Part shown: positions 1-64,000 of the stretch, piece by piece | How positions within the stretch are numbered: the stretch's first letter is position 1 | How the letters are laid out: every line of letters starts with the position of its first letter | Source of the DNA: Diplolepis rosae | Lineage: Eukaryota > Arthropoda > Insecta > Hymenoptera > Diplolepididae | Assembly: GCA_030998225.1 (NCBI GenBank) | Contig: JAPYXD010000522.1 | Location: 3,906,001-3,970,000 of the forward strand | DNA length: 64,000 nt | Reading direction: 5' to 3' | The notes under the pieces: model-generated | Seen by the model: the letters and a program-made list of their open reading frames with translations, nothing else | Told to the model about the DNA's origin: nothing | The model's database searches: none | Position numbers and translations under genes: made by a program

Positions 1-17
1 CGATCTTGTTGTAGTGT

Positions 18-760
18 ACCAGGGGTGTTAGTTGAAATTCGATGGATTTTTCAATAAAGAAAACACTTAATTCTCAAGGGAATCTCAAAAATTTTTTATT
101 CAAAGTATTGACCATTGGATTCTACACATTTTGCCCATCTTTCAGGCAAATCATGGATACCATTCCAAAAAAACTTTTTCTCTTTCAAGACAAACCATTC
201 GTCGAGCCATTTTTCGACTTCTTCAAAATTGGCGAAGCGCTGCTCTGCGAGTGAGTGTCCCATCAATGCGAAAAAGTGATAGCCGGACAGGGCGAGGTCT
301 GGAAAGTACGGCGGGTGCGATAATATTTTCCAATTCAATGCTTTTAATGTGATCTTCACCACTTTAGCGGTATGAGACGTGCGTTGTGATGTTGTCTCAC
401 CAGGTTTTAATAACTCGAAGTACACCACACCACACTGGTCCCACCAAACACAGAGCATTGTCTTACGGCCAAAGCGATTTGGCCTTGGAGTCGATGGGCC
501 GACCTCACCAGGTGAAAGCCATGATTTTTTCCGCTTCGGGTTCTCGAAATAAATCCATTTTTCGTCCCCCGTGACAATTCGACGCAGAAAAGATTTCCTT
601 TCGAACCGTTGAAGCAGCATTTCACAAATGGTTTTTCGATTTTCCATTTGTCTATCGTTCAGTTGGTGTGCAACCCATTTTCCATACTTTTGGATTTTTC
701 CCATGGCTTTTGATGATCTAAAATCTCGACATTTTTGGATTAAAATTATAATAGCATGCA
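18..760 (-). mobile_element. Degenerate mariner (DD34D) transposase fragment
   Basis: The minus strand carries the middle and C-terminal parts of a mariner transposase. The first catalytic Asp is visible in RRIVTGDEKWIYFENP, followed by CVWWDQCGVVYFELLKPGET. The region that should hold the second Asp (HDNAxxHTA) is fused and reduced to TSHTAK. The third catalytic motif, normally APSDYHLF, reads LALSGYHFF, so that Asp is lost. The N-terminal DNA-binding domain is missing. A possible terminal repeat (CCAGGGGTGTTAGTTG) lies near base 19. Two catalytic positions are destroyed, so the copy is dead. Confidence 0.8.
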
Positions 761-769
761 ATTAACTAT

Positions 770-2680
770 TTCCTTCCAGAAGATATCTTTTATTTTTTTC
801 ATAATATCTGGAATCATTGAGTTTTAAATTGTTAAAGAGTTAGTTGGTATCAAATTAAATTAATATGAAATTTTTAATTTGTTAGAACTTCTAAACTTTG
901 TATCATAACATTGCTTTTCATTGGTTTTTATGCCAATTTCTCTCTATTTTCATAATTTTATATTCCGGATTTTATTCCATTTCCTAATGGAATATCATTA
1001 CCAAGTTCAATGAAACTACAGCATTAATTTCTTAGGAAATTTTCTTAAACATAATCGATTCCTACTTTTTTTCTGATAAAGAAGTATTAAAATAGAGTAG
1101 AGCGGCCATATTACTTGAAGATATTTTTAGGCTCCTGATTGGCTAATTTGTTAAATATGTACATTAACACAATAAAAGGTGATAATAGTTTTTATTTGCC
1201 TGAGTATAAAATTTCACTTCGAAATTAAAGTACACTTTCAAATGCTTTACATTGTGCGAATACATAGTTTCTTTAGTATTTAGACTAGAAATATGTTTCC
1301 TTATTGTAGAAAATTTTCAGTTTCTTTTTAATATAAATGATTCAGAAGTTTTCTTCCAAAGATAAAAAAATTATTCTTGTATAAAAATAATTATGGTTTT
1401 AAAACAATTTCAATGTAGTTTGTAAAGTGATTTTTAATATTCTTGAAAACTTGATACAACCCAACAATATTTCAACTTATATTTTATACTATTTCATGGA
1501 ATAAATAAATTAAAATTTTTATGATAATTCGTTATAACTGTTCAGTTTATTCGAGTGCATTAATAAAACGCTCAAAAGTCAGACTTTATATTTTGCAGTT
1601 TTTAGTGTATAAAATGTCCCGTACTTCACATTCAATACTTGCATATTGTAAAATAAATGTCATAGTAACATTTATCACACTTATTTTCTAGAAATTATAG
1701 AATACCTAAAAGTATAAAGGGGCTTGATACTGAAGTGTCCGTTTTAACACATTTCCCCTACATTAATTTCTCTTCTCCCTGAATCCTAAACAGTAAAAAA
1801 CCACTTTTTCAAATTTATAAGTCCTCCGCATAGAATTAGTGAAATTTAACTGATATCACTAGGAAAATTACCTGGTGGAATCAGGTAAATTCCACTGATT
1901 TCTATGTGGAAGATTTATAACATTCGAAACAGAGGTTTCTACAAGTACAAGTACCTCAAATCGAATTCTCAACAGAGTCGCTGTGAAAAATAATTTGCAT
2001 TACTATTTCTTTCTTCTACTCTTCTTTCACTGAGCAGAATCTAAGCTTCTCAAACCACGGCGTAATTGTTTGAGAACTTTCATGAACAATCTACTATGCT
2101 GCCCATTACGTTGTACTGACCTTTTGACGAAACTTTAAACTGATCATAAGTATTTATCACTTTCTTTCTTTGTTGCTATGCAAATCCCCTTAAATTTTTC
2201 TATAAATTCCTTTTTTTTATGGAGTTTCATGGAATTGCAATTACAATGCTATCAGACTTAAAAATGTACCGAAACGCCACTATATCCGACTTCTAAAAAA
2301 CTTTATTGTTGAGATTACTGACCAAATGTGCTGCGGGTTATTGCTCTTGACAGAAAACGACTAAGAGAGTTGTGGAGATTATTGTTAGTAAATAATAAAA
2401 AATCATATAATACACATAAAATTAGATGCAGTTTTGCTATGAGTTTTCAAAAATTAATAATCAAGAAATTAAATTCTAACACTATAATGTAGAAGAAGAT
2501 GTAAATTTTATTCATCAGTGTTCTAGTTAATCAAATAATGAAAGTTGTTTTGATATTCTGATCGTTTATTTTGGTAAAATTCCCAACGCTTTTGTCTGCT
2601 GATGGCAGGCCTCATCGGTATATATATAGCAATTTTCATCCTTTTATAAACTCTATAATATTAAACACGCACGGAAAGAA
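770..2680. other. AT-rich stretch without a recognisable gene
   Basis: No coding signal was recognised. The stretch holds a short foldback (1812-1920). A segment near 1970-2110 resembles 25370-25560. Bases 2625-2665 are nearly repeated at 10577-10625, which may be the left edge of the C/D duplication. Confidence 0.5.
1812..1920. repeat. Short imperfect foldback
   Basis: The left arm (TTATAAGTCCTCCGCATAGA) pairs with the right arm, whose reverse complement reads TTATAAATCTTCCACATAGA. The centre also contains CACTAGG/CCTGGTGG-type inverted sequence. It looks like a small MITE relic. Confidence 0.5.
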
Positions 2681-2794
2681 CAGTTTGGTTGTTACAACCT
2701 AAGATTTGGATGTCACAACAACAAAATTTGGTTAAATATCGGCAAACCAAAGATTTGGTTGTAACAACCAAAGATTTGGTTGTAACAACCAAAG
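2681..2794. repeat. Tandem palindromic TTTGGTTGTAACAACC repeats
   Basis: The motif AACCAAAGATTTGGTTG recurs two to three times with TAACAACC links. Each unit is nearly its own reverse complement. A diverged relative built from TTTGGTTG blocks occurs near 38860-39020 and 63175-63330. Confidence 0.65.
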
Positions 2795-3201
2795 TTAATG
2801 CATAGAACATCTTTTGGTGCTGTACCCATTTACATAGTTGTCGCTTCGCAACCGCTTATGATATTGTACCACTTTAACTCTGGAAATGAGAACCACGATT
2901 TTAGCTTGTGATGCCAAAAAAGATTGTTTTCCTTTCCATAGCTTTGGATACCAGTTATCCAGCCATTCTCGTACATTTTCGTACGAAGTGAAGCGTTGTT
3001 CAGCGAGAGCGTGGCCCAGTGATGCGAACAGATGGTAATCCAACGGAGACAAGTCTGGAGAATAAGCGGCATGCGCCAGTATTTCCCAACAGAACGTCTC
3101 GATCGTTTCCTTGACCCGTTTCGCTGTGTGTGATGGCGCATTATCGTGAAGAAAAATGACTTTGTGTTGCCTTCTTCGATAATCCGGTCATTTTTCTTGT
3201 A

Positions 3202-4493
3202 CTAGGTTGTTCAAAAAGTTTTCAAAGCGACATCTATAGAGCAGTAGAAGAACCAAAATTTCTACGCCATTTTAAGATTTCATCTTTCATATGAACATAC
3301 CCAAAGTGTCATTCCACTCTGTCAATTCATTGTTTGTTTACAAGCCATTTGAAGTTGACGTGTCAGTGTATTTTTGTACAATGGAAAAAATCGAATATCG
3401 TGCAGTGATAAAATTCTTTGTTTTGGAAGGTTTATCAGCAACGGAAATTCATACAAAAATGGTGAAAGTGTTAAAGGAAGCTGCTTCTTCATTTCCAACT
3501 GTGCATCGATGGGTTTTAGAGTTTAGACGTGGTCGAAAAAGCGTTGAAGACGATCCACGCTCAGGACGTCCAAAAAGTGCATCAGCACCAGCATTCATAG
3601 CAAAAGTACAGGATATGGTTTTGGAAGATCGTCGATTAACCGAGAGAGATTTAGCAGAGGCCCTAGACATCTCATTAGGCAGTGTGAGTCATATTTTACG
3701 TGAAGTTTTGGGTTTCAGAAAGCTCTGTGCACAATGGGTGCCGCATTCGCTCACAATGGAACAAAAACACGTTCGAATGCGACTTTCTGAGCAACATTTG
3801 GAGCGTTTTCGAAAGGATAAAAAGGATTTTTTGCGTCGATTCATCACTATGGATGAGACTTGGGTCTTCCATCATGATCCTGAATCAAAACAAGTGGCTA
3901 AGGAGTGGTGTGAACCAGGCACTTCGGCACCGAAGCGAGTTCGTGTCCAGAAATCGGCGAAGAAGGTGTTAGCATCAGTTTTTTAGGATACAAAAGGGAT
4001 TTTGTTGGTGGATTATCTTCAAACTGGCAAAACAATAAATTCTGAATATTATTGTAACCTTTTGCATCAATTGGGTGCAAAAATTCGTGAAAAAATACCC
4101 GGTTTGCAGAAGAAAAAAATCCTTTTTCATCAAGACAATGCACCCGCTCACACAGCTCAAAAAACCATCACTAAAATAACCGAATTAAAGTACGAATTGT
4201 TGCAGCATCCACCTTATTCGCCTGATTTAGCTCCCTCTGACTTCTGGCTGTTCCCACATCTCAAGAAATTCCTTCGTGGGAAGCATTTTTCATCAAACGA
4301 AGAGGTTATAGCCGTCGTAGAGGAGTATTTTGCAGGCCTTGCAGAAAGTCACTTCCATGATGGGATAAACAAGTTGGAAGACCGTTGGACCAAATGTATT
4401 GATCTTATGGGAGATTATACTGAGCAATAAGTGATTTCACCAAAAAAAAAATGTATTTTCATTTCCGCTTTCAAAACTTTTTGAACAACCTAG
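3202..4493 (+). mobile_element. Near-intact mariner element with both terminal repeats
   Basis: A 1292 bp element bounded by inverted repeats CTAGGTTGTTCAAAAAGTTT at both ends, with TA duplicated on each side (3200-3201 and 4494-4495). The related mariner at 27.1 kb has the uninterrupted site (TTCTTGTAATGCT near 27112), which confirms insertion at a TA. The length is that of a full mariner. It is the best preserved transposon in the window and so probably one of the youngest. Confidence 0.95.
3381..4430 (+). pseudogene. Mariner DD34D transposase with one nonsense codon
   Basis: The frame from ATG 3381 to stop 4430 spans 349 residues and is broken only by TAG at 3984-3986. There the reading VF*DTKGILL stands where related transposases carry Trp, so a single TGG to TAG change explains it. 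An N-terminal paired helix-turn-helix domain (MEKIEYRAVIKFFVLEG onward) is followed by the linker SGRPKSAS. The catalytic triad is complete: TMDETWVFHHD, FHQDNAPAHTA and LAPSDFWLF, with exactly 34 residues between the last two Asp. An ATG at 3291 is also in frame, but MEK at 3381 fits the family start. Upstream of 3381 lies the untranslated end of the element. Confidence 0.9.
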
Positions 4494-5277
4494 TAATGCT
4501 CGATTTAAATCGATCATTTGCTGTTGGTAGCGATTCGTTTTGACAGTTTCACTAGGTTTTAGCAGCTCATAATAGATAATACCCTTCTGATCCCAGTCTT
4601 CGAACTTTTTCGGTGGTTTTCCACGATCTTCGTTTCTCACACTAAAATTACCACTTTTGAATTTTTTAAACCACTCGAAACACTGTGTTTTGCCAAGAGC
4701 ATGTTCACCGTAAGTTTCGACAAGCATTCGATGCAAATCGTAGTTTGTAGGCACAAAACTCGACATGTTGATGCTTGTAGTAAATACACTGGTATATCGA
4801 ACTTGGGTTGTTGTCTACTGAAAATCTTTCTCAGCTGCTGGAGGGAGAAGATGGCGCTGCAGAAGCGGTCGTACGGTCCCTAAACTGATGGTAAGCACCA
4901 TCTATAGGAAAATTCCGGTTTCATACTTCTAGACCTGGTATATAAAGTTAGGATTAGCAACCTATCACAGCTAATGCCACTATTAGAATTGATAACATTT
5001 TCAAAAGTATATTCGCCAAACTACACAGAAAGAATTTGTTTATAAAAGAATTTCGAACTTCATTCTCAAGTCTAGGATTTTGTATCCAAAAAAAAAACGT
5101 TTGCTAAATAAAAGTATATCACCACTTTGGATATGGAAACAATTTTGTCTTTCATTTCCGCAAAAAAGGCCAACTTTGTATAGCTTGTAAAGTAACTCGC
5201 AAAAAATATTGAGTTTCAAAGGTTAATTGAAACATATTATTAGCAGATATCTTTTTATATACACAATGCTACTTTTT

Positions 5278-5582
5278 TCTGACACAGATGGCGCCACTGA
5301 TGCATGAAGACAAATTGGCGGAATTTTTATGTTTTCGTATCAGGTCAATTTATTAATGCTGATTATGTCATAGATATTGTTGATTTAAAGAATAAAATGC
5401 CCCAAACAGCTCTTTGCTCTACGCCCTTAAAATCGTCGCTTTGCGTTCGTTCTACAAGCGTGAAATATTAACTCTTTTTTGTGAACGTAGAAAGTAACTG
5501 AAGCTATTGAAAGCATTATTAATTTGACATAAATAAACTTTTTATTCTTTACCAAGCTCTTATTTTATAATATAATTAATAA
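5278..5582. repeat. Dispersed repeat, first copy
   Basis: Starts with ACAGATGGCGCCACTGATGC and matches 14722-15122, which has about 95 extra bases near 14995-15090. No reading frame was recognised. It may be part of the C/D duplication or an independent repeat. Confidence 0.6.
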
Positions 5583-5594
5583 AAAAGGTGGATT

Positions 5595-5690
5595 CTATAT
5601 GTTATTATATATAACTATATATATAATAATATATATAATATATATACTATATATATAAATATATATATATTATATATAACTCCTTCGCAA
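5595..5690. repeat. TA-rich microsatellite
   Basis: Almost pure alternating T and A in imperfect TATATA/ATAATA units. Confidence 0.9.
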
Positions 5691-5883
5691 CAGGCAAAAC
5701 ACCAACAAAATTTGCAGACAGAGACAGCGAGAAAATTTCTTCAAAAATAACGTTGAGAATAGGTTCAACAATACTCATAACTCATCCGAATCATCATATT
5801 TCAAAAAGTTCTTATTGTGGTCATTTTTTTCGTACGACGCGCATTTCTTGTGATATTTCTGTGTCATAAGATAAAACACTCAC

Positions 5884-5976
5884 CCTGTAGAGAATCTTCT
5901 TGATTCGTGTGAGTGCTGCACTTGCTTACTCGTGTTGCAAACTCCAAACTTGTTAAAAAATCTCTATTCGTGCACG
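5884..5976 (-). pseudogene. Candidate exon of unrecognised minus-strand gene, copy C
   Basis: A 93-base open segment on the minus strand ends at a donor (CAGG|GTGAGT). It reads DFLTSLEFATRVSKCSTH followed by NQEDSLQG. The copy at 17369-17461 has the same length, donor position and frame, with both silent and replacement differences. The upstream acceptor (GGCAAG|CG) is weak, and its phase does not fit directly to the exon at 6366-6562. No protein family was recognised. Confidence 0.25.
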
Positions 5977-6365
5977 CTTGCCAGACATATAATTTCTTTC
6001 TTGCAATCCATAATATTATTTTTTTGAAAAATTAAAAAAAAATTTCTCTACTTTGCAAAGTGAAGCTTTTGAAACTTTATAACCTTTTTTCTTTGTTTAT
6101 TCCAAAAAAATTTCAGGGCATATATCTTCAAATCCAAATCAGAATTCCAGCAGTTTTCAAAATATAAAAGAAAATACTCGGTGGAGTATTTATTTATTGA
6201 GAATTAATTACATAACACATGTGAATTTAACCTTGAAAAGCTACAGCCAAGTCCCATTCTCAGGTAACATTTTTTAATGGAAATCATATCTTATCAATTC
6301 AAAATTGATTTTCGTCCATTTGAACATTATTTAATTTAAAATATTTTATGTTTGAAATTACTTAC

Positions 6366-6562
6366 TGATAATACAACCAGATTCTGGTCCTCATACACAT
6401 TAGTTAAAAAATGTTCTGAATTTTGAAGTCAGTATGTAATCTTAAAAGCTCTATACATCACAAAAGTTGGTAACCCAACGTAAATTGCAGAATTGCAATT
6501 ATCTACACGACGGGGATCAGGGGTTCATTCTAGAATCCACGTGGACACACGTTCCCTTAAAT
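6366..6562 (-). pseudogene. Broken exon copy of unrecognised minus-strand gene, copy C
   Basis: Homologous to the open exon at 17852-18081. It keeps the acceptor (TTTTTTGCAG) and donor (TATCA|GTAAGT) and the pattern S-x-IY-x-x-LP, ITY, QN-x-E, LVVLS. It is about 33 bases shorter and contains in-frame stops, including TGA after KITY. It is therefore a decayed duplicate. Confidence 0.4.
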
Positions 6563-6619
6563 CTGCAAAAAACATACTGAAATATCTATATTTTCCTAAA
6601 ATGTTCACGTGCTAAGATC

Positions 6620-6640
6620 GGGGGGGGGGGGGGGGGGGGG
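6620..6640 (+). repeat. Homopolymer run of 21 G
   Basis: Twenty-one consecutive G follow GCTAAGATC, in surroundings rich in A and T. The exact length may be an assembly or sequencing artefact. Confidence 0.9.
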
Positions 6641-6712
6641 AACGTCAACATTATCACTTTTATATTTTCGAAATATCTTATAATGTCACTGAAGTCAATT
6701 TTCCTGGCTAAT

Positions 6713-7360
6713 CTATTTTCTATGGAAAGTATTGCTAAACTATTCAATCGCTCTTGGTTTATAGATGATCAGGAGTGGTTTTTAATAAGAGCAAGCTTGC
6801 TGAATTCTCGCTCGCCTTCACTAACTGTAACTGAACGAGTGCGAAGAACCCGAAGTCCAATTCAAACTTTTCAAAAAATACCTTCTTATTGAAATTCGTA
6901 AATTTTTTTTAAAGCGTAAGAGGGCCTGAAGTGCAGTCTGCAAATGTTTCTTTATAGACTATTTTGAGATGTTTTATTTCACTGGCCAAAGCTGAAGTTA
7001 GGTCATCCGAATACTTTTTTTTGCAGCAGCTTGCATCGGATTCGAATCTCCTCATCACTCAGGGGTTGGAAAAATTAACGAAAATAAAACGGACATGTCG
7101 TGCATATTCTCGATCCTACTGATCAACTTGGATAATATTCGATCCATTGACACAAGAAAGATGATTTCCCTGAATCGTTTCTCTCGTTGTGCTACTCCTT
7201 CCCCAAATTTTAATCTGGTTTTTTACTCCTCTTTTAACTCGGTAGGAATATCCAAATTCGTAGAAATGATTATTGCTTCAGAAAAAATAGCTGCACACTT
7301 TCCTCTCAGATGATCCATTTCTGATATTAATCTTTGATGTTTGCTAATGTAAATGCGCTA
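6713..7360 (-). pseudogene. hAT-type transposase remnant, copy C
   Basis: The minus strand matches the better-preserved remnant at 18190-19410. Near 6790-6830 the reading VSEGERE-LSKLALIKNH corresponds to the conserved C-terminal hAT dimerisation region. Many stops and frameshifts are present. The central parts of the gene are missing or unrecognisable. Confidence 0.6.
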
Positions 7361-7365
7361 ATGTG

Positions 7366-8250
7366 ATTTCGAAATTACATTTCTTAAATTTTGAAAATAA
7401 AATTTTGTGTACTTTAGACTCAAATATGTAGAAACCTAAAATCAATAAAATTTACTAATTTCCTATGTATGATTTGTCCTTAAGATGTAAATTCGTATGT
7501 GCATCCAGATATAAATTAGTTATTTTCCTAAATGATAAATGACAAAGTAAGTTCAGATCGATATCAAAGTATATAATATGTATAAATATATACAGGGTGC
7601 GCAATCTCAATCTGGTCACTGGAAATACTGAATAACTCTGATAATTCTCAATATATTTCAGAAAGTTTTTTATTTTTTAATTAAGCTTACCCTTTTACAA
7701 TTTATCCCAACTTATTTTTGAAAACAATACAAAATTTATTACGGTTGTCTGCTGTGTCAAGAGGATATCGTAATAGTATTTTGTGCAACCAGGGAAAAAA
7801 CATTATTTTGCGAGGGTAACAACCACACAAGTAAAATTAATGTTTTTCCCATGTCACACACGATTTTTTTTCTACTAGGGGGTCAGAAAACGGATTTGTT
7901 TGCCCCGCAAGGGGCAATAATGATTTCCTTGGAGGCTGTCTTCCAATGCTTGTAGATCCACTCTCCTCCGGGACATCCTTAAATCGGACAGTATTCTTAC
8001 GTGCTATTTTGGAATATCCTGGCTGAATATCAGGAAGCTGCAAGTCCGGGTCGCAAGCTTTAGTCACCATTTCTTGATTTTCAAGAAGGTCAATGTTTTT
8101 TTCTGTCGTTATACCTGTTTCGGCTACCGCTTCAGATATATGAAATGTACCATAAACATATCAAAATATTCTTGAAAATCGTTCATTTTCGCGTTCCGCT
8201 GTACTCACATTAGAAGGTAATGCGCGACTAACTGATATGTCAACAGTAAA
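7366..8250. other. Gene-free stretch
   Basis: No gene recognised. A possible element terminus TACAGGGTG lies at 7594, and its inverted partner CACCCTGTA lies near 10571-10579. The foldback at 8251-10222 may therefore sit inside a still larger element, but this rests on only 9 matching bases. Confidence 0.35.
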
Positions 8251-8763
8251 CCCTGCTTAAAATGTCAGGTAGAAATCGAGTAGATACCGGAAAGAAACCG
8301 GATGCAAACCCATTCGGGCTTTACCCGGTTCTTTACGGCTTTTATCTGGACTCTAATTTCATTTTTCGGGATCTATCTGGGTCTATCCGGTCCTTATCCG
8401 GGAAGTGATGACAGAAAATAAGTTGTATGAATATTGTACGCGGTCTTATCCGGTTCCTATCTGGCATATGGATCCAGAAATTAAAAGACGAAAATATGTT
8501 TCTACCCGGATCCTATCCGGTTTCTATAAGGCAGTTGTCGACTTGCAAATTGTAAAGGTGAAAGTGCATCTGCTACCCGACCCTACCCGGTTCCTATCTG
8601 GCATATTGATCCAGCAAATTAAAATACAAAAAATATGTTTCTACCCGAATCCTATCCGGTTTCTATAAGGCAGTTGTCGACCTGCAAATTATTAAAGAGC
8701 CGGATACAAACCGGATAAAAATCTCAAAGGTCCCGGATAAGATCTTATCCGGAAAACCGGGTA

Positions 8764-9766
8764 CACTGAGAGAAAATTATCACGTTATTTTACGGTTTTC
8801 GGAGGTATAGCAAGGATATTTATTAAAACCAAGAACTTTTACTGTCCCGTAATTTTTTTTCTGTGACTATCCTTAAAATGTACTTGTTTGCACCGCAATA
8901 TTTTTTTCAATAATTTTCACAGTACGATGTTTTAAAAGTTTCTCTTGATGTCAGTTATAAAATACAAGCCTAACAGAAAAATATGCCGTTAGTGTGTTTA
9001 AAGAAATACAATTCCTATACGAGCGACTTTTGCTGTGAGTTGGTTAAAAAAACTCGGGAGTCAGCAAGCAATTATGTAATCTAATCATAATAATCATATG
9101 CGAGCACGTGTGTGTATGTGTGTATATCTGATTGTGTCGAGGTAGTAACAATAACGGGGCCCAAACACTTTTTACACGGCCCTGCAGTAGTTGCAGGTTA
9201 TAAGCGCTATTTCCTTTCTTGTATTCCAAGCGTGCGCAGCCGAGAGGCTTAGTCGTTAAGTTACTAATGCGATAATTATAAGTAGAGAGGGTTCGAACCC
9301 GCAGCGTTAAAAAATAATTTTTAATACTGTCTAAATGAGCGTTTGTGTAGTGCAAGGGGGGTGTGTTTGTAGGTAAGTGTGTATATAAAAATAGTAAGTT
9401 AAAAGTGTCTACTTAATAGTAAATACAATTTTGAAATATACTAAGAGTATTCATCGATTCAACTACTGCTCTTATTTGATTTACCTATGTTCCTGCAGAT
9501 CACTTAACTTAAAAAATGACACTGGGGCCTTTACGAACTACAAAAAGTAAGTTAAAAAGTAGTCAAACCTACTGAGATTTTTTTTCAGTGTACGTGTAAC
9601 AAAAAAGTACTGTCAATTTACTCAAATAAAATTTCCCAGCTTGAAAACAGATTTTTTACTGTGAAAACAGTAAATTTAACCTTCCAAGCGAATATTCCTC
9701 CATTGCCATTAAAAACGGTAAATACTAGTCTTAACTCGAATTTTGCCTGTACTTTTTCTCTCAGTG
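8764..9766. mobile_element. Nested non-autonomous element with CACTGAGAGAAAA ends
   Basis: Inverted termini CACTGAGAGAAAA(T/G) at 8764 and ending at 9766, flanked by TA on both sides (8762-8763 and 9767-9768). It splits the GC-rich foldback. It contains a tRNA-like segment and a short TG-rich microsatellite (9107-9126), but no transposase. Confidence 0.65.
9232..9305 (+). repeat. tRNA-derived SINE head
   Basis: A box A-like GGCTTAGTCGTTAAG is followed at normal tRNA spacing by a perfect box B (GGGTTCGAACCCG). A clean cloverleaf cannot be drawn, so this is a SINE promoter region or tRNA relic rather than a working tRNA. Confidence 0.5.
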
Positions 9767-10222
9767 TAGATATTATGCGATCCCATATAGAGCCCGGTTA
9801 AGCTCCAGGTATAAACCCGGGACAAAAACCGGGTACAAATCCAGTAACGCCGGATAAGAACCGAGTATACGTATTTCGAGGACCCGACTACAAACAGGAT
9901 AAAACTCTTACAGAGCCCAGATAAGATCCATATAGAAACCGGACAAAATATTATATCAACCCAGATAGAATCCAATTAAGTGCCGGATTAGAACCGGGTA
10001 TAAGTATTTTAAGGAGCCAAATACAAACCAGATAAAAATCTCAAAGGTCCCAGGTAAGAACCATATAGAAACCGGGTGAAGATATTATGCGATCCCAGAT
10101 AGAACCCGATAATCTCCGGGTACAAACCGGGGACAAAAACCGGGTACAAATCCATTAGCGCCGGATAAGAACCGACTTTTACTCGGTTCTTATCTGGGTT
10201 CTATCCGTCATTTTAAGCAGGG

Positions 10223-12330
10223 AATGCTTACTTTCTGCCGATGTCAACAATACCCTATCGAAGTGTTTCATCATAGGTATCGTAAGAAATTAAAATGATT
10301 TTTTGACTATTTTCATACTTTGCGTGACTAGGATAACCTTGTGTTGTGGGTCGCTGAATTCGTCTTAAAATCGATAATAATGTCATCGAAAAAGAAATAC
10401 ATGGTTCCATTTAAAAAAATGGAGTTGACGACGTAGATCCAGCTCCTCCACCGATAAAAAATAGGGTGGTCGAGTATGACGGCCTTCTCGAACACTGAAA
10501 CTTTTGTCTGAAACATTTTTAGATATGATCAATAGTTTGAGTGCTATCGCTGGGTAACACTTTATGTGCCTCACCCTGTAAATAGCAATTTTTATCCTTT
10601 TATAAACTCTATAATATTAAACAAGGGAATCGCCTTAAAAATTATAAATTATTTTTATTAATATAGCGTCTTATGGAGCAATATATAAAAAATTGTGAGA
10701 AAAATTGTATGATGAATATTAAAACATCTATTATTTATTAAAGTATCAATTGAATTGAGTTAAAGAGTGTACAATTTTGATTTTTTGAAGTTCATAAATC
10801 TTAAGTTTTATATTACAAGTAGAAGCTTCATCTTGAGGCATTTGATGTACAATCATAAGGAAGGTAGAATCAGGAGTAGAATGTTGACAAACAAAAAGTG
10901 TGTGTAGAATTACCAGACCGGTAGTTCCTTGTCTAATACATTTATAAACTCATTTCTTATCCCTGTATATGCACACGATTAAATACGCAATGAGCCGTAT
11001 GGTGCGTATTATACTCATAGGCTGAAACTCCAGCAAGCCTTAGTCCAATTATTAGAAATGAAGATGGTACACCCTATAAATTGCAAGGTTATACATTTTA
11101 TGGTACTTGCAGTGAACGTTGAAAAATATTTTTCTCTATTTAATTATATTTCCAAGAAAACGTTATTGGGATTATCTACATTTTTTTCTTTGTGATGAAA
11201 ACAGTTGTAATTGGATGAACTTACTCCCAGATTTGATTTACTTAGAGTCGCAACCAAATGAAGACCATTCGTTCTGGAATCTTCAGTGACAGAAGCTACG
11301 CATAGATGTCTTAATTCCCCACCCTACAAAACATTAGGATTAGCAAACTATCATAGCTCATGTCACCATTGGAATTGATAACATTTTCGAAAGTATATTC
11401 GCCAAAATACACAGAAAGAGTTTTTTTTATAAAAGAATTTCAAACTTCGTTTTCGAGTCGAGGATTTTGTATCCAAAAAAACGTTTGCTAAATAAAAGCA
11501 TTTCATCACTTTGGACATAGAAAAACTTTTTTTCACTATCTGCAAAGGAAATTTTGACTTTCCAGGCCTGTATAATATATGAAATAATTGATTCCTGAAT
11601 CATGCAAAAATCAGACTAATTATATGATAAAGGGGGATAGTACTCAGATTCTCGCATAATTTCGGCATTCCTCCGTGTTCCCGTGGTAACTAAAAGCAAG
11701 ACGTAATCAATCAATTACACAGACCCACAAATAAAATGTTCCGTGCATCAAACTAGACAATGATACTTATACTTTCTTGGAGTCGCTGTTTCTGAATCCG
11801 GAGTCTATTAGACGCCATCTAGTCAGAATCAAGGTCATTCCAAGGCCAAATTAAAAAAGCGTTAAAGCGAAGGAAATCACAATTCATAAACGTTTTTGAA
11901 GTCGCTGAATCTTAATTAGGGGTCTCCTTGAACCCATCAGCTCAGGTTCAAGGTTATTTCAGGGTCAAATTTCATTTGTCAAATGTAAACGTGTTTATAA
12001 CCGCAGTTTCTCAAAGAGCAGGATATTTTCCAAGTTCGCATATGCTTTGACCTTTAGATCAACGTGACCTTAGAGGTCATCGAAAGGTTGAATCACTCTC
12101 TCAAAATAAGTTTACGTAGATAGAAAATTATGTGTATTGAGGAATCTATGAACTGCAAATCTTTATCTAGCATGTTTTAGACTCGTGATATTTCTCCGAG
12201 GGGTATTGGAAAACCAAGCAAGCAGACACCTATATCCACGTGCTACCGACGAATGGCGCTTTTCAATCCACTAGGAAAAAAAGATACGTTTCTGTTATTA
12301 TATTCTGGCTGCCTGAGCATCTCGGTAATA
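10223..12330. other. Gene-free stretch with repeat fragments
   Basis: No gene recognised. Bases 11333-11545 repeat 4945-5160. Bases 11810-12110 are rich in AAGGTCA-type words (GTCATTCCAAGG, TCAAGGTTATTTCAGGGTCA, GACCTTAGAGGTCA), suggesting a decayed repetitive unit. Confidence 0.5.
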
Positions 12331-12355
12331 AAAGATTGATGAACGTACTGGAGTA

Positions 12356-14450
12356 TTGCTGATGACCGCGGCTTCAGAAATTCAAAATCCTACTTTCTCT
12401 GAGGATGCTGGGAATAGTGACAACTGCCTTAATCGAGCCTTAGTCGCCAGGACCAACACAGCACTCGTCGACACAGTTCTGTATGCTGAAACTATTCTCA
12501 GCGCAACACCTCTCTGCGCTGCGAACAGTCTCCTCTAGATAGCATGGTTTTGCAGAGCTCCGGCCCAGACAGGAGCTGCCCAAAGCAGCTTTGAATGCAC
12601 CACGCTCGCCAACATGCTTCTCTTTGCTTCCCTGGGCAATGTTTTCAGGGGCCATTTTCAGGTTTCTGCTATCCAACCAACGCTTTGTCCGCCACAGACT
12701 TGCAATTATACTCAGCTCAAGGATTTTGACGTCTTCTGCGGCACACACGACAAGTCCACCATCCGCGAAGCCGATGATGCTCGTTCCAATAGGTATTTCC
12801 AAAAGCAGGAAATCGTCTTATATGACGGTCCAAGCAATTGGCCCTACCCGCGACCCCTGAGGAGCGCTACATATCATGTCTTCTTTGAGAGACTATTTGT
12901 CGCCCTCATATATCACCCACCTGTTGCTTAGATAGTCATCTATCATCCGCAACAGGTAGTCTGGAACCTTCTCCTGCACCATCGCCTCGATGCAGATCTT
13001 CTATCTCGCATTGCGTATGTCAATTCTGATCAACGCGCCGAATCCCTTACGCTTACCAGTTCCTCTACGTACATTTGTGGAAATGTGTACCACAGCTTGA
13101 ATGGCGTCCAAAAAGGAGTTAAAAGCTTTTAGGAGGATCTCCGTATATCCCGCGATCACCTCTTTGAGGATCTCGTTTGGGACCCCGTCGATCCTTGGAG
13201 CCGTATTCACCTTAAGCTTCCTACCCGCTCTCTTCAGTTCTTCGAGATTGAAGATCTCTTCGCGCCGGATCACGCAGGAACTTCAGTCCTGTCTTTGGAA
13301 TGACTTTACGTGTGGAAACAAGCTTCGCACGATGTACTTGACTCAATCGGGATTATCCAGGCCCGGGGTATTTTTTCTAGTCACCAATCTCTTGGTAACT
13401 ATTTTGCAGGCGAGACCCCATGGGTCACCCTCTACGAGAGTCCGCCTGGCAGCTTCACTGAGGCTTTCCTCAAAGAGGACAATCTGAGTCTCGAAGACCT
13501 CGAGAAGCCTCCGAAGCTCTTCCCGAAACACCGGGCAGGAGCTGCCACCGGAGACATGGGAGACATCGTTTTCGCCCCTGTCTGAGCATGTCAGGCACCT
13601 CGGGGGCGCCTTGCAATCTTTGGCCGCATGACCCGCAGCGCCGCACCTTTAACAGGCATCTTTTCTGTCAGGGTTGCGACAATCACAGGACTTATGGCCG
13701 TACCCGAGACATCGGAAACCGAAGCGAGTAAAGAGCCTTGCAAGTCCCTTCAAAAGCTGGTCTGTCCAATACCAAGCACAGGGCAGATAGGAACTCTTGC
13801 TTCTCTACGGTCTCGTAGAGGTCCCTTATTTCTAGGGACCTCTTTGAGAACAGAGCTGAAATTTCTGCACTCCCCCCAACTGCCCGGTCGAGCGCCTTTC
13901 GAAAGGCCGAAACGTCTCTTCCCCTGTTGAGAATCAGAAGGACTTCCTCTTTTCTGATCCACGGGATAGACAGGGATGTCGGCGTAGGACTGGCCGTCCC
14001 TCGCCGACACCTGACCTGGCGGGCGTGGAGCGTTTTGTCTTCGCCCCGGCGTTAGATTCCTGGATCTTTTGCACAGGTTATTTCGTCTTTTCCTGCGATT
14101 TTTTCTTATTTTCTTTTTTTCTCGCTTTGTGACTGTTTGCCATTCCGCTTCCTTATTTAGGGCCTAGTTTCCGGTCACTTGGGCGTAAGATAGCAACGAG
14201 CTGCCCTCTTTTCACCGTTGGTCTGGTTTTTGGGGATGTCTCCCAGAAACATCGAACTTGATCCTCGAGAGATCCCAATTTTTTTAGTAACGGGGTGGAA
14301 TTTCAGTATCTTCTGGATTTCGACCCCGCTTTCTAAAAGGCACCTATAGGTGTTGAACATGCCGTCCAACACCTTGGTAGCCTTATTAATGCAGTCTTTA
14401 ACGTGCTCAGGGTTTTTCCGTAGCATACCCTGCTGTATTATAAACTTCAT
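12356..14450 (-). mobile_element. R1-clade LINE fragment, copy 1, endonuclease missing
   Basis: On the minus strand, from high to low coordinates: gag-like sequence (14450-13700); a CCHC zinc knuckle (CGAAGHAAKDCKAPPRC near 13590-13650); an abrupt join to the segment before reverse transcriptase (EGDPWGLACKIVTKRL); the first RT block (RIDGVPNEILKEVI); the YxDD-equivalent block mutated to FADGGLVVCAAE; and the thumb region (RIVSAYRTVSTSAVLVLA, frame-shifted). The apurinic endonuclease domain that normally separates zinc knuckles from RT is absent, and RT is internally deleted. The motifs fit the R1 clade. It is a dead copy. Confidence 0.8.
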
Positions 14451-14721
14451 CCACTATTTTAGAGCACATAGAAGAACTGCCACACGGCCAACAAGTGTAG
14501 CTAAGCTATATTACGGGCATGTATTACTTACGGAAATTAGCAAATTTCATTGATTTCTGATTTCCACATGTTTGTGTCTAAAGTACATGAATTTTTTTTT
14601 CAACATTTGGGAAATGCTAGAGGAAATAAGAAAGGACGCAGATAGATTAATTTTGGTTTCGAAATTAACAAAAGTTAATGTTCAGCAAAACTTATCGTAA
14701 AATTTTTTTTCTGTGTCAAAA

Positions 14722-15122
14722 CACAGATGGCGCCACTGATGCATGAAGACAAATTGGCGAAATTTTTATGTTTTCGTATGAGGTGAATTTATTAATACTG
14801 ATTATGTCATAGATATTGTTGATTTAAAGAATAAAATGCCCCAAACAGCTCTTTGCTCTACGCCCTTAAAATCGCTCGCTTTGCGTTCGTTCTACAGACA
14901 TGAAATATTAACTCTTTTTTGTGAGCGTAGAAAGTAACTGAAGCTATTGAAAGAATTATTAATTTGACATAAATAAACTTTTCATTTTTACCAAGCAGGC
15001 TGCTACGCGACCTTCCACACATCCTGCAATGCCTCCAGCGTATAGACCAAGATACATATAATTATCTGAAGGGGGGACCTAAAAGCAAAAATAACCCTCT
15101 TATTTTATAATATAATTAATCA
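14722..15122. repeat. Dispersed repeat, second copy
   Basis: Second copy of 5278-5582, starting ACAGATGGCGCCACTGATGC, with an insertion of roughly 95 bases near 14995-15090. Confidence 0.6.
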
Positions 15123-15224
15123 AAAACAAATTTTTTTTCATTTCTTGAAAATATTTAAAATACAAGAATATAAGAAAATATTGTTTTATTGTTGGATCAA
15201 CCTATATTTCTGTTGAATTGAATA

Positions 15225-16714
15225 AAGGGCATAGCCGGATAAGCATGGTTGAGCTGACCCTGCTTGGATTTGATTCATATGTGGTGGATAAATTTGTACC
15301 ATCATAAGACTAATTTACCCCAAATAATAACTTCAAAAGAATTTATTTTACAAAAGTGATGAGTATATACAAATTTTGAAAAATGAAAAAATTCTATTTT
15401 CTCAAAATTGATTGAACCGATTTTCATGCCTCAAATATATTGTAAAGGGCATTAAGACAATTAAAAACAAAAAATGACCCTTAATTCCTTCAACAGGAAG
15501 GGGGCGAAAAATATTATTGTAGTTTTGAAACATTTATTTTTAATCAAAGTTTTTGTTGCTACACCGACTATGTTTTGTTTTAATATACTCATATTTCAAG
15601 TAGCGACATATATTTTTTGGGATACGATCAGAGGATTACTTTATAGTTTAAAAAAAGAAAATATTAATGATGGCCTCTGATAGGTATTTAATTCTATTAG
15701 AACGAGGGGCCAACTTTATTTTTAGCTTATAACTCTATAAAGTAAACATCATTTGAACAATGCACCACACTCTAATATGATATACAGGTAATCTTTGTCA
15801 CTTTTCCTCTATCACGGGATTCATATTGTTTTGTATAAACAATTTACTGAGAATTTCAGCAGGTCTTACAATTTTCGACAAATATCTCGCGTGTTACAAA
15901 TAATAAATAATGGCAGCTATATTTGAATAGTAACTAACCGTTCTTCGACCATTGGTACATTCACAAGCATATCTTTAAATTCCTGCAACACCTATGCTGC
16001 TTGGTCTGTAACCAATGAAACGTCTATATAATTTTCGACTAATGTGTCTTGACTGTACCTGGATCCTCAATAGTAGATTGTGTATCAAGAGCGGCATGGT
16101 GGCGATTATGACGAGGGTGAAGTGTACTCGCCCGAGCATAGCGAGGGCGGTATTCACACGAGTCACATCGCCACCATGTCGCTCGAGGTACACACGACGT
16201 TTTGTGTCCAAATTGGTGGAAAAAGTCGCATTGCGTGCGAGCGCGTAGTTAGCTGCGGGCAGTCAAGTGCCGGGCGATATGAACATTTTACCTGTTAAAG
16301 CAGGCGATATGGACATTTCGCCCGTTGAAGCGGGCGGTATGAACATTTTCGCCCGTTGAAGCGGAAGGTATGGACATTTCGCCCGGTTGCGTCGCGTCGC
16401 CGAGGCGCAATTGGCTGCATGCCGCTCTACGCGCAAGCATGCAAAGCGACTTTTTCCGCCCGTTTGGACACAAAATATTTACCTGCTCTTTCACGAATTG
16501 TAAAATGATGGACCCATTATCGTTCATCATTTCCACCAGGTACGAAACTGCATGTGAGAGTTGATATGAGCCCGTTAATAAGATGTTGAGGTTTTAGCTT
16601 TTTTGAAGTTATTATATGGAGTAAATTAGTTTTATAATGGGGAAAACTTATCCACCACATGTGAATCGAATCCGTACGGGAGCAGCCCAACCATGCTTAT
16701 CCGGCAACGCCCTT
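15225..16714. mobile_element. 1.5-kb foldback element flanked by TA
   Basis: Inverted termini AAGGGC(A/G)T(A/T)GCCGGATAAG and complement, with TA at 15223-15224 and 16715-16716. The arms continue as GTGGATAA...TTATCCACCACATG. The interior is GC-richer, with its own inverted repeats (CATGGTGGCGAT/ATCGCCACCATG at 16096 and 16168) and a tandem repeat (16273-16392). No transposase was recognised. Absent from block C. Confidence 0.75.
16273..16392 (+). repeat. About 30-bp tandem repeat, four units
   Basis: Four imperfect units built on GGCGATATGGACATTTCGCC followed by CGTTGAAGC. They lie between arms of a larger inverted repeat (TTTTGTGTCCAAA near 16199 and its complement near 16465). Confidence 0.75.
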
Positions 16715-17368
16715 TAGTCATTGAATTTAGGTATAAAGTTTCTTAACATAAATAAATTGTTTATAACAGTTTATTGGGTAACTTCTTAATAATTAGTCAT
16801 TCAAGTAATTATTTTTGAAGAATTAGATGAAGACAAGTTAAAAAGAATCTTTCATTTGAGAGAATAAGCAGTCACCACTCGAAATCACGAAAATAAAAAA
16901 AAAATTGCAGACAGAGATAACGAGAAATTCTTTCAAAAATAACGTTAAGAATAGGTTCAACAATACTCATAACTCATTCGAATCATTGTATTTGGATTAA
17001 TTAAAAAAAAAAATAAAAGAACGGTAAAGCAGTTCAAATCGGTTGCCTCGTTTTGAAATACTAAAAATTTCTACTGGATTAGCACTCTAGCCGTGCTTTC
17101 GTCGTGACGTTGAGCAAAATATAGGATCGTGACAAGCACGCATGTATAGGGTAATTTTTTTATCTCGAGACATCGATATATTTCAAGGAATACGCATCGT
17201 AGCCATTCAAAATATCTAAGCTCCCCACCCCCTTAAACCCCGGGTGTGAAGTAAATGTTTTCGGAGTCGCTTTTTCCTCCCTATAATAAAAAGTTCTTAT
17301 TGTGGTCATTTTTTTCGTACGATGCGTATTTCTTGTGATCTTTCTGTGTCTTAAGATAAAACACTTAC

Positions 17369-17461
17369 CCTGTAGAGAATCTTCTTGGTTTTTGTGAGTG
17401 TTGCACTTGCTGACTCGTGCTGCAAACTCCAAACTCGTTAAAAAATCTCTATTTGTGCACG
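17369..17461 (-). pseudogene. Candidate exon of unrecognised minus-strand gene, copy D
   Basis: Same length and donor position as 5884-5976 (CAGG|GTAAGT). It reads EFAARVSKCNTHKNQEDS in the shared frame. The upstream acceptor is weak. Support rests on the conserved frame and donor between copies. Confidence 0.25.
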
Positions 17462-17851
17462 CTTGTCAGACATATAATTTCTTTCTTGCAATCCATAACT
17501 ATTAGTTTTTCAAAAAATTAAAAGAAGATTTCGATACTTTGCAAAGTGAAGCTTTTGAAACTTTATAACTTTTTTTCTTTGTCTATTCCAAAAAAAGTTC
17601 AAGGCATATGTTTTCGAATCCAAATCAGAATTTCAGCAGTTTTTAAAATATAAAAGAAAATACTCGGTAGAGTATTTATTTATTGACAATTAATTACATA
17701 ATACATGTGAATTTAACCTTGAAAAGCTACAACCAAGTCCCATTCTCAGGTAAATTTTTTTAATGGCAATCATATCTTATCAATTCAAAATTGATGTTTG
17801 TCTGCTTGAAGGTTATTAAATTAAAAATATTTTATATGTGAAATTACTCAC

Positions 17852-18081
17852 TGATAATACAACAAGTTTCCGGTCTTTATGCACACTACGAACAGAAAAT
17901 TCTAGATTTTGCATTTGGTATGTAATGCTGAAAATTTCGTACATCTCAATAGCTGGTAACGGCATGTAAATCGTAGAATTATCCACAAAAATGCCACAAC
18001 TCCTGGTCATCATACCATTACACATGCCAGAAATTACGACAAAAGCTTGGTTTACTTCGAATAGTTGACTGACCCGACTGG
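17852..18081 (-). CDS. Candidate internal exon of an unrecognised minus-strand gene
   Basis: A 230-base open segment between a good acceptor (AATATGTTTTCAG|CC) and a good donor (TTATCA|GTGAGT), entering in phase 1 and leaving in phase 0. It encodes about 76 residues, including ISGMCNGMMTRSCGIFVDN, STIYMPLPAIEMYEIF and DRKLVVLS. The decayed copy at 6366-6562 shares S-x-IY-x-x-LP, ITY, QN-x-E and LVVLS, which argues that the frame once coded for protein. I do not recognise a family. Adjacent exons were not secured: upstream a hAT remnant begins at once, and downstream only a weak candidate exists. It may itself belong to a pseudogene. Confidence 0.4.
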
Positions 18082-18189
18082 CTGAAAACATATTCAAATA
18101 AATCAAAGTAGCAATTGCGTCCATTTCACGTAGATATATATATTTTTTTAAGTAACAAAACTTTGGGGGCCATCCATATACCACGTAGA

Positions 18190-19410
18190 CAGTTTAGAGT
18201 GTTCTATGGAAAGTATTGCTAAAATATTCAACCGCTCTTGGTTTATAGATGATCGAAAGTGGTTTTTAATAAAAGCAAGCTTTCTGAGTCCTCGCTCGCC
18301 TTCAGCAACTTTAACTGAAAGATTGCGAAAAATCCAAAGTCCAATGCAAACTTCTCAAAATTTTTCTTCGTAGCCTGTTTCAGATGTTTTATTTCACTTG
18401 CCAAAGCCGAAGTAAGGTCATCCGGATGCTTTTTTTGCAGCAGCTTGCATCGGATTCGAATCTCCTCATCGCACAGGGGTTGGGAAAAGTAACGAAAATA
18501 AAATGGACATTTAGTGCATATTCTCGAACCTACTGATCAACTCAGATAATATTCGATCCATTGATATAAGAAAGACGGTTTCCCTGAATTGTTTTTCTTG
18601 TTGTGCTTCTCCTCCTCCAAATTTTAATCTGGTTTTTCACTCCTCTTTTAACTCGGAAGAAATACCCAAATTCGCAGAAATGATTATTGCATCAGAACTA
18701 ATAGCTGCCCACTTTTTTCTGAGATGTCCCATTTCTGATATTAATTCTTTGGTGTTTACTAATGCGAATTCGAGAAATATTGTTCTAGACTACAAGATTA
18801 TGTTTATTTCATCGAAAATTTCTAGGATTTTATTCCAAAAAGCCGTCATTAGTATATCCTTGAAAGTGGAAAAATATTTCCTGCTTCTGACAATTTCTTT
18901 TGAGTAAGCATCTGCTGTAAGTTTATTTTCCCTGGTTGTGATCAATCCATCCAAGGCCTCAATGAGACTAGGAAGGTACCGAGCTATAGGACGAACGGCT
19001 TTTTCCCTGAAACTGGATCAAGTTTCACTCTGACTGTGAAGAGAACAACCCGTTTATTCAATAATTCTCATTTATCAGGAGCACCACTAAAGATACAATC
19101 AAGAGGCACAACCAAAAAAGGTAATGGCATCGGGACAAAATGGTGCAGAATGCACACCGCTAAGATCCAGAGAGTGTGAACTGAATGGAAAGTAAATCAC
19201 CGCTGAATTTTTTTCCCCAATACTTGCTTGAACTCCTTTAACTTTCCCCTACATATCATCTGCATTATTATATGATGGTCCTCTACAGTCATCAACGTTT
19301 CCTCCATGGGAGTTTAATTTGCATAATATTTCGTCTGTAATTTCTAGCCCGGTTTTTTAGGTTTATTGAAAAATATTCAATAAATCTCTCCATACAAGGT
19401 AATGAACTCA
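18190..19410 (-). pseudogene. hAT-type transposase remnant (ZMYM1/TTF-like group), copy D
   Basis: The minus strand reads, with stops and frame changes, through landmarks of the ZMYM1-like hAT transposases. These are CRGPSYNNADDM then GKVKGVQASIGEKNSAVIYF near 19175-19300, SSHSLDLSGVHSA, ARYLPSLIEALDGL near 18960, ELISEMGHLRKKWAAISSDA near 18720, and the C-terminal dimerisation block RSSINQERLNILAILSIEH ending near 18210. Several in-frame stops and at least two frameshifts make it non-functional. The same remnant, more decayed, is in block C, so it was present before the C/D duplication. Confidence 0.8.
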
Positions 19411-19689
19411 TTCTGTGTATCGTGCGATAAGTAATGAGCTTGAAGTCGCTTCTCATCATGTTGGTGCTTCTTTATATGTGACCCGGAATGAAGAACCAGG
19501 GTTACGGGCCGAAACAGATTTTCGAGAAAAACTTTGTAGCTTTATGTGGAACGGAGCGGCTGGTTTTCACAGCTTCCAGTTTGACAAATAGTATTTTGTC
19601 TATTTTGAATTGTTCTATTTCTCGACTAACTTCCAATTATTTCTCATATTTTTGAAGTTTTCCCTAAATCAATATCATATTGCGAAAGC

Positions 19690-19995
19690 AATTCGAGGCA
19701 ACCGAAACGAATGGTAGTCGGAAGGAGCAATGCCTGGAGAGTACGGCGGGTTCGGTAAGACCTCCTATTTTAGCGTTTCCAAGTATGTCCTAACCTATAT
19801 TGCGACATGTGTCCGAGCATTGTCATGCGAGAGAATAACTTTGTCGTGTCTCTCTTAGTGCTGTGGCCGTTTCTCCTTCAATGCTCGGCTCAAACGCATC
19901 AATTGCGTTCGATACCGATCCCCTCTGATGGTTTCACTCAGCTTCAGCAGCTCATAATACACTAAACCGAGCTGGTCCCACAAAATAATGTATGA
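19690..19995 (-). mobile_element. Short mariner transposase fragment
   Basis: The minus strand contains the second catalytic block as LSHDNARTHVAI and, upstream, SELGLVYYELLKLSET-like sequence. This is the mid-portion of a DD34D mariner with stops and no visible termini. Confidence 0.65.
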
Positions 19996-20985
19996 AATTC
20001 TTTATTCTGATAATTATGAGATATTTCAGAACAGATAAAAGCCATTTATCAATGTGATACTCAATGTCATAAATATAAAATTTTTCAAAAAAAATAATTC
20101 ACTCATCCTAAAGATCGCAGAGTAAAACTAAAGTTAGCGATAAAAAATGTTTATTATAGAATATATCCAAATAACATCGAATAAAACTAATATATTGATA
20201 TGATAATTATCGATATTTATGTATAGCATTGATTGTGAAAGTGAAACTCCTTTGACGAATCCGGAGATGACGCAAATATTTATTAAAAATAAATTTAGTT
20301 TGAAAGTCTTGGTGAATAACAATTTGAATTTCAAAATCAATGATTGCTTCAAAGCTTCTGCAAATGACGTATGGGGGGGACTTTCTGGGTCGCTAATTAC
20401 AAATTTGATATCTCTGTAACAAATCAACAAATGCTTCATAGATTCCTAATAAAGATATTTCGCAACACTTTGAAATGAACACGTGTCTGAATTCAAGAAG
20501 GATAAATTGGGAGAATTGTTTAACAGCACTTTAAGATTGAAAAAACATTTCGGTGTTCTCAGTCAAACTGCTCTATTTGTTCGATATCTTTATAATACTT
20601 ACTTTACGTTTGGACAGTATTAAGAACTATTTTTCATAAAATTTAGTCTATAAGATATCTGATACCAAAAAAAGTTATTTAATATTTGTTAAAATATTTT
20701 TAGTATTATTGAAAGTTGCGGCTTTACTTTGATACAAATGTTCTTAAAAATATACGAACATCAATCTTTCTATTAAATATTGAAAAAGCTTAAATAATAG
20801 TCCATCCAACTTCAATATTAAATATCATATGATATTTCTAAGTTTCTGCGTATCTAAGTTTATTTCTTATAATTCGATACTGAAGCTCAAATCAATTTTA
20901 TAATATTACAGATAATGTGAATTACGCATTTTCTCAAAGTCGCTAAATTTGTTTTTGAGTTTAAGTGAAACAGGAAATTCAATTT
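19996..20985. other. AT-rich stretch without a recognisable gene
   Basis: A 101-codon minus-strand frame (20134-20439) has a plausible acceptor (TTGTTACAG) but no relative, donor or motif that I trust. Nothing else was seen. Confidence 0.4.
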
Positions 20986-20989
20986 CAGT

Positions 20990-21505
20990 AACTTTTTAAT
21001 AAACATATCACATATTTAGGCTAAAAAATGGAATTTTTTAAATATTTAAAATCAAAACATAAAATATACATCCTGTCGAGAAATGTCTTGATGAGAATTT
21101 ATAGACCTCATTTAGGCAAATAATTTTCCATATAAACGTTTTTTTTGTATCTCACATGTTTTGTCTAAAAAATGGAATTTTTGAATTTTAATCGTATTTT
21201 TTTAATTGAAACGAAAAATATATCTTTTTTCAGAAACTGTGTGAGACAAAAATCGTAGATCTTTTTAAAACGAACAACTATGCATCTTTACGTTTTTTCG
21301 TATTCCACATATTATTGTTTAACAAAATTGAATTTTCATTAGTAGCTTTTCAAATGAATTAGAAAAATATACATCTTATGAAAAAATATTGCGATTCAAA
21401 TTTTCAGATCTTAATGTACAAAATAATTTTGAATCATAACTTTTTTTCATATCTCGTATGATTTAACTGGAAAATGGAATTTTGATATTGAATTTTTTCA
21501 AATTT
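20990..21505. repeat. Degenerate tandem array, period about 140-155 bp
   Basis: Blocks of the form (T)CTCACATGTTT...CTAAAAAATGGAATTTT recur near 21010, 21150, 21300 and 21450, alternating with AAATATACATC...GAAA blocks. The spacing is fairly regular and the copies strongly diverged. Confidence 0.5.
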
Positions 21506-21528
21506 TAGCATGCTGTACGCTTGATGTA

Positions 21529-22265
21529 AAGGGTTTCCCAATAGGGGTGATATGATTTTGAATGTCCCTATCGGGCTGATTTGAACTGAAATTTTTGACG
21601 TCTGCTGTCAGTTGTCATCAGTAAGGTTTGCCATTTAATCATGAGTAGTTTCACGCTTCCACAACGTTTGGAAATTGTCCAATTATTTTATCAAAATTCG
21701 AGAAGTTTTGTCGGTGTTCAAAGAGCATATCGTGCAAAATATGGTCGTCATTCTGCTCCATCCGCGCTCTCAATTCGTCGAATAATCGATAAGTTGGAGA
21801 GTGAATTTACTCTATTGGATACTAAGCCTAAAAATCGTATGCGTACCGCACGTTCTACACAGAATATAGCCGCCGTACCGTGAATTGTCCGTGCCACGCC
21901 GATCTCAGGAATTGGGCCTGTCCAGGATGACTACCTGGCGTATTTTCCGATTGGATCTTGGCCTGCATCCCTATAAGATGATTCTGGCCCAAGAACTGAA
22001 GCCTAATGACCATCGTTTGCGTCGGGAGTTCACGGATTGGGCTCTGGAATCAATTGAAAATGATCCCAATTTTCATCAAAAAATCATCTTTTCTGATGAG
22101 GCGCATTTTTGGCTCAAGTCTCGGGGGACATTTGGCCGATATATTGTTTAAATCATAAATGGCATAGAATATCCAATATAATAAAAAAGATTTCGATCAA
22201 TTCCGAATGAATATTCAGTGTTTTTTTTCAATTTCAAAACATATCACCCTTATTGGGAAACCCTT
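21529..22265 (+). mobile_element. rosa-like (DD41D) deletion derivative, copy 1
   Basis: Inverted termini AAGGGTTTCCCAATA with TA on both sides (21527-21528 and 22266-22267). The reading frame from 21641 (MSSFTLPQRLEIVQLF) encodes the DNA-binding half, then breaks by loss of 20 bases at about 21879 relative to copy 2. It resumes to the first catalytic block QKIIFSDEAHFWL. The rest of the catalytic domain is deleted, and the sequence jumps to the transposase C-terminus (GGHLADILF in another frame). Confidence 0.85.
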
Positions 22266-22936
22266 TACATGCGCTTGATTGTACAGCGTGCGCACGCGTG
22301 TGGGGTAATGTTACAATTCTACAATTTTTATGAATGAATACATGGAATAAAAAATGAAAAAAGTAGATTTTAGTGTTCCTGATAAAGTATGGTAACCGAA
22401 TTTACTAAATAACGTTCAGCAGTCGAAAAATTATATGATCAATGAATTCTCTTTTTTGTATTATGTGAAGATGAATACCTTCAGTGCAACCCATAAATAA
22501 AAAAGTACTGAAAATTGCTACGATGACACACTTCATTATCACGAGTATACAGAAAAAAACGTATTGAGATGACTTCTGATTATTGCGATTTATATTAGAA
22601 TTAATTTATATATGAACTGAAGTTTAATTAGGTGAAGTTTAAATAATCCCACTCAAAGGAAACTTATGTTGACTTATGTTCTTTTCATTTGTTTTTTTTA
22701 CCTAATAAATGTTTTCATTATGGATATGAAATTGCGTCATCGTGTAATCTTTTCAAATCACACGGCGTTCCAGCGTTAACATCCCCTGTGAATTGACGGG
22801 ACTGACGTAACTGGATTAACGTGAGTTTCCAACGCTACATTGGCGCTGGCAGGACGTTAACCTAACACTGTAAACGCGCCGTTGCTCCTCCCCGTCAATG
22901 CAGCGGAATTTTCCGTATAACCTGACGGTTTTTTTT

Positions 22937-24479
22937 CCAATGTAAAGGGTTTCCCAATAGGGGTGATATGATTTTGAATGTCCCTATCGGGCTCATTTGA
23001 ACTGAAATTTTTGACGTCTGCTGTCAGTTGTCATCAGTAAGGTTTGCCATTTAATCATGAGTAGTTTCACGCTTCCACAACGTTTGGAAATTGTCCAATT
23101 ATTTTATCAAAATTCGAGAAGTTTTGTCGGTGTTCAAAGAGCATATCATGCAAAATATGGTCGTCATTCTGCTCCATCCGCGCTCTCAATTCGTCGAATA
23201 ATCGATAAGTTGGAGAGTGAATTTTTTACTCTATTGGATACTAAGCCTAAAAATCGTATGCGTACCGCACGTTCTACACAGAATATAGCCGCCGTACAGG
23301 CCAGTATCGAGGAAAACCGTGAATTGTCCGTGCCACGCCGATCTCAGGAATTGGGCCTGTCCAGGATGACTACCTGGCGTATTTTGCGATTGGATCTTGG
23401 CCTGCATCCCTATAAAATGATTCTGGCCCAAGAACTGAAGCCTAATGACCATCGTTTGCGTCGGGAGTTCGCGGATTGGGCTCTGGAATCAATTGAAAAT
23501 TATCCCAATTTTCATCAAAAAATCATCTTTTCTGATGAGGCGCATTTTTGGCTCAAGTCTCGGGGGACATTTGGCCGATATATTGTTTAAATCATAAATG
23601 GCATAGAATATCCAATATAATAAAAAAGATTTCGATCAATTCCGAATGAATATTCAGTGTTTTTTTTCAATTTCAAAACATATCACCCTTATTGGGAAAC
23701 CCTTTATTTCGCTGTAACTAAGTTCTGGGTACGTAGTTCAAATCGTGGAGTTCGATGGCGCTACCTCCGCCACTTATGTAGGGAACGACGACATGTGATT
23801 GGTAGAGTGAATCCACCTTCTCATGTTCATATATTCTATGCCGCAGCGGCGGCCATGTTCGACACTTGGTAACGGGTCGTTCCCACTACATGACGATCTT
23901 TAATGTCGTCACACGTTGATCTTGAATAAAATTTGTTATCGTTGAAGTCAGGGTGTTCAGTTATTTCTTTACATATCATCAGACTTACCTAGGATAGTAG
24001 GTATCCTATATTAACCACAAACAGCCTACACTTACATTCTTAAGCCTTCCCGTCACTGATATATGTCAGTGCATTTACGTTGATTTGTGTATGCAAACGT
24101 TTCCTGCTTTACGGCGTAGTTTTGTGTGGATTGTCGTTTTTTATATGAATTTTGAAGCAAGTGATTATTCGAGGAGTATGCAGAAGCTGTGTTTTCCAAT
24201 TTTTCTTGAAGTAAGTGCATTTTACTTGAATTAATGTGTAATGCAAACCAAATGAAACAACATGTGACACGTAGTAATTTTACAATCTTATTTGTAATTT
24301 GGTTTTCATTGCACATTAATTCAAGAAAAATTGGAAAACACAGCTTTGTATACTCCTTGAATAATCACTTGCATATATCAGTGACGGGAAGGCTTAACAA
24401 TGTAAGTGGCGGAGGTAGCGCTATCGAACATCACGATTTGAACTACGTACCCAGAACCAAGTTATAGCGAAATACATTG
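22937..24479. mobile_element. Foldback element split by a rosa-like insertion
   Basis: The right end (TATAGCGAAATACATTGG at about 24463-24479) is the complement of CCAATGTA|TTTCGCTGTAAC, which is split at 22937-22944 and 23705 by the element at 22945-23704. The arms continue through GGTTCTGGGTACGTAGTTC and CCTCCGCCACTTA. The left arm carries a further insertion (about 23782-24030) flanked by CACTTA on both sides, beginning TGTAGGGAACGAC. The centre holds a second inverted pair (GAAAAATTGGAAAACACAGC near 24326 and its complement near 24188). Confidence 0.7.
22945..23704 (+). mobile_element. rosa-like (DD41D) deletion derivative, copy 2
   Basis: The same element as 21529-22265, with termini AAGGGTTTCCC and TA duplicated at 22943-22944 and 23705-23706. 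The frame 23057-23590 is open for 177 codons: MSSFTLPQRLEIVQLF, a helix-turn-helix region (RSQELGLSRMTTWRILR) and the first catalytic Asp (QKIIFSDEAHFW). It then shifts out of frame at the deletion and ends in GTFGRYIV. Without two catalytic Asp it cannot transpose unaided. The open N-terminal half could still encode a DNA-binding protein. Confidence 0.85.
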
Positions 24480-26437
24480 GAGCTTGGGGGGGCCCGTTTG
24501 GAATCTAAGCACACTGCATAGAATTCGAGATAGGAATTCTCGGACTTCGTGATTTTTTTTTATGGTCGCGTCAGTGAAAATAAATCACCGCATGCATGAC
24601 TTTATTTCTCGTTGTTTGTGATTCTAAGTCTCCGACTTGGTGGAATAAAATCATCTTAGGGTCCGTGCTTTAAAGTCTCGGACTCTATGATCTATAAATA
24701 ATATCAAGAAGAAGTTCCGTGAACTAATATCTCGCGATTTCTCTCCGTGTAGTTCCACAAATCTTTTATTCTATTGTCATCGCAACTGATTTTTCCTATA
24801 CATTGTTTTAGTAGCGTGAATTTTTGAAATATTTGTATGTAACATAATTCCTCTTATTAAATTTATTCATCCTATGCACGAAAACAATTTATCAAATAGT
24901 AATGTTATTTACAAAAACCATATTTCCCCGGCGGACAACTTCGCCTTGGCCTACCCTACCAGTTTTGACAGGTCACCTCAGGGACTGGTTTCTCTTGCGA
25001 GAAATATTTTCAAGTAACCAAACGTTTTTTTGGAATTGTCTTTGCAAGTGAAATTTATTACTGCACAATATTAGTTTTAAAATCTGATTCAAAATTCTCG
25101 AGAAACATAGGTAAAATTGTTGCTTCCTGCTTACTGCACGAATTGCACGGCTGTCCACCATGGCAATTTCTGCATTAGCGAAGAATTTTTAAGAATAAAT
25201 GTTATTAAAAATAATAGTATATTGTGAATCAAGGGAAAAAATAAACTTTTCATAGCGCCTCTATTGAAATTTCGATTTTCGGTAACTGCGAAGCGGATAT
25301 AAACTTTAAAGGTGCGGTTATAAATTGCAGTTTCAACCCGCTCTACACAGTTACGTCAAATCAAATGCTTAAAACAGTTGCTATGAAAAATAATATGCAT
25401 TACTCGAAACAAAACACAGCGGATGCAGCTCATGTGACTGCAGCCCTCGTTTCGCTCGGGCAGCAAACTTCACGCTCGTTGCTTTTCAGTAGAGTGATTG
25501 GAAATTGGAACAAGTATACAGTGTTCGACAGGAGTTGAACAATCTACCATTTTTAGGCGGGTGTAAGGTTTGCCGCCCGAGTCGCAAGCGAGGACGTCAA
25601 TCACACTAGACTAATGAAGCCTGTTGTACCATGACACATACGATATTTTGTCAAGCAGGTGTGAATTTGGCGAGTTAATCATGCTCGTAAGAAGGGACAA
25701 AACTACGAGTGAAGTAAGGAATAGCAGGAATAAAATGATCCTCAATCAGTAAAAATACCCGCGTGGAAAAGTTTAATGGCAGTCTATTGTCTAATGTGGC
25801 CCAGGTCTGGCAATGTCCAGGCCGACTAGTCTGGAAGTTCTGGTCTGGCGCTGGGCAGCATTTCATGACAAAGAAGTTTGTATGTGGCGAACGAAAATTT
25901 TTTTTACAAGTTTCGAAAAATTCATAGGATAGTAACAGTTTTTTAGAAACATTTATTACGCGACCCGAAACAAGTATCTCCATTTTGCAAATATTGCAAC
26001 TACTTACTTTTTAATTCCAAAAATTGCGAAGATTGAGTTGTGACTTTGCGCGTCATATTGCTAGTCTTCATCGCTCAAACGTGTTGACAAATCGAATAAA
26101 CTGTCAAGAGTTTCTGAGCAAGATCTTGACAGCATTTTTTGACGCATGAAAAGTGGAATGTTTCTTGCAGAACGGTGATCCATTTCTTAATTAAAATATA
26201 AGCACAAACCCCGTGTATCTAATAAAGAAGAGTATAAGATACAATTGAATTACTTTGAGAGGTTAGGACTTTTAATCGAAATCGATGAATGTCCAATTAA
26301 AATGGTTTTTCAACCAAAAATTTATCAGCTGACCACCAATTTGTGGGTAACCAGCGGCGAACTAGTGGCTGACTATTCGCTGACTAGTGTCTGACTGGCC
26401 GCTGGCTTGAGGCTGTGCAACCTATGTCTTGTGGCTG
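24480..26437. other. Gene-free stretch with one GC-richer foldback
   Basis: No gene recognised. Near 25445-25600 the words CCCTCGTTTCGCTCGGGC and GCCGCCCGAGTCGCAAGCGAGG form a foldback. Near 25800-25860 short CTGG/CCAG palindromic words recur, as they do at 28030-28110. Confidence 0.5.
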
Positions 26438-27994
26438 CACTGAAAAAACAGTATAGCTGAGAGAACTATATTTTGGTCCTCAAAACCAGAAAATATTACT
26501 ATCAGACCAATGCTACGGTTTAGTCTTCAGAACTATACGAGTATAGGTGAGACAGCTATACTGGTATTCCTAAACGTCATATTGCTCCACGAAGGATACA
26601 AGTTTGTTGATATGACAATACGATGTATAGCTATCGTAATCAAAATAGTATGCCTGTTATAACAATGCATGCGATACAGTTGTCGTATATTCTGTAATCC
26701 AGAGCTTTAATTATAAATAATAGGAAATGCAAAAATGATGGTCAAATTATAGTAATTATGTTAGTACTTACCTCCGAGAACTTCGATATATTCTCTCAAT
26801 CCCCAATCAGTCAATTTTTTCTTCATCCACTCGTCCATCGCTTTTATGAATTTTCGCGTGTTATAAACATAGGGATATTATACATAGAGGAGACAAGCCA
26901 TAGGCGGCTATGTAAGTGGCAACGTCAGTCTGCAAACTCGGTGAGAGCGAAAGAGAGAGATGATGGGGGGTTATTCTGTCTTTGTCTACGCGTACCGCGT
27001 TAGCCTTGGCGTTAGCGAGTCCTTGACCCGTTTCGCTGTGTGTGATGGGGCATTATCGTGAAGAAAAATGATTTTGTGTTGCCTTCTTCGATAATCCGGT
27101 CGTTTTTCTTGTAATGCTAGATTTGAATTGATTAATTGCTGTTGGTAGCGATTCGTGTTGACAGTTTCACCAGGTTTTAGAAACTCATAATAGATAACAC
27201 CCTTCTGATCCCACCAAACGCACTTTTTCGGTGGTTTTCCACGATCTTCGTTTCTCACAACAAAATTACCACTTTTGAATTTTTTAAACCACTCGAAACA
27301 TTGTGTTTTGCCAAGAGCATGTTCACCATAAGCTTCGATAAGCATTCGATGCGATTCTGCAGCAGTTTTCTTCAAGTGATAACAAAACACCAGGGCTGTC
27401 CGCAAATCGTAGTTCGTAGGCACAAAACTCGACATATTGATGCTTGTAGTCAATACACTGGTATATCGAACTGGGGTTGTTGTCTACTGAAAATCTTTCT
27501 CAGCTGCTAGAGGGAGAAGATGGTGCTGCAGAAGCGGTCGTATGGTCCCTAAACCGGTTTCATACTTCTAGACCTGGTATATATCGGTATAGGTCGAACA
27601 GCTGTACTTCTATACTATACTTCACCATAAACTTCCACCAAAATACAATGACTTTCGGTAGCAGTTTTCTTCATATTAAAGTAATGAAGAAGAACTACCC
27701 GCAAAAACACTTTTTCAGGCACAAAGTTTGACATATTTGAGTGGAAAAAAATTATTGTTGTTTAACGCTTCAAATGAATGACATATACTGAAGAAGACGC
27801 ACAATGACAGTAGCTTCCCAACGCATGTTCGGAATATTGGAACGATGGAATAATAATCAAGTTACGCCATCTCTTAGCAAACCGTACGAATTAAGTTATA
27901 GATCCAATACAATACCAATATCGTATGGTCACGACAGGTATTTTGCTGGACTCAAATTCTGTATAGTTTTCTCAGCTATACTGTTTTTTTCGTG
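26438..27994. mobile_element. Non-autonomous element with CAGTATAGCTGAGA arms
   Basis: The left terminus CACTGAAAAAACAGTATAGC pairs with the right terminus, whose complement reads CACGAAAAAAACAGTATAGC. The arms contain repeated TATAGCT/AGCTATA words. It contains the mariner fragment 27016-27577. No transposase of its own. Confidence 0.6.
27016..27577 (-). mobile_element. Truncated mariner related to the one at 2796-4938
   Basis: The N-terminal domain starts MSSFVPTNYDLRTALVF at 27438 and runs through EAYGEHALGKTQCFEWFKKF. The reading then jumps from GKPPKK to CVWWDQKGVIYYEFLKPGET and reaches the second catalytic block FLHDNAPSHTAKRV before truncation. It ends at 27577 in CTTCTAGACCTGG followed by TA. 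It preserves the unoccupied TA into which the mariner at 3202-4493 inserted in its relative. Confidence 0.85.
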
Positions 27995-28495
27995 TGGCCA
28001 GCCGCTGACCAACGGCTGATCGTACAAAAACGTTACAGTTCTGGCCAGCCCCAGACCAGGCCTTACAGTTAGCACCAGAACTGGAAACCAGACAGTCTGG
28101 TTTGGCGATTGCGAGCGCCATGAAATTTTTCTACACGGGGTACAGAACTTCCCAAAAGTATTCAGTAGAAAGTCCGTGAATGTTCTGAGTACCCGATATA
28201 TGAGATTTCTATGAATCATTTGAAAAAATAAAGTCCAAAGTTTGGATATTTCTAAGATTCAATATGAAATTCTGAATATAGGCAGATAGAGCTCGCACAG
28301 CATTCGTACATGAAAACTTCAAAACCAGTCAATAACATTTTTATGGACTATCAAAGACAACATGTAAAAATTAATATTTTCGCAATCTGTCTTCTTTTAT
28401 ATACTATTTTATTGATTTTTATACAAATTATACTATTATGCACTATCACTACACATCGCTGAACATAATATATTACCGCTGTTAAAATTAATTTT

Positions 28496-28600
28496 ACGCT
28501 GACAGGATTCGAACCTTAACTTTTACCTAACCTACATGTATAACGCAGTCTAACCTTATAAATTAAACCGCACGGCTACTGAAGCGCTTGCGATATTTCA
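28496..28600 (-). repeat. tRNA-derived SINE head
   Basis: On the minus strand, TAGCCGTGCGGTTTAA (box A-like) is followed by AAGGTTCGAATCCTG (box B). The spacing is longer than in a standard tRNA and the stems do not pair cleanly. Confidence 0.45.
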
Positions 28601-29499
28601 CAAAAAATGTTGACATTTTATCTTTAAAAAATGATGGGCCGTGTAAGAAATTGCTGCGTCTTGTTTAGCCAACAATTTTATATAATAAAGAAGTTTAAAG
28701 AATTATTATGTTTCTAAATTTTTTAATGATAAGATTTTAAATAAAATAATTTCTAAATTATTAATTATAAGAATTTCATAATCGTGACAGTAAAAATTCC
28801 ACAAGACTTTCAAGCGCAGTCCAAGAATTTTTCTTTGAATTGTGTAATTATTTTATCCTTGTATTATACGAATAAATAAAGCATACTGAGCACGATTCTT
28901 TTATTTTCTTATGTTTAATTTAATTTAATAATTACCTCACGTAACACATGATGCAACATAAAAACAAACATGACTCTAATCTATGGTGCGACTTACAGTT
29001 CTAAACGTGCTGAAATATCATATCATTGCGTTACTAACCTCAAAATTTTCGACTCATTATACATTCTTATCATGAATGAGAAGGTATTAGTTTTATATGA
29101 AAAATTACTTGCAAAATTTTTTTATTATATGCCTTTAACTAGTCTTTGCAAGTCATAGCAAACATGAAAAGATTTTTAATTATACTTTAAAAATCACTGT
29201 GACGAAATGTCATGCGTATTCTTCAATCTTGAATTTAAATACAATCTGAAATTGTTTTGAGAAATTGTTGAGACTCATAGAAATCTCAAAATTTGAAGAA
29301 AAAGTAGTGTTTTACTGAAATTGAAATAATTTTGCTATATTGTTCAAGAAATGAAAGTTGCTTTTGATTTATTCAGTTCATGCAACCTAATTTTTGTTGA
29401 ATTAACATAACTTTCCATTTAGTATAAAGAAAATCGAAAGATGGTCAGCATAATATATTTTAATAAAGGACGAAAATTTTAGAAATACGTAAAATAGAA

Positions 29500-29582
29500 A
29501 ACGTGCCAATACACACAATTCAGATTATTGTGAGACTCGCGACAATGCTCACAGGACTCATTATGCGCCTAGGCACGTAATA
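29500..29582. repeat. Small ACGTGCC...GGCACGT MITE
   Basis: The termini ACGTGCCAATACACAC and TGCGCCTAGGCACGT are imperfect inverted repeats. Relatives lie at 55042-55125 and 39908-40050. Confidence 0.55.
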
Positions 29583-29780
29583 TACTATTATTTTGTTCTG
29601 TTGAAGAAATAAAAGACACAATATTAATATGCTATTTATTCTGTATATTTTTATTCTATAATAAAAAAAATACGAGATATTCTATGCTTACTTTTTCAAT
29701 GAATCATAAAATGTGTTTGATTTTTTACGAAAAACAAGTATAATATATTGCCCTATATTTGATTGGTAATGATCCGCATG

Positions 29781-30127
29781 TATGTTTTTTGGGCTCAATT
29801 TATAGCCGAGGCTTTAGGAGTTATTTTAGCAAAGTTTCAAATTTTTCCTATCACATCCCTAAAGTATGCAGGCAGCTGAAGTTTAAAAGTGAAAATTTGT
29901 CAAAATCGGAAATTACGTCGGCCTTTCTCACATGCTATCTCGGCTTCTATGCAATTAAAATACTTCAAAAAGAGCTTATTCAACGCAAAATTTTATAATC
30001 TTTCAAACGCCTTTTTAAAAATGTTTCTAACTTATTTTTTTACGGAGATAGCAGCTTTCAAAGACGAGCATGTTTTTAATACAATTTTTGTAGGTGGTCC
30101 CACAATTAATTTTGACCGGTACGGTAT
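29781..30127. other. Unique segment replacing the promoter/exon 1 region in block A
   Basis: About 345 bases bounded by sequence shared with block B (CGCATGTAT on the left, TATTAATATAAGT on the right) but unrelated to the 698 bases at the same place there. No TATA box or signal-peptide exon was seen. Consequently exon 1 of gene A is not identified. Confidence 0.6.
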
Positions 30128-30636
30128 TAATATAAGTTCTAGCTTCTGGAACAATTAAGTTATTGTCAAGGTTATTGCGAATGATAATAAACGAGGGAAA
30201 AGCAAGCGGATGATCGCTTTTTTATCGCATTGCTTCGTTAGGAGAATGTTTTCTGATAAGCGCTTCGATTTCGTATTTCGTTTCCCACGAAGTGTGAGGT
30301 TAAATAATAGGTTTAAATAGGTTTTAAATAAGGCTGTCCTTCTTTTATATAAACCGCACACCAATCTAACCTTGACATTTTAAAATCGTCTGAAATTTTT
30401 TTCGCAACTTATATACATGAAATTACTTTACACATATTTCAGGATTTTTTTAAATAAATTTTTTTAAAAAATATCCACGTATAAATTTTCGATAATTTGC
30501 TGGATTTTCTCCAATCTTTTCCTACTTGAAATTTATTATCTCCAGTTGTGCTAATCGGATCAATCTCGGTCTTGTTTTATTTCAAATTTTTTTATGTAAG
30601 CAACTGAGTCATTTACTTTTGTAACCACATTGATAA

Positions 30637-30675
<39 letters not shown>

Positions 30676-30740
30676 TGTGTATATAGTATATGTATGTATA
30701 TGTATGTAAATTGTATACTTTTGTTATATTATTATACATA
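30637..30740. repeat. TA/TG microsatellite
   Basis: A run of TA repeats followed by GTATATGTATGTATATGTATG. Present only in block A. Confidence 0.85.
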
Positions 30741-32045
30741 ATATAACAAGGGTTTTTCATAATAATGCCAATTTGAGCGTTTAGATTTGTGCCCATGTTT
30801 GAATGTGTGTGCATATATTTACGTGCTAATTATGACAAACGATATTGGCACCTAAATGTATGCATGTAAATATATAATAAAATTAAATTAACCAGCTAAG
30901 ACGTGAGAATGGAAGAATGAATTAAAATAATGTAAATGAAATGAATGAAGATCAAGAAAAACGTGGAAGTTTAAAATTTGTAAAGAACGATAGAGAAGAG
31001 AATCCGAGAAAACAGCGAACGCAGGTACGTGGGACAAATAACGGAGAAAGAAGGAAAAGGAAAATGAAAAGGAAAATGCTCACACACACGTAAGCTGGAC
31101 CCTAGTGGCTGTAAGCGCAGGTATAACCCTTGCGGTGACGTCATGACACCTTACGCCTGCTGTAAGCAGCTTACACTCGCCTGTACGCACCGACTTGGTC
31201 GGATCCTACGCATGTTAGAGACCACGCGCTAAAATCTTTGACCGCTGGTATCGATGTTATGCATGCAATAGTATTCCTGGAACCACCTCAATCCATTAAA
31301 TCACTATTCCTATTATTTATTATACCTAAAGCTTGAGTAGCTGATAAACTGTCGGCCAGTGAGTAATACATTACCAAAAGTGGGGATTTTACTTGGGCGG
31401 ACGTAAATACTTATTTGAATATAGAAGCAAAATCTTCTGATTGAGCCCTTCCGAAATTTAGTAGATATTTTCTTTTCACCGAAATTCTAGCATTTTATAT
31501 TCCGTTCTAGTAGCCAGTAGAGAAAGCAAAGATTCCGAAAACGATCCTACTTAAAAACAAAAAAAAGGGACACAAAAGTGTCCTACAGTTTGTGAAGCCT
31601 CCGCGTAAACTTTTCATCTTTTAAATAAATATTAATTTATTATTTATAATATTTAATTATTTATTTATCCCTACCACCCGTACGTAACATTTACTGTTTT
31701 TCATCGGACTTTCTCCGTGATTGGAACACTAAAAAGTTCATATGAATGTGTCAGGATTTTTCCTCTTTTTTATCGGACTTTTTCTTTTTTTTATCGGATT
31801 ATTTCGACGCAAAAAAAGCAAAAATTTCTTTTCCCTTATATCGATCCTTTTCTCCTTCTTCCCTCTTCTCTTTGCACGTTTTTACCTTCATTTTTCTACT
31901 TATCATTGACAGCATGTGTGAAAGGAAAAATTATTCAGACTTTTATTATCATGCACAATTATGAAACAATGTTCGTAATTATATTAGGCAATTTAAACAT
32001 TTATGTAGTAAAGTCGAAGAAATCTGAAAATAATAATTCTGCTCC

Positions 32046-32130
32046 AAGCTGGTTTCAAACTCGCGTACTCGTGGTCCGTAGGCTAGAACGTAGACCGCTG
32101 ACCTGTGAAATCATTGCAACGGCACTTTGA
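32046..32130 (-). repeat. tRNA-derived SINE head, block A copy
   Basis: The minus strand has TCAGCGGTCTACG (box A-like) and a damaged box B (GAGTTTGAAACC). The block B copy at 57171-57258 retains GAGTTCGAACCC. Confidence 0.5.
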
Positions 32131-33386
32131 TTATTAGTTACATGACCCACAGCCTGAGATGTCCCATTTTCTTACGAGTTTTACTTTGAAAAACCCTGCT
32201 CTTGTTGGTGAAATCGTTTCCCAGCCGTAAAAAAAACTAATTTGTTTTTCTAAATGCAGATTCTACATAGCGAAACCATCGGTTTTGCCAAATGACTTTA
32301 TTTAATAACTTAATGGAAGGAAAGATTAGTAAAATTGTATTATCAAATCGGAAAACCGAAAAAAACAAAATACCTTTCAAAACTTTTTCAAGTGTTTTGT
32401 CTTGGAAAACTCGAAAATCAAGCTTAAAATCATTGACAATCGTAACCGATGCGCTTCTCGGATAATAATGTGAAGCGCTTCGTTCAATTTTTCATGGTGT
32501 TTCATTGAAAAAAATAAAGAGTATTGAAAAACAGCAACAATGCCGTAAATATGCAGATGGTCTTTAGTAATTAAAATCTTTATGAAGTCACTTTTTTAAA
32601 TTTAAAATTTTATAAAATTAGTGACTTTTTATGAAGTCAACTTTATAAAATTTTTTATATAAATTGTCTTTCTAAAATGTGTTTTTTTATAAAAACACGA
32701 AACATTATAAAACCACTGATTTTTATAAAGTTTTGTCTTTTTATAAAGGTACGATTCTTTATAAAAACTCTTAACTTTCTAAAATCTTTATATATTTCCG
32801 TCAAAATTTGAATAACAATTTTCCTATAAAAAAAAGTAAATACTTTCATTTTTTATCCTCTTATTTCACATTCGCAACAGAATATACTTCTTTTCAACCA
32901 GCAAATTTTCCTATTTTCTACTCCCTGAGGTAGAATCCCTATAAAAACAGGAAAAGATTGGAGAAAATCCAGCAAATTATCGAAAATTTATACGTGGATA
33001 TTTTTTTTTTTAAATTTTTGTAGCAAAATCCTAAACTACGTGTCAACTAAATTTCTTGAAACATGGAGGAAAAATTGTTTCATCGCATTTGAATGTGTCA
33101 ATATTTTTCCTGCAATTCGTACACTGTTAAAAAAATCGTAATTTTCCAATACATAGGTGATGAAATTTTTCAATAATAATCAAAAAAATATTCCTCTTTC
33201 GAATTATTCCAATAATTTACAAGAAATATTCGAATCCCTTTTGGATTTTCTTTCAGTATTGAAATTTTTTAAGTGTAGTCTTAGAATTCTTCGAAATTAG
33301 ACACGCAATATTCGGTACGTCATTGAATATTTCCAACATGATTTTATATAAAAATTTCAAAATTTCTATGAAAATTCCAGAACATA

Positions 33387-36300
33387 CGAGGTCTGTCCGG
33401 AAAGTATCGGGCCTAACTTTATATCTCCGCGCTGGCGTTATTCTTCATCATCGGGCGGGTGGCATCCTTCAAAGTAATCCCCACTTGATTGAATAACACG
33501 GTTCATGCGATGTTTCCACTTTTCGAAACAGTCCTGGAACTCACTTTTTGGGATGGCCTTGAGTACGCTCGTCGCATCATTTTCCACCATCGTTTTTTCA
33601 TCGAATCGCTGTCCTTTGAGTGGTTTTTTGAGTTTTGGAAACAGCAAAAGTTACAGGGGGCTATGTCGGGACTGCACGGCGGCTGGCGTAGCTGTACAAT
33701 CTTGTGTTTCGCCAGAAATTGCTGCACAAGGTTCGATGAATGCGCTGGCACGTTATCGTGGTGAAGAAGCCAGTCACCGCTTGACTGGAAACACGGTCGT
33801 CTTCTTCTCACGGCATCACGCAAACGTTTCAAAATTTGAATTTACTATTCTCTATTGATTTTCTGACCTGTCGGTGCATATTCGTGGTGCACAACACCTT
33901 CTTAATCGAAAAAAACAATCAACATTGACTTCACACTGCTCCGACTTTGACGTGCTTTTTTCGGCCGTGGCTCGTCTGGACGCTTCTACTGTGAGGATTG
34001 TTGTTTAGTTTCAGGATCGTAACCATAAACCCATGATTCATCACCAGTAATAACCTTTTTAAGCACAGCATCATCGTTATTGACTGTTACGAGCGTGTCA
34101 AGGTGGCCAAATTTCTCCTAAATTATAATATAATTTCTACATAAATTCGCATGCCACTCAAAGCGCCCGTAACCGAGCACCTTGACAAGGTCGCTGATGC
34201 AGCTTATCGTTGTTCAGGTCAAGGAACTTTTAGCAGATGGTTGATTCGGGAAGGAAGTTCCTAATACATTGTTATATTAATATTGATAGTGTGATTAATA
34301 TAATTAATATGATTGATGTTTTGTATATATATATATCATTATTAATGGTTAATATCATTATGATCATATTATTAGTGTTGTATATTAAGCATATATCGCT
34401 TTATATTGTACAGCATATTGATATGAAGTAATATATACATATATACATATATATATATAAACTGATGTACGTGCAGGCTTGTGCACCTGCATATAAATAT
34501 GAGTTTATGTTTACAGGTAAATGCGGATAATTATAACTACGATTTTATTTTAATGCGAGTGGCCTGTCACATAATCGCATAGATTGTAAATTCATTAAGT
34601 ATCTAAATTCAGGAAACTTCTAAGGTATTATTTTATTAGTATTAATATTGCTTTTATATGATATTAATTCATTTAAAACCATTAATATTGTCGCCAATAA
34701 TTATAACTATAGCTTCATGCGAGTGGCCTGTCACATAATCGCAATTTTAATACCTGAAATAATGTAAGTCCAGGAAATAATTATAAATATTTTCACCTGA
34801 AAGTGGAAGCAAAAGGAGAGAGCGCGAGAGAAGAAGAGAGAGCATAAGAGAGAGGAAGAGGGAGAGATACCCAGCGCGTGTACACTCATGCACTGTATCT
34901 CACTATAGCTTTCTGCCGTTTGTCAATTCCTTTCTTCGTTCGCCCATGCACATGCCCCATATACCCGTCTCTTTTGGAAACTTTTGATGTGCTCTGCTGT
35001 GCATCGCGAGGCTAGCATACATTCCATTTTCACACTTCCTTCTCATGCGCCTATCCTTGCTTAGATGCTTTAACTAGCTGATCTCCCACAACAAAGGCCA
35101 CGTGCTTTTTGTAATCAAAACCTAAAGGACTCATCCGAATATTTAAAATAATTATGTAAGGCTTTATAATTCATACAATGATTATAAACCTAGACTAATT
35201 AAATATATATATTTCAATTTAGCACGAAATATATTAGAAACTGAAATCGTTTCTACAATTTGATGACAATGCATCAAATACTAAAATTCGATGAGCGCAT
35301 TTCCTTTCTCACGATAAGTGTGGAAATAGGGGAGAAATATTCGACACCTGAAAATCAGCAAATGGTGCAATAACTGAATCAGCATGGTACAAAGTCCATC
35401 TAAATTCCTAAAACCTCCCTACCATTATTTCCTTGTCCAATCATAGATTCCTTAATCATCGAAAAACCCTACCATGTTCACCTCGCAACCGGAACTACTT
35501 GAATAGTAGAGAATATATTTTCTCTACTTTGCCCGTCTGCGGCCCAGATCGACAGTTCCTAGATCCTCATTGGTTGATTGAACCCGTAAAACTCTTTCTA
35601 ACGAAATTATATTTTTGGAATCGTGTCGGGCGGACGTAAAAGACAAAAGACTTCATCTGGACAGAAGCAACAGAATTAAATTCTTTCTTCGGCGGGCTAT
35701 TTTTAAAGTCCAATTCGTTTAATAAAAAAACGGCAAAAAGGTGCGCGAAATCGCGGAAAAATTAATACTACCGAATCTCAAAACGGTAGTGATAATTTTT
35801 CATAAAATATTGTAATTAGATTTAATAGGAAAATTCTAGCGGCGAAAAGGGCGAGTTTAAAAGCACTCAACCCTTTTCTGGTTAAAAGCCAACCGTTATT
35901 TTCTCTTATTAAGCCTAATAGAAAGTGGCAAAAACAATATTTGTGTGCGCGTGTGCTATGCGCGACTCGCAAATCGGACAAAGTGTGATTTTGAGCAACA
36001 CTCAACAGAAAACCATTGCCCAGTCTAGGACGAATCAGGAACTAAGGGAAAAATCTCTCCCTCTCTCTCGCACTCTCCTGGGACTGGTAGATGTAAGGAA
36101 AACTAATAGTAAGGTATCGTTCCAATATATGTATTTATTTGTATATCCTTTTTATACGGACATTAAACACTAAAACTGGAAATCTTCCTGTGTTCAAGTT
36201 TTCTTTTCCAAAAATCAAAGAGGGTTTTCTTAAAAGCAGGGTATAGGCTCCTCAGTCAGAGGAGAGGGCAAATACGATCCCAGATTAAAAACAAATTTTG

Positions 36301-36861
36301 GTTTATTTAATTTATAATTTCCTAAATTGAAATTTGGCAGTTTGGAGCCTCAAGCGGGCGTATAATCGAATTTTTGGTATTCCAAGGTCTTCTTCTAGTT
36401 GCCGCACAGTCATACGAGGATCTTGTTCGATCGCAAGTCGCACCCGCTCAATATTATCCAAAGTTTTTGACGTCGAAAGTCGACCAGAACGAGAATCACT
36501 ATTAACAGAAGTGCGGTCTCCTTTGAAACGATTATACCACTCTTTTATTCGTGTTTTCCAAAGGCCTTTTGCATGATCTGAATAGTTTCCGAACTCGTTT
36601 TTCTGAGTTGAAAACAAAATTTGATGCAAATTCGTTGATCTTGTTTTTCAGTCATTGTTAACAATCACAAAATCCGCCGAACTCCAAAATAGCTTGGTAA
36701 AGAAAGACACGTAGCGCATGAACTATACGTCCGGCAGATGTCAGCAAGCAACCGATAGGTTTGTGAGGTTTTACTGTAGCCCTTCATGCCCCGCAGAGGT
36801 CGCTCGAACACTATGGCGCGGAGATATAAGGGTAGGCCCGATACTTTCTGGACAGACCTCG
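33387..36861 (-). mobile_element. Mariner insertion, itself split by a 2.2-kb insertion
   Basis: Terminal inverted repeats CGAGGTCTGTCC(G/A)GAAAG at both ends. The corresponding unoccupied site is in block B (AGAACATATATTGG at 59741-59754). On the minus strand the transposase N-terminus (36629 to about 36320, SRSGRLSTSKTLDNIERVRL) and the catalytic part are separated. The catalytic part has GDESWVYGYDPETKQQ near 34030, LLHHDNVPAHSSNLVQQF near 33770 and PPCSPDIAPCNFCCF. The third Asp is replaced (APCNF). Stops and frameshifts are present. Confidence 0.85.
34125..36320. mobile_element. Unclassified 2.2-kb insertion inside a mariner
   Basis: Bounded by the 8-base direct repeat CCTAAATT (34117-34124 and 36321-36328), which may be a target duplication. 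It contains two copies of ATGCGAGTGGCCTGTCACAT (34552 and 34716), a purine-rich GAGAGA tract (34815-34870) and TA repeats. No terminal inverted repeat or protein was recognised. Confidence 0.5.
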
Positions 36862-37559
36862 TTTATTGGTCAATTAATTCCAATACTTTATTGGAAGTTT
36901 ACAAAAAAAATTTTTTAGAATGTACGGTATACAAACCATTTAAGAAAATTTACATCTCGTCGAATCTCAAAACGACTATAAGTTTATTTTCTTATAACCA
37001 CAATTAGGGTTAATAAACGATAAGAGCAGAGGAGGATAGGCGATGCAAAAGTACTCCCTCCCTTCCAGTTGAAAGATATCTACCTCTTTTTATTTCAACA
37101 CTATTTGGTGAAAAGTGAGAAAAAGGGTGTGTGCGTGAGTGAATTGCGCAAAATATAGGAGTAGTTTCTTTAAAAAACTACGAGAACACAAATTTAAGTT
37201 TCTCCTGAATCATCCAGGATTTCAGAAATTCAGGACATTTTCTGCTTTTTTGCTTTTGCTCTCTGGGAATATGGTAGGATTAAGAAAACAAGGATGTGAT
37301 AGCGTAGTAAATCTATAATTGTATCGTTCCAATTTCTTTCCTGCATCTTTTGTATTGTTCACACCAGTTCCGATTTCTTGTTTAAAAATAAATATTGTAT
37401 CGATATATTAATTTTGGGCCTACATAATTTGTTGTAGTTCAAAATCATGTTTTCCTTCTTCAAAAATTCGATATTGTAATCGTAAGATAAAATATTGATA
37501 TTTCGAATAGTAACAAACATTAAAGTAGTTCAATGTTAAACAGATATTAGGTGTAGAAC

Positions 37560-38000
37560 TTTGCTTTCGCCGTTTTTCGATAGTTGGCGGCAGCAGTAAA
37601 TGCTGGTCGAAATAAGCGGATCAAAAATGTCATACAGTAAGCTTGAACATCTGTCAATATAAGGACAGCATCACATTAGTGAATTTGTGTTTGCATCATA
37701 AAATTACTCTCGATTGAAAATGTCAGTTTTCGAGCCAAATTGGTAGAATCGTTGGGAGTGACTCAAAAAGCGATTTCTAAACGCCTCAAAGCCATGAAAA
37801 TGATTCAGAAGAAAGGAAATTAGGTTCCGTACGAGTTGAAGCCGAGAGATGTTGAACGGTGTTTCTTTGCTTGTGAATAGCTGCTACAAAGGCAGAATCG
37901 GAAGACGATTTTACATCGCATTGTGACCGGCGACGAAAAATATGTGCACTACGATAACCCCAAGCGCAGAAGGACCGGCCGAACGCTAGGTTCAGCGTAA
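37560..38000 (+). mobile_element. Mariner N-terminal fragment, block A
   Basis: The plus strand reads, with stops, LGVTQKAISKRLKAMKMIQK, ELKPRDVER and HRIVTGDEKYVHYDNPKRR, the DNA-binding end and first catalytic Asp of a mariner. It is cut off by the foldback at 38005. The same truncated copy is at 60560-60975, so the truncation predates the A/B duplication. Confidence 0.75.
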
Positions 38001-38004
38001 ACCT

Positions 38005-38302
38005 AGCGTAAAGTAACAATATAACTCATGAAGGTCATAAAATAAATATTTAACTTATTTGTATCCTTATTCTACGTTAAAATTGACGTTGAACGGTAAT
38101 GGAGATAAGCAATAATTTTATTTATTAACGCTAAAAATTTCAAACATATAGACATTATCGTTTTTATCATTTTTAGCGTTAGTAAATAAAATTATTGCAT
38201 ATTTCCATTACAGTTCAACGTAAATTTTAACGTAGAATAAGGATATAAACAAGTTAAATATTTATTTTGTGACTTTCATGAGTTACTTTCATGTTACAGT
38301 AC
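38005..38302. repeat. Hairpin element, block A copy
   Basis: Near-perfect inverted repeat of about 140 bp arms (AAGTAACAATATAACTCATG ... CATGAGTTACTTTCATGTTA), meeting at a short loop near 38150-38165. Same family as 61002-61594 and 61598-61885. Confidence 0.8.
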
Positions 38303-38573
38303 TTTGAATCATAAATAAGTAATCAGTTTTCAAGAATAAAGCCTTAAATTTTGGGAAAAAACGGGGTAAGCAAAGTTGGACACCTAATAAATTAATTATA
38401 TATAATTATTCAAAAAATGTCATGCATGCTTTGAAACTACGCTAGTCTGCTCTCTGCTAATAAGTGTTAATTTCCTACGTATTCTTAATAAAACTCGTAC
38501 ATATGTCTCCACTTAATACGAACAAAAACCTCGTTGAAGTTCATATATAATTTATTTACATAATTGTTTTAAG

Positions 38574-38705
38574 GTGAATCCAAAAACGCTTTTGTAATTG
38601 TATTGCAAGAGAAGGATGAACATACCAAAATAGTAAAAGAATCTTTTTGCTGCATGGCCTTGATTCAAGAAAACCGAGCCCTAGGTCTTGCTGAATGCTT
38701 CGTGG
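38574..38705 (+). other. Gene A exon 2 (His57-region exon)
   Basis: Acceptor TAATTGTTTTAAG, donor GTGG|GTGAGT, phase 1 in and phase 1 out, 132 bases. The two Cys in FCCMALIQEKRGLGLAEC are 16 residues apart, as Cys42 and Cys58 are in chymotrypsin. Glu stands at position 57. No IVGG-like activation site precedes it. Confidence 0.8.
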
Positions 38706-41700
38706 GTGAGTTTTTCATGGAAACTTTGATTCATAAAACATGGCGCTGACAATTTACTCTTAGGGTGATGTCACTGACCAGTTTATTCAACTAACAATAA
38801 AGATAGAAAAAGTAGCAACAAAAGACATTGCTATGCAAACTAATACGCACAAAAAAATGGTTTGGTTTAGACAACTAAACTGGGTTTGGTTGAAAATATT
38901 TCAGTTGCCTGAACCCGGAGAAGGGTTGCAGCAACCGAAGTGGATCCGTTGTAATGACTCAATCTGTCTAGTTACAACAGATTCGTTACGAGAACCTCAC
39001 AGTTTGGTTGTCTGAACAGTAGATTTTACCTGTAGTTTCATTTCTAATTCTATTCTCCCTTCTAGAAATAATGAATTGGGTAGGATTAGATTCGATTGAT
39101 CCGATTGAGAACGATAAAGAAACACGATTGAAAACAATCACGAGGGCTGTTCAATAAGTCCGTGACTTTGAAATGAAGAACACTTTTTATAACAAAAATT
39201 CTAATTTATTTTCCAACATAGTCCCCTTTTAACTGTATACATTTATTATAGCGGTACTCAATCTTCTTTATGCCCTCTAAAATGCAAAGTTTTCATGTTA
39301 AGAAACAAAAAATAATCGAAAGGAGCCAAATCTGGGGAATAAGGTGGATGAGGGAGTATTTCGTACCGTAAATCAAATAATTTGGCCGTTGCAATGGCAC
39401 TCGTGTGAGCTGGTGCATTGCCGTGGTAGAAAAACACTTTTTTTGCGCCAGATGGGGCCGCTTTTCCTTCAGTATGGCATCCAATCGATCTAATAATGAG
39501 GCATAATACTCGCCTGTAATGTTTTGTATGTGCCTCCGGCGCGCAAACTCGTTTTTACGCTACAGTTGAGAGTAGCGTAATGTTGTGTATTACGATACAG
39601 AGTAATGTAATGTAAAAATTGAACTGCGCATGCGCCTATTACGATACTGTGGAACGTAATCTTCTTCTTATTCTTCTTAGTACAGCGTTAGCACCGTTCT
39701 GACAAAGCCTTGTACGTTCGAACTGCGCATGCGTCTATTACAATACGCTTCTACTAACTACTACACAAGATCGAGAAAATAAAAATGACCGAAAATATTC
39801 GCGAAATGTCAAGTGAGATGGGCGATAATCACGGCAATTTCGACCTTTTCAGATTGAATTCAACTGTACGCATAAAAACTCGTGTATGCGCCGAAGTCAC
39901 ATAAAATAGAATATGTGCCAATGCACACAATTCGGGTAATTACGTGGTTCGCTTAAAATGCTCGCAGGACTGATCACTCCTCGGCTTCGATCTCCTGCGA
40001 GCATTGTCGCTCGTCGCGTAATAACTCTCATTATGCGCCTAAGCACATAATATACTATTCCCTTCTGTAGATCATCGATTAATATTATACTGAAATTACC
40101 CACTGAAATGTTTACAGTCTCACTAATCTCACGCACTTTCAATCGACGATCGTTGAGTACGATGTCGTGGATTTTATCGATCATTTCTTGAGAAGTCACC
40201 TCTTTTGGACGGTCAGAACGCTCAACATAACATGTACTTATAGAACAGCCCTCGTACATTAATTGATTCCTATTGTTAAAAACGATTGGAAACAATTAAA
40301 TTGATTGCTTTCTATCCTGTTTCTTAAGTGTTTTCAATCGGGCCACGATTGGAAAAGATATAGAAAAACGATTGGAAACAATTAAATTAATTGATTTCTA
40401 TTGTGAAACACGATTGGAAACAATTAAATTAATTGATTTCCATCATGTTTTTTAATTGTTCTCAATCAAATCCACACTGAGAAAAAAGATTTGATTGAAT
40501 CAAAGAAAATAATTTGTTTGAACGACTTTCTTGGATTTAATTAAATGATTTGTTTAAATGAAACAAAATTGGTTTGATTCAAACAAAATATCTTTGGACC
40601 AAATAAATATTTGTTCGAATCAAATAAATTTCTGCCTTAAATCAAACAAATTATATTTTTGACCATATATCAATGCATTAATTTCTTTGTTTTGAAGAAA
40701 AATTAATTTAATTCAAACAAATATTTATTTGGTTCAAAGATATTTTGTTTGAATCAAACAAATTTTTTTTCATTTAAACAAATCATTTCTTTAAATCAAA
40801 AAAAGTCGTTCAAAAAAATTATTTTCTTTGATTTAATCAAATCTTTATTCTGAGTGTAATCGTCCAATCGATTATCCCTAGAAGGGTAATTACGTGTAAT
40901 GCGAGCGGTTACCGTTACCGACTGCAGGTGCGTGTTACATTTAAAAAAATATGTTCTATCCCCATTGGTATAAAAAATCATATATAGATATATGCTTTAA
41001 TATGTTTGAAATTACAATATGTGATTACTTATGTATTAAATTAAATTATTCCATAAAATTGAAGTGTGTTCACACACGGAGAGAAATAACTAGTGCCGCG
41101 CACGCATTGAGAACAAGCGTTCGGTACACTGACCCTCTAATGTTTATAGCGAGTCATTTTGTGGCTACATGTTGAAACTCACATAATTCGCATGTGAGTG
41201 CAGTGTATCTAGTGCATGGACAATATCGTATGTGTCAAACACGGAGAATAGATATAAGGAGACCAATCTCCATATATCCATTCCCGAAATGAAGTTCCGC
41301 CAAGTACATAGTTACAAAACTTCCTGAAGAGGGCATGTGTGTTCCCTGGGTGCAAAATAGCGACGCCGAATACATAATGTCAAAATATTTATTTTATATT
41401 TATTAGATTATTATAAACCGTGGATGCAGAACTTCATTTCGTGTTTTGTGAAGTACGGCTATAAGAGATTGGTCTCCTTATATCTAGTCTCCATGGTATA
41501 AACCATGAGTACCCGGAGACTTCATTTTCTTACGCTACTTTCAGGGGCGCCATCTCTTGGGAAGTTGCCGTACTCAATCAATGTACTTCCGACAAAAATA
41601 TACTCTTTTTCAGTTACATTATTTTGGTCTCCTAATATCTATTCTCCATAGTGTCAAGCATGAATATCAAGTTTTTTTTAATTTGAACTTCATGGTTTCA

Positions 41701-44700
41701 CTACTTGAATGGGTCGAAGTGTTATTAACACTGATTTGCGTCAAGTGCTCACTAAAACTCAGTAAAGCTTAACCAACTGGGTCGCATCGGTTGAGATAAC
41801 CCAATTCTCATTTATAGCAACTAAATGTTTTTACATTCTCACCATATGAGAAGGTATTGTTCTATGTAAACATAACTTTTTAAATTTTCATAAAATCTCG
41901 ACGTTTGAGACGCCTTGAGCAAGAAAAAATGGTTTTTATGACTGTCTATCTGTTTATCGTTGTCGTTATCGTGTGTATAAGCACGATAAATCTCGATAAT
42001 ATTATCGGATTGGATTGAAATTTGGCACACATCTTGAGGGCCCAAAAAGAAAGGATGAGTCCGTTAACAAGCCATTTTTGACCAATGATTCTGCTTTTTT
42101 CCATAAAAAATATTCTTATATATTGTACATAAAAAATTCCGTTTTCCCGCCAAAATATACAAGATACGGCAAAAATGTTATGAAACAACAGTCTTCATTT
42201 CAAAGTGATCTACAAACTTCCTGATGACAATTTTTTCATCCCATCAAATGAAAGCTTATTGAGGCGTATTGACGATTCAATTTGTTATACCTTATTTAAT
42301 TTCATTTAAAGAACATCTATAGAGCTATAAAAAATAAGTATTTATTTGGTGTTCAAAATATTTGTAAAAAACGAAAAGTACATAAAAGTACCTTATAATT
42401 TTATATTTTCGTAATTTTTAGCGATACGTGTATTAGAGATTGCGAGTAGGTGGTAACAAGATCTTTGGACAATCAATAAACATATGTCAGTGAAATGAAA
42501 TTTTAATCAAAGAAACGAATCTTGTAAGACATGACAACAAGATTCGTTTCTTTGATTAAAATTTAATTTCACTGACATATGTTTATTGATTGTCCGAAGA
42601 TGTTGTTCCCACCTACGTATTTTTCATATGATTCTCGGACGTAAGAAGTATATTTGAATAGAAGATTGTTTTTTTAAAACTAATATTGCATGAAAAACTC
42701 GATTTAGCCTTGAAACATTCATAAAAGAAAATACGATATTTTGAGGGTATTAATTTTTTATTTGTAGATAATTGTTCAAATTTGTATTACATCTGTCATT
42801 TTCATAATAATAATAATTAGTATTTAAATAATTTGAAAATCATTCTGTGGAAAAAAGACGCTTTCGACTCCGCTGGGATTCGAGCCCAGGTCATTCGATT
42901 GCCGGTCCACTGCTCTAAACACAACTAATTAATTTGAAATAATAATTAGTTATTTCACAGCACATTGTGAGTTCCAATTCGCAAAAGTTATATCTATCAA
43001 ATTTATGAAATAATAAAAATGATATTCGTTAAATTTTACATGAATTTTACATGAAAAAAATTGCAAATTTACGTATCAAATCGGTTGCTTCAGATTCAAT
43101 CGCAACATTTTTGCTATATAACTTCAAAAGATTTATATTTTTTATTTTGAATCTGTTTAGACTGATTCACTTTTCACGCACTTGTAAATATTACTGTTGA
43201 ATCTGTTTAAACAGATTGAATCTGCATATCGAGAGGTCATGTGATCGTGACATCAGCTCGACTTTCACATTTGTGGCAGTCGAATCTGACGAAAAAGATT
43301 AACTTGAGAAATGTGGCATCTTTTATATTCGTCGAGCCTATTCCCAATCTGTCAAAACAGATATAGATAACAGCTTTAATCTGCCTCGTTACCATAACGC
43401 TATTCAAACGGGGGCGCTTGAATACGCTTCAATGAGCTTTCATTTACTGGGATGGCAGTTATATTTTTTGTTTAATAATAAAAAATGTTTTTACAAATTA
43501 AAATCTTTAGGTCCCAAAAAAACTATACGAGATGCGGTAAATAATTTCCAGACAAAATGGATATAAAGTGAAAAATCGAGCTTTGGCAGTTGCGATCAGT
43601 AGGTATTCGCCAAAGCTAAGCCTTCGATCCAACTGCACCCTTAGGTACTTGATGCTTGTTTTCCACTTGACCTCATGTTCTCCGAAAACGATACTTGGGT
43701 ATTGAAAGGATCTCCTGTGCGTGACGAGCAAAGCCTCGGTTTTTCCATGGGCCATTTTCAGGCCTCTGCAATCCAACCAACGCTTTGCCCGCCACAGACT
43801 TTAATTGATCCTTAGCTCAAGAATTCTGACGTCTTCAGCAGCACACACGACAAGTACGTCATCCGCAAAGCCGACGATGCTCGTTCCAGCAGGTAGGTCC
43901 ATGCGCAGAAAGTCATCGTACATGATGTTCCAAACGAGTGAACCCACCTGCGACCCTTGAGGAGCGCCACATGTCATCTCTTCTTTAAGAGACCATTTGT
44001 CGCCCTCGTATGTCACCCACCTGTCGCTCAGATTAGTCATCTATCATTCGCAACAGGTAGTCTGGAACCTTTTTCCGCACCATCGCTTCGATGCAGATGT
44101 TCCATCTCGCGGTGTTGAACGCATTGCGTATGTCAATACTCATCAACGCGCAGAATCTCTTTCGCTTACCAGTTCCTTTTCTTGCATTTGTGGCGATGTT
44201 AACCATAGCTTGGATAGCGTTCACAGTGGACCTGCCTTTCCTGAATCCGAACTGGTTTTCCGAGAGAACGTTCTCCCCGACCAAGAGAGTCTGAAGCCAC
44301 AACAGAATCAATTCCTTTAGAAGCTTCCCCATCCCGCCCGCTCTCTTTAGTTTCTCAAGAGTGAAGAGTTCTACACGCTGGACCACCGAGGGACTTCGGT
44401 CCTGTCTCTTGCACGGCTCTACGTGTGGAAACAAGCTCCGCAGAATGTACTTGACTCGATCGGAATTATCCAGGCCCGAGGTCCTTCTTCTAGCCTCCAA
44501 TCTCTTGGTGACTACTTTGAAGGTGAGACCCCATGGGTCCTCCTCGACCTCACCGATTAAGTCATTTGAGCATTGAAGTCGGCTTTTTTTTATGCCTCGC
44601 CTAGAAGCTGCTTTTGCATGAGCCGCCACCAGGGACATGGGCGATATCTTTGTCGCCCCTGTCTAAACACGTTTGGCACCTTGGCGGCGCCTCACAGCTC

Positions 44701-47700
44701 CTGGCTAAGTGTCCCGTGGTGCCGCATATCCAATAGGCGTTCTTCTCATCAGGGTTACCACAGCCCCGGGACTCATGGCCGTAACCAAGGCACCTGAAGC
44801 ATCGGGTGACTTCCGCATGCTCGCTGATGCTATCATAACTTGTCTGCGCTGATGCTCATTTTCACTTTTTCAAGTACCCTCGTAAAATACATATTAGTGG
44901 ACGTACTGTGCCTCTGTTTATAACAGATGTCAAAATAGCGGGCTATTCAAAATGAAACCTCTAATTTAAAAACACTGTACATTCTCATCATATGTGAAGG
45001 TATTGGTTTTATATGAAAAATGACTTTCGGAATTTTCATCAAATCTTTACGTTTTGAAACCCCCTGAATCAGAAAAAACGGTTTTCACGAAAGTATCTGT
45101 TTTTCTGTCGTTGTCGTGTGTAATCAAAAATTGCAATATTCTGCAATACTGCCCTTCTTGAAATAATCAATTGGACACGATTTAGAATAATTGATCCGAT
45201 TGACCCGATTAAAAAACACCATTGAAACCGATTCATTTAATCGGATTTAATCGGCGTGCACCAATTGAATTTAATTAAATGAGTCAGTTTGAATGGTGTT
45301 TCTTAATCAGGTGAATCAGGTTAATCGTTCTAAATTGTGCCCATTCGGTTTTTTTAGAAGGGTGTTCATTCCCACGCAAAATTTATAAAAATTAAGCATC
45401 GAAGTACTTAAATAAACTGACTACTTTTTAAATGAAAATCAGGTAAGAAGAAAGAAAATATTGAGCCTGCTATATGGAGCGAATTATCATATTGTCCAGA
45501 CACATACAACGAAATTGGACAAGTGGTTGGAGACAAGGGGACTTATCGAATTCTATTTTTGCTTTGGTAACTGTGAGTAGATCTATAGAAAATTTATGGC
45601 TCTTTAACTCATTAACTCTACCTTGATATTAGAATGTCTAGAAGCCTTCAAATGTTTATGATAAGACTTTTTTATTTTAAGTTGGCAAAGAAAGCGCCTG
45701 GTTACTTCGCTGCAAGATATTCCAGTATGTATCCTGAACAGACGGATTTTGGTGAAATCAAAGAGAACAGCGAGTTTATATTAAACGCATTGGACAAAAG
45801 ATGTGAGAAACTTTTACTAAAAATAGTTGGTAGTTGGCTCTATTAGCGGGTAGCGGTCTAGATTCTTGACTCATCTTGAAATTATTACTATATACATATT
45901 TCAAGTGAATTCACTGATTGTCTTATAAAAGGTTTCACAAATAAGAACCTTATTTTTTGACCAACTACCTAGGAAATAAGAAACGATTGGTTAAAATTTC
46001 TGTGCATTACGTATCTTAAAATTTACGATCAACGGCTTCTGGATGTGCATCAAAACATTGTTGAATTGTGTTTAGAACATTCACATCGCATGAATTTGTT
46101 TCAATAACGTTGAATCGCAGTTTTACGATTAAGTGACACAGTTCACAAAATTTGAATCAACAAGATACATTTTATGAATTGTTTATCTCAATCGTGAAAT
46201 CACGATTAACATCAGTAAAACAAGTTTATACGGATGGAATTTGCCGCAAAAACAATTCAACAAAGTAATGATTTAATCGTTCTGGAATCGAATTGCCGAT
46301 TCAAAAAGCTTTCCGATTCAAATGGCTACAACACAATTAAACCTGAAAATTTTGAAGCTGCAATTTTAAAATATGCAATTCACAGCAACTTTAGCATTTG
46401 CTTTTTGTTTACTGGGTAACGTCAAAAAAGCACTAAGGAACGTTTATCTACTCGTAAATATTTATAATTATTAAAAAAAGCATTTTCTAACAAAATTTCT
46501 TTTCATAATTATAAAAATGTTGGACCAGATAAACGTCCTTTACTGCTTTTTATTTAATCACTCAAAGTTTCAACTCGATGACTCAATTAAAGTTGGAAAT
46601 TTTTTTGTTTATAATTATAAATATTTAGGAGTAGATAAACGTTTCTTAGTGCTTTCTTCTTAACTCCTCAAAGTTTTAATTCAATATCTCAATTAATGTG
46701 AGAATGTGAAGGGAAAGAAAAAGTGTCAGTAAGGTAGGGATCGGATAAGTAAGACTTAAGGGTGTATTCTAGTTCGTGGGCTAAAAAAATAGGCTATTTT
46801 CAGGAATTTTTTGTGAGCATTCTATGGAAGATATGGATATAAACATTGTTAGGTATGATAAATAAAGTCTTAAAATACAAAAAAAATGTTCTTTTGTTCA
46901 TTTTTTTCAACTTTTACATACGAAATCCGTATTTGAACGCAACGCAATAACATAGTAGCAAGTTGCCTTCTCCATAATATCTTAGGAACGGCTTATCTGA
47001 AACAAAAAAACCAAAGCTTTTTGGATTCGGTATGACAGTGGCTACAAAATGAACTACGGACATTAATTTTCAACTAATTTTGTTAATTTTTTGTAGAAAA
47101 AACCAAAAAAATTGAAATTAGTTGTTTTTTATCGCTGTTTTTTGTTTAAAAAATATAGTAGAAATCAAAATTTTAACATGATTGTAGTTCACTTTGTGAG
47201 TTCTTATGTGTAGAATATGTGGTTGAAATTTCAGGAGGACCAGTCCACTGGTTCTGGAGAAATCGTGGAGCTAGTCCAAAAAAACGTTGTTTTGAGAAAA
47301 ACGCGTTTAAAGTTTTTTTTTTACAAAAAATCATTAAAAAATCTTACATATACATATAACATAACATATATATATATATATATAAAGTCGAAAAATGTAA
47401 AAAGAAAAAAATCGATTTTTCCAAAGTGACCAACTAGAATACACCCTTAAGACATGACTCTAATCGTAATTTTACAAATGAGACGAGCAGTTCACGAAAT
47501 ATATTTTGACGTTTCAAATTTGGATTGTGTCACTTAATCGTAAAACTACGCTTCAACGTTATTGAAACAAATGTATACGATTGAAAAGTTCTGGACACAA
47601 TTCAGCAATATTTCGATGCAATCTTTTTCAAATAAAACTGCAGATTAAGAAACCTTTTGTCGCAAATTTCAAAATACGCAATTCACAGAAATTTTAACTA

Positions 47701-50669
47701 ATTGTTTCTTTTTTCCTGCTCAGACATGGGTTACATGGAAAACACCCCAGCCACATTTTCTGGGCAAGATGACTATTATATCGAAGTCTTGGTTAAGAAA
47801 ATGTATAATGTTGTGAGTAGACAGTGTCGGAATTATTCTTTCAATAATATTTAACATCAATCACATATTTAATTGAATCGAAACTCCAGACCCTGAGACC
47901 AGACTATATACTTTTCCGAAGGTATCTGGTGCGCTGAATTCGAATCCAACCTCGAAATTGCTCCATCGCCTCAGGTTTTCGAGAAATCCTAACCTAAAAG
48001 TGCAAAAAACACTGTTTTTTGCTATATTTGGGGTTGAATTACTTTGCGAATTATGTTTTTTTCTAAAAACTCGTTACGGCATCTGAAAGTATCACTTTTG
48101 CCCTTGAAAATGCTTTTTGACTTTTATAGATATCTTTTTTTTCTTGCAGTTATCGTTCAATGAAGTTGAGTACTCTGCCGTTTTTATGAATACAAACTTA
48201 TCGAAAAAACGTTCGTCCGGAAAGCAGAAGAAATAATGCGCTTCCATGTTTCTTGGGTTGCTAAATTCAGATCAAACCTCAGAATTGCTCCATCATATCA
48301 GGTTTTTTAAATTTCCTAACTGCGCATAGAATAACCCATAATATAGCGAAAATGGTGTATTTTGCACTATTAGGTTAGGAAATTAAAAAAGCTGAGGTGA
48401 TGAAGCAATTCTGAAGTTGGATTTGGGTTAAGCAACCCAAGAAACATAGAAGCGCATTACCACCTTGATCAAAAAGTTTTAGGACTCGTCACCGTGTGGC
48501 ACTCTCGTCCGGCCGATTTCAATTCTTTTTTTTTGTTTTGTTGGTAGAAGTGCCATTGACGTTCTGTCAGATTTTCAGCTTGATAGCTTGAAATTTGTTG
48601 AAGTGACGCTGTATTGTGTGCATCTATGTTTGTGTGTGGTTTCGATTTTTTACAAAAAAAATGTCGTCTACTTTGCAGCAACGAGTTTGCATTGAATTTT
48701 GTGTTAAAAATGGATTTAACGGTGCGGAAACTTTGGAAATGTTGGAGAAGTGTTTCGGCAATGATACTCTAACGAGATCGAACGTTTCCCGCTGGCACGT
48801 ATGCTTCAGAAGTGGTCGTGAGTCGGTCGAGGATGACGAACGCAGTGGCAGGTCGTCGACGGCGAAAACTGATGAAAACATCAACAAAATCAAAGGGTGG
48901 ATGACCGTAAGCCGCAAATTGACCATTAGAGAGATTGGAGAGGAGTTGAACATTGCTTTCGGATCCGCTCAAGACATTTTGGTTAATGATTTGGGCCTCA
49001 GACGTGTCGCTGTAAAGCTGGTGCCGAAAGACCTGAATTTCATGCAAAAAGGGATCGCGTCGATGTCGCAAAAGACATGCTTTCCAAGGTCGACTCCGAC
49101 CCATCATTCATCAAACGGATAATTACTGGTGAAGAGACGTGGATTTATGAGTATGACACGCACTCCAGAAATCAAGCAAGTGAATGGCGTTCACCCAATG
49201 AGCTGCGACCGAAAAAACCACGTCGTTTACAGTAAAAAAAGAAGGTGATGCTTACGGTTTTCATGGATTACAGAGGTGTTGTGCATCATGAATTCCTTCC
49301 AGAAGGCCAGACCGTCAACAAGGAGTATTATTTGGGCGTTATGAGACTTTGCGTGGAGCAATTCGTCAAAAAATACCGGATTTGTATTATCCGTGAGCAT
49401 TTGGCTGAAAATGAAACGAATACCATCCAACAATCACCGAATTCACCTGATTTGACTCCCTGCGACTTTTTCCTATTCGTTCGACTCAAGAAACCGCTCC
49501 GCGGAACGCGTTACAGCACCCGAGATGAGGTAATGAAAAATTGAAGATGACTCTGATGGCTATACCGCAAACCGATTATAAAGAATGCTTCGAGGATTGG
49601 ATCAAGCGCTGGCATAAGTGCTTTGCAGTCGATGGGGAGTACTTTGAAGGGGACAATATCGATTATGATGAATAAACTTGTATTTTTGATTTTAAAAAGA
49701 AAGTCCTAAAACTTTTTGATCAAGATGATATTTCTTCTGCTTTCCGGACGACTTTTTTCGGTAAGGTTGTATTCACGAAAACGGCTAATCACTCAACTTC
49801 ATTGAACGATATCTCCACGAAATAAAAAGAAAAACATAAAACCAATACCTTCTCATCCATGATGAGAATGTAAAAAAATTAATTCGCAAAGTAATTTAAC
49901 CCCGAATATAGCAAAAAAAACCTTGATTTTTGCACTTTTAGGTTAGGAATTCTCGAAAACCTGACGTGATGGAGCGATTCTGAGGTCGGATTCGGATTCA
50001 GCGCACCAGAAACCTTCGAAAAAATATAATCTGGTCCCAGGGTCTAAAAAATGTGGGCCTGTATTATCATTAAAATTTTTCCTTTTAAAAAAAATCGATT
50101 GATCACAATTGGATTCGATTGACCCGATTTAGAACGATTAAGAAACACGATAAAAATCAATCAATTTAATTGATTCAAAAGTTTATAACAATAGAATTTA
50201 ATTAATTTAATTGTTTCGAATCGTGTTTCTTAATCGTCCTGCATCGGATAAATCGAATCTAATCGTGTCCAATCGATTATATTAAGGGAATATAAAAATC
50301 CCAACTGCTTTATATTTCAGAACTATAATTGGAAAGGTAGCCCTTTATTTCATAATGGAAAAATTGTAGCAATTTGTAAGGAGCATGAAATGCATAATTT
50401 TGAGTCCCCTTGGTATGGAGCAAAAATTTTATGTCTAAAAACTAATACCATTTTTGAAAAATTTGTGTTACCTGAATTGAACAAAGAGAATATAGAAAAA
50501 AAGGTACGATGATTTTAATCAGGTCAAATTAGATTATTTTTACACAGGTTGTAACATACATTAATGAAAATTTTATTTTCTATGTATCACATCTGAATTT
50601 TATTAAAATGACTATAACTTTCTTCTTTTGTTGTAGGATAAAGAAGGCTCTTCTGGTACATACAATTAA
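38574..50669 (+). CDS. Serine protease homologue-like gene A (exons 2-7 visible)
   Basis: Six exons: 38574-38705, 45443-45566, 45645-45829, 47724-47812, 50321-50503 and 50637-50669. Successive splice phases (1, 2, 1, 0, 0) are compatible. With one base from a first exon the frame closes on 248 codons plus TAA, the size of a chymotrypsin-fold domain. Exon 2 has FCCMALIQEKRGLGLAEC, matching FCGGSLI...AAHC with the 16-residue Cys42-Cys58 spacing but Glu in place of catalytic His. Exon 6 has NWKGSPLFHNGKIVAIC in place of GDSGGPL. The product is probably a secreted, non-catalytic S1 homologue. No first exon was found for this copy, and the exon 3/4 junction is ambiguous, so it may be a pseudogene. 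The introns are filled with transposons. Family membership is inferred. Confidence 0.7.
39527..39903. repeat. Palindromic MITE
   Basis: The left end TATGTGCCTCCGGCGCGCAA pairs with the right end (complement ATGTGACTTCGGCGCATACA). The arms also share ACTCGTTTTTACGC. The block B copy begins at 63924 and leaves the window. Confidence 0.6.
39908..40050. repeat. ACGTGCC-type MITE, third copy
   Basis: Related to 29500-29582 and 55042-55125 (ATGTGCCAATGCACACAATT ... GCGCCTAAGCACATAA), with an extra inner palindrome TGCTCGCAGGA/TCCTGCGAGCA. Confidence 0.55.
40475..40856. repeat. 382-bp near-perfect palindrome with CACTGAG ends
   Basis: The left arm CACTGAGAAAAAAGATTTGA pairs over almost its full length with the right arm (complement CACTCAGAATAAAGATTTGA). 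The arms consist of AAATAATTTGTTTGAA-type words. Confidence 0.85.
41197..41670. repeat. Foldback with GGAGAATAGATATAAGGAGACC arms
   Basis: GAGAATAGATATAAGGAGAC near 41238 pairs both with the complement near 41467-41495 and with a second complement near 41630-41655, suggesting one foldback inside another. No gene. Confidence 0.6.
42446..42616. repeat. 171-bp hairpin, nearly perfect
   Basis: Arms of about 80 bp (GTAGGTGG(T/G)AACAA ... CACTGACATATGTTTATTGA) separated by a loop of about 10 bases near 42530. Only a few mismatches were seen by eye. Confidence 0.9.
42866..42918 (-). repeat. tRNA-like segment (SINE relic)
   Basis: The minus strand reads AGAGCAGTGGACCGGCAATC followed by GGGCTCGAATCCCAGC, resembling the 3' two-thirds of a tRNA with box B. 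The 5' acceptor half is missing. Confidence 0.5.
43507..44830 (-). mobile_element. R1-clade LINE fragment, copy 2, endonuclease missing
   Basis: On the minus strand: two zinc knuckles (CFRCLGYGHESRGCGNPDE, CGTTGHLARSCEAPPRC) at about 44820-44660; then directly the pre-RT segment EEDPWGLTFKVVTKRLEAR; RT blocks FGFRKGRSTVNAIQAMVNIA and SIDIRNAFNTARW; then EEMTCGAPQGSQVGSLVWNI and the catalytic block IVGFADDVLVVCAAE; and the thumb start MAHGKTEALLVTHRR. RT keeps its Asp pair but has frame breaks. The endonuclease is absent, as in copy 1. It lies in intron 2 of gene A, antisense to it. Confidence 0.85.
45152..45362. repeat. CCCTTCT...AGAAGGG foldback (CGATT family)
   Basis: Inverted termini CCCTTCTTGAAATAATC and TTAGAAGGG with palindromic CCGATT/AATCGG words between. 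A complete small member of the 39057-40886 family. Confidence 0.65.
45443..45566 (+). other. Gene A exon 3
   Basis: Acceptor AATGAAAATCAG|GT accepts the phase-1 reading. In that frame it reads NIEPAIWSELSYCPDTYNEI then GDKGTYRILFLL. The donor TTTG|GTAACT gives phase 2. A stronger donor 7 bases on (AACT|GTGAGT) would include an in-frame TAA. Confidence 0.65.
45645..45829 (+). other. Gene A exon 4
   Basis: Open frame with LQMFMIRLFYFKLAKKAPGY, PEQTDFGEIKENSEF and DKRCEKLLLKI. Donor GTTG|GTAGTT, phase 1. The acceptor at 45643-45644 keeps the frame with exon 3 through a Cys codon. The better-looking acceptor at 45631-45632 (GATATTAG|A) would create TGA with the chosen exon 3 donor. MFMIRL may correspond to the Asp102 strand, with the Asp absent. 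Confidence 0.6.
45964..47716. mobile_element. Foldback filling intron 4 of gene A
   Basis: The left arm GGAAATAAGAAACGATTGGT pairs with the right arm (complement GGAAAAAAGAAACAATTAGT). Arms extend about 200 bases (TTACGATTAAGTGACACA and complement near 47526). A TTAA-flanked element (46760-47446) sits inside. The right arm ends in the pyrimidine tract of the exon 5 acceptor. Confidence 0.65.
46760..47446. mobile_element. TTAA-flanked (piggyBac-like) MITE 1
   Basis: Inverted termini GGGTGTATTCTAGTT and complement, with TTAA on both sides (46756-46759 and 47447-47450). The interior shares AAAACGCGTTTAAAG and an AAAATCGATTTTT block near the right end with the element at 52065-52741. No transposase. 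Confidence 0.75.
47724..47812 (+). other. Gene A exon 5
   Basis: Strong acceptor TTTCTTTTTTCCTGCTCAG, donor AATGTT|GTGAGT, phase 1 in and phase 0 out. It reads MGYMENTPATFSGQDDYYIE then VLVKKMYNV. The arrangement resembles the VxGWG...L...V.V strand pair after the Asp102 region of S1 proteases. Confidence 0.75.
48460..49728 (+). mobile_element. Full-length but inactive mariner in intron 5
   Basis: Inverted termini (C/T)CA(C/T)CTTGATCAAAAAGTTT, with TA at 48458-48459 and 49729-49730. The unoccupied site is visible in the opposite arm of the host foldback (complement of 48229-48240, GCGCATTATTTC). Length 1269 bp. Confidence 0.9.
48661..49675 (+). pseudogene. Mariner transposase, frameshifted and deleted
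   Basis: Starts MSSTLQQRVCIEFCVKNGFN with the paired helix-turn-helix region (RKLTIREIGEELNIAFGSAQ). The frame is lost near 49050, where one A appears missing from a run (FMQK to RDRVDVAKDML). It continues to IITGEETWIYEYD, where the first catalytic Asp reads Glu, then a stop after PRRLQ. The second catalytic block is deleted (RICIIREHLAE follows KKY). The third survives as LTPCDFFLF. The end is DNIDYDE at 49675. Confidence 0.85.
50070..50290. repeat. CGATT-family foldback next to exon 6
   Basis: AATCGATTGATCACAATTGG pairs with the complement near 50268-50285. Words such as CGATTAAGAAACACGAT mirror ATCGTGTTTCTTAATCG. It ends about 30 bases before the exon 6 acceptor. Confidence 0.6.
50321..50503 (+). 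other. Gene A exon 6 (degenerate Ser195 region)
   Basis: Acceptor TTTATATTTCAG, donor AAAAAG|GTACGA, phase 0 at both ends, 61 codons fully open. NWKGSPLFHNGKIVAIC aligns with GDSGGPLxxxGxLVGI, placing Lys at the catalytic Ser. It continues FESPWYGAKILCLKTNTIFE. Between exons 5 and 6 the S1 fold would normally have about 30 more residues. No exon was found in the TE-filled intron, so a loop or exon may be lost. Confidence 0.8.
50637..50669 (+). other. Gene A terminal exon 7
   Basis: Strong acceptor TTTCTTCTTTTGTTGTAG in phase 0, then DKEGSSGTYN and TAA. The intron before it is 133 bases, the only one apart from intron 3 that is free of transposons. Confidence 0.75.
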
Positions 50670-50715
50670 AGCGGTATAACAACCGTTGCGACTCTTCCTC
50701 TAATGTATACAAAGA

Positions 50716-50721
50716 AATAAA
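50716..50721 (+). terminator. AATAAA polyadenylation signal of gene A
   Basis: A canonical AATAAA lies 47 bases after the stop codon of exon 7. Confidence 0.6.
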
Positions 50722-50833
50722 AAGGAAAGTCGTTTGTTTTAAATAAATTGTTTGGTTTAATCGAACAAAACCTTTAGTTAATTTAGATTTTTGTTCCATT
50801 AAATAGTATATTGTATGACTAGGGAGCAAAGTA

Positions 50834-51015
50834 GGTCCCCTTCTAGAAATAATCGATCGGAATCAATTGAAAACGATACAATTAAAGTTCCAATCGTTTC
50901 CAAATGTGTTTCATGATTGGATCTACACGATTGAGCTCATTCAAACGCCTAACAAGTCCCCAATCGTTGCCAATCGTAAATTTGAATTTTGGGCCTTTGT
51001 ATAAATAGTCGATTG
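50834..51015. repeat. CGATT-family element downstream of gene A
   Basis: Begins CCCCTTCTAGAAATAATCGA and contains AATCGTTTCCAA-type words. The right terminus is diverged. Confidence 0.45.
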
Positions 51016-51233
51016 GGATATGTGTAAATTAAAAATGGTATAACAAAAATTTCAAATGATTTTAAATATGGCTCATTCTTTTACATACCACGCGGATTAA
51101 AGGAAAAAAAAATTAACATTTCAGATTTGTCTGAAATTTGTTTTCCTCTATCTTTCAACAAATTTAGTTGACACCTATTTCAGGATTTTTCTTGGAAACA
51201 TTTTTTTCCGAAAATATCCACACATGAATCGAA

Positions 51234-52060
51234 GGGCCGGATTCTATAACCAGATGTGCACGCAAGCCGGCTCGACGTGCCCTTGACAGTATGCAACCTA
51301 CGCTTGACGCAATTTGATGCCAATCGACGTTAAAACTGATATATTTCTTTAAAAAAACATTAAAGAACAATTACCTGTTCACTAATTTTGCGTGAACATA
51401 ATTTTTCATAATAATTTTGCCCATAAAATAGTATACTATTTTTCTTGATCTTCAGCAGAAAGTACGCCCAAAACCTCGGATTCGCCTCGGTTTTGTAGGG
51501 GGCAGGGGGAGCTCTGCCCGACTTTTGCAAAACCGAGGCGAAGCCGAGGTTTTTGCTGGTTGGGGCGGGCATTAGAAACCAATTTCAAATAAAATGCAAT
51601 CATACAATAACTGCAAAAAAATTGAAAATCAAAAAAAAAATTTAAATTAACAAATACCAGAGAATAATTTATTTTTAGATAACAATATTAACATTGATCA
51701 ACAGTAACTTTAACACCACACATCCAGAAATACTAATCTTATTACAACAATTATTATTACTTTTATGAATAAAATTATTAATATAAAATAAACCGTGTAC
51801 ATACAGGTTACCTACAGATGAATTAAACAAATTAAACAAACGAATTATACGATGAATTTAGCGGCACTACTGTTCCACAAAAAGCAAAATAAGGCCACAA
51901 ATGTCGTTGTTTCTGGAGTACAATGCGGCCGGGAGGATCGTACTTTTGGCTGGGAGATCAAGAAAATTTTTTTTTCACAATGAGCGTCAAGCGTGCCTTG
52001 TATACTCTCAGGGCCACGCTGAGCCAGCTCGCGCGTACATCTGGTTATAGAATCTATCCC
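51234..52060. mobile_element. Foldback with GATTCTATAACCAGATGT arms
   Basis: The left arm GGATTCTATAACCAGATGTG pairs with the right arm ending near 52060. Arms include CGCTTGACG and GTATAC/GTATGC words. Near 51470-51556 an inner GC-rich palindrome (CCTCGGATTCGCCTCGGTTT and complement) is present. It splits a short dispersed repeat (TTTCAGGATTTTT ... ATAATTTGCTGGAT) that also occurs at 30437 and 56389, and inverted at 32950 and 59310. Confidence 0.65.
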
Positions 52061-52064
52061 TTAA

Positions 52065-52741
52065 GGGGGTCGTCTACCTTCGAGCCGAGAATTTTAGCCT
52101 ATTTTTGGGAATGAATTGCAAAAACACTACTAAAGATATTCATGCCAGTTAAAATTTTTTTTATTATTACATGTTTTTTCTTCGAAAAAATCTATTTTTA
52201 ACTTGATAATAAATGCATCCGCGACCTTGGAACGTCCTTGACCTCAACGCTGCAGAAATGTCATTAAGAACTTTGTGGTAAGACTTTGGCCATTTCAATT
52301 GTCTGAAACCAATAAAATGAAATATGTCTGTAATCTGTGTTACATTGTTACATTTTTTCTATTGTAAAATGTGTTTATATTACGCAATTGTTCTTGAAAA
52401 AATTCGATTTTTGACCTGTTTTTTGACCTATTAGAGCCTGTTAAAATTCAACAAAGTAAAAATTTGAAAATCGCCTCTGGGAAAACATAGCTATATGTTT
52501 ATTGAATAACTGAAAAAAAATTTGATCAAATTCTATCAATATTTCTAGAAGAAGTCATACCACAAAGTTTGAAAAATGCAACTTTCGGGAAAACGCGTTT
52601 AAAGATAAATGATTAAAATAAAACATGATTGGCTGAATGTTTTCGAATAAATCCTCCATAGGGCATGTTCCTTATAGTTTCTAGATTCGAAATAAGCAAA
52701 AAAAAATCGATTTTTTGAAACCGCGAAGGTAGACGACCCCC
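52065..52741. mobile_element. TTAA-flanked (piggyBac-like) MITE 2
   Basis: Inverted termini GGGGGTCGTCTACCTTCG and complement, with TTAA at 52061-52064 and 52742-52745. Shares AAAACGCGTTTAAAG and an AAAATCGATTTTTT block with 46760-47446 and has almost the same length (677 against 687 bp). Confidence 0.8.
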
Positions 52742-52745
52742 TTAA

Positions 52746-54012
52746 ATTGTTGATAATTTGCTGGATCTACTCGAACCTTCAACCTTCAACCATACTTGAA
52801 ATTTATTATCTCCAGTTGTACTGATCTGGAAAATATGGTGGGTGAGCAAGAAATTCGAAGGTAAACTCTTTTTTATCCATTGTTTCAAAAATGACAAAAG
52901 TTGCTTCACCAAAACCTCTGTAACTTCTGAAGTAATCGTCAGATTGTCATGAAATTTTGATACCTAACGTTTGAAGGTTGGTAATATCCAGAAATTATAC
53001 GGGTTTGACAACAGTGGTGCCATCTATATGTCAGACCGTAAACTTATTAACTGATGTGTTATTTTCCAATTTTGAATTTTTACTATGTTGCATTACAGTT
53101 TGAAAATATTTGTTGATTATGTTCATACATAAACATCAATGCACAAAATCCAAAAAAAGTTGTTTCGGTTATAAAAGCAAATGTAATCGAATGGATGGGA
53201 TGGAATATATCGATGCAGAGAAATAAATGGAAAAAAATGAATGACATTTCCTTAGACGTCCGGCTATTGGTGCTTTTACCTTAATTTGTTAGTTTTCGAT
53301 CAGCCGATGTATCAACACATTATTTGTAAAATATTCCAAACACTTACATTAACCAGAATTATGTGTAAAATCAATCATTTAATTCAGTATGTTGTGCTAT
53401 ATATCATTCTTCTTCTAGTTATTCATCATTAAATGTTCCAACTAAGTATTTTGTTACGTTTATTTATTCACCCGAGAAATCCTTTTTACACAGCACGAAG
53501 CATTTGCGCGGTGAAGAAGAAATGCGCGCGAGCGAACGGCACAGTTTTGGCACCTCGCGCGACTATGTTTTCGACCGAATTGGATCGTTCCAAAATGCGG
53601 ACGATTTTTTTTCTCAACGGAATACGAAAGATAATTGAATGAAATACATGTGGTTTTTTTTCCAGTCGAAATCCGATGAAGAAGACATTTGTTTATCAAT
53701 TTGTTATAAACAATTATTAAAATTTCACATAAAATTTTAAGTTTTCAAATCGGGAAAAATCATAGTCAATCTATGTTAAATGACGATTCCATTGTCACAA
53801 AAAATATAAACATCGGATACTTAGTTCAGCCAGAATTAAATGTACAAAAAAAGTAACAAAAATCTTTAATTGTTAATATTATAAAAAAAAATGTTTTTGA
53901 ACGAAATCACTTTAGGTTCATGTCAGGAATGGTAAACACTATCGTGAAAAATCATTTTGAAGTAGATTTGAATTTTCATCCAATTTGGGTGATCCGTTTC
54001 AGAAATTCTGAC
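52746..54012. other. Intergenic stretch between gene A and block B
   Basis: No gene recognised. The first 90 bases continue the short dispersed repeat interrupted at 51234. The rest is AT-rich with nothing I can name. Confidence 0.5.
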
Positions 54013-54256
54013 CCACGAATAAATGAAGCATACTGAGCACGATTCTTTTCTTTCCTTATGTTTAATTTAATTTAATAATTACCTCACGTAACACATGATG
54101 CAACATAAGAACAAACATGACTCTAATCTATGGTGCGACTTACAGTTCTAAACGTGCTGAAATATCATATCATTCCGTTACTAACCTCAAAATTTTCGAC
54201 TCATTATACATTCTTATCATGAATGAGAAGGTATTAGTTTCATAAGAAAAATGACT

Positions 54257-54658
54257 TTCAATAGTACATTGTACAACAAGGGGGTAAAGTTGATCATTTA
54301 AGGCGAGTGCGATGTTTACATTTCGAGGCGAAGGCGAGCACGCACAAGGCAAAGCCGAGTGCGAATGCGAGCCGAAGCCGAGAAATGTAAACATCGCACG
54401 AGATTTTAGATGATCTTACCCCCGTGTTGTACACGGTACTTTATGCAACAAAAGCATGTTTTTCTCGCTTTTTGACGTGTGTTTTACGGGCGTAAAGTTT
54501 GTTATTTAAGTCCTGCGGGCGTAAATAGGGAGTGGGGGTGCTTAAATAACTACTTTTAAGCACTCCATCCCTATTTACGCCCTAGGGCTTAAATGACAAA
54601 CTTTATGCCCGCAAAACAAGCGTCAAAAAGCGAGAAAAACATGCTTGTGTTGTATAAA
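54257..54658. repeat. Two adjacent palindromic elements absent from block A
   Basis: Palindrome 1 (about 54257-54442) has arms TTGTACAACAAGGGGGTAA and CGATGTTTACATTTC. Palindrome 2 (about 54443-54658) has arms GCATGTTTTTCTCGCTTTTT and GGGCGTAAATAGGGA. Block A reads straight through this point (near 29110). Confidence 0.75.
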
Positions 54659-55041
54659 ATTTTTTTATTATTTTCCTTTAACTAGTCTTTGCAAGTCATA
54701 GCAAACATGAAAAGATTTTTAATTATACTTTAAAGATCAATGTGACGAAATGTCATGCGTATTATTCAATCTTGAATTTAATTATAATCTGAAATTGCTT
54801 TGAGAAATTGTTGAAACTCATAGAAATCTTAAAACTTGAAGAAAAAGTAGTGTTTTACTGAAATTGAAATTTTTTGGACATATTGCTCAAGAAATAAAAA
54901 TTGCTTTTGATTTATGTAGTTCATGCAACCTAATTTTTGTTAAATTAACAAAAATTTTCATTTAGTATAAAGAAAATCGAAAGATGGCCAGCATAAGATA
55001 TTTTAATGGAGGACGAAAATTTTAGAAATACGTAAAATAGA

Positions 55042-55125
55042 ATACGTGCCAATGCACACCATTCGAGTAATTACGAGACTCGCGATAATGCTCACAGGAC
55101 TCATTATACGCCTGAGCACGTAATA
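55042..55125. repeat. ACGTGCC-type MITE, block B copy
   Basis: Same element as 29500-29582 (ACGTGCCAATGCACACCATT ... TACGCCTGAGCACGTA). Confidence 0.55.
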
Positions 55126-55819
55126 TACTATTATTTTGTACTGTTGAAGAAATAAAAGACACGGTTTCAGTTTGCTGTTTATTCTGTATATCTTTGTTCT
55201 ATAATAAAAAAAATACGAGATCTTCTATGCTTACTTTTTCAAGGAATCATAAAATGTGTTTGTTTTTTTACGAAAAACAAGTATAATATATTGCCCTATA
55301 TTTGTTTGGTAATGATCCGCATGTATTTTCGTGTCTGGAGTTCTGAGTGCACGGAAAAAATTTGTCGCTTAAAATTTAACAGACTATTCGAAGAGTCATG
55401 GACAGAAAGTAAAATCGGAGAAAGTCTTGTAAGGTTTCAATGACTTTTAGGAAATAGTAGAAAAAAGTCGACTAACTTTTAGAAAACCAGGTCGAAGAAA
55501 AAAAGTCGCGTATTTACTATTATAAAAGTATTTTAAACACTAACTGATCTTTTCTAAGAAGTAATGAAAAGTTTCATAATCTTTGGATTCATTTGTCATA
55601 GATTTTAAAAGACTATCGAATAATTTGAAATGAAAGTAATTCAAACAAATAGTTTTGTAAATTGTATTCTAAAGTCCATCAGATTTTATATGCCGTCTTC
55701 TAAAATTTCTTCGACAGTCGCAAAAAGCGATGCGCAGAAACGTAATTCGTAGCATCGCACAGCAGACAATGCAGCTCAGCTTTATGTTTTTGTAATAATT
55801 ACACCATAGTGTTAATATC

Positions 55820-55827
55820 TATAAAAG
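55820..55827 (+). promoter_or_regulatory. TATA box of gene B
   Basis: TATAAAAG lies 47 bases before the ATG of exon 1. Transcription would start about 25-30 bases downstream, near 55850, leaving a very short leader, as is common for small secreted-protein genes in insects. Confidence 0.6.
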
Positions 55828-55873
55828 CCCAACAGAAACTGTCGACTTGAACTTTGTTTGTCACTTTGTAAAA

Positions 55874-55931
55874 ATGAAGTGCCTGAATGCTGTTTTACTG
55901 TCTCTTATTATCGCTGAAATCTTTCCTCAAG
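55874..55931 (+). other. Gene B exon 1 (signal peptide)
   Basis: ATG in AAAAATG context, Lys then a hydrophobic core, ending at a phase-1 donor. Unspliced reading would stop after ten more codons. The surrounding 698 bases (55330-56028) have no counterpart in block A. Confidence 0.75.
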
Positions 55932-58900
55932 GTAATTATTCTTATGATATTCAACATTCCTAGAAGAGTGAAAAAATAAAATCAGCATTGCATTGTTCAT
56001 TGCTAATATGGAAAATGTATTAATATAAGTCCTAGCTTCTCGAACAATTAAGCTATTGTCAAGGTTATTGCTAATGATAATAAACGAGGGAAATTTCCAA
56101 GCGCGAAGAAATTTCAGAGGCCGATAAACCCTCCGCGTTAAGGAAGCGGATGAGCGTTTTTTTATCGCATTGCTTCGTTAGGAGAATGTTTTCTGATAAG
56201 CGCTTCGATTTCGTTTCCCACGAAGTGTAAGGTTATATAATAGGTTTAAATAGGTTAAATAGGTTTAAAATAAGGCTGTCATTCTTTTATATAAACCGCA
56301 CACCAATCTAAACTTGACATTTTAAAATCGTCTGAAATTTTCTTCACAACTTATATACATGAAATTACTTTACACATATTTCAGGATTTTTTTAAATAAA
56401 TTTTTTTTCAAAAATATCCACGTATAAATTTTCGATATTTTGCTGGATTTTCTCCAATCTTTTCCTACTTGAAATTTATTATCCCCAGTTGTGCTAATCG
56501 GATCAATGTCGGTCTTATTTCATTTAATATTTTTTTATCTAAGCAACTGAGTCATTTACTTTTGTAACCACACTGAGAAAAATATATCTTAGTTTTTTCA
56601 TTTTTTTAGGCAGAATTCTCCTATAATTTATGGTATTTTAACCCCAGAAAATCCTTAAAGAACATTTTCCTATTTTTTATCGGACTTTACTTACCATCGG
56701 ATAATGTGCTATAAAATAGGGGGCTTTCTCCAAAAAAACATCATACAATTTCCTACTCAAAAGTCTAATTAATACTTGTTCAAAACAGAAAGAATCACTG
56801 TTTTAATTCCGGAATTTTTACTGTTTTTTATCGGACTTCCTCCGTGATTGGAATACTAAAAAGTTTATATAAATTTGTCAGAATTTTTCCTCTTTTTTAT
56901 CGGACTTTTTCCTTTCTTTATCGGATTTTTTCGACGCAAAAAAAAGCAAAGATTTCTTCTTCCTTTTATCGATCCTTTTCTCCTTCTTACCTCATCTCTT
57001 TACACGTTTCTACCTTCATTTTTCTACTTATCATTGACAACTTGTGTAAAAGGAGAAATTATTCAGACTTTTATTATCATGCACAACTATGAAACAATGT
57101 TAGTAATTATATTAGGCAATTTAAACATTTATGTAGTAAAGTCGAAGAAATCTGAAAATAATAATTCTGCTCCAAGCTGGGTTCGAACTCGCGCACTCGT
57201 GGTCTCAAGGCTAGAACGTAGACCGCTGACCTGTGAAATCATTGCAACGGCACTTCGATTACACATGTCTGCAAATAATGGGTTTGTATTTGTTATTGAA
57301 AAACGAAAGATCATTTCCGGGGTAATTTTTGACGTAGAATCCGAATCCGAAATCAGAATCAGTCTATCACGTCAGGATTTTGAGATATTTGAGGTTATGT
57401 GCTCGAAAAATGGGGGTTTTCGCTACTTTTGAGGTTATGTACAAGGTGCAAAAAATTTTTTTGGTTTTTTTCTCAAATGTCATCATTTAGCACTACTCTT
57501 TCCCTTCAAAATGAGCTATTGAACACTCACGAGCGATTTCTTTTCACAAAGATACGGCCATATCAAGTACAGAATTTTAGAGACCAATTGAACCAATTGA
57601 ACAAAATTTGAAAACTTATCGACAATTACAGTTAACTGTAAAATTTTTTGCAAAATTTTCACTCATACAAAGTTGACAGACGTTCTCTATCCTGTTCTGT
57701 AGTATTTTCCAAATTTTCAGGAAGATATTTTGTAAAAGAAAAAAGTTATCTTTCACGAACTTTTACAGGAATTTGGTCACGTGATCTGGTTGATCCATGG
57801 CCTTAATTTCGTAAATTTCGATCCACCATTTTGAATCCGCCATCTTAGAAATGGAAATGTCCATTTTCTGACTGTAAATTCTTATTCACAGACCATGAAA
57901 ACCCGCAAGCACAAATTTTCAAGATAAATTTTCGAATGCAGAATGGTATGCAACAACGAGTCAATGTGAATGCTCATAAGGTTGTTCGGATAAATTCCAA
58001 AACTTGATATGGCCGTATCTTTGTGAAAAAAAATCGCTTGTGACTATTTAATAGCTCATTTTAAAAGGAAAGAGTATTGCTAAATGATGACATTTGAGAA
58101 AAAAACCAAAAAAATTTCTTGCGCCCTGTACATAACCTCAAAAGTAGCGAAAACCACATTTTCGAGCACATCACCTCAAATATCTCAAAATCCTGACACT
58201 ATAGGCCGATTCTAATTGCGGATTCGGATTCTACGTCAAAAATTACTCCGGAAACGACCCATAGCTTTTCAGCAACAAAACCTTGCAGACCTGTGTTATT
58301 AGTTACATAACCCACAGCTTGAGATGCCCCATTTTCTTACGAGTTTTACTTTGAAAAACTCTGCTGTTATAATGACTTTATTTAATAACTTGACGGAAAA
58401 AACGATTAGCAAAATTGCATTATCAAATCGGAAAACCGAAAAAAAACACAATACATTTCAAAACGTTTTTAAGTGTTTTGTCTTGGAAAACTCGAAAATA
58501 AAGCTTAAAATCAATGACAATCCTGAGCGATGCGCTTCTCGGATAATAATGAGAAGCGCGTCGTTCAATTTTTCATGGTGTTTCATTAAAAAAAATAAAT
58601 AGTATTGAAAAACAGCAACCATGCCGTAAATATGCAGATGGTCTTTAGTAATTAAAAACTTTATGAAGTCACTTTTTTAAATTTAAAATTTTATCAAATT
58701 AGTGACTTTTTATGAAGTCAACATTATAAACATTGTTATAAAAATGGTCTTTCTGAAATGCATTAAAAAAAACACGAAACTTCATAAAATCACTGATTTT
58801 TATAAAGTTTTGTCTTTTTATAAAGGTACGATTCTTTATAAAAATTCTTAACTTTCTAAAATCTTTATATTTTTGGATTCTGTACATTGATTTTTATCCA

Positions 58901-61900
58901 TGAAGATAATCAACATATATTTTCAAACTGTAATGTAACATGGTAAACATTCAAAAGTGGTAAATAGGTGCGAGCGTCAGAGGTCTATGACGCATGCGGA
59001 GCGCGCTGTGTGACTTGCGCTCGGAAATATTTAATATCTTCTAATCTAACAGGGGCCTCACTTTTTTGTGACACGAATTTTGTAGATCTGAGGATGAAGA
59101 ATAAAATGGCATTTTTTTTAGATAGATTCAAGTTGGGGGAAGGGCATGTTAAAACTATTTAAATAATTAAACTGTTATTATTTTTAATTTGTTTACAATA
59201 AAAATTTCGTTTAAAATACACTTCGACAGCTAACGTAACGAAGTGTAAAATAATACAAGACCGACATTGATCTGATCAGCACACCTGGAGATAATGAATT
59301 TTAAGTAGGAGATGATTGGAGAAAATCCAGCAAATTATCGAAAATTTATACCTGGATATTTTTTTTAAAAAAATTTTTCTAGCAAAATCCTGAAATACGT
59401 GTTAACTAAATTTCTTGAAACATGGAGGAAAAATTGTTTCATCGTATTTGAATGTGTCAATTTTTTTTTCTGAAATCCGTACACTACTAAAACAAATCGT
59501 AATCTTCCAATACATAGTTGATGAAATTTTTCAATAATAATCAAAAAAAATAATCTTCTATCGAATTATTCCAATAATCTACAAGAAGTATTCGAATCTC
59601 TTTTGTATTTTTTTTCTGTATTGAAATTTTTTAAGTGTAGTCTTAGAATTCTTAGAAATTAGACATGCAATATTCGGCACGTCATTGAATATTTCCAACG
59701 TGATTTTATATAAAAATTTCAAAATTTCTATAAAAATCCCAGAACATATATTGGTCAATTACTTCCAATACTTTATTGGAAGTTTCCAAAAAAATTCTTT
59801 AGAGTGTACGGTATGTAAAAGAATGACCCATATACAATAGAAACTCGTAGTTAGTCGATTAGCCGAAAGTGCTAACAGCGTGTCGCGATCTAGAGCTCAA
59901 ATCTAATTAGTCAAATACCAACCATTTAAGAAAATGTACATCTCGTCGAATCTCAAAAAGACCATAAGTTTATTTTCTTATAACCACAATTTATTAGGGT
60001 TACTAAGCGATAAGAGCAGAGGAGGATAGGCGATGCAAAAGTACTGTCTCTCTTCCAGTTGAAAGCCATCTACCTCTTTTTATTTTAACACTATTTGGTG
60101 AAAATTGAGAAAAAGGCTGTGTGCGTAAGTGAATTGCGCAAAATATAAGAGTAGTTTCTTTAAAAAACTACGAAAACACAAATTGAAGTTTCTCCTGGAT
60201 CATCCAGGATTTCAGAAATTCAGGACGTTTTCTCCTTTTTTGCTTTTGCTTTCTGGGAATATGGTAGAATTGGCAAAACAAGGATATGATAACGTAGTAA
60301 ATTTATAACTGTATCATTCCGATTTATTTCCTGCATCTTTTGTATTGTTCACACCAGTTCCGATTTCTTGTTCAAAAATAAATATTGCATCGATATATTA
60401 ATTCTTGGCCTACATAATTTGTTGTAGTTCAAAATCATGTTTTCCCTCTTTAAAAATTCGATATTGTAATCGTAAGATAAAATATTGATATTTCGAATAG
60501 AAACAAACATTAAAGTAGTTCAATGTTAAACAGATATTAGGTGTAGAACTTTGCTTTCGCCGTTTTTCGATAGATGGCTGCAGCAGTAAGTGCTGGTCGG
60601 AATAGACGGATCAAAAATGTCACACGGTAAGCTTGAACATCTGTCAATATAACGACAGCATCACATTAGTGAATTTGTGTTTACATCATAAAATTATTCT
60701 CGATTTAAAATGTCAGTTTTCGAGCCAAATTGGTAGGATCATTGGGAGTGACTCAAAAAGCCATTTCCAAACGCCTCAAAGCCATGGAAATGATTCAGAA
60801 GGAAGGAAATTAAGTTCCTTACGAGTTGAAGCCGAGAGATGTTGAACGGCGTTTCTTTGCTTGTGAATAGCTGCTTCAAAGGCAGAATCGGAAGACGATT
60901 TAACATCGCATTGTGACCGGCGACGAAAAATATGTCCACTACGATAAACCCAAGCGCAGAAGAACCGGCCGAACGCTAGGTTCAGATTAAACCTAGCGTA
61001 ACCCTAGCGAACTGTCTGAACGGTAGCTTTACGCTGTAGTAAAGCTATCGTAAAGCTATCGTAAAGTTATCGTAAAGTAACATTATAACTCATGAATGAG
61101 GCAAAATAAACATTCAAAATGTTTTTATCCTTATTCTACGTTGAGAATAACGTTAACTGGTAATTGAAATATACAATAGTTTTATTTATTTACGCTAAAA
61201 ATTAAACAAACATAATACCTGGCATTGAAGGCAGTGCAGTGGTTCATCACTTTCCATGCTTCACCGTCAGGATTAACTATTTGTTAGAGTGAGATGAAAT
61301 TATAGTTGTGTCTCACTCGAACCAATGGTCAACTTCAACGGTGACGTTCCACAAAAGGTGAACCACTGCACTGCCTTCAATGACAGGTATTATGTTTTTT
61401 TAACTTTTAGCGTAAATAAATAAAATTATTGCATATTTCAATTACCAGTTAACGTTATTTTTCACGTAGAATAAGGATAAAAACATTTTGAATGTTTATT
61501 TTGCCTCATTCATGAGTTATAATGCTACTTTACGATAGCTTTACGACAGCTTTACGCTACAGCGTAAAGCTACCGTTCAGCCAGTTTGCTAGGGAAAGTA
61601 ACAATATAACTCATGAAAGACATAAAATAAATATTTAATTTATTTGTATCCTTATTCTACATTAAAATTGACGTTGAACTGTAATGGAGATAAGCAATAA
61701 TTTTATTTACTAACACTAAAAATTTCAAAAATATAGACATTATCTTTTTAAAATTTTTGGAGTTAATAAATAAAATTATTGCATATTTCCATTACAGATC
61801 AACGTAAATTTTAACGTAGAATAAGGATATAAACAAGTTAAATACTTATTTTGTGACTTTCATGAGTTACTTTCATGTTACAGTACTTTGAATCATAAAT

Positions 61901-62289
61901 AAGTAATCAGTTTTCAACAATAAAGCTTTAAATTTTGGGAAAAAACGGGATAAGCAAAGTTGGACACCTAATAAATTAATTATATATAATTATTCAAAAA
62001 ATGTCATGCATGCTTTGAAACTACGCTCGTCCGCTCTCTCTTAATAAGTGTTAATTTCCTACAAATTCTTAGTAAAACTCTTACATATGTCTCCACTTAA
62101 TACGAACAAAAACCTCGTTGAAGTTCATATATAATTTATTTACATAATTGTTTAAAGGTGAATCCAAAAACGCTTATGTAATTGTATTGCAAGAGAAGGA
62201 TGAACATACCCAAATAGCAAAAGAATCTTTTTGCTGCATGGCCTTGATTCAAGAAAAACGAGGCCTAGGTCTTGCTGAATGCTTCGTGG
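55874..62289 (+). CDS. Serine protease homologue-like gene B (exons 1-2, partial)
   Basis: Exon 1 (55874-55931) encodes MKCLNAVLLSLIIAEIFPQ plus the first base of a Gly codon, a typical signal peptide. It ends at CAAG|GTAATT, and exon 2 (62158-62289) starts AAAG|GT, restoring Gly in frame. Exon 2 then reads through AYVIVLQEKDEHTQIAKESF and the FCCMALIQEKRGLGLAEC block, with Glu at the catalytic His57 position. The 6.2 kb intron holds a SINE, foldbacks and a mariner relic. Remaining exons should lie beyond the window, in the order seen for gene A. No zymogen activation motif separates signal peptide and domain. Likely secreted. Partner and substrate are unknown. Confidence 0.7.
57171..57258 (-). 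repeat. tRNA-derived SINE head, block B copy
   Basis: The minus strand has TCAGCGGTCTACGTTCTAG (box A-like) and GAGTTCGAACCCAG (box B). Better preserved than the block A copy at 32046-32130. Confidence 0.5.
57262..58295. mobile_element. 1034-bp foldback with TTA target duplication
   Basis: Arms of about 300 bases starting CACA(T/G)GTCTGCAA, flanked by TTA at 57259-57261 and 58296-58298. Block A keeps the empty site GATTATTAGTTAC (TTA at 32131-32133). The arms share GTAATTTTTGACGTAGAATC and GGATTTTGAGATATTTGAGG. No transposase. Superfamily not recognised. Confidence 0.9.
60560..60975 (+). mobile_element. Mariner N-terminal fragment, block B
   Basis: Same truncated mariner as 37560-38000. It reads GVTQKAISKRLKAMEMIQKE, ELKPRDVERRFF and HRIVTGDEKYVHYDKPKRR with stops. 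Truncated at the same place by hairpin-family sequence. Confidence 0.75.
61002..61594. mobile_element. 593-bp hairpin element with another hairpin at its centre
   Basis: Arms CCCTAGC(G/A)AACTG(T/G)CTGAA over about 215 bases, including repeated AAAGCTATCGT units. The central 61219-61386 is an independent inverted repeat (GGCATTGAAGGCAGTGCAGT and complement). Absent from block A. Confidence 0.85.
61598..61885. repeat. Hairpin element, block B counterpart of 38005-38302
   Basis: Same inverted repeat as in block A (AAGTAACAATATAACTCATG and complement), so present before the A/B duplication. Confidence 0.8.
62158..62289 (+). other. Gene B exon 2
   Basis: 132 bases with the same splice sites and frame as gene A exon 2. 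Five bases differ, and all five change the amino acid (Phe/Tyr, Lys/Gln, Val/Ala, Asn/Lys, Ala/Gly). Confidence 0.8.
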
Positions 62290-62389
62290 GTGAGTTTTTC
62301 ATAAAAACTTTGATTCATAAAACATGGCGCTGACAATTTACTCTTAGGGTGATGTCAATGACGAGTTTATTCTACTAACAAAAAAGATA

Positions 62390-63121
62390 CAGGGTGGGCC
62401 ATATAAAATTTTAAATTTAAAAAGTCAACAAAAAAAAAGTAGCTTGATATTTTTCAAAGGTCTAACATTTATTTGAAAGGTTGTTTTATGAAATTTATTT
62501 GTGGAAAACAATTTCGGACAAATGACCACCACGGCTGAGTTTACAGTAGCTTATCTGATCCACCCAATTTTGGAGTACTTTCTCGATGGTTTCAGGCCTT
62601 ATGGCAACAACAGCAGCTTGAATCTCGTACGTTAGATCTTGAATTGTTTCTGGATGGTTGGCGTAACATTTATCTTTAACAGCTCCCCACAGAAAATAGT
62701 CTAACGGAGTTAAATCGCAGCTTCTGGGAGGCCCATTCACATTACCTCTTTTGCTGATTATGCGATTTTCGAAGATAGGGCGTAAAAAATTGAGTGTAGC
62801 GTTTGCTGTATGGCACGTAGCGCCGTCCTGCTGGAACCAAATGTTGTCCAAGTCTTCCTCTTCAATTTGCTTGAAGAAAAATTTGGATAACATTGCGCGA
62901 TATCACTCACCATTGATGGTTACGGCGGTTCCTTCTTCACTTTCGAAGAAAAATGGGCCGATGATTCCACCACACCAAAATCCGCACCATACAGTGACTC
63001 GTGCTGGGTGCATTGGCTTCTCGACGATTACTGAATATTTGTCACTTTCCGCATGGTATTTGACGTTTCCAATGTCGAAATACAGATAGTTCAAATTTAA
63101 AACGCTAGATGGCCCACCTTG
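62390..63121 (-). mobile_element. rosa-type (DD41D) transposon, internally deleted
   Basis: Termini CA(G/A)GGTGGGCCAT and complement, with TA on both sides (62388-62389, 63122-63123). Block A has the empty site (AAAGATAGAAAAAGTAGC near 38803). The minus strand encodes PARVTVWCGFWCGGIIGPFF, a stop after TINGE, then IWFQQDGATCHTANATLNFL and SCDLTPLDYFLWG. Forty-one residues separate the last two Asp, the spacing of the rosa group. The ending GGHLSEIVFHK resembles the C-terminus of the derivatives at 21529 and 22945. The N-terminal half is missing. Confidence 0.85.
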
Positions 63122-63457
63122 TAGTAAAAGTAGCAACAAAAGACATTGCTATGCAAACTAGTACGCACAAAAAATGGTTTTGTTTGGACAACTAAACTGG
63201 GTTTGGTTGGAAATATTTCAGTTGCCTGAACCTGGAGAAGGGTTGCAGCAACCGAAGTGGATCCGTTGTAATGACTCAATCTGTCTGGTTACAACAGATT
63301 CCATACAAGAACCTCACAGTTTGGTTGTGTAAAGTGTAGATTATACCTGTAGTTTCATTTCTAATTCTATTCTCCCTTCTAGAAATAATGAATTGGACAG
63401 GATTAGATGCGATTGATCCGATTGAGAACGATAAAGAAACACGATTGAACATAATTA

Positions 63458-64000
63458 CGAGGGTTGTTTAATAAGTCCGTGACTTTGAAATGAAGAACAC
63501 ATTTCATAACAAAAATTCCAATTTATTTTTTAACATGGTCCCCTTTTTAACTGTATACATTTATTATAGCAGTACTCAAGCTTCTTTATGCCCTCTAAAA
63601 AGTAATTTTTATCAAACCCCTCAAAATACTCATTTGTCGCAGTAATGAGCTCTTCGTTCGATGAAAATCTTTTACCTCCGAGCCAAGTTTTCATGTTAGG
63701 AAACAAAAAATAATCGGAAGGAGCCAAATCTGCGGAATAAGGTGGATGAAGGAGTATTTCGTAGCGTAAATCAAATAATTTGGCCGTTGCAATGGCACTC
63801 GTATGAGCTGGTGCATTGTCGTGGTGGAAAAACACTTTTTTTCGCCAGATGGGGCCACTTTTCCTTCAGTATGGCATCCAATCGATCTAATAATGAGGCC
63901 TAATACTCTACTGTAATATTTTTTATGTGCCTCCGGCGCGTAAACTCGTTTTACGCTACAGTTGAGAGTAGCGTAATGTTGTGTATTATGATACAGAGGA
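63458..64000 (-). mobile_element. Mariner copy, block B, cut by the window edge
   Basis: Terminus CGAGGGTTGTTTAATAAGTC preceded by TA. The minus strand has FFHHDNAPAHTSAIATAKLF and DLAPSDYFLFPNMKTWLGGK with 34 residues between the catalytic Asp, an open C-terminal half. From 63924 the nested MITE seen at 39527 begins. Counterpart of 39141-40254. Confidence 0.85.

Follow-up and report, generated by a model that had tools for sequence, protein, structure and literature searches.

By analogy, the nearest functional model for the protein family described here would be the insect serine protease homologues (SPHs), Vn50 among them. Thirteen SPHs are reported from the honey bee (PMC1761132), and Vn50, an SPH from the venom of Cotesia rubecula, is said to block melanization via competition for binding partners (PMC4516919). 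Unannotated secreted proteins are also described from the early larvae and venom glands of Biorhiza pallida (PMC6855507, PMC6667641). Insect SPHs are described as protease-like secreted proteins without activity, and the family reported here is predicted from its sequences to share these properties. It differs from the SPHs in that all three residues of the catalytic triad have been lost, in that its dozens of copies are too divergent for Pfam, and in that no clip domain was found in Pfam scans of 10 family models. Its likeness to the B. pallida proteins, which as described are likewise signal peptide-bearing, unannotated proteins of cynipid wasps, is one of description only. In a literature search that covered titles and the opening parts of abstracts, we found no description of this family.

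The window, by which we mean the whole 64,000-nucleotide stretch of Diplolepis rosae DNA that was analysed, corresponds to positions 3906001-3970000 of contig C266 in a searched genome of 757.7 Mb and 428 contigs. The initial annotation of this window proposed a hidden, multi-exon serine-protease-like gene made of six ordered segments on one strand. Six such segments are present on the plus strand, each preceded by AG and all but the last followed by GT, and comparison with paralogues was used to set their borders. We refer to the gene in the window as copy C and number its segments as exons 2 to 7: exon 2 (38574-38705; phase 1 in, 1 out), which places LAEC at the trypsin AAHC site; exon 3 (45443-45572), whose 3' end aligns to the paralogue motif FALVT, at the place of trypsin DIALLK; exon 4 (45682-45802; phase 0 in, 1 out); exon 5 (47724-47812; phase 1 in, 0 out); exon 6 (50321-50503; phase 0 in and out), which places NYNWKGSPL at the trypsin CQGDSGGPL site; and exon 7 (50637-50669), which contains the stop codon TAA. 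The introns measure 6737, 109, 1921, 2508 and 133 bp, in agreement with the 6.7 kb and 1.9-2.5 kb first given for the larger ones, and a possible poly(A) signal, AATAAA (50716-50721, plus strand), does begin 47 bases past the stop, which ends at 50669. When exons 1 to 6 of eight family models were compared with the window by tblastn (E<=0.01; exon 7 was left out of the queries), the matches were exons 2 to 6 of copy C, exons 1 and 2 of the next gene, and one further weak match on the minus strand (E 0.009). Judged by sequence comparison, the six segments are genuine exons: they are more than chance because paralogous exons match in the same order, and some of those listed lie at a distance of about 2 Mb along the contig.

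Copy C belongs to an extensive family. A genome query with exons 2 and 6 returned at least 81 matches, which sort by query part into 52 of exon 6 type (one of them, at 2211940, ambiguous) and 29 of exon 2 type. At least 35 exon 6 matches have E<=0.001: contig C266 carries 32 of them and C195 the other 3. With the threshold at E<=10, C266 accounts for 34 of the 52. These counts are lower bounds, and matches close to E 10 may have arisen by chance. On C266 the exon 6 matches extend over 1.97-7.90 Mb and are separated by 33 gaps, of which 27 measure 11-80 kb. In and next to the window there is a head-to-tail array of four genes, namely A (exon 2 at 3871072), B (exon 2 at 3892242), C and D. Identity is about 84-95% in the pieces of at least 400 bp that align between copy C and its neighbors B and D, so the duplication looks recent. 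Exon 1 of paralogue D, which encodes a signal peptide, lies at 55874-55931 and its exon 2 at 62158-62289, both on the plus strand, with the remainder of the gene past the end of the window. The first intron of D measures 6.2 kb, and its model, which treats exons 6 and 7 as a single exon, is 239 residues long.

Continuous open models could be built at 11 of the 14 paralogous loci that we inspected, with intron phases of 1, 1, 0, 1, 0, 0 as far as each model reaches. Models A and I comprise exons 1 to 7, models J, K and R exons 2 to 7, and models E, F and N exons 2 to 6. Models B, D and M begin at exon 1: B ends partway through exon 6, D continues from exon 6 straight into exon 7 sequence, the intron having apparently been deleted, and exon 7 was not found for M. 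The 11 models are 220-264 residues long, including the six without exon 1, which in those cases may lie outside the DNA that was fetched. The three loci left out of this count are H and O, which show only exon 6 in the fetched DNA (H also shows part of exon 5), and Q, for which the search did not find exons 3 to 5. Exon 1 was located in A, B, D, I, M and Q, and it codes for a signal-peptide-like start, for example MKCLNAVLLSLIIAEIFPQ. A distant relative of the family at C388:2725001-2726500 (L049) apparently carries exons 5 and 6 as a single exon.

We consider it probable that copy C is a decayed tandem copy and that its family consists of secreted pseudo-proteases derived from S1A proteases. 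The serine-protease likeness put forward in the initial annotation proved weak and partly collinear. Alike in the family and in S1A proteases (PF00089) are a signal peptide wherever the family's exon 1 is known, the FC-x15-C spacing, L-x-L-A-x-C at the AAHC place, FALV at the DIAL place and, in most models, GSPL-x4-K-[IL]-x-A-[IV]-C at the place of GGPL...GIV. Both cysteines at the C42-C58 spacing are kept in 10 of the 11 models, K4740 having F at the second site. The family is unlike S1A proteases in its catalytic residues and in its Pfam scores. His57, Asp102 and Ser195 were each found in none of the 11 models at the aligned site, and Asp194 is replaced by Trp in 10 of the 11. A Pfam Trypsin search, which had been suggested as a check, gave nothing above the cut-off in a scan of 10 distinct models (F was left out). 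The sole Trypsin match was that of model N, at 12 bits versus a cut-off of 20.6 (E 0.19), in which residues 23-95 fall on profile positions 24-101; the same model matches Lipin_N better than Trypsin (E 0.0045), also below the cut-off.

These scores bear on the explanation that the family is unrelated to trypsin, in which case the proteins would have a novel secreted fold and their FC...C and GSPL motifs would resemble those of trypsin by chance. In addition to the absence of any Pfam match above cut-off, a PDB profile search gave no match, and the best stretch in hhalign comparisons with eight trypsins of the same genome, FC...LAxCF on FCGG...AGHC, had a probability of only 0.5%. The full 206-column profile scored 19.3 against 112 trypsin sequences, a score equalled by 20 of 300 column shuffles, while the reversed profile scored 14.7; rotated-profile controls were set aside as uninformative because rotation hardly alters local scores. 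Taken exon by exon, four of the five profiles fail to beat their shuffles. The exon 6 profile falls on SGGPL with a score reached by only 1 of 200 column shuffles, whereas the score of the exon 2 profile, which falls on FC..TAAHC at equal positions 21-43, was reached by 94 of 200, and those of exons 3, 4 and 5 by 123, 121 and 172 of 200, respectively. The profiles of exons 3 and 5 have no meaningful placement, and that of exon 4 falls at 87-100, which is too early. Against an unrelated fold, however, two exons align at collinear places with the C42-C58 spacing kept, and the introns of the family lie beside the AAHC- and GDSGGP-equivalent places, where some trypsins of this genome also break. 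In the matches listed, some of the multi-exon trypsins are interrupted at about profile positions 46 and 177, next to AAHC and GDSGGP, but many others are interrupted elsewhere, for example near 94 or 134. We regard an unrelated fold as unlikely, and descent of the family from trypsin-like (S1A) proteases as probable on the sequence evidence, although this descent is not statistically secure.

Two candidate bridges between the family and trypsin were discarded. The single protein-database match, P0001, reads as exon 2 of paralogue M running into the intron, and L049 is only a distant relative with exons 5 and 6 apparently fused. A search with paralogue I returned nothing at E<=1. Eight intron-less trypsin domains on C349 and C350 (L001-L008), in which the whole Pfam profile is open and GDSGG is intact, stand apart from the pseudo-protease family. 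For one trypsin of the genome (L005), the closest match among named proteins comes from the cynipid Belonocnema kinseyi (59% identity); next come a beetle protein, with only 39% identity, and then, with a lower score, one from the figitid Leptopilina boulardi (54%). An ENA entry matches this trypsin at 100% identity across 79% of it. Judged by this single trypsin, the source would probably be a cynipoid wasp.

The initial annotation also described copy C as an intact gene whose phases agree at every join and which, with one base borrowed from exon 1, totals exactly 248 codons. The hidden multi-exon gene and its transposon-filled introns stand; the intact reading frame does not, since exon 1 is absent and exon 3 is out of frame. 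With the exon 3 borders of the family, exon 3 of copy C is 130 nt long versus 131 nt in B and D, and as a result the chain breaks and the frame stops within this exon. Because the difference of one base falls in a short run of G, it may reflect an error in the assembly. The segments sum to 688 nt, or 689 nt with the borrowed base, and neither total is a multiple of three; the exon 1 that was to supply this base was not found in copy C. With the other five exons fixed, totals of 744 or 747 nt need one of three choices of exon 3, and all three contain stops. When all borders were left free, a non-exhaustive script returned six open chains of 744 or 747 nt, which all begin exon 4 at 45633, exon 5 at 47650 and exon 6 at 50287, where the family models differ. 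By hand calculation, a 107-nt exon 3 starting at 45466 restores the phase, yet yields 222 codons. An intact gene of 248 codons was rejected.

Exon 1 of copy C is absent from the continuous sequence between the last exon of B and exon 2 of copy C. A DNA profile of the six known first exons recovers, as it must, all six of them (E<=1e-36). Its next best match had E 0.66, in a search of the window together with the loci fetched by then, whose sequence runs unbroken from gene A to gene D. Synteny with B and D is preserved on either side of the missing exon: the flanks of D exon 1 match copy C at 29113-29787 and then again from 30124. In place of the B and D exon 1, copy C has a 336-bp segment (29788-30123) with no exon-1-like sequence, which matches B or D only in very short pieces and of which no other copy was found among the loci fetched by then. 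In the assembly, copy C thus lacks the combination of a start codon, a signal exon and a continuous frame to the stop.

These observations could be accommodated by a working copy C if a one-base assembly error affected exon 3 and the start came from a first exon that is unrelated or far away. The splice sites of copy C are canonical, its exons 2, 4, 5 and 6 are open, the exon 3 defect lies at the G run noted above, and a hydropathy scan of 25001-38573 leaves a single stretch, at 31951-32104, that starts with ATG and has a phase-1 donor. However, that stretch is unlike a clean signal peptide, and exon 1 has been lost structurally, with both flanks present and the exon missing between them. We judge a working copy C to be improbable. 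On the sequence evidence, copy C has most likely ceased to function, and its inactivation would be recent, given its canonical splice sites and open exons.

Transposon fragments occur at several places in the window. A reverse transcriptase fragment (PF00078; 44036-44662, minus strand) lies in intron 2 of copy C; mariner/Mos1-type transposase fragments (PF01359, PF17906) lie at 96-761 on the minus strand and 3279-3986 on the plus strand; and an open frame that encodes the helix-turn-helix domain DUF4817 (PF16087), and that is probably transposon-like, lies at 23018-23590 on the plus strand. In intron 5 of copy C, the stretch 48460-49926 (plus strand), which B lacks, as does D with slightly shifted boundaries, contains a Mos1-type mariner reading frame (PF17906; 48661-49119, plus strand). 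The many copies of the aligned exons, and the transposon fragments that surround them, might suggest that they belong to a transposable element rather than to host genes. This is very improbable, since the copies form a tandem arrangement in which order, introns, phases and signal peptide are conserved, and neither a transposase nor a reverse transcriptase occurs in the joined models.

We estimated dN/dS from exons 2, 4 and 5 together with codons 1-48 of exon 6, a comparison that includes 5.5-13 synonymous changes, and obtained 1.02 for B-C, 1.52 for C-D and 0.84 for B-D. Exon 6 pairs gave mixed results, with dN well under dS in some, and uniform positive selection was rejected. A fair statement from these sequences would be that change is clearly fast, and near-neutral, in some branches of the family and constrained in others.

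Taken as a decayed copy within a tandem array of paralogues, copy C would have contributed the six segments as its exons 2 to 7. Complete members of the family would begin with an exon for the signal peptide, after which the remaining exons keep to phases 1, 1, 0, 1, 0, 0, and their predicted secreted proteins most likely arose from trypsin-fold (S1A) proteases through loss of the whole catalytic triad. Because the triad is absent, members could only bind, and we infer that they would act as pseudo-proteases by binding rather than cutting. Venom, larval gall secretion, immunity and reproduction are candidate settings for such a role. After duplication, copy C would have lost exon 1 and probably one base of exon 3, and a mariner element would now reside within its intron 5. 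More tentatively, and we hold this broader picture as possible though doubtful, the genome may carry more than 30, perhaps more than 50, mostly tandem and fast-changing secreted pseudo-trypsins that evolve by birth and death and serve as a lineage-specific secretion, either venom or larval gall secretion, with copy C freshly killed beside living neighbors. The value of copy C itself lies mainly in the example of birth-and-death decay that it would provide. A large family of this kind, not recognized by Pfam and scattered among transposons, would be easily overlooked in routine annotation, and if its members are expressed in venom glands or in young gall-wasp larvae, they would provide a candidate list for plant or host manipulation.
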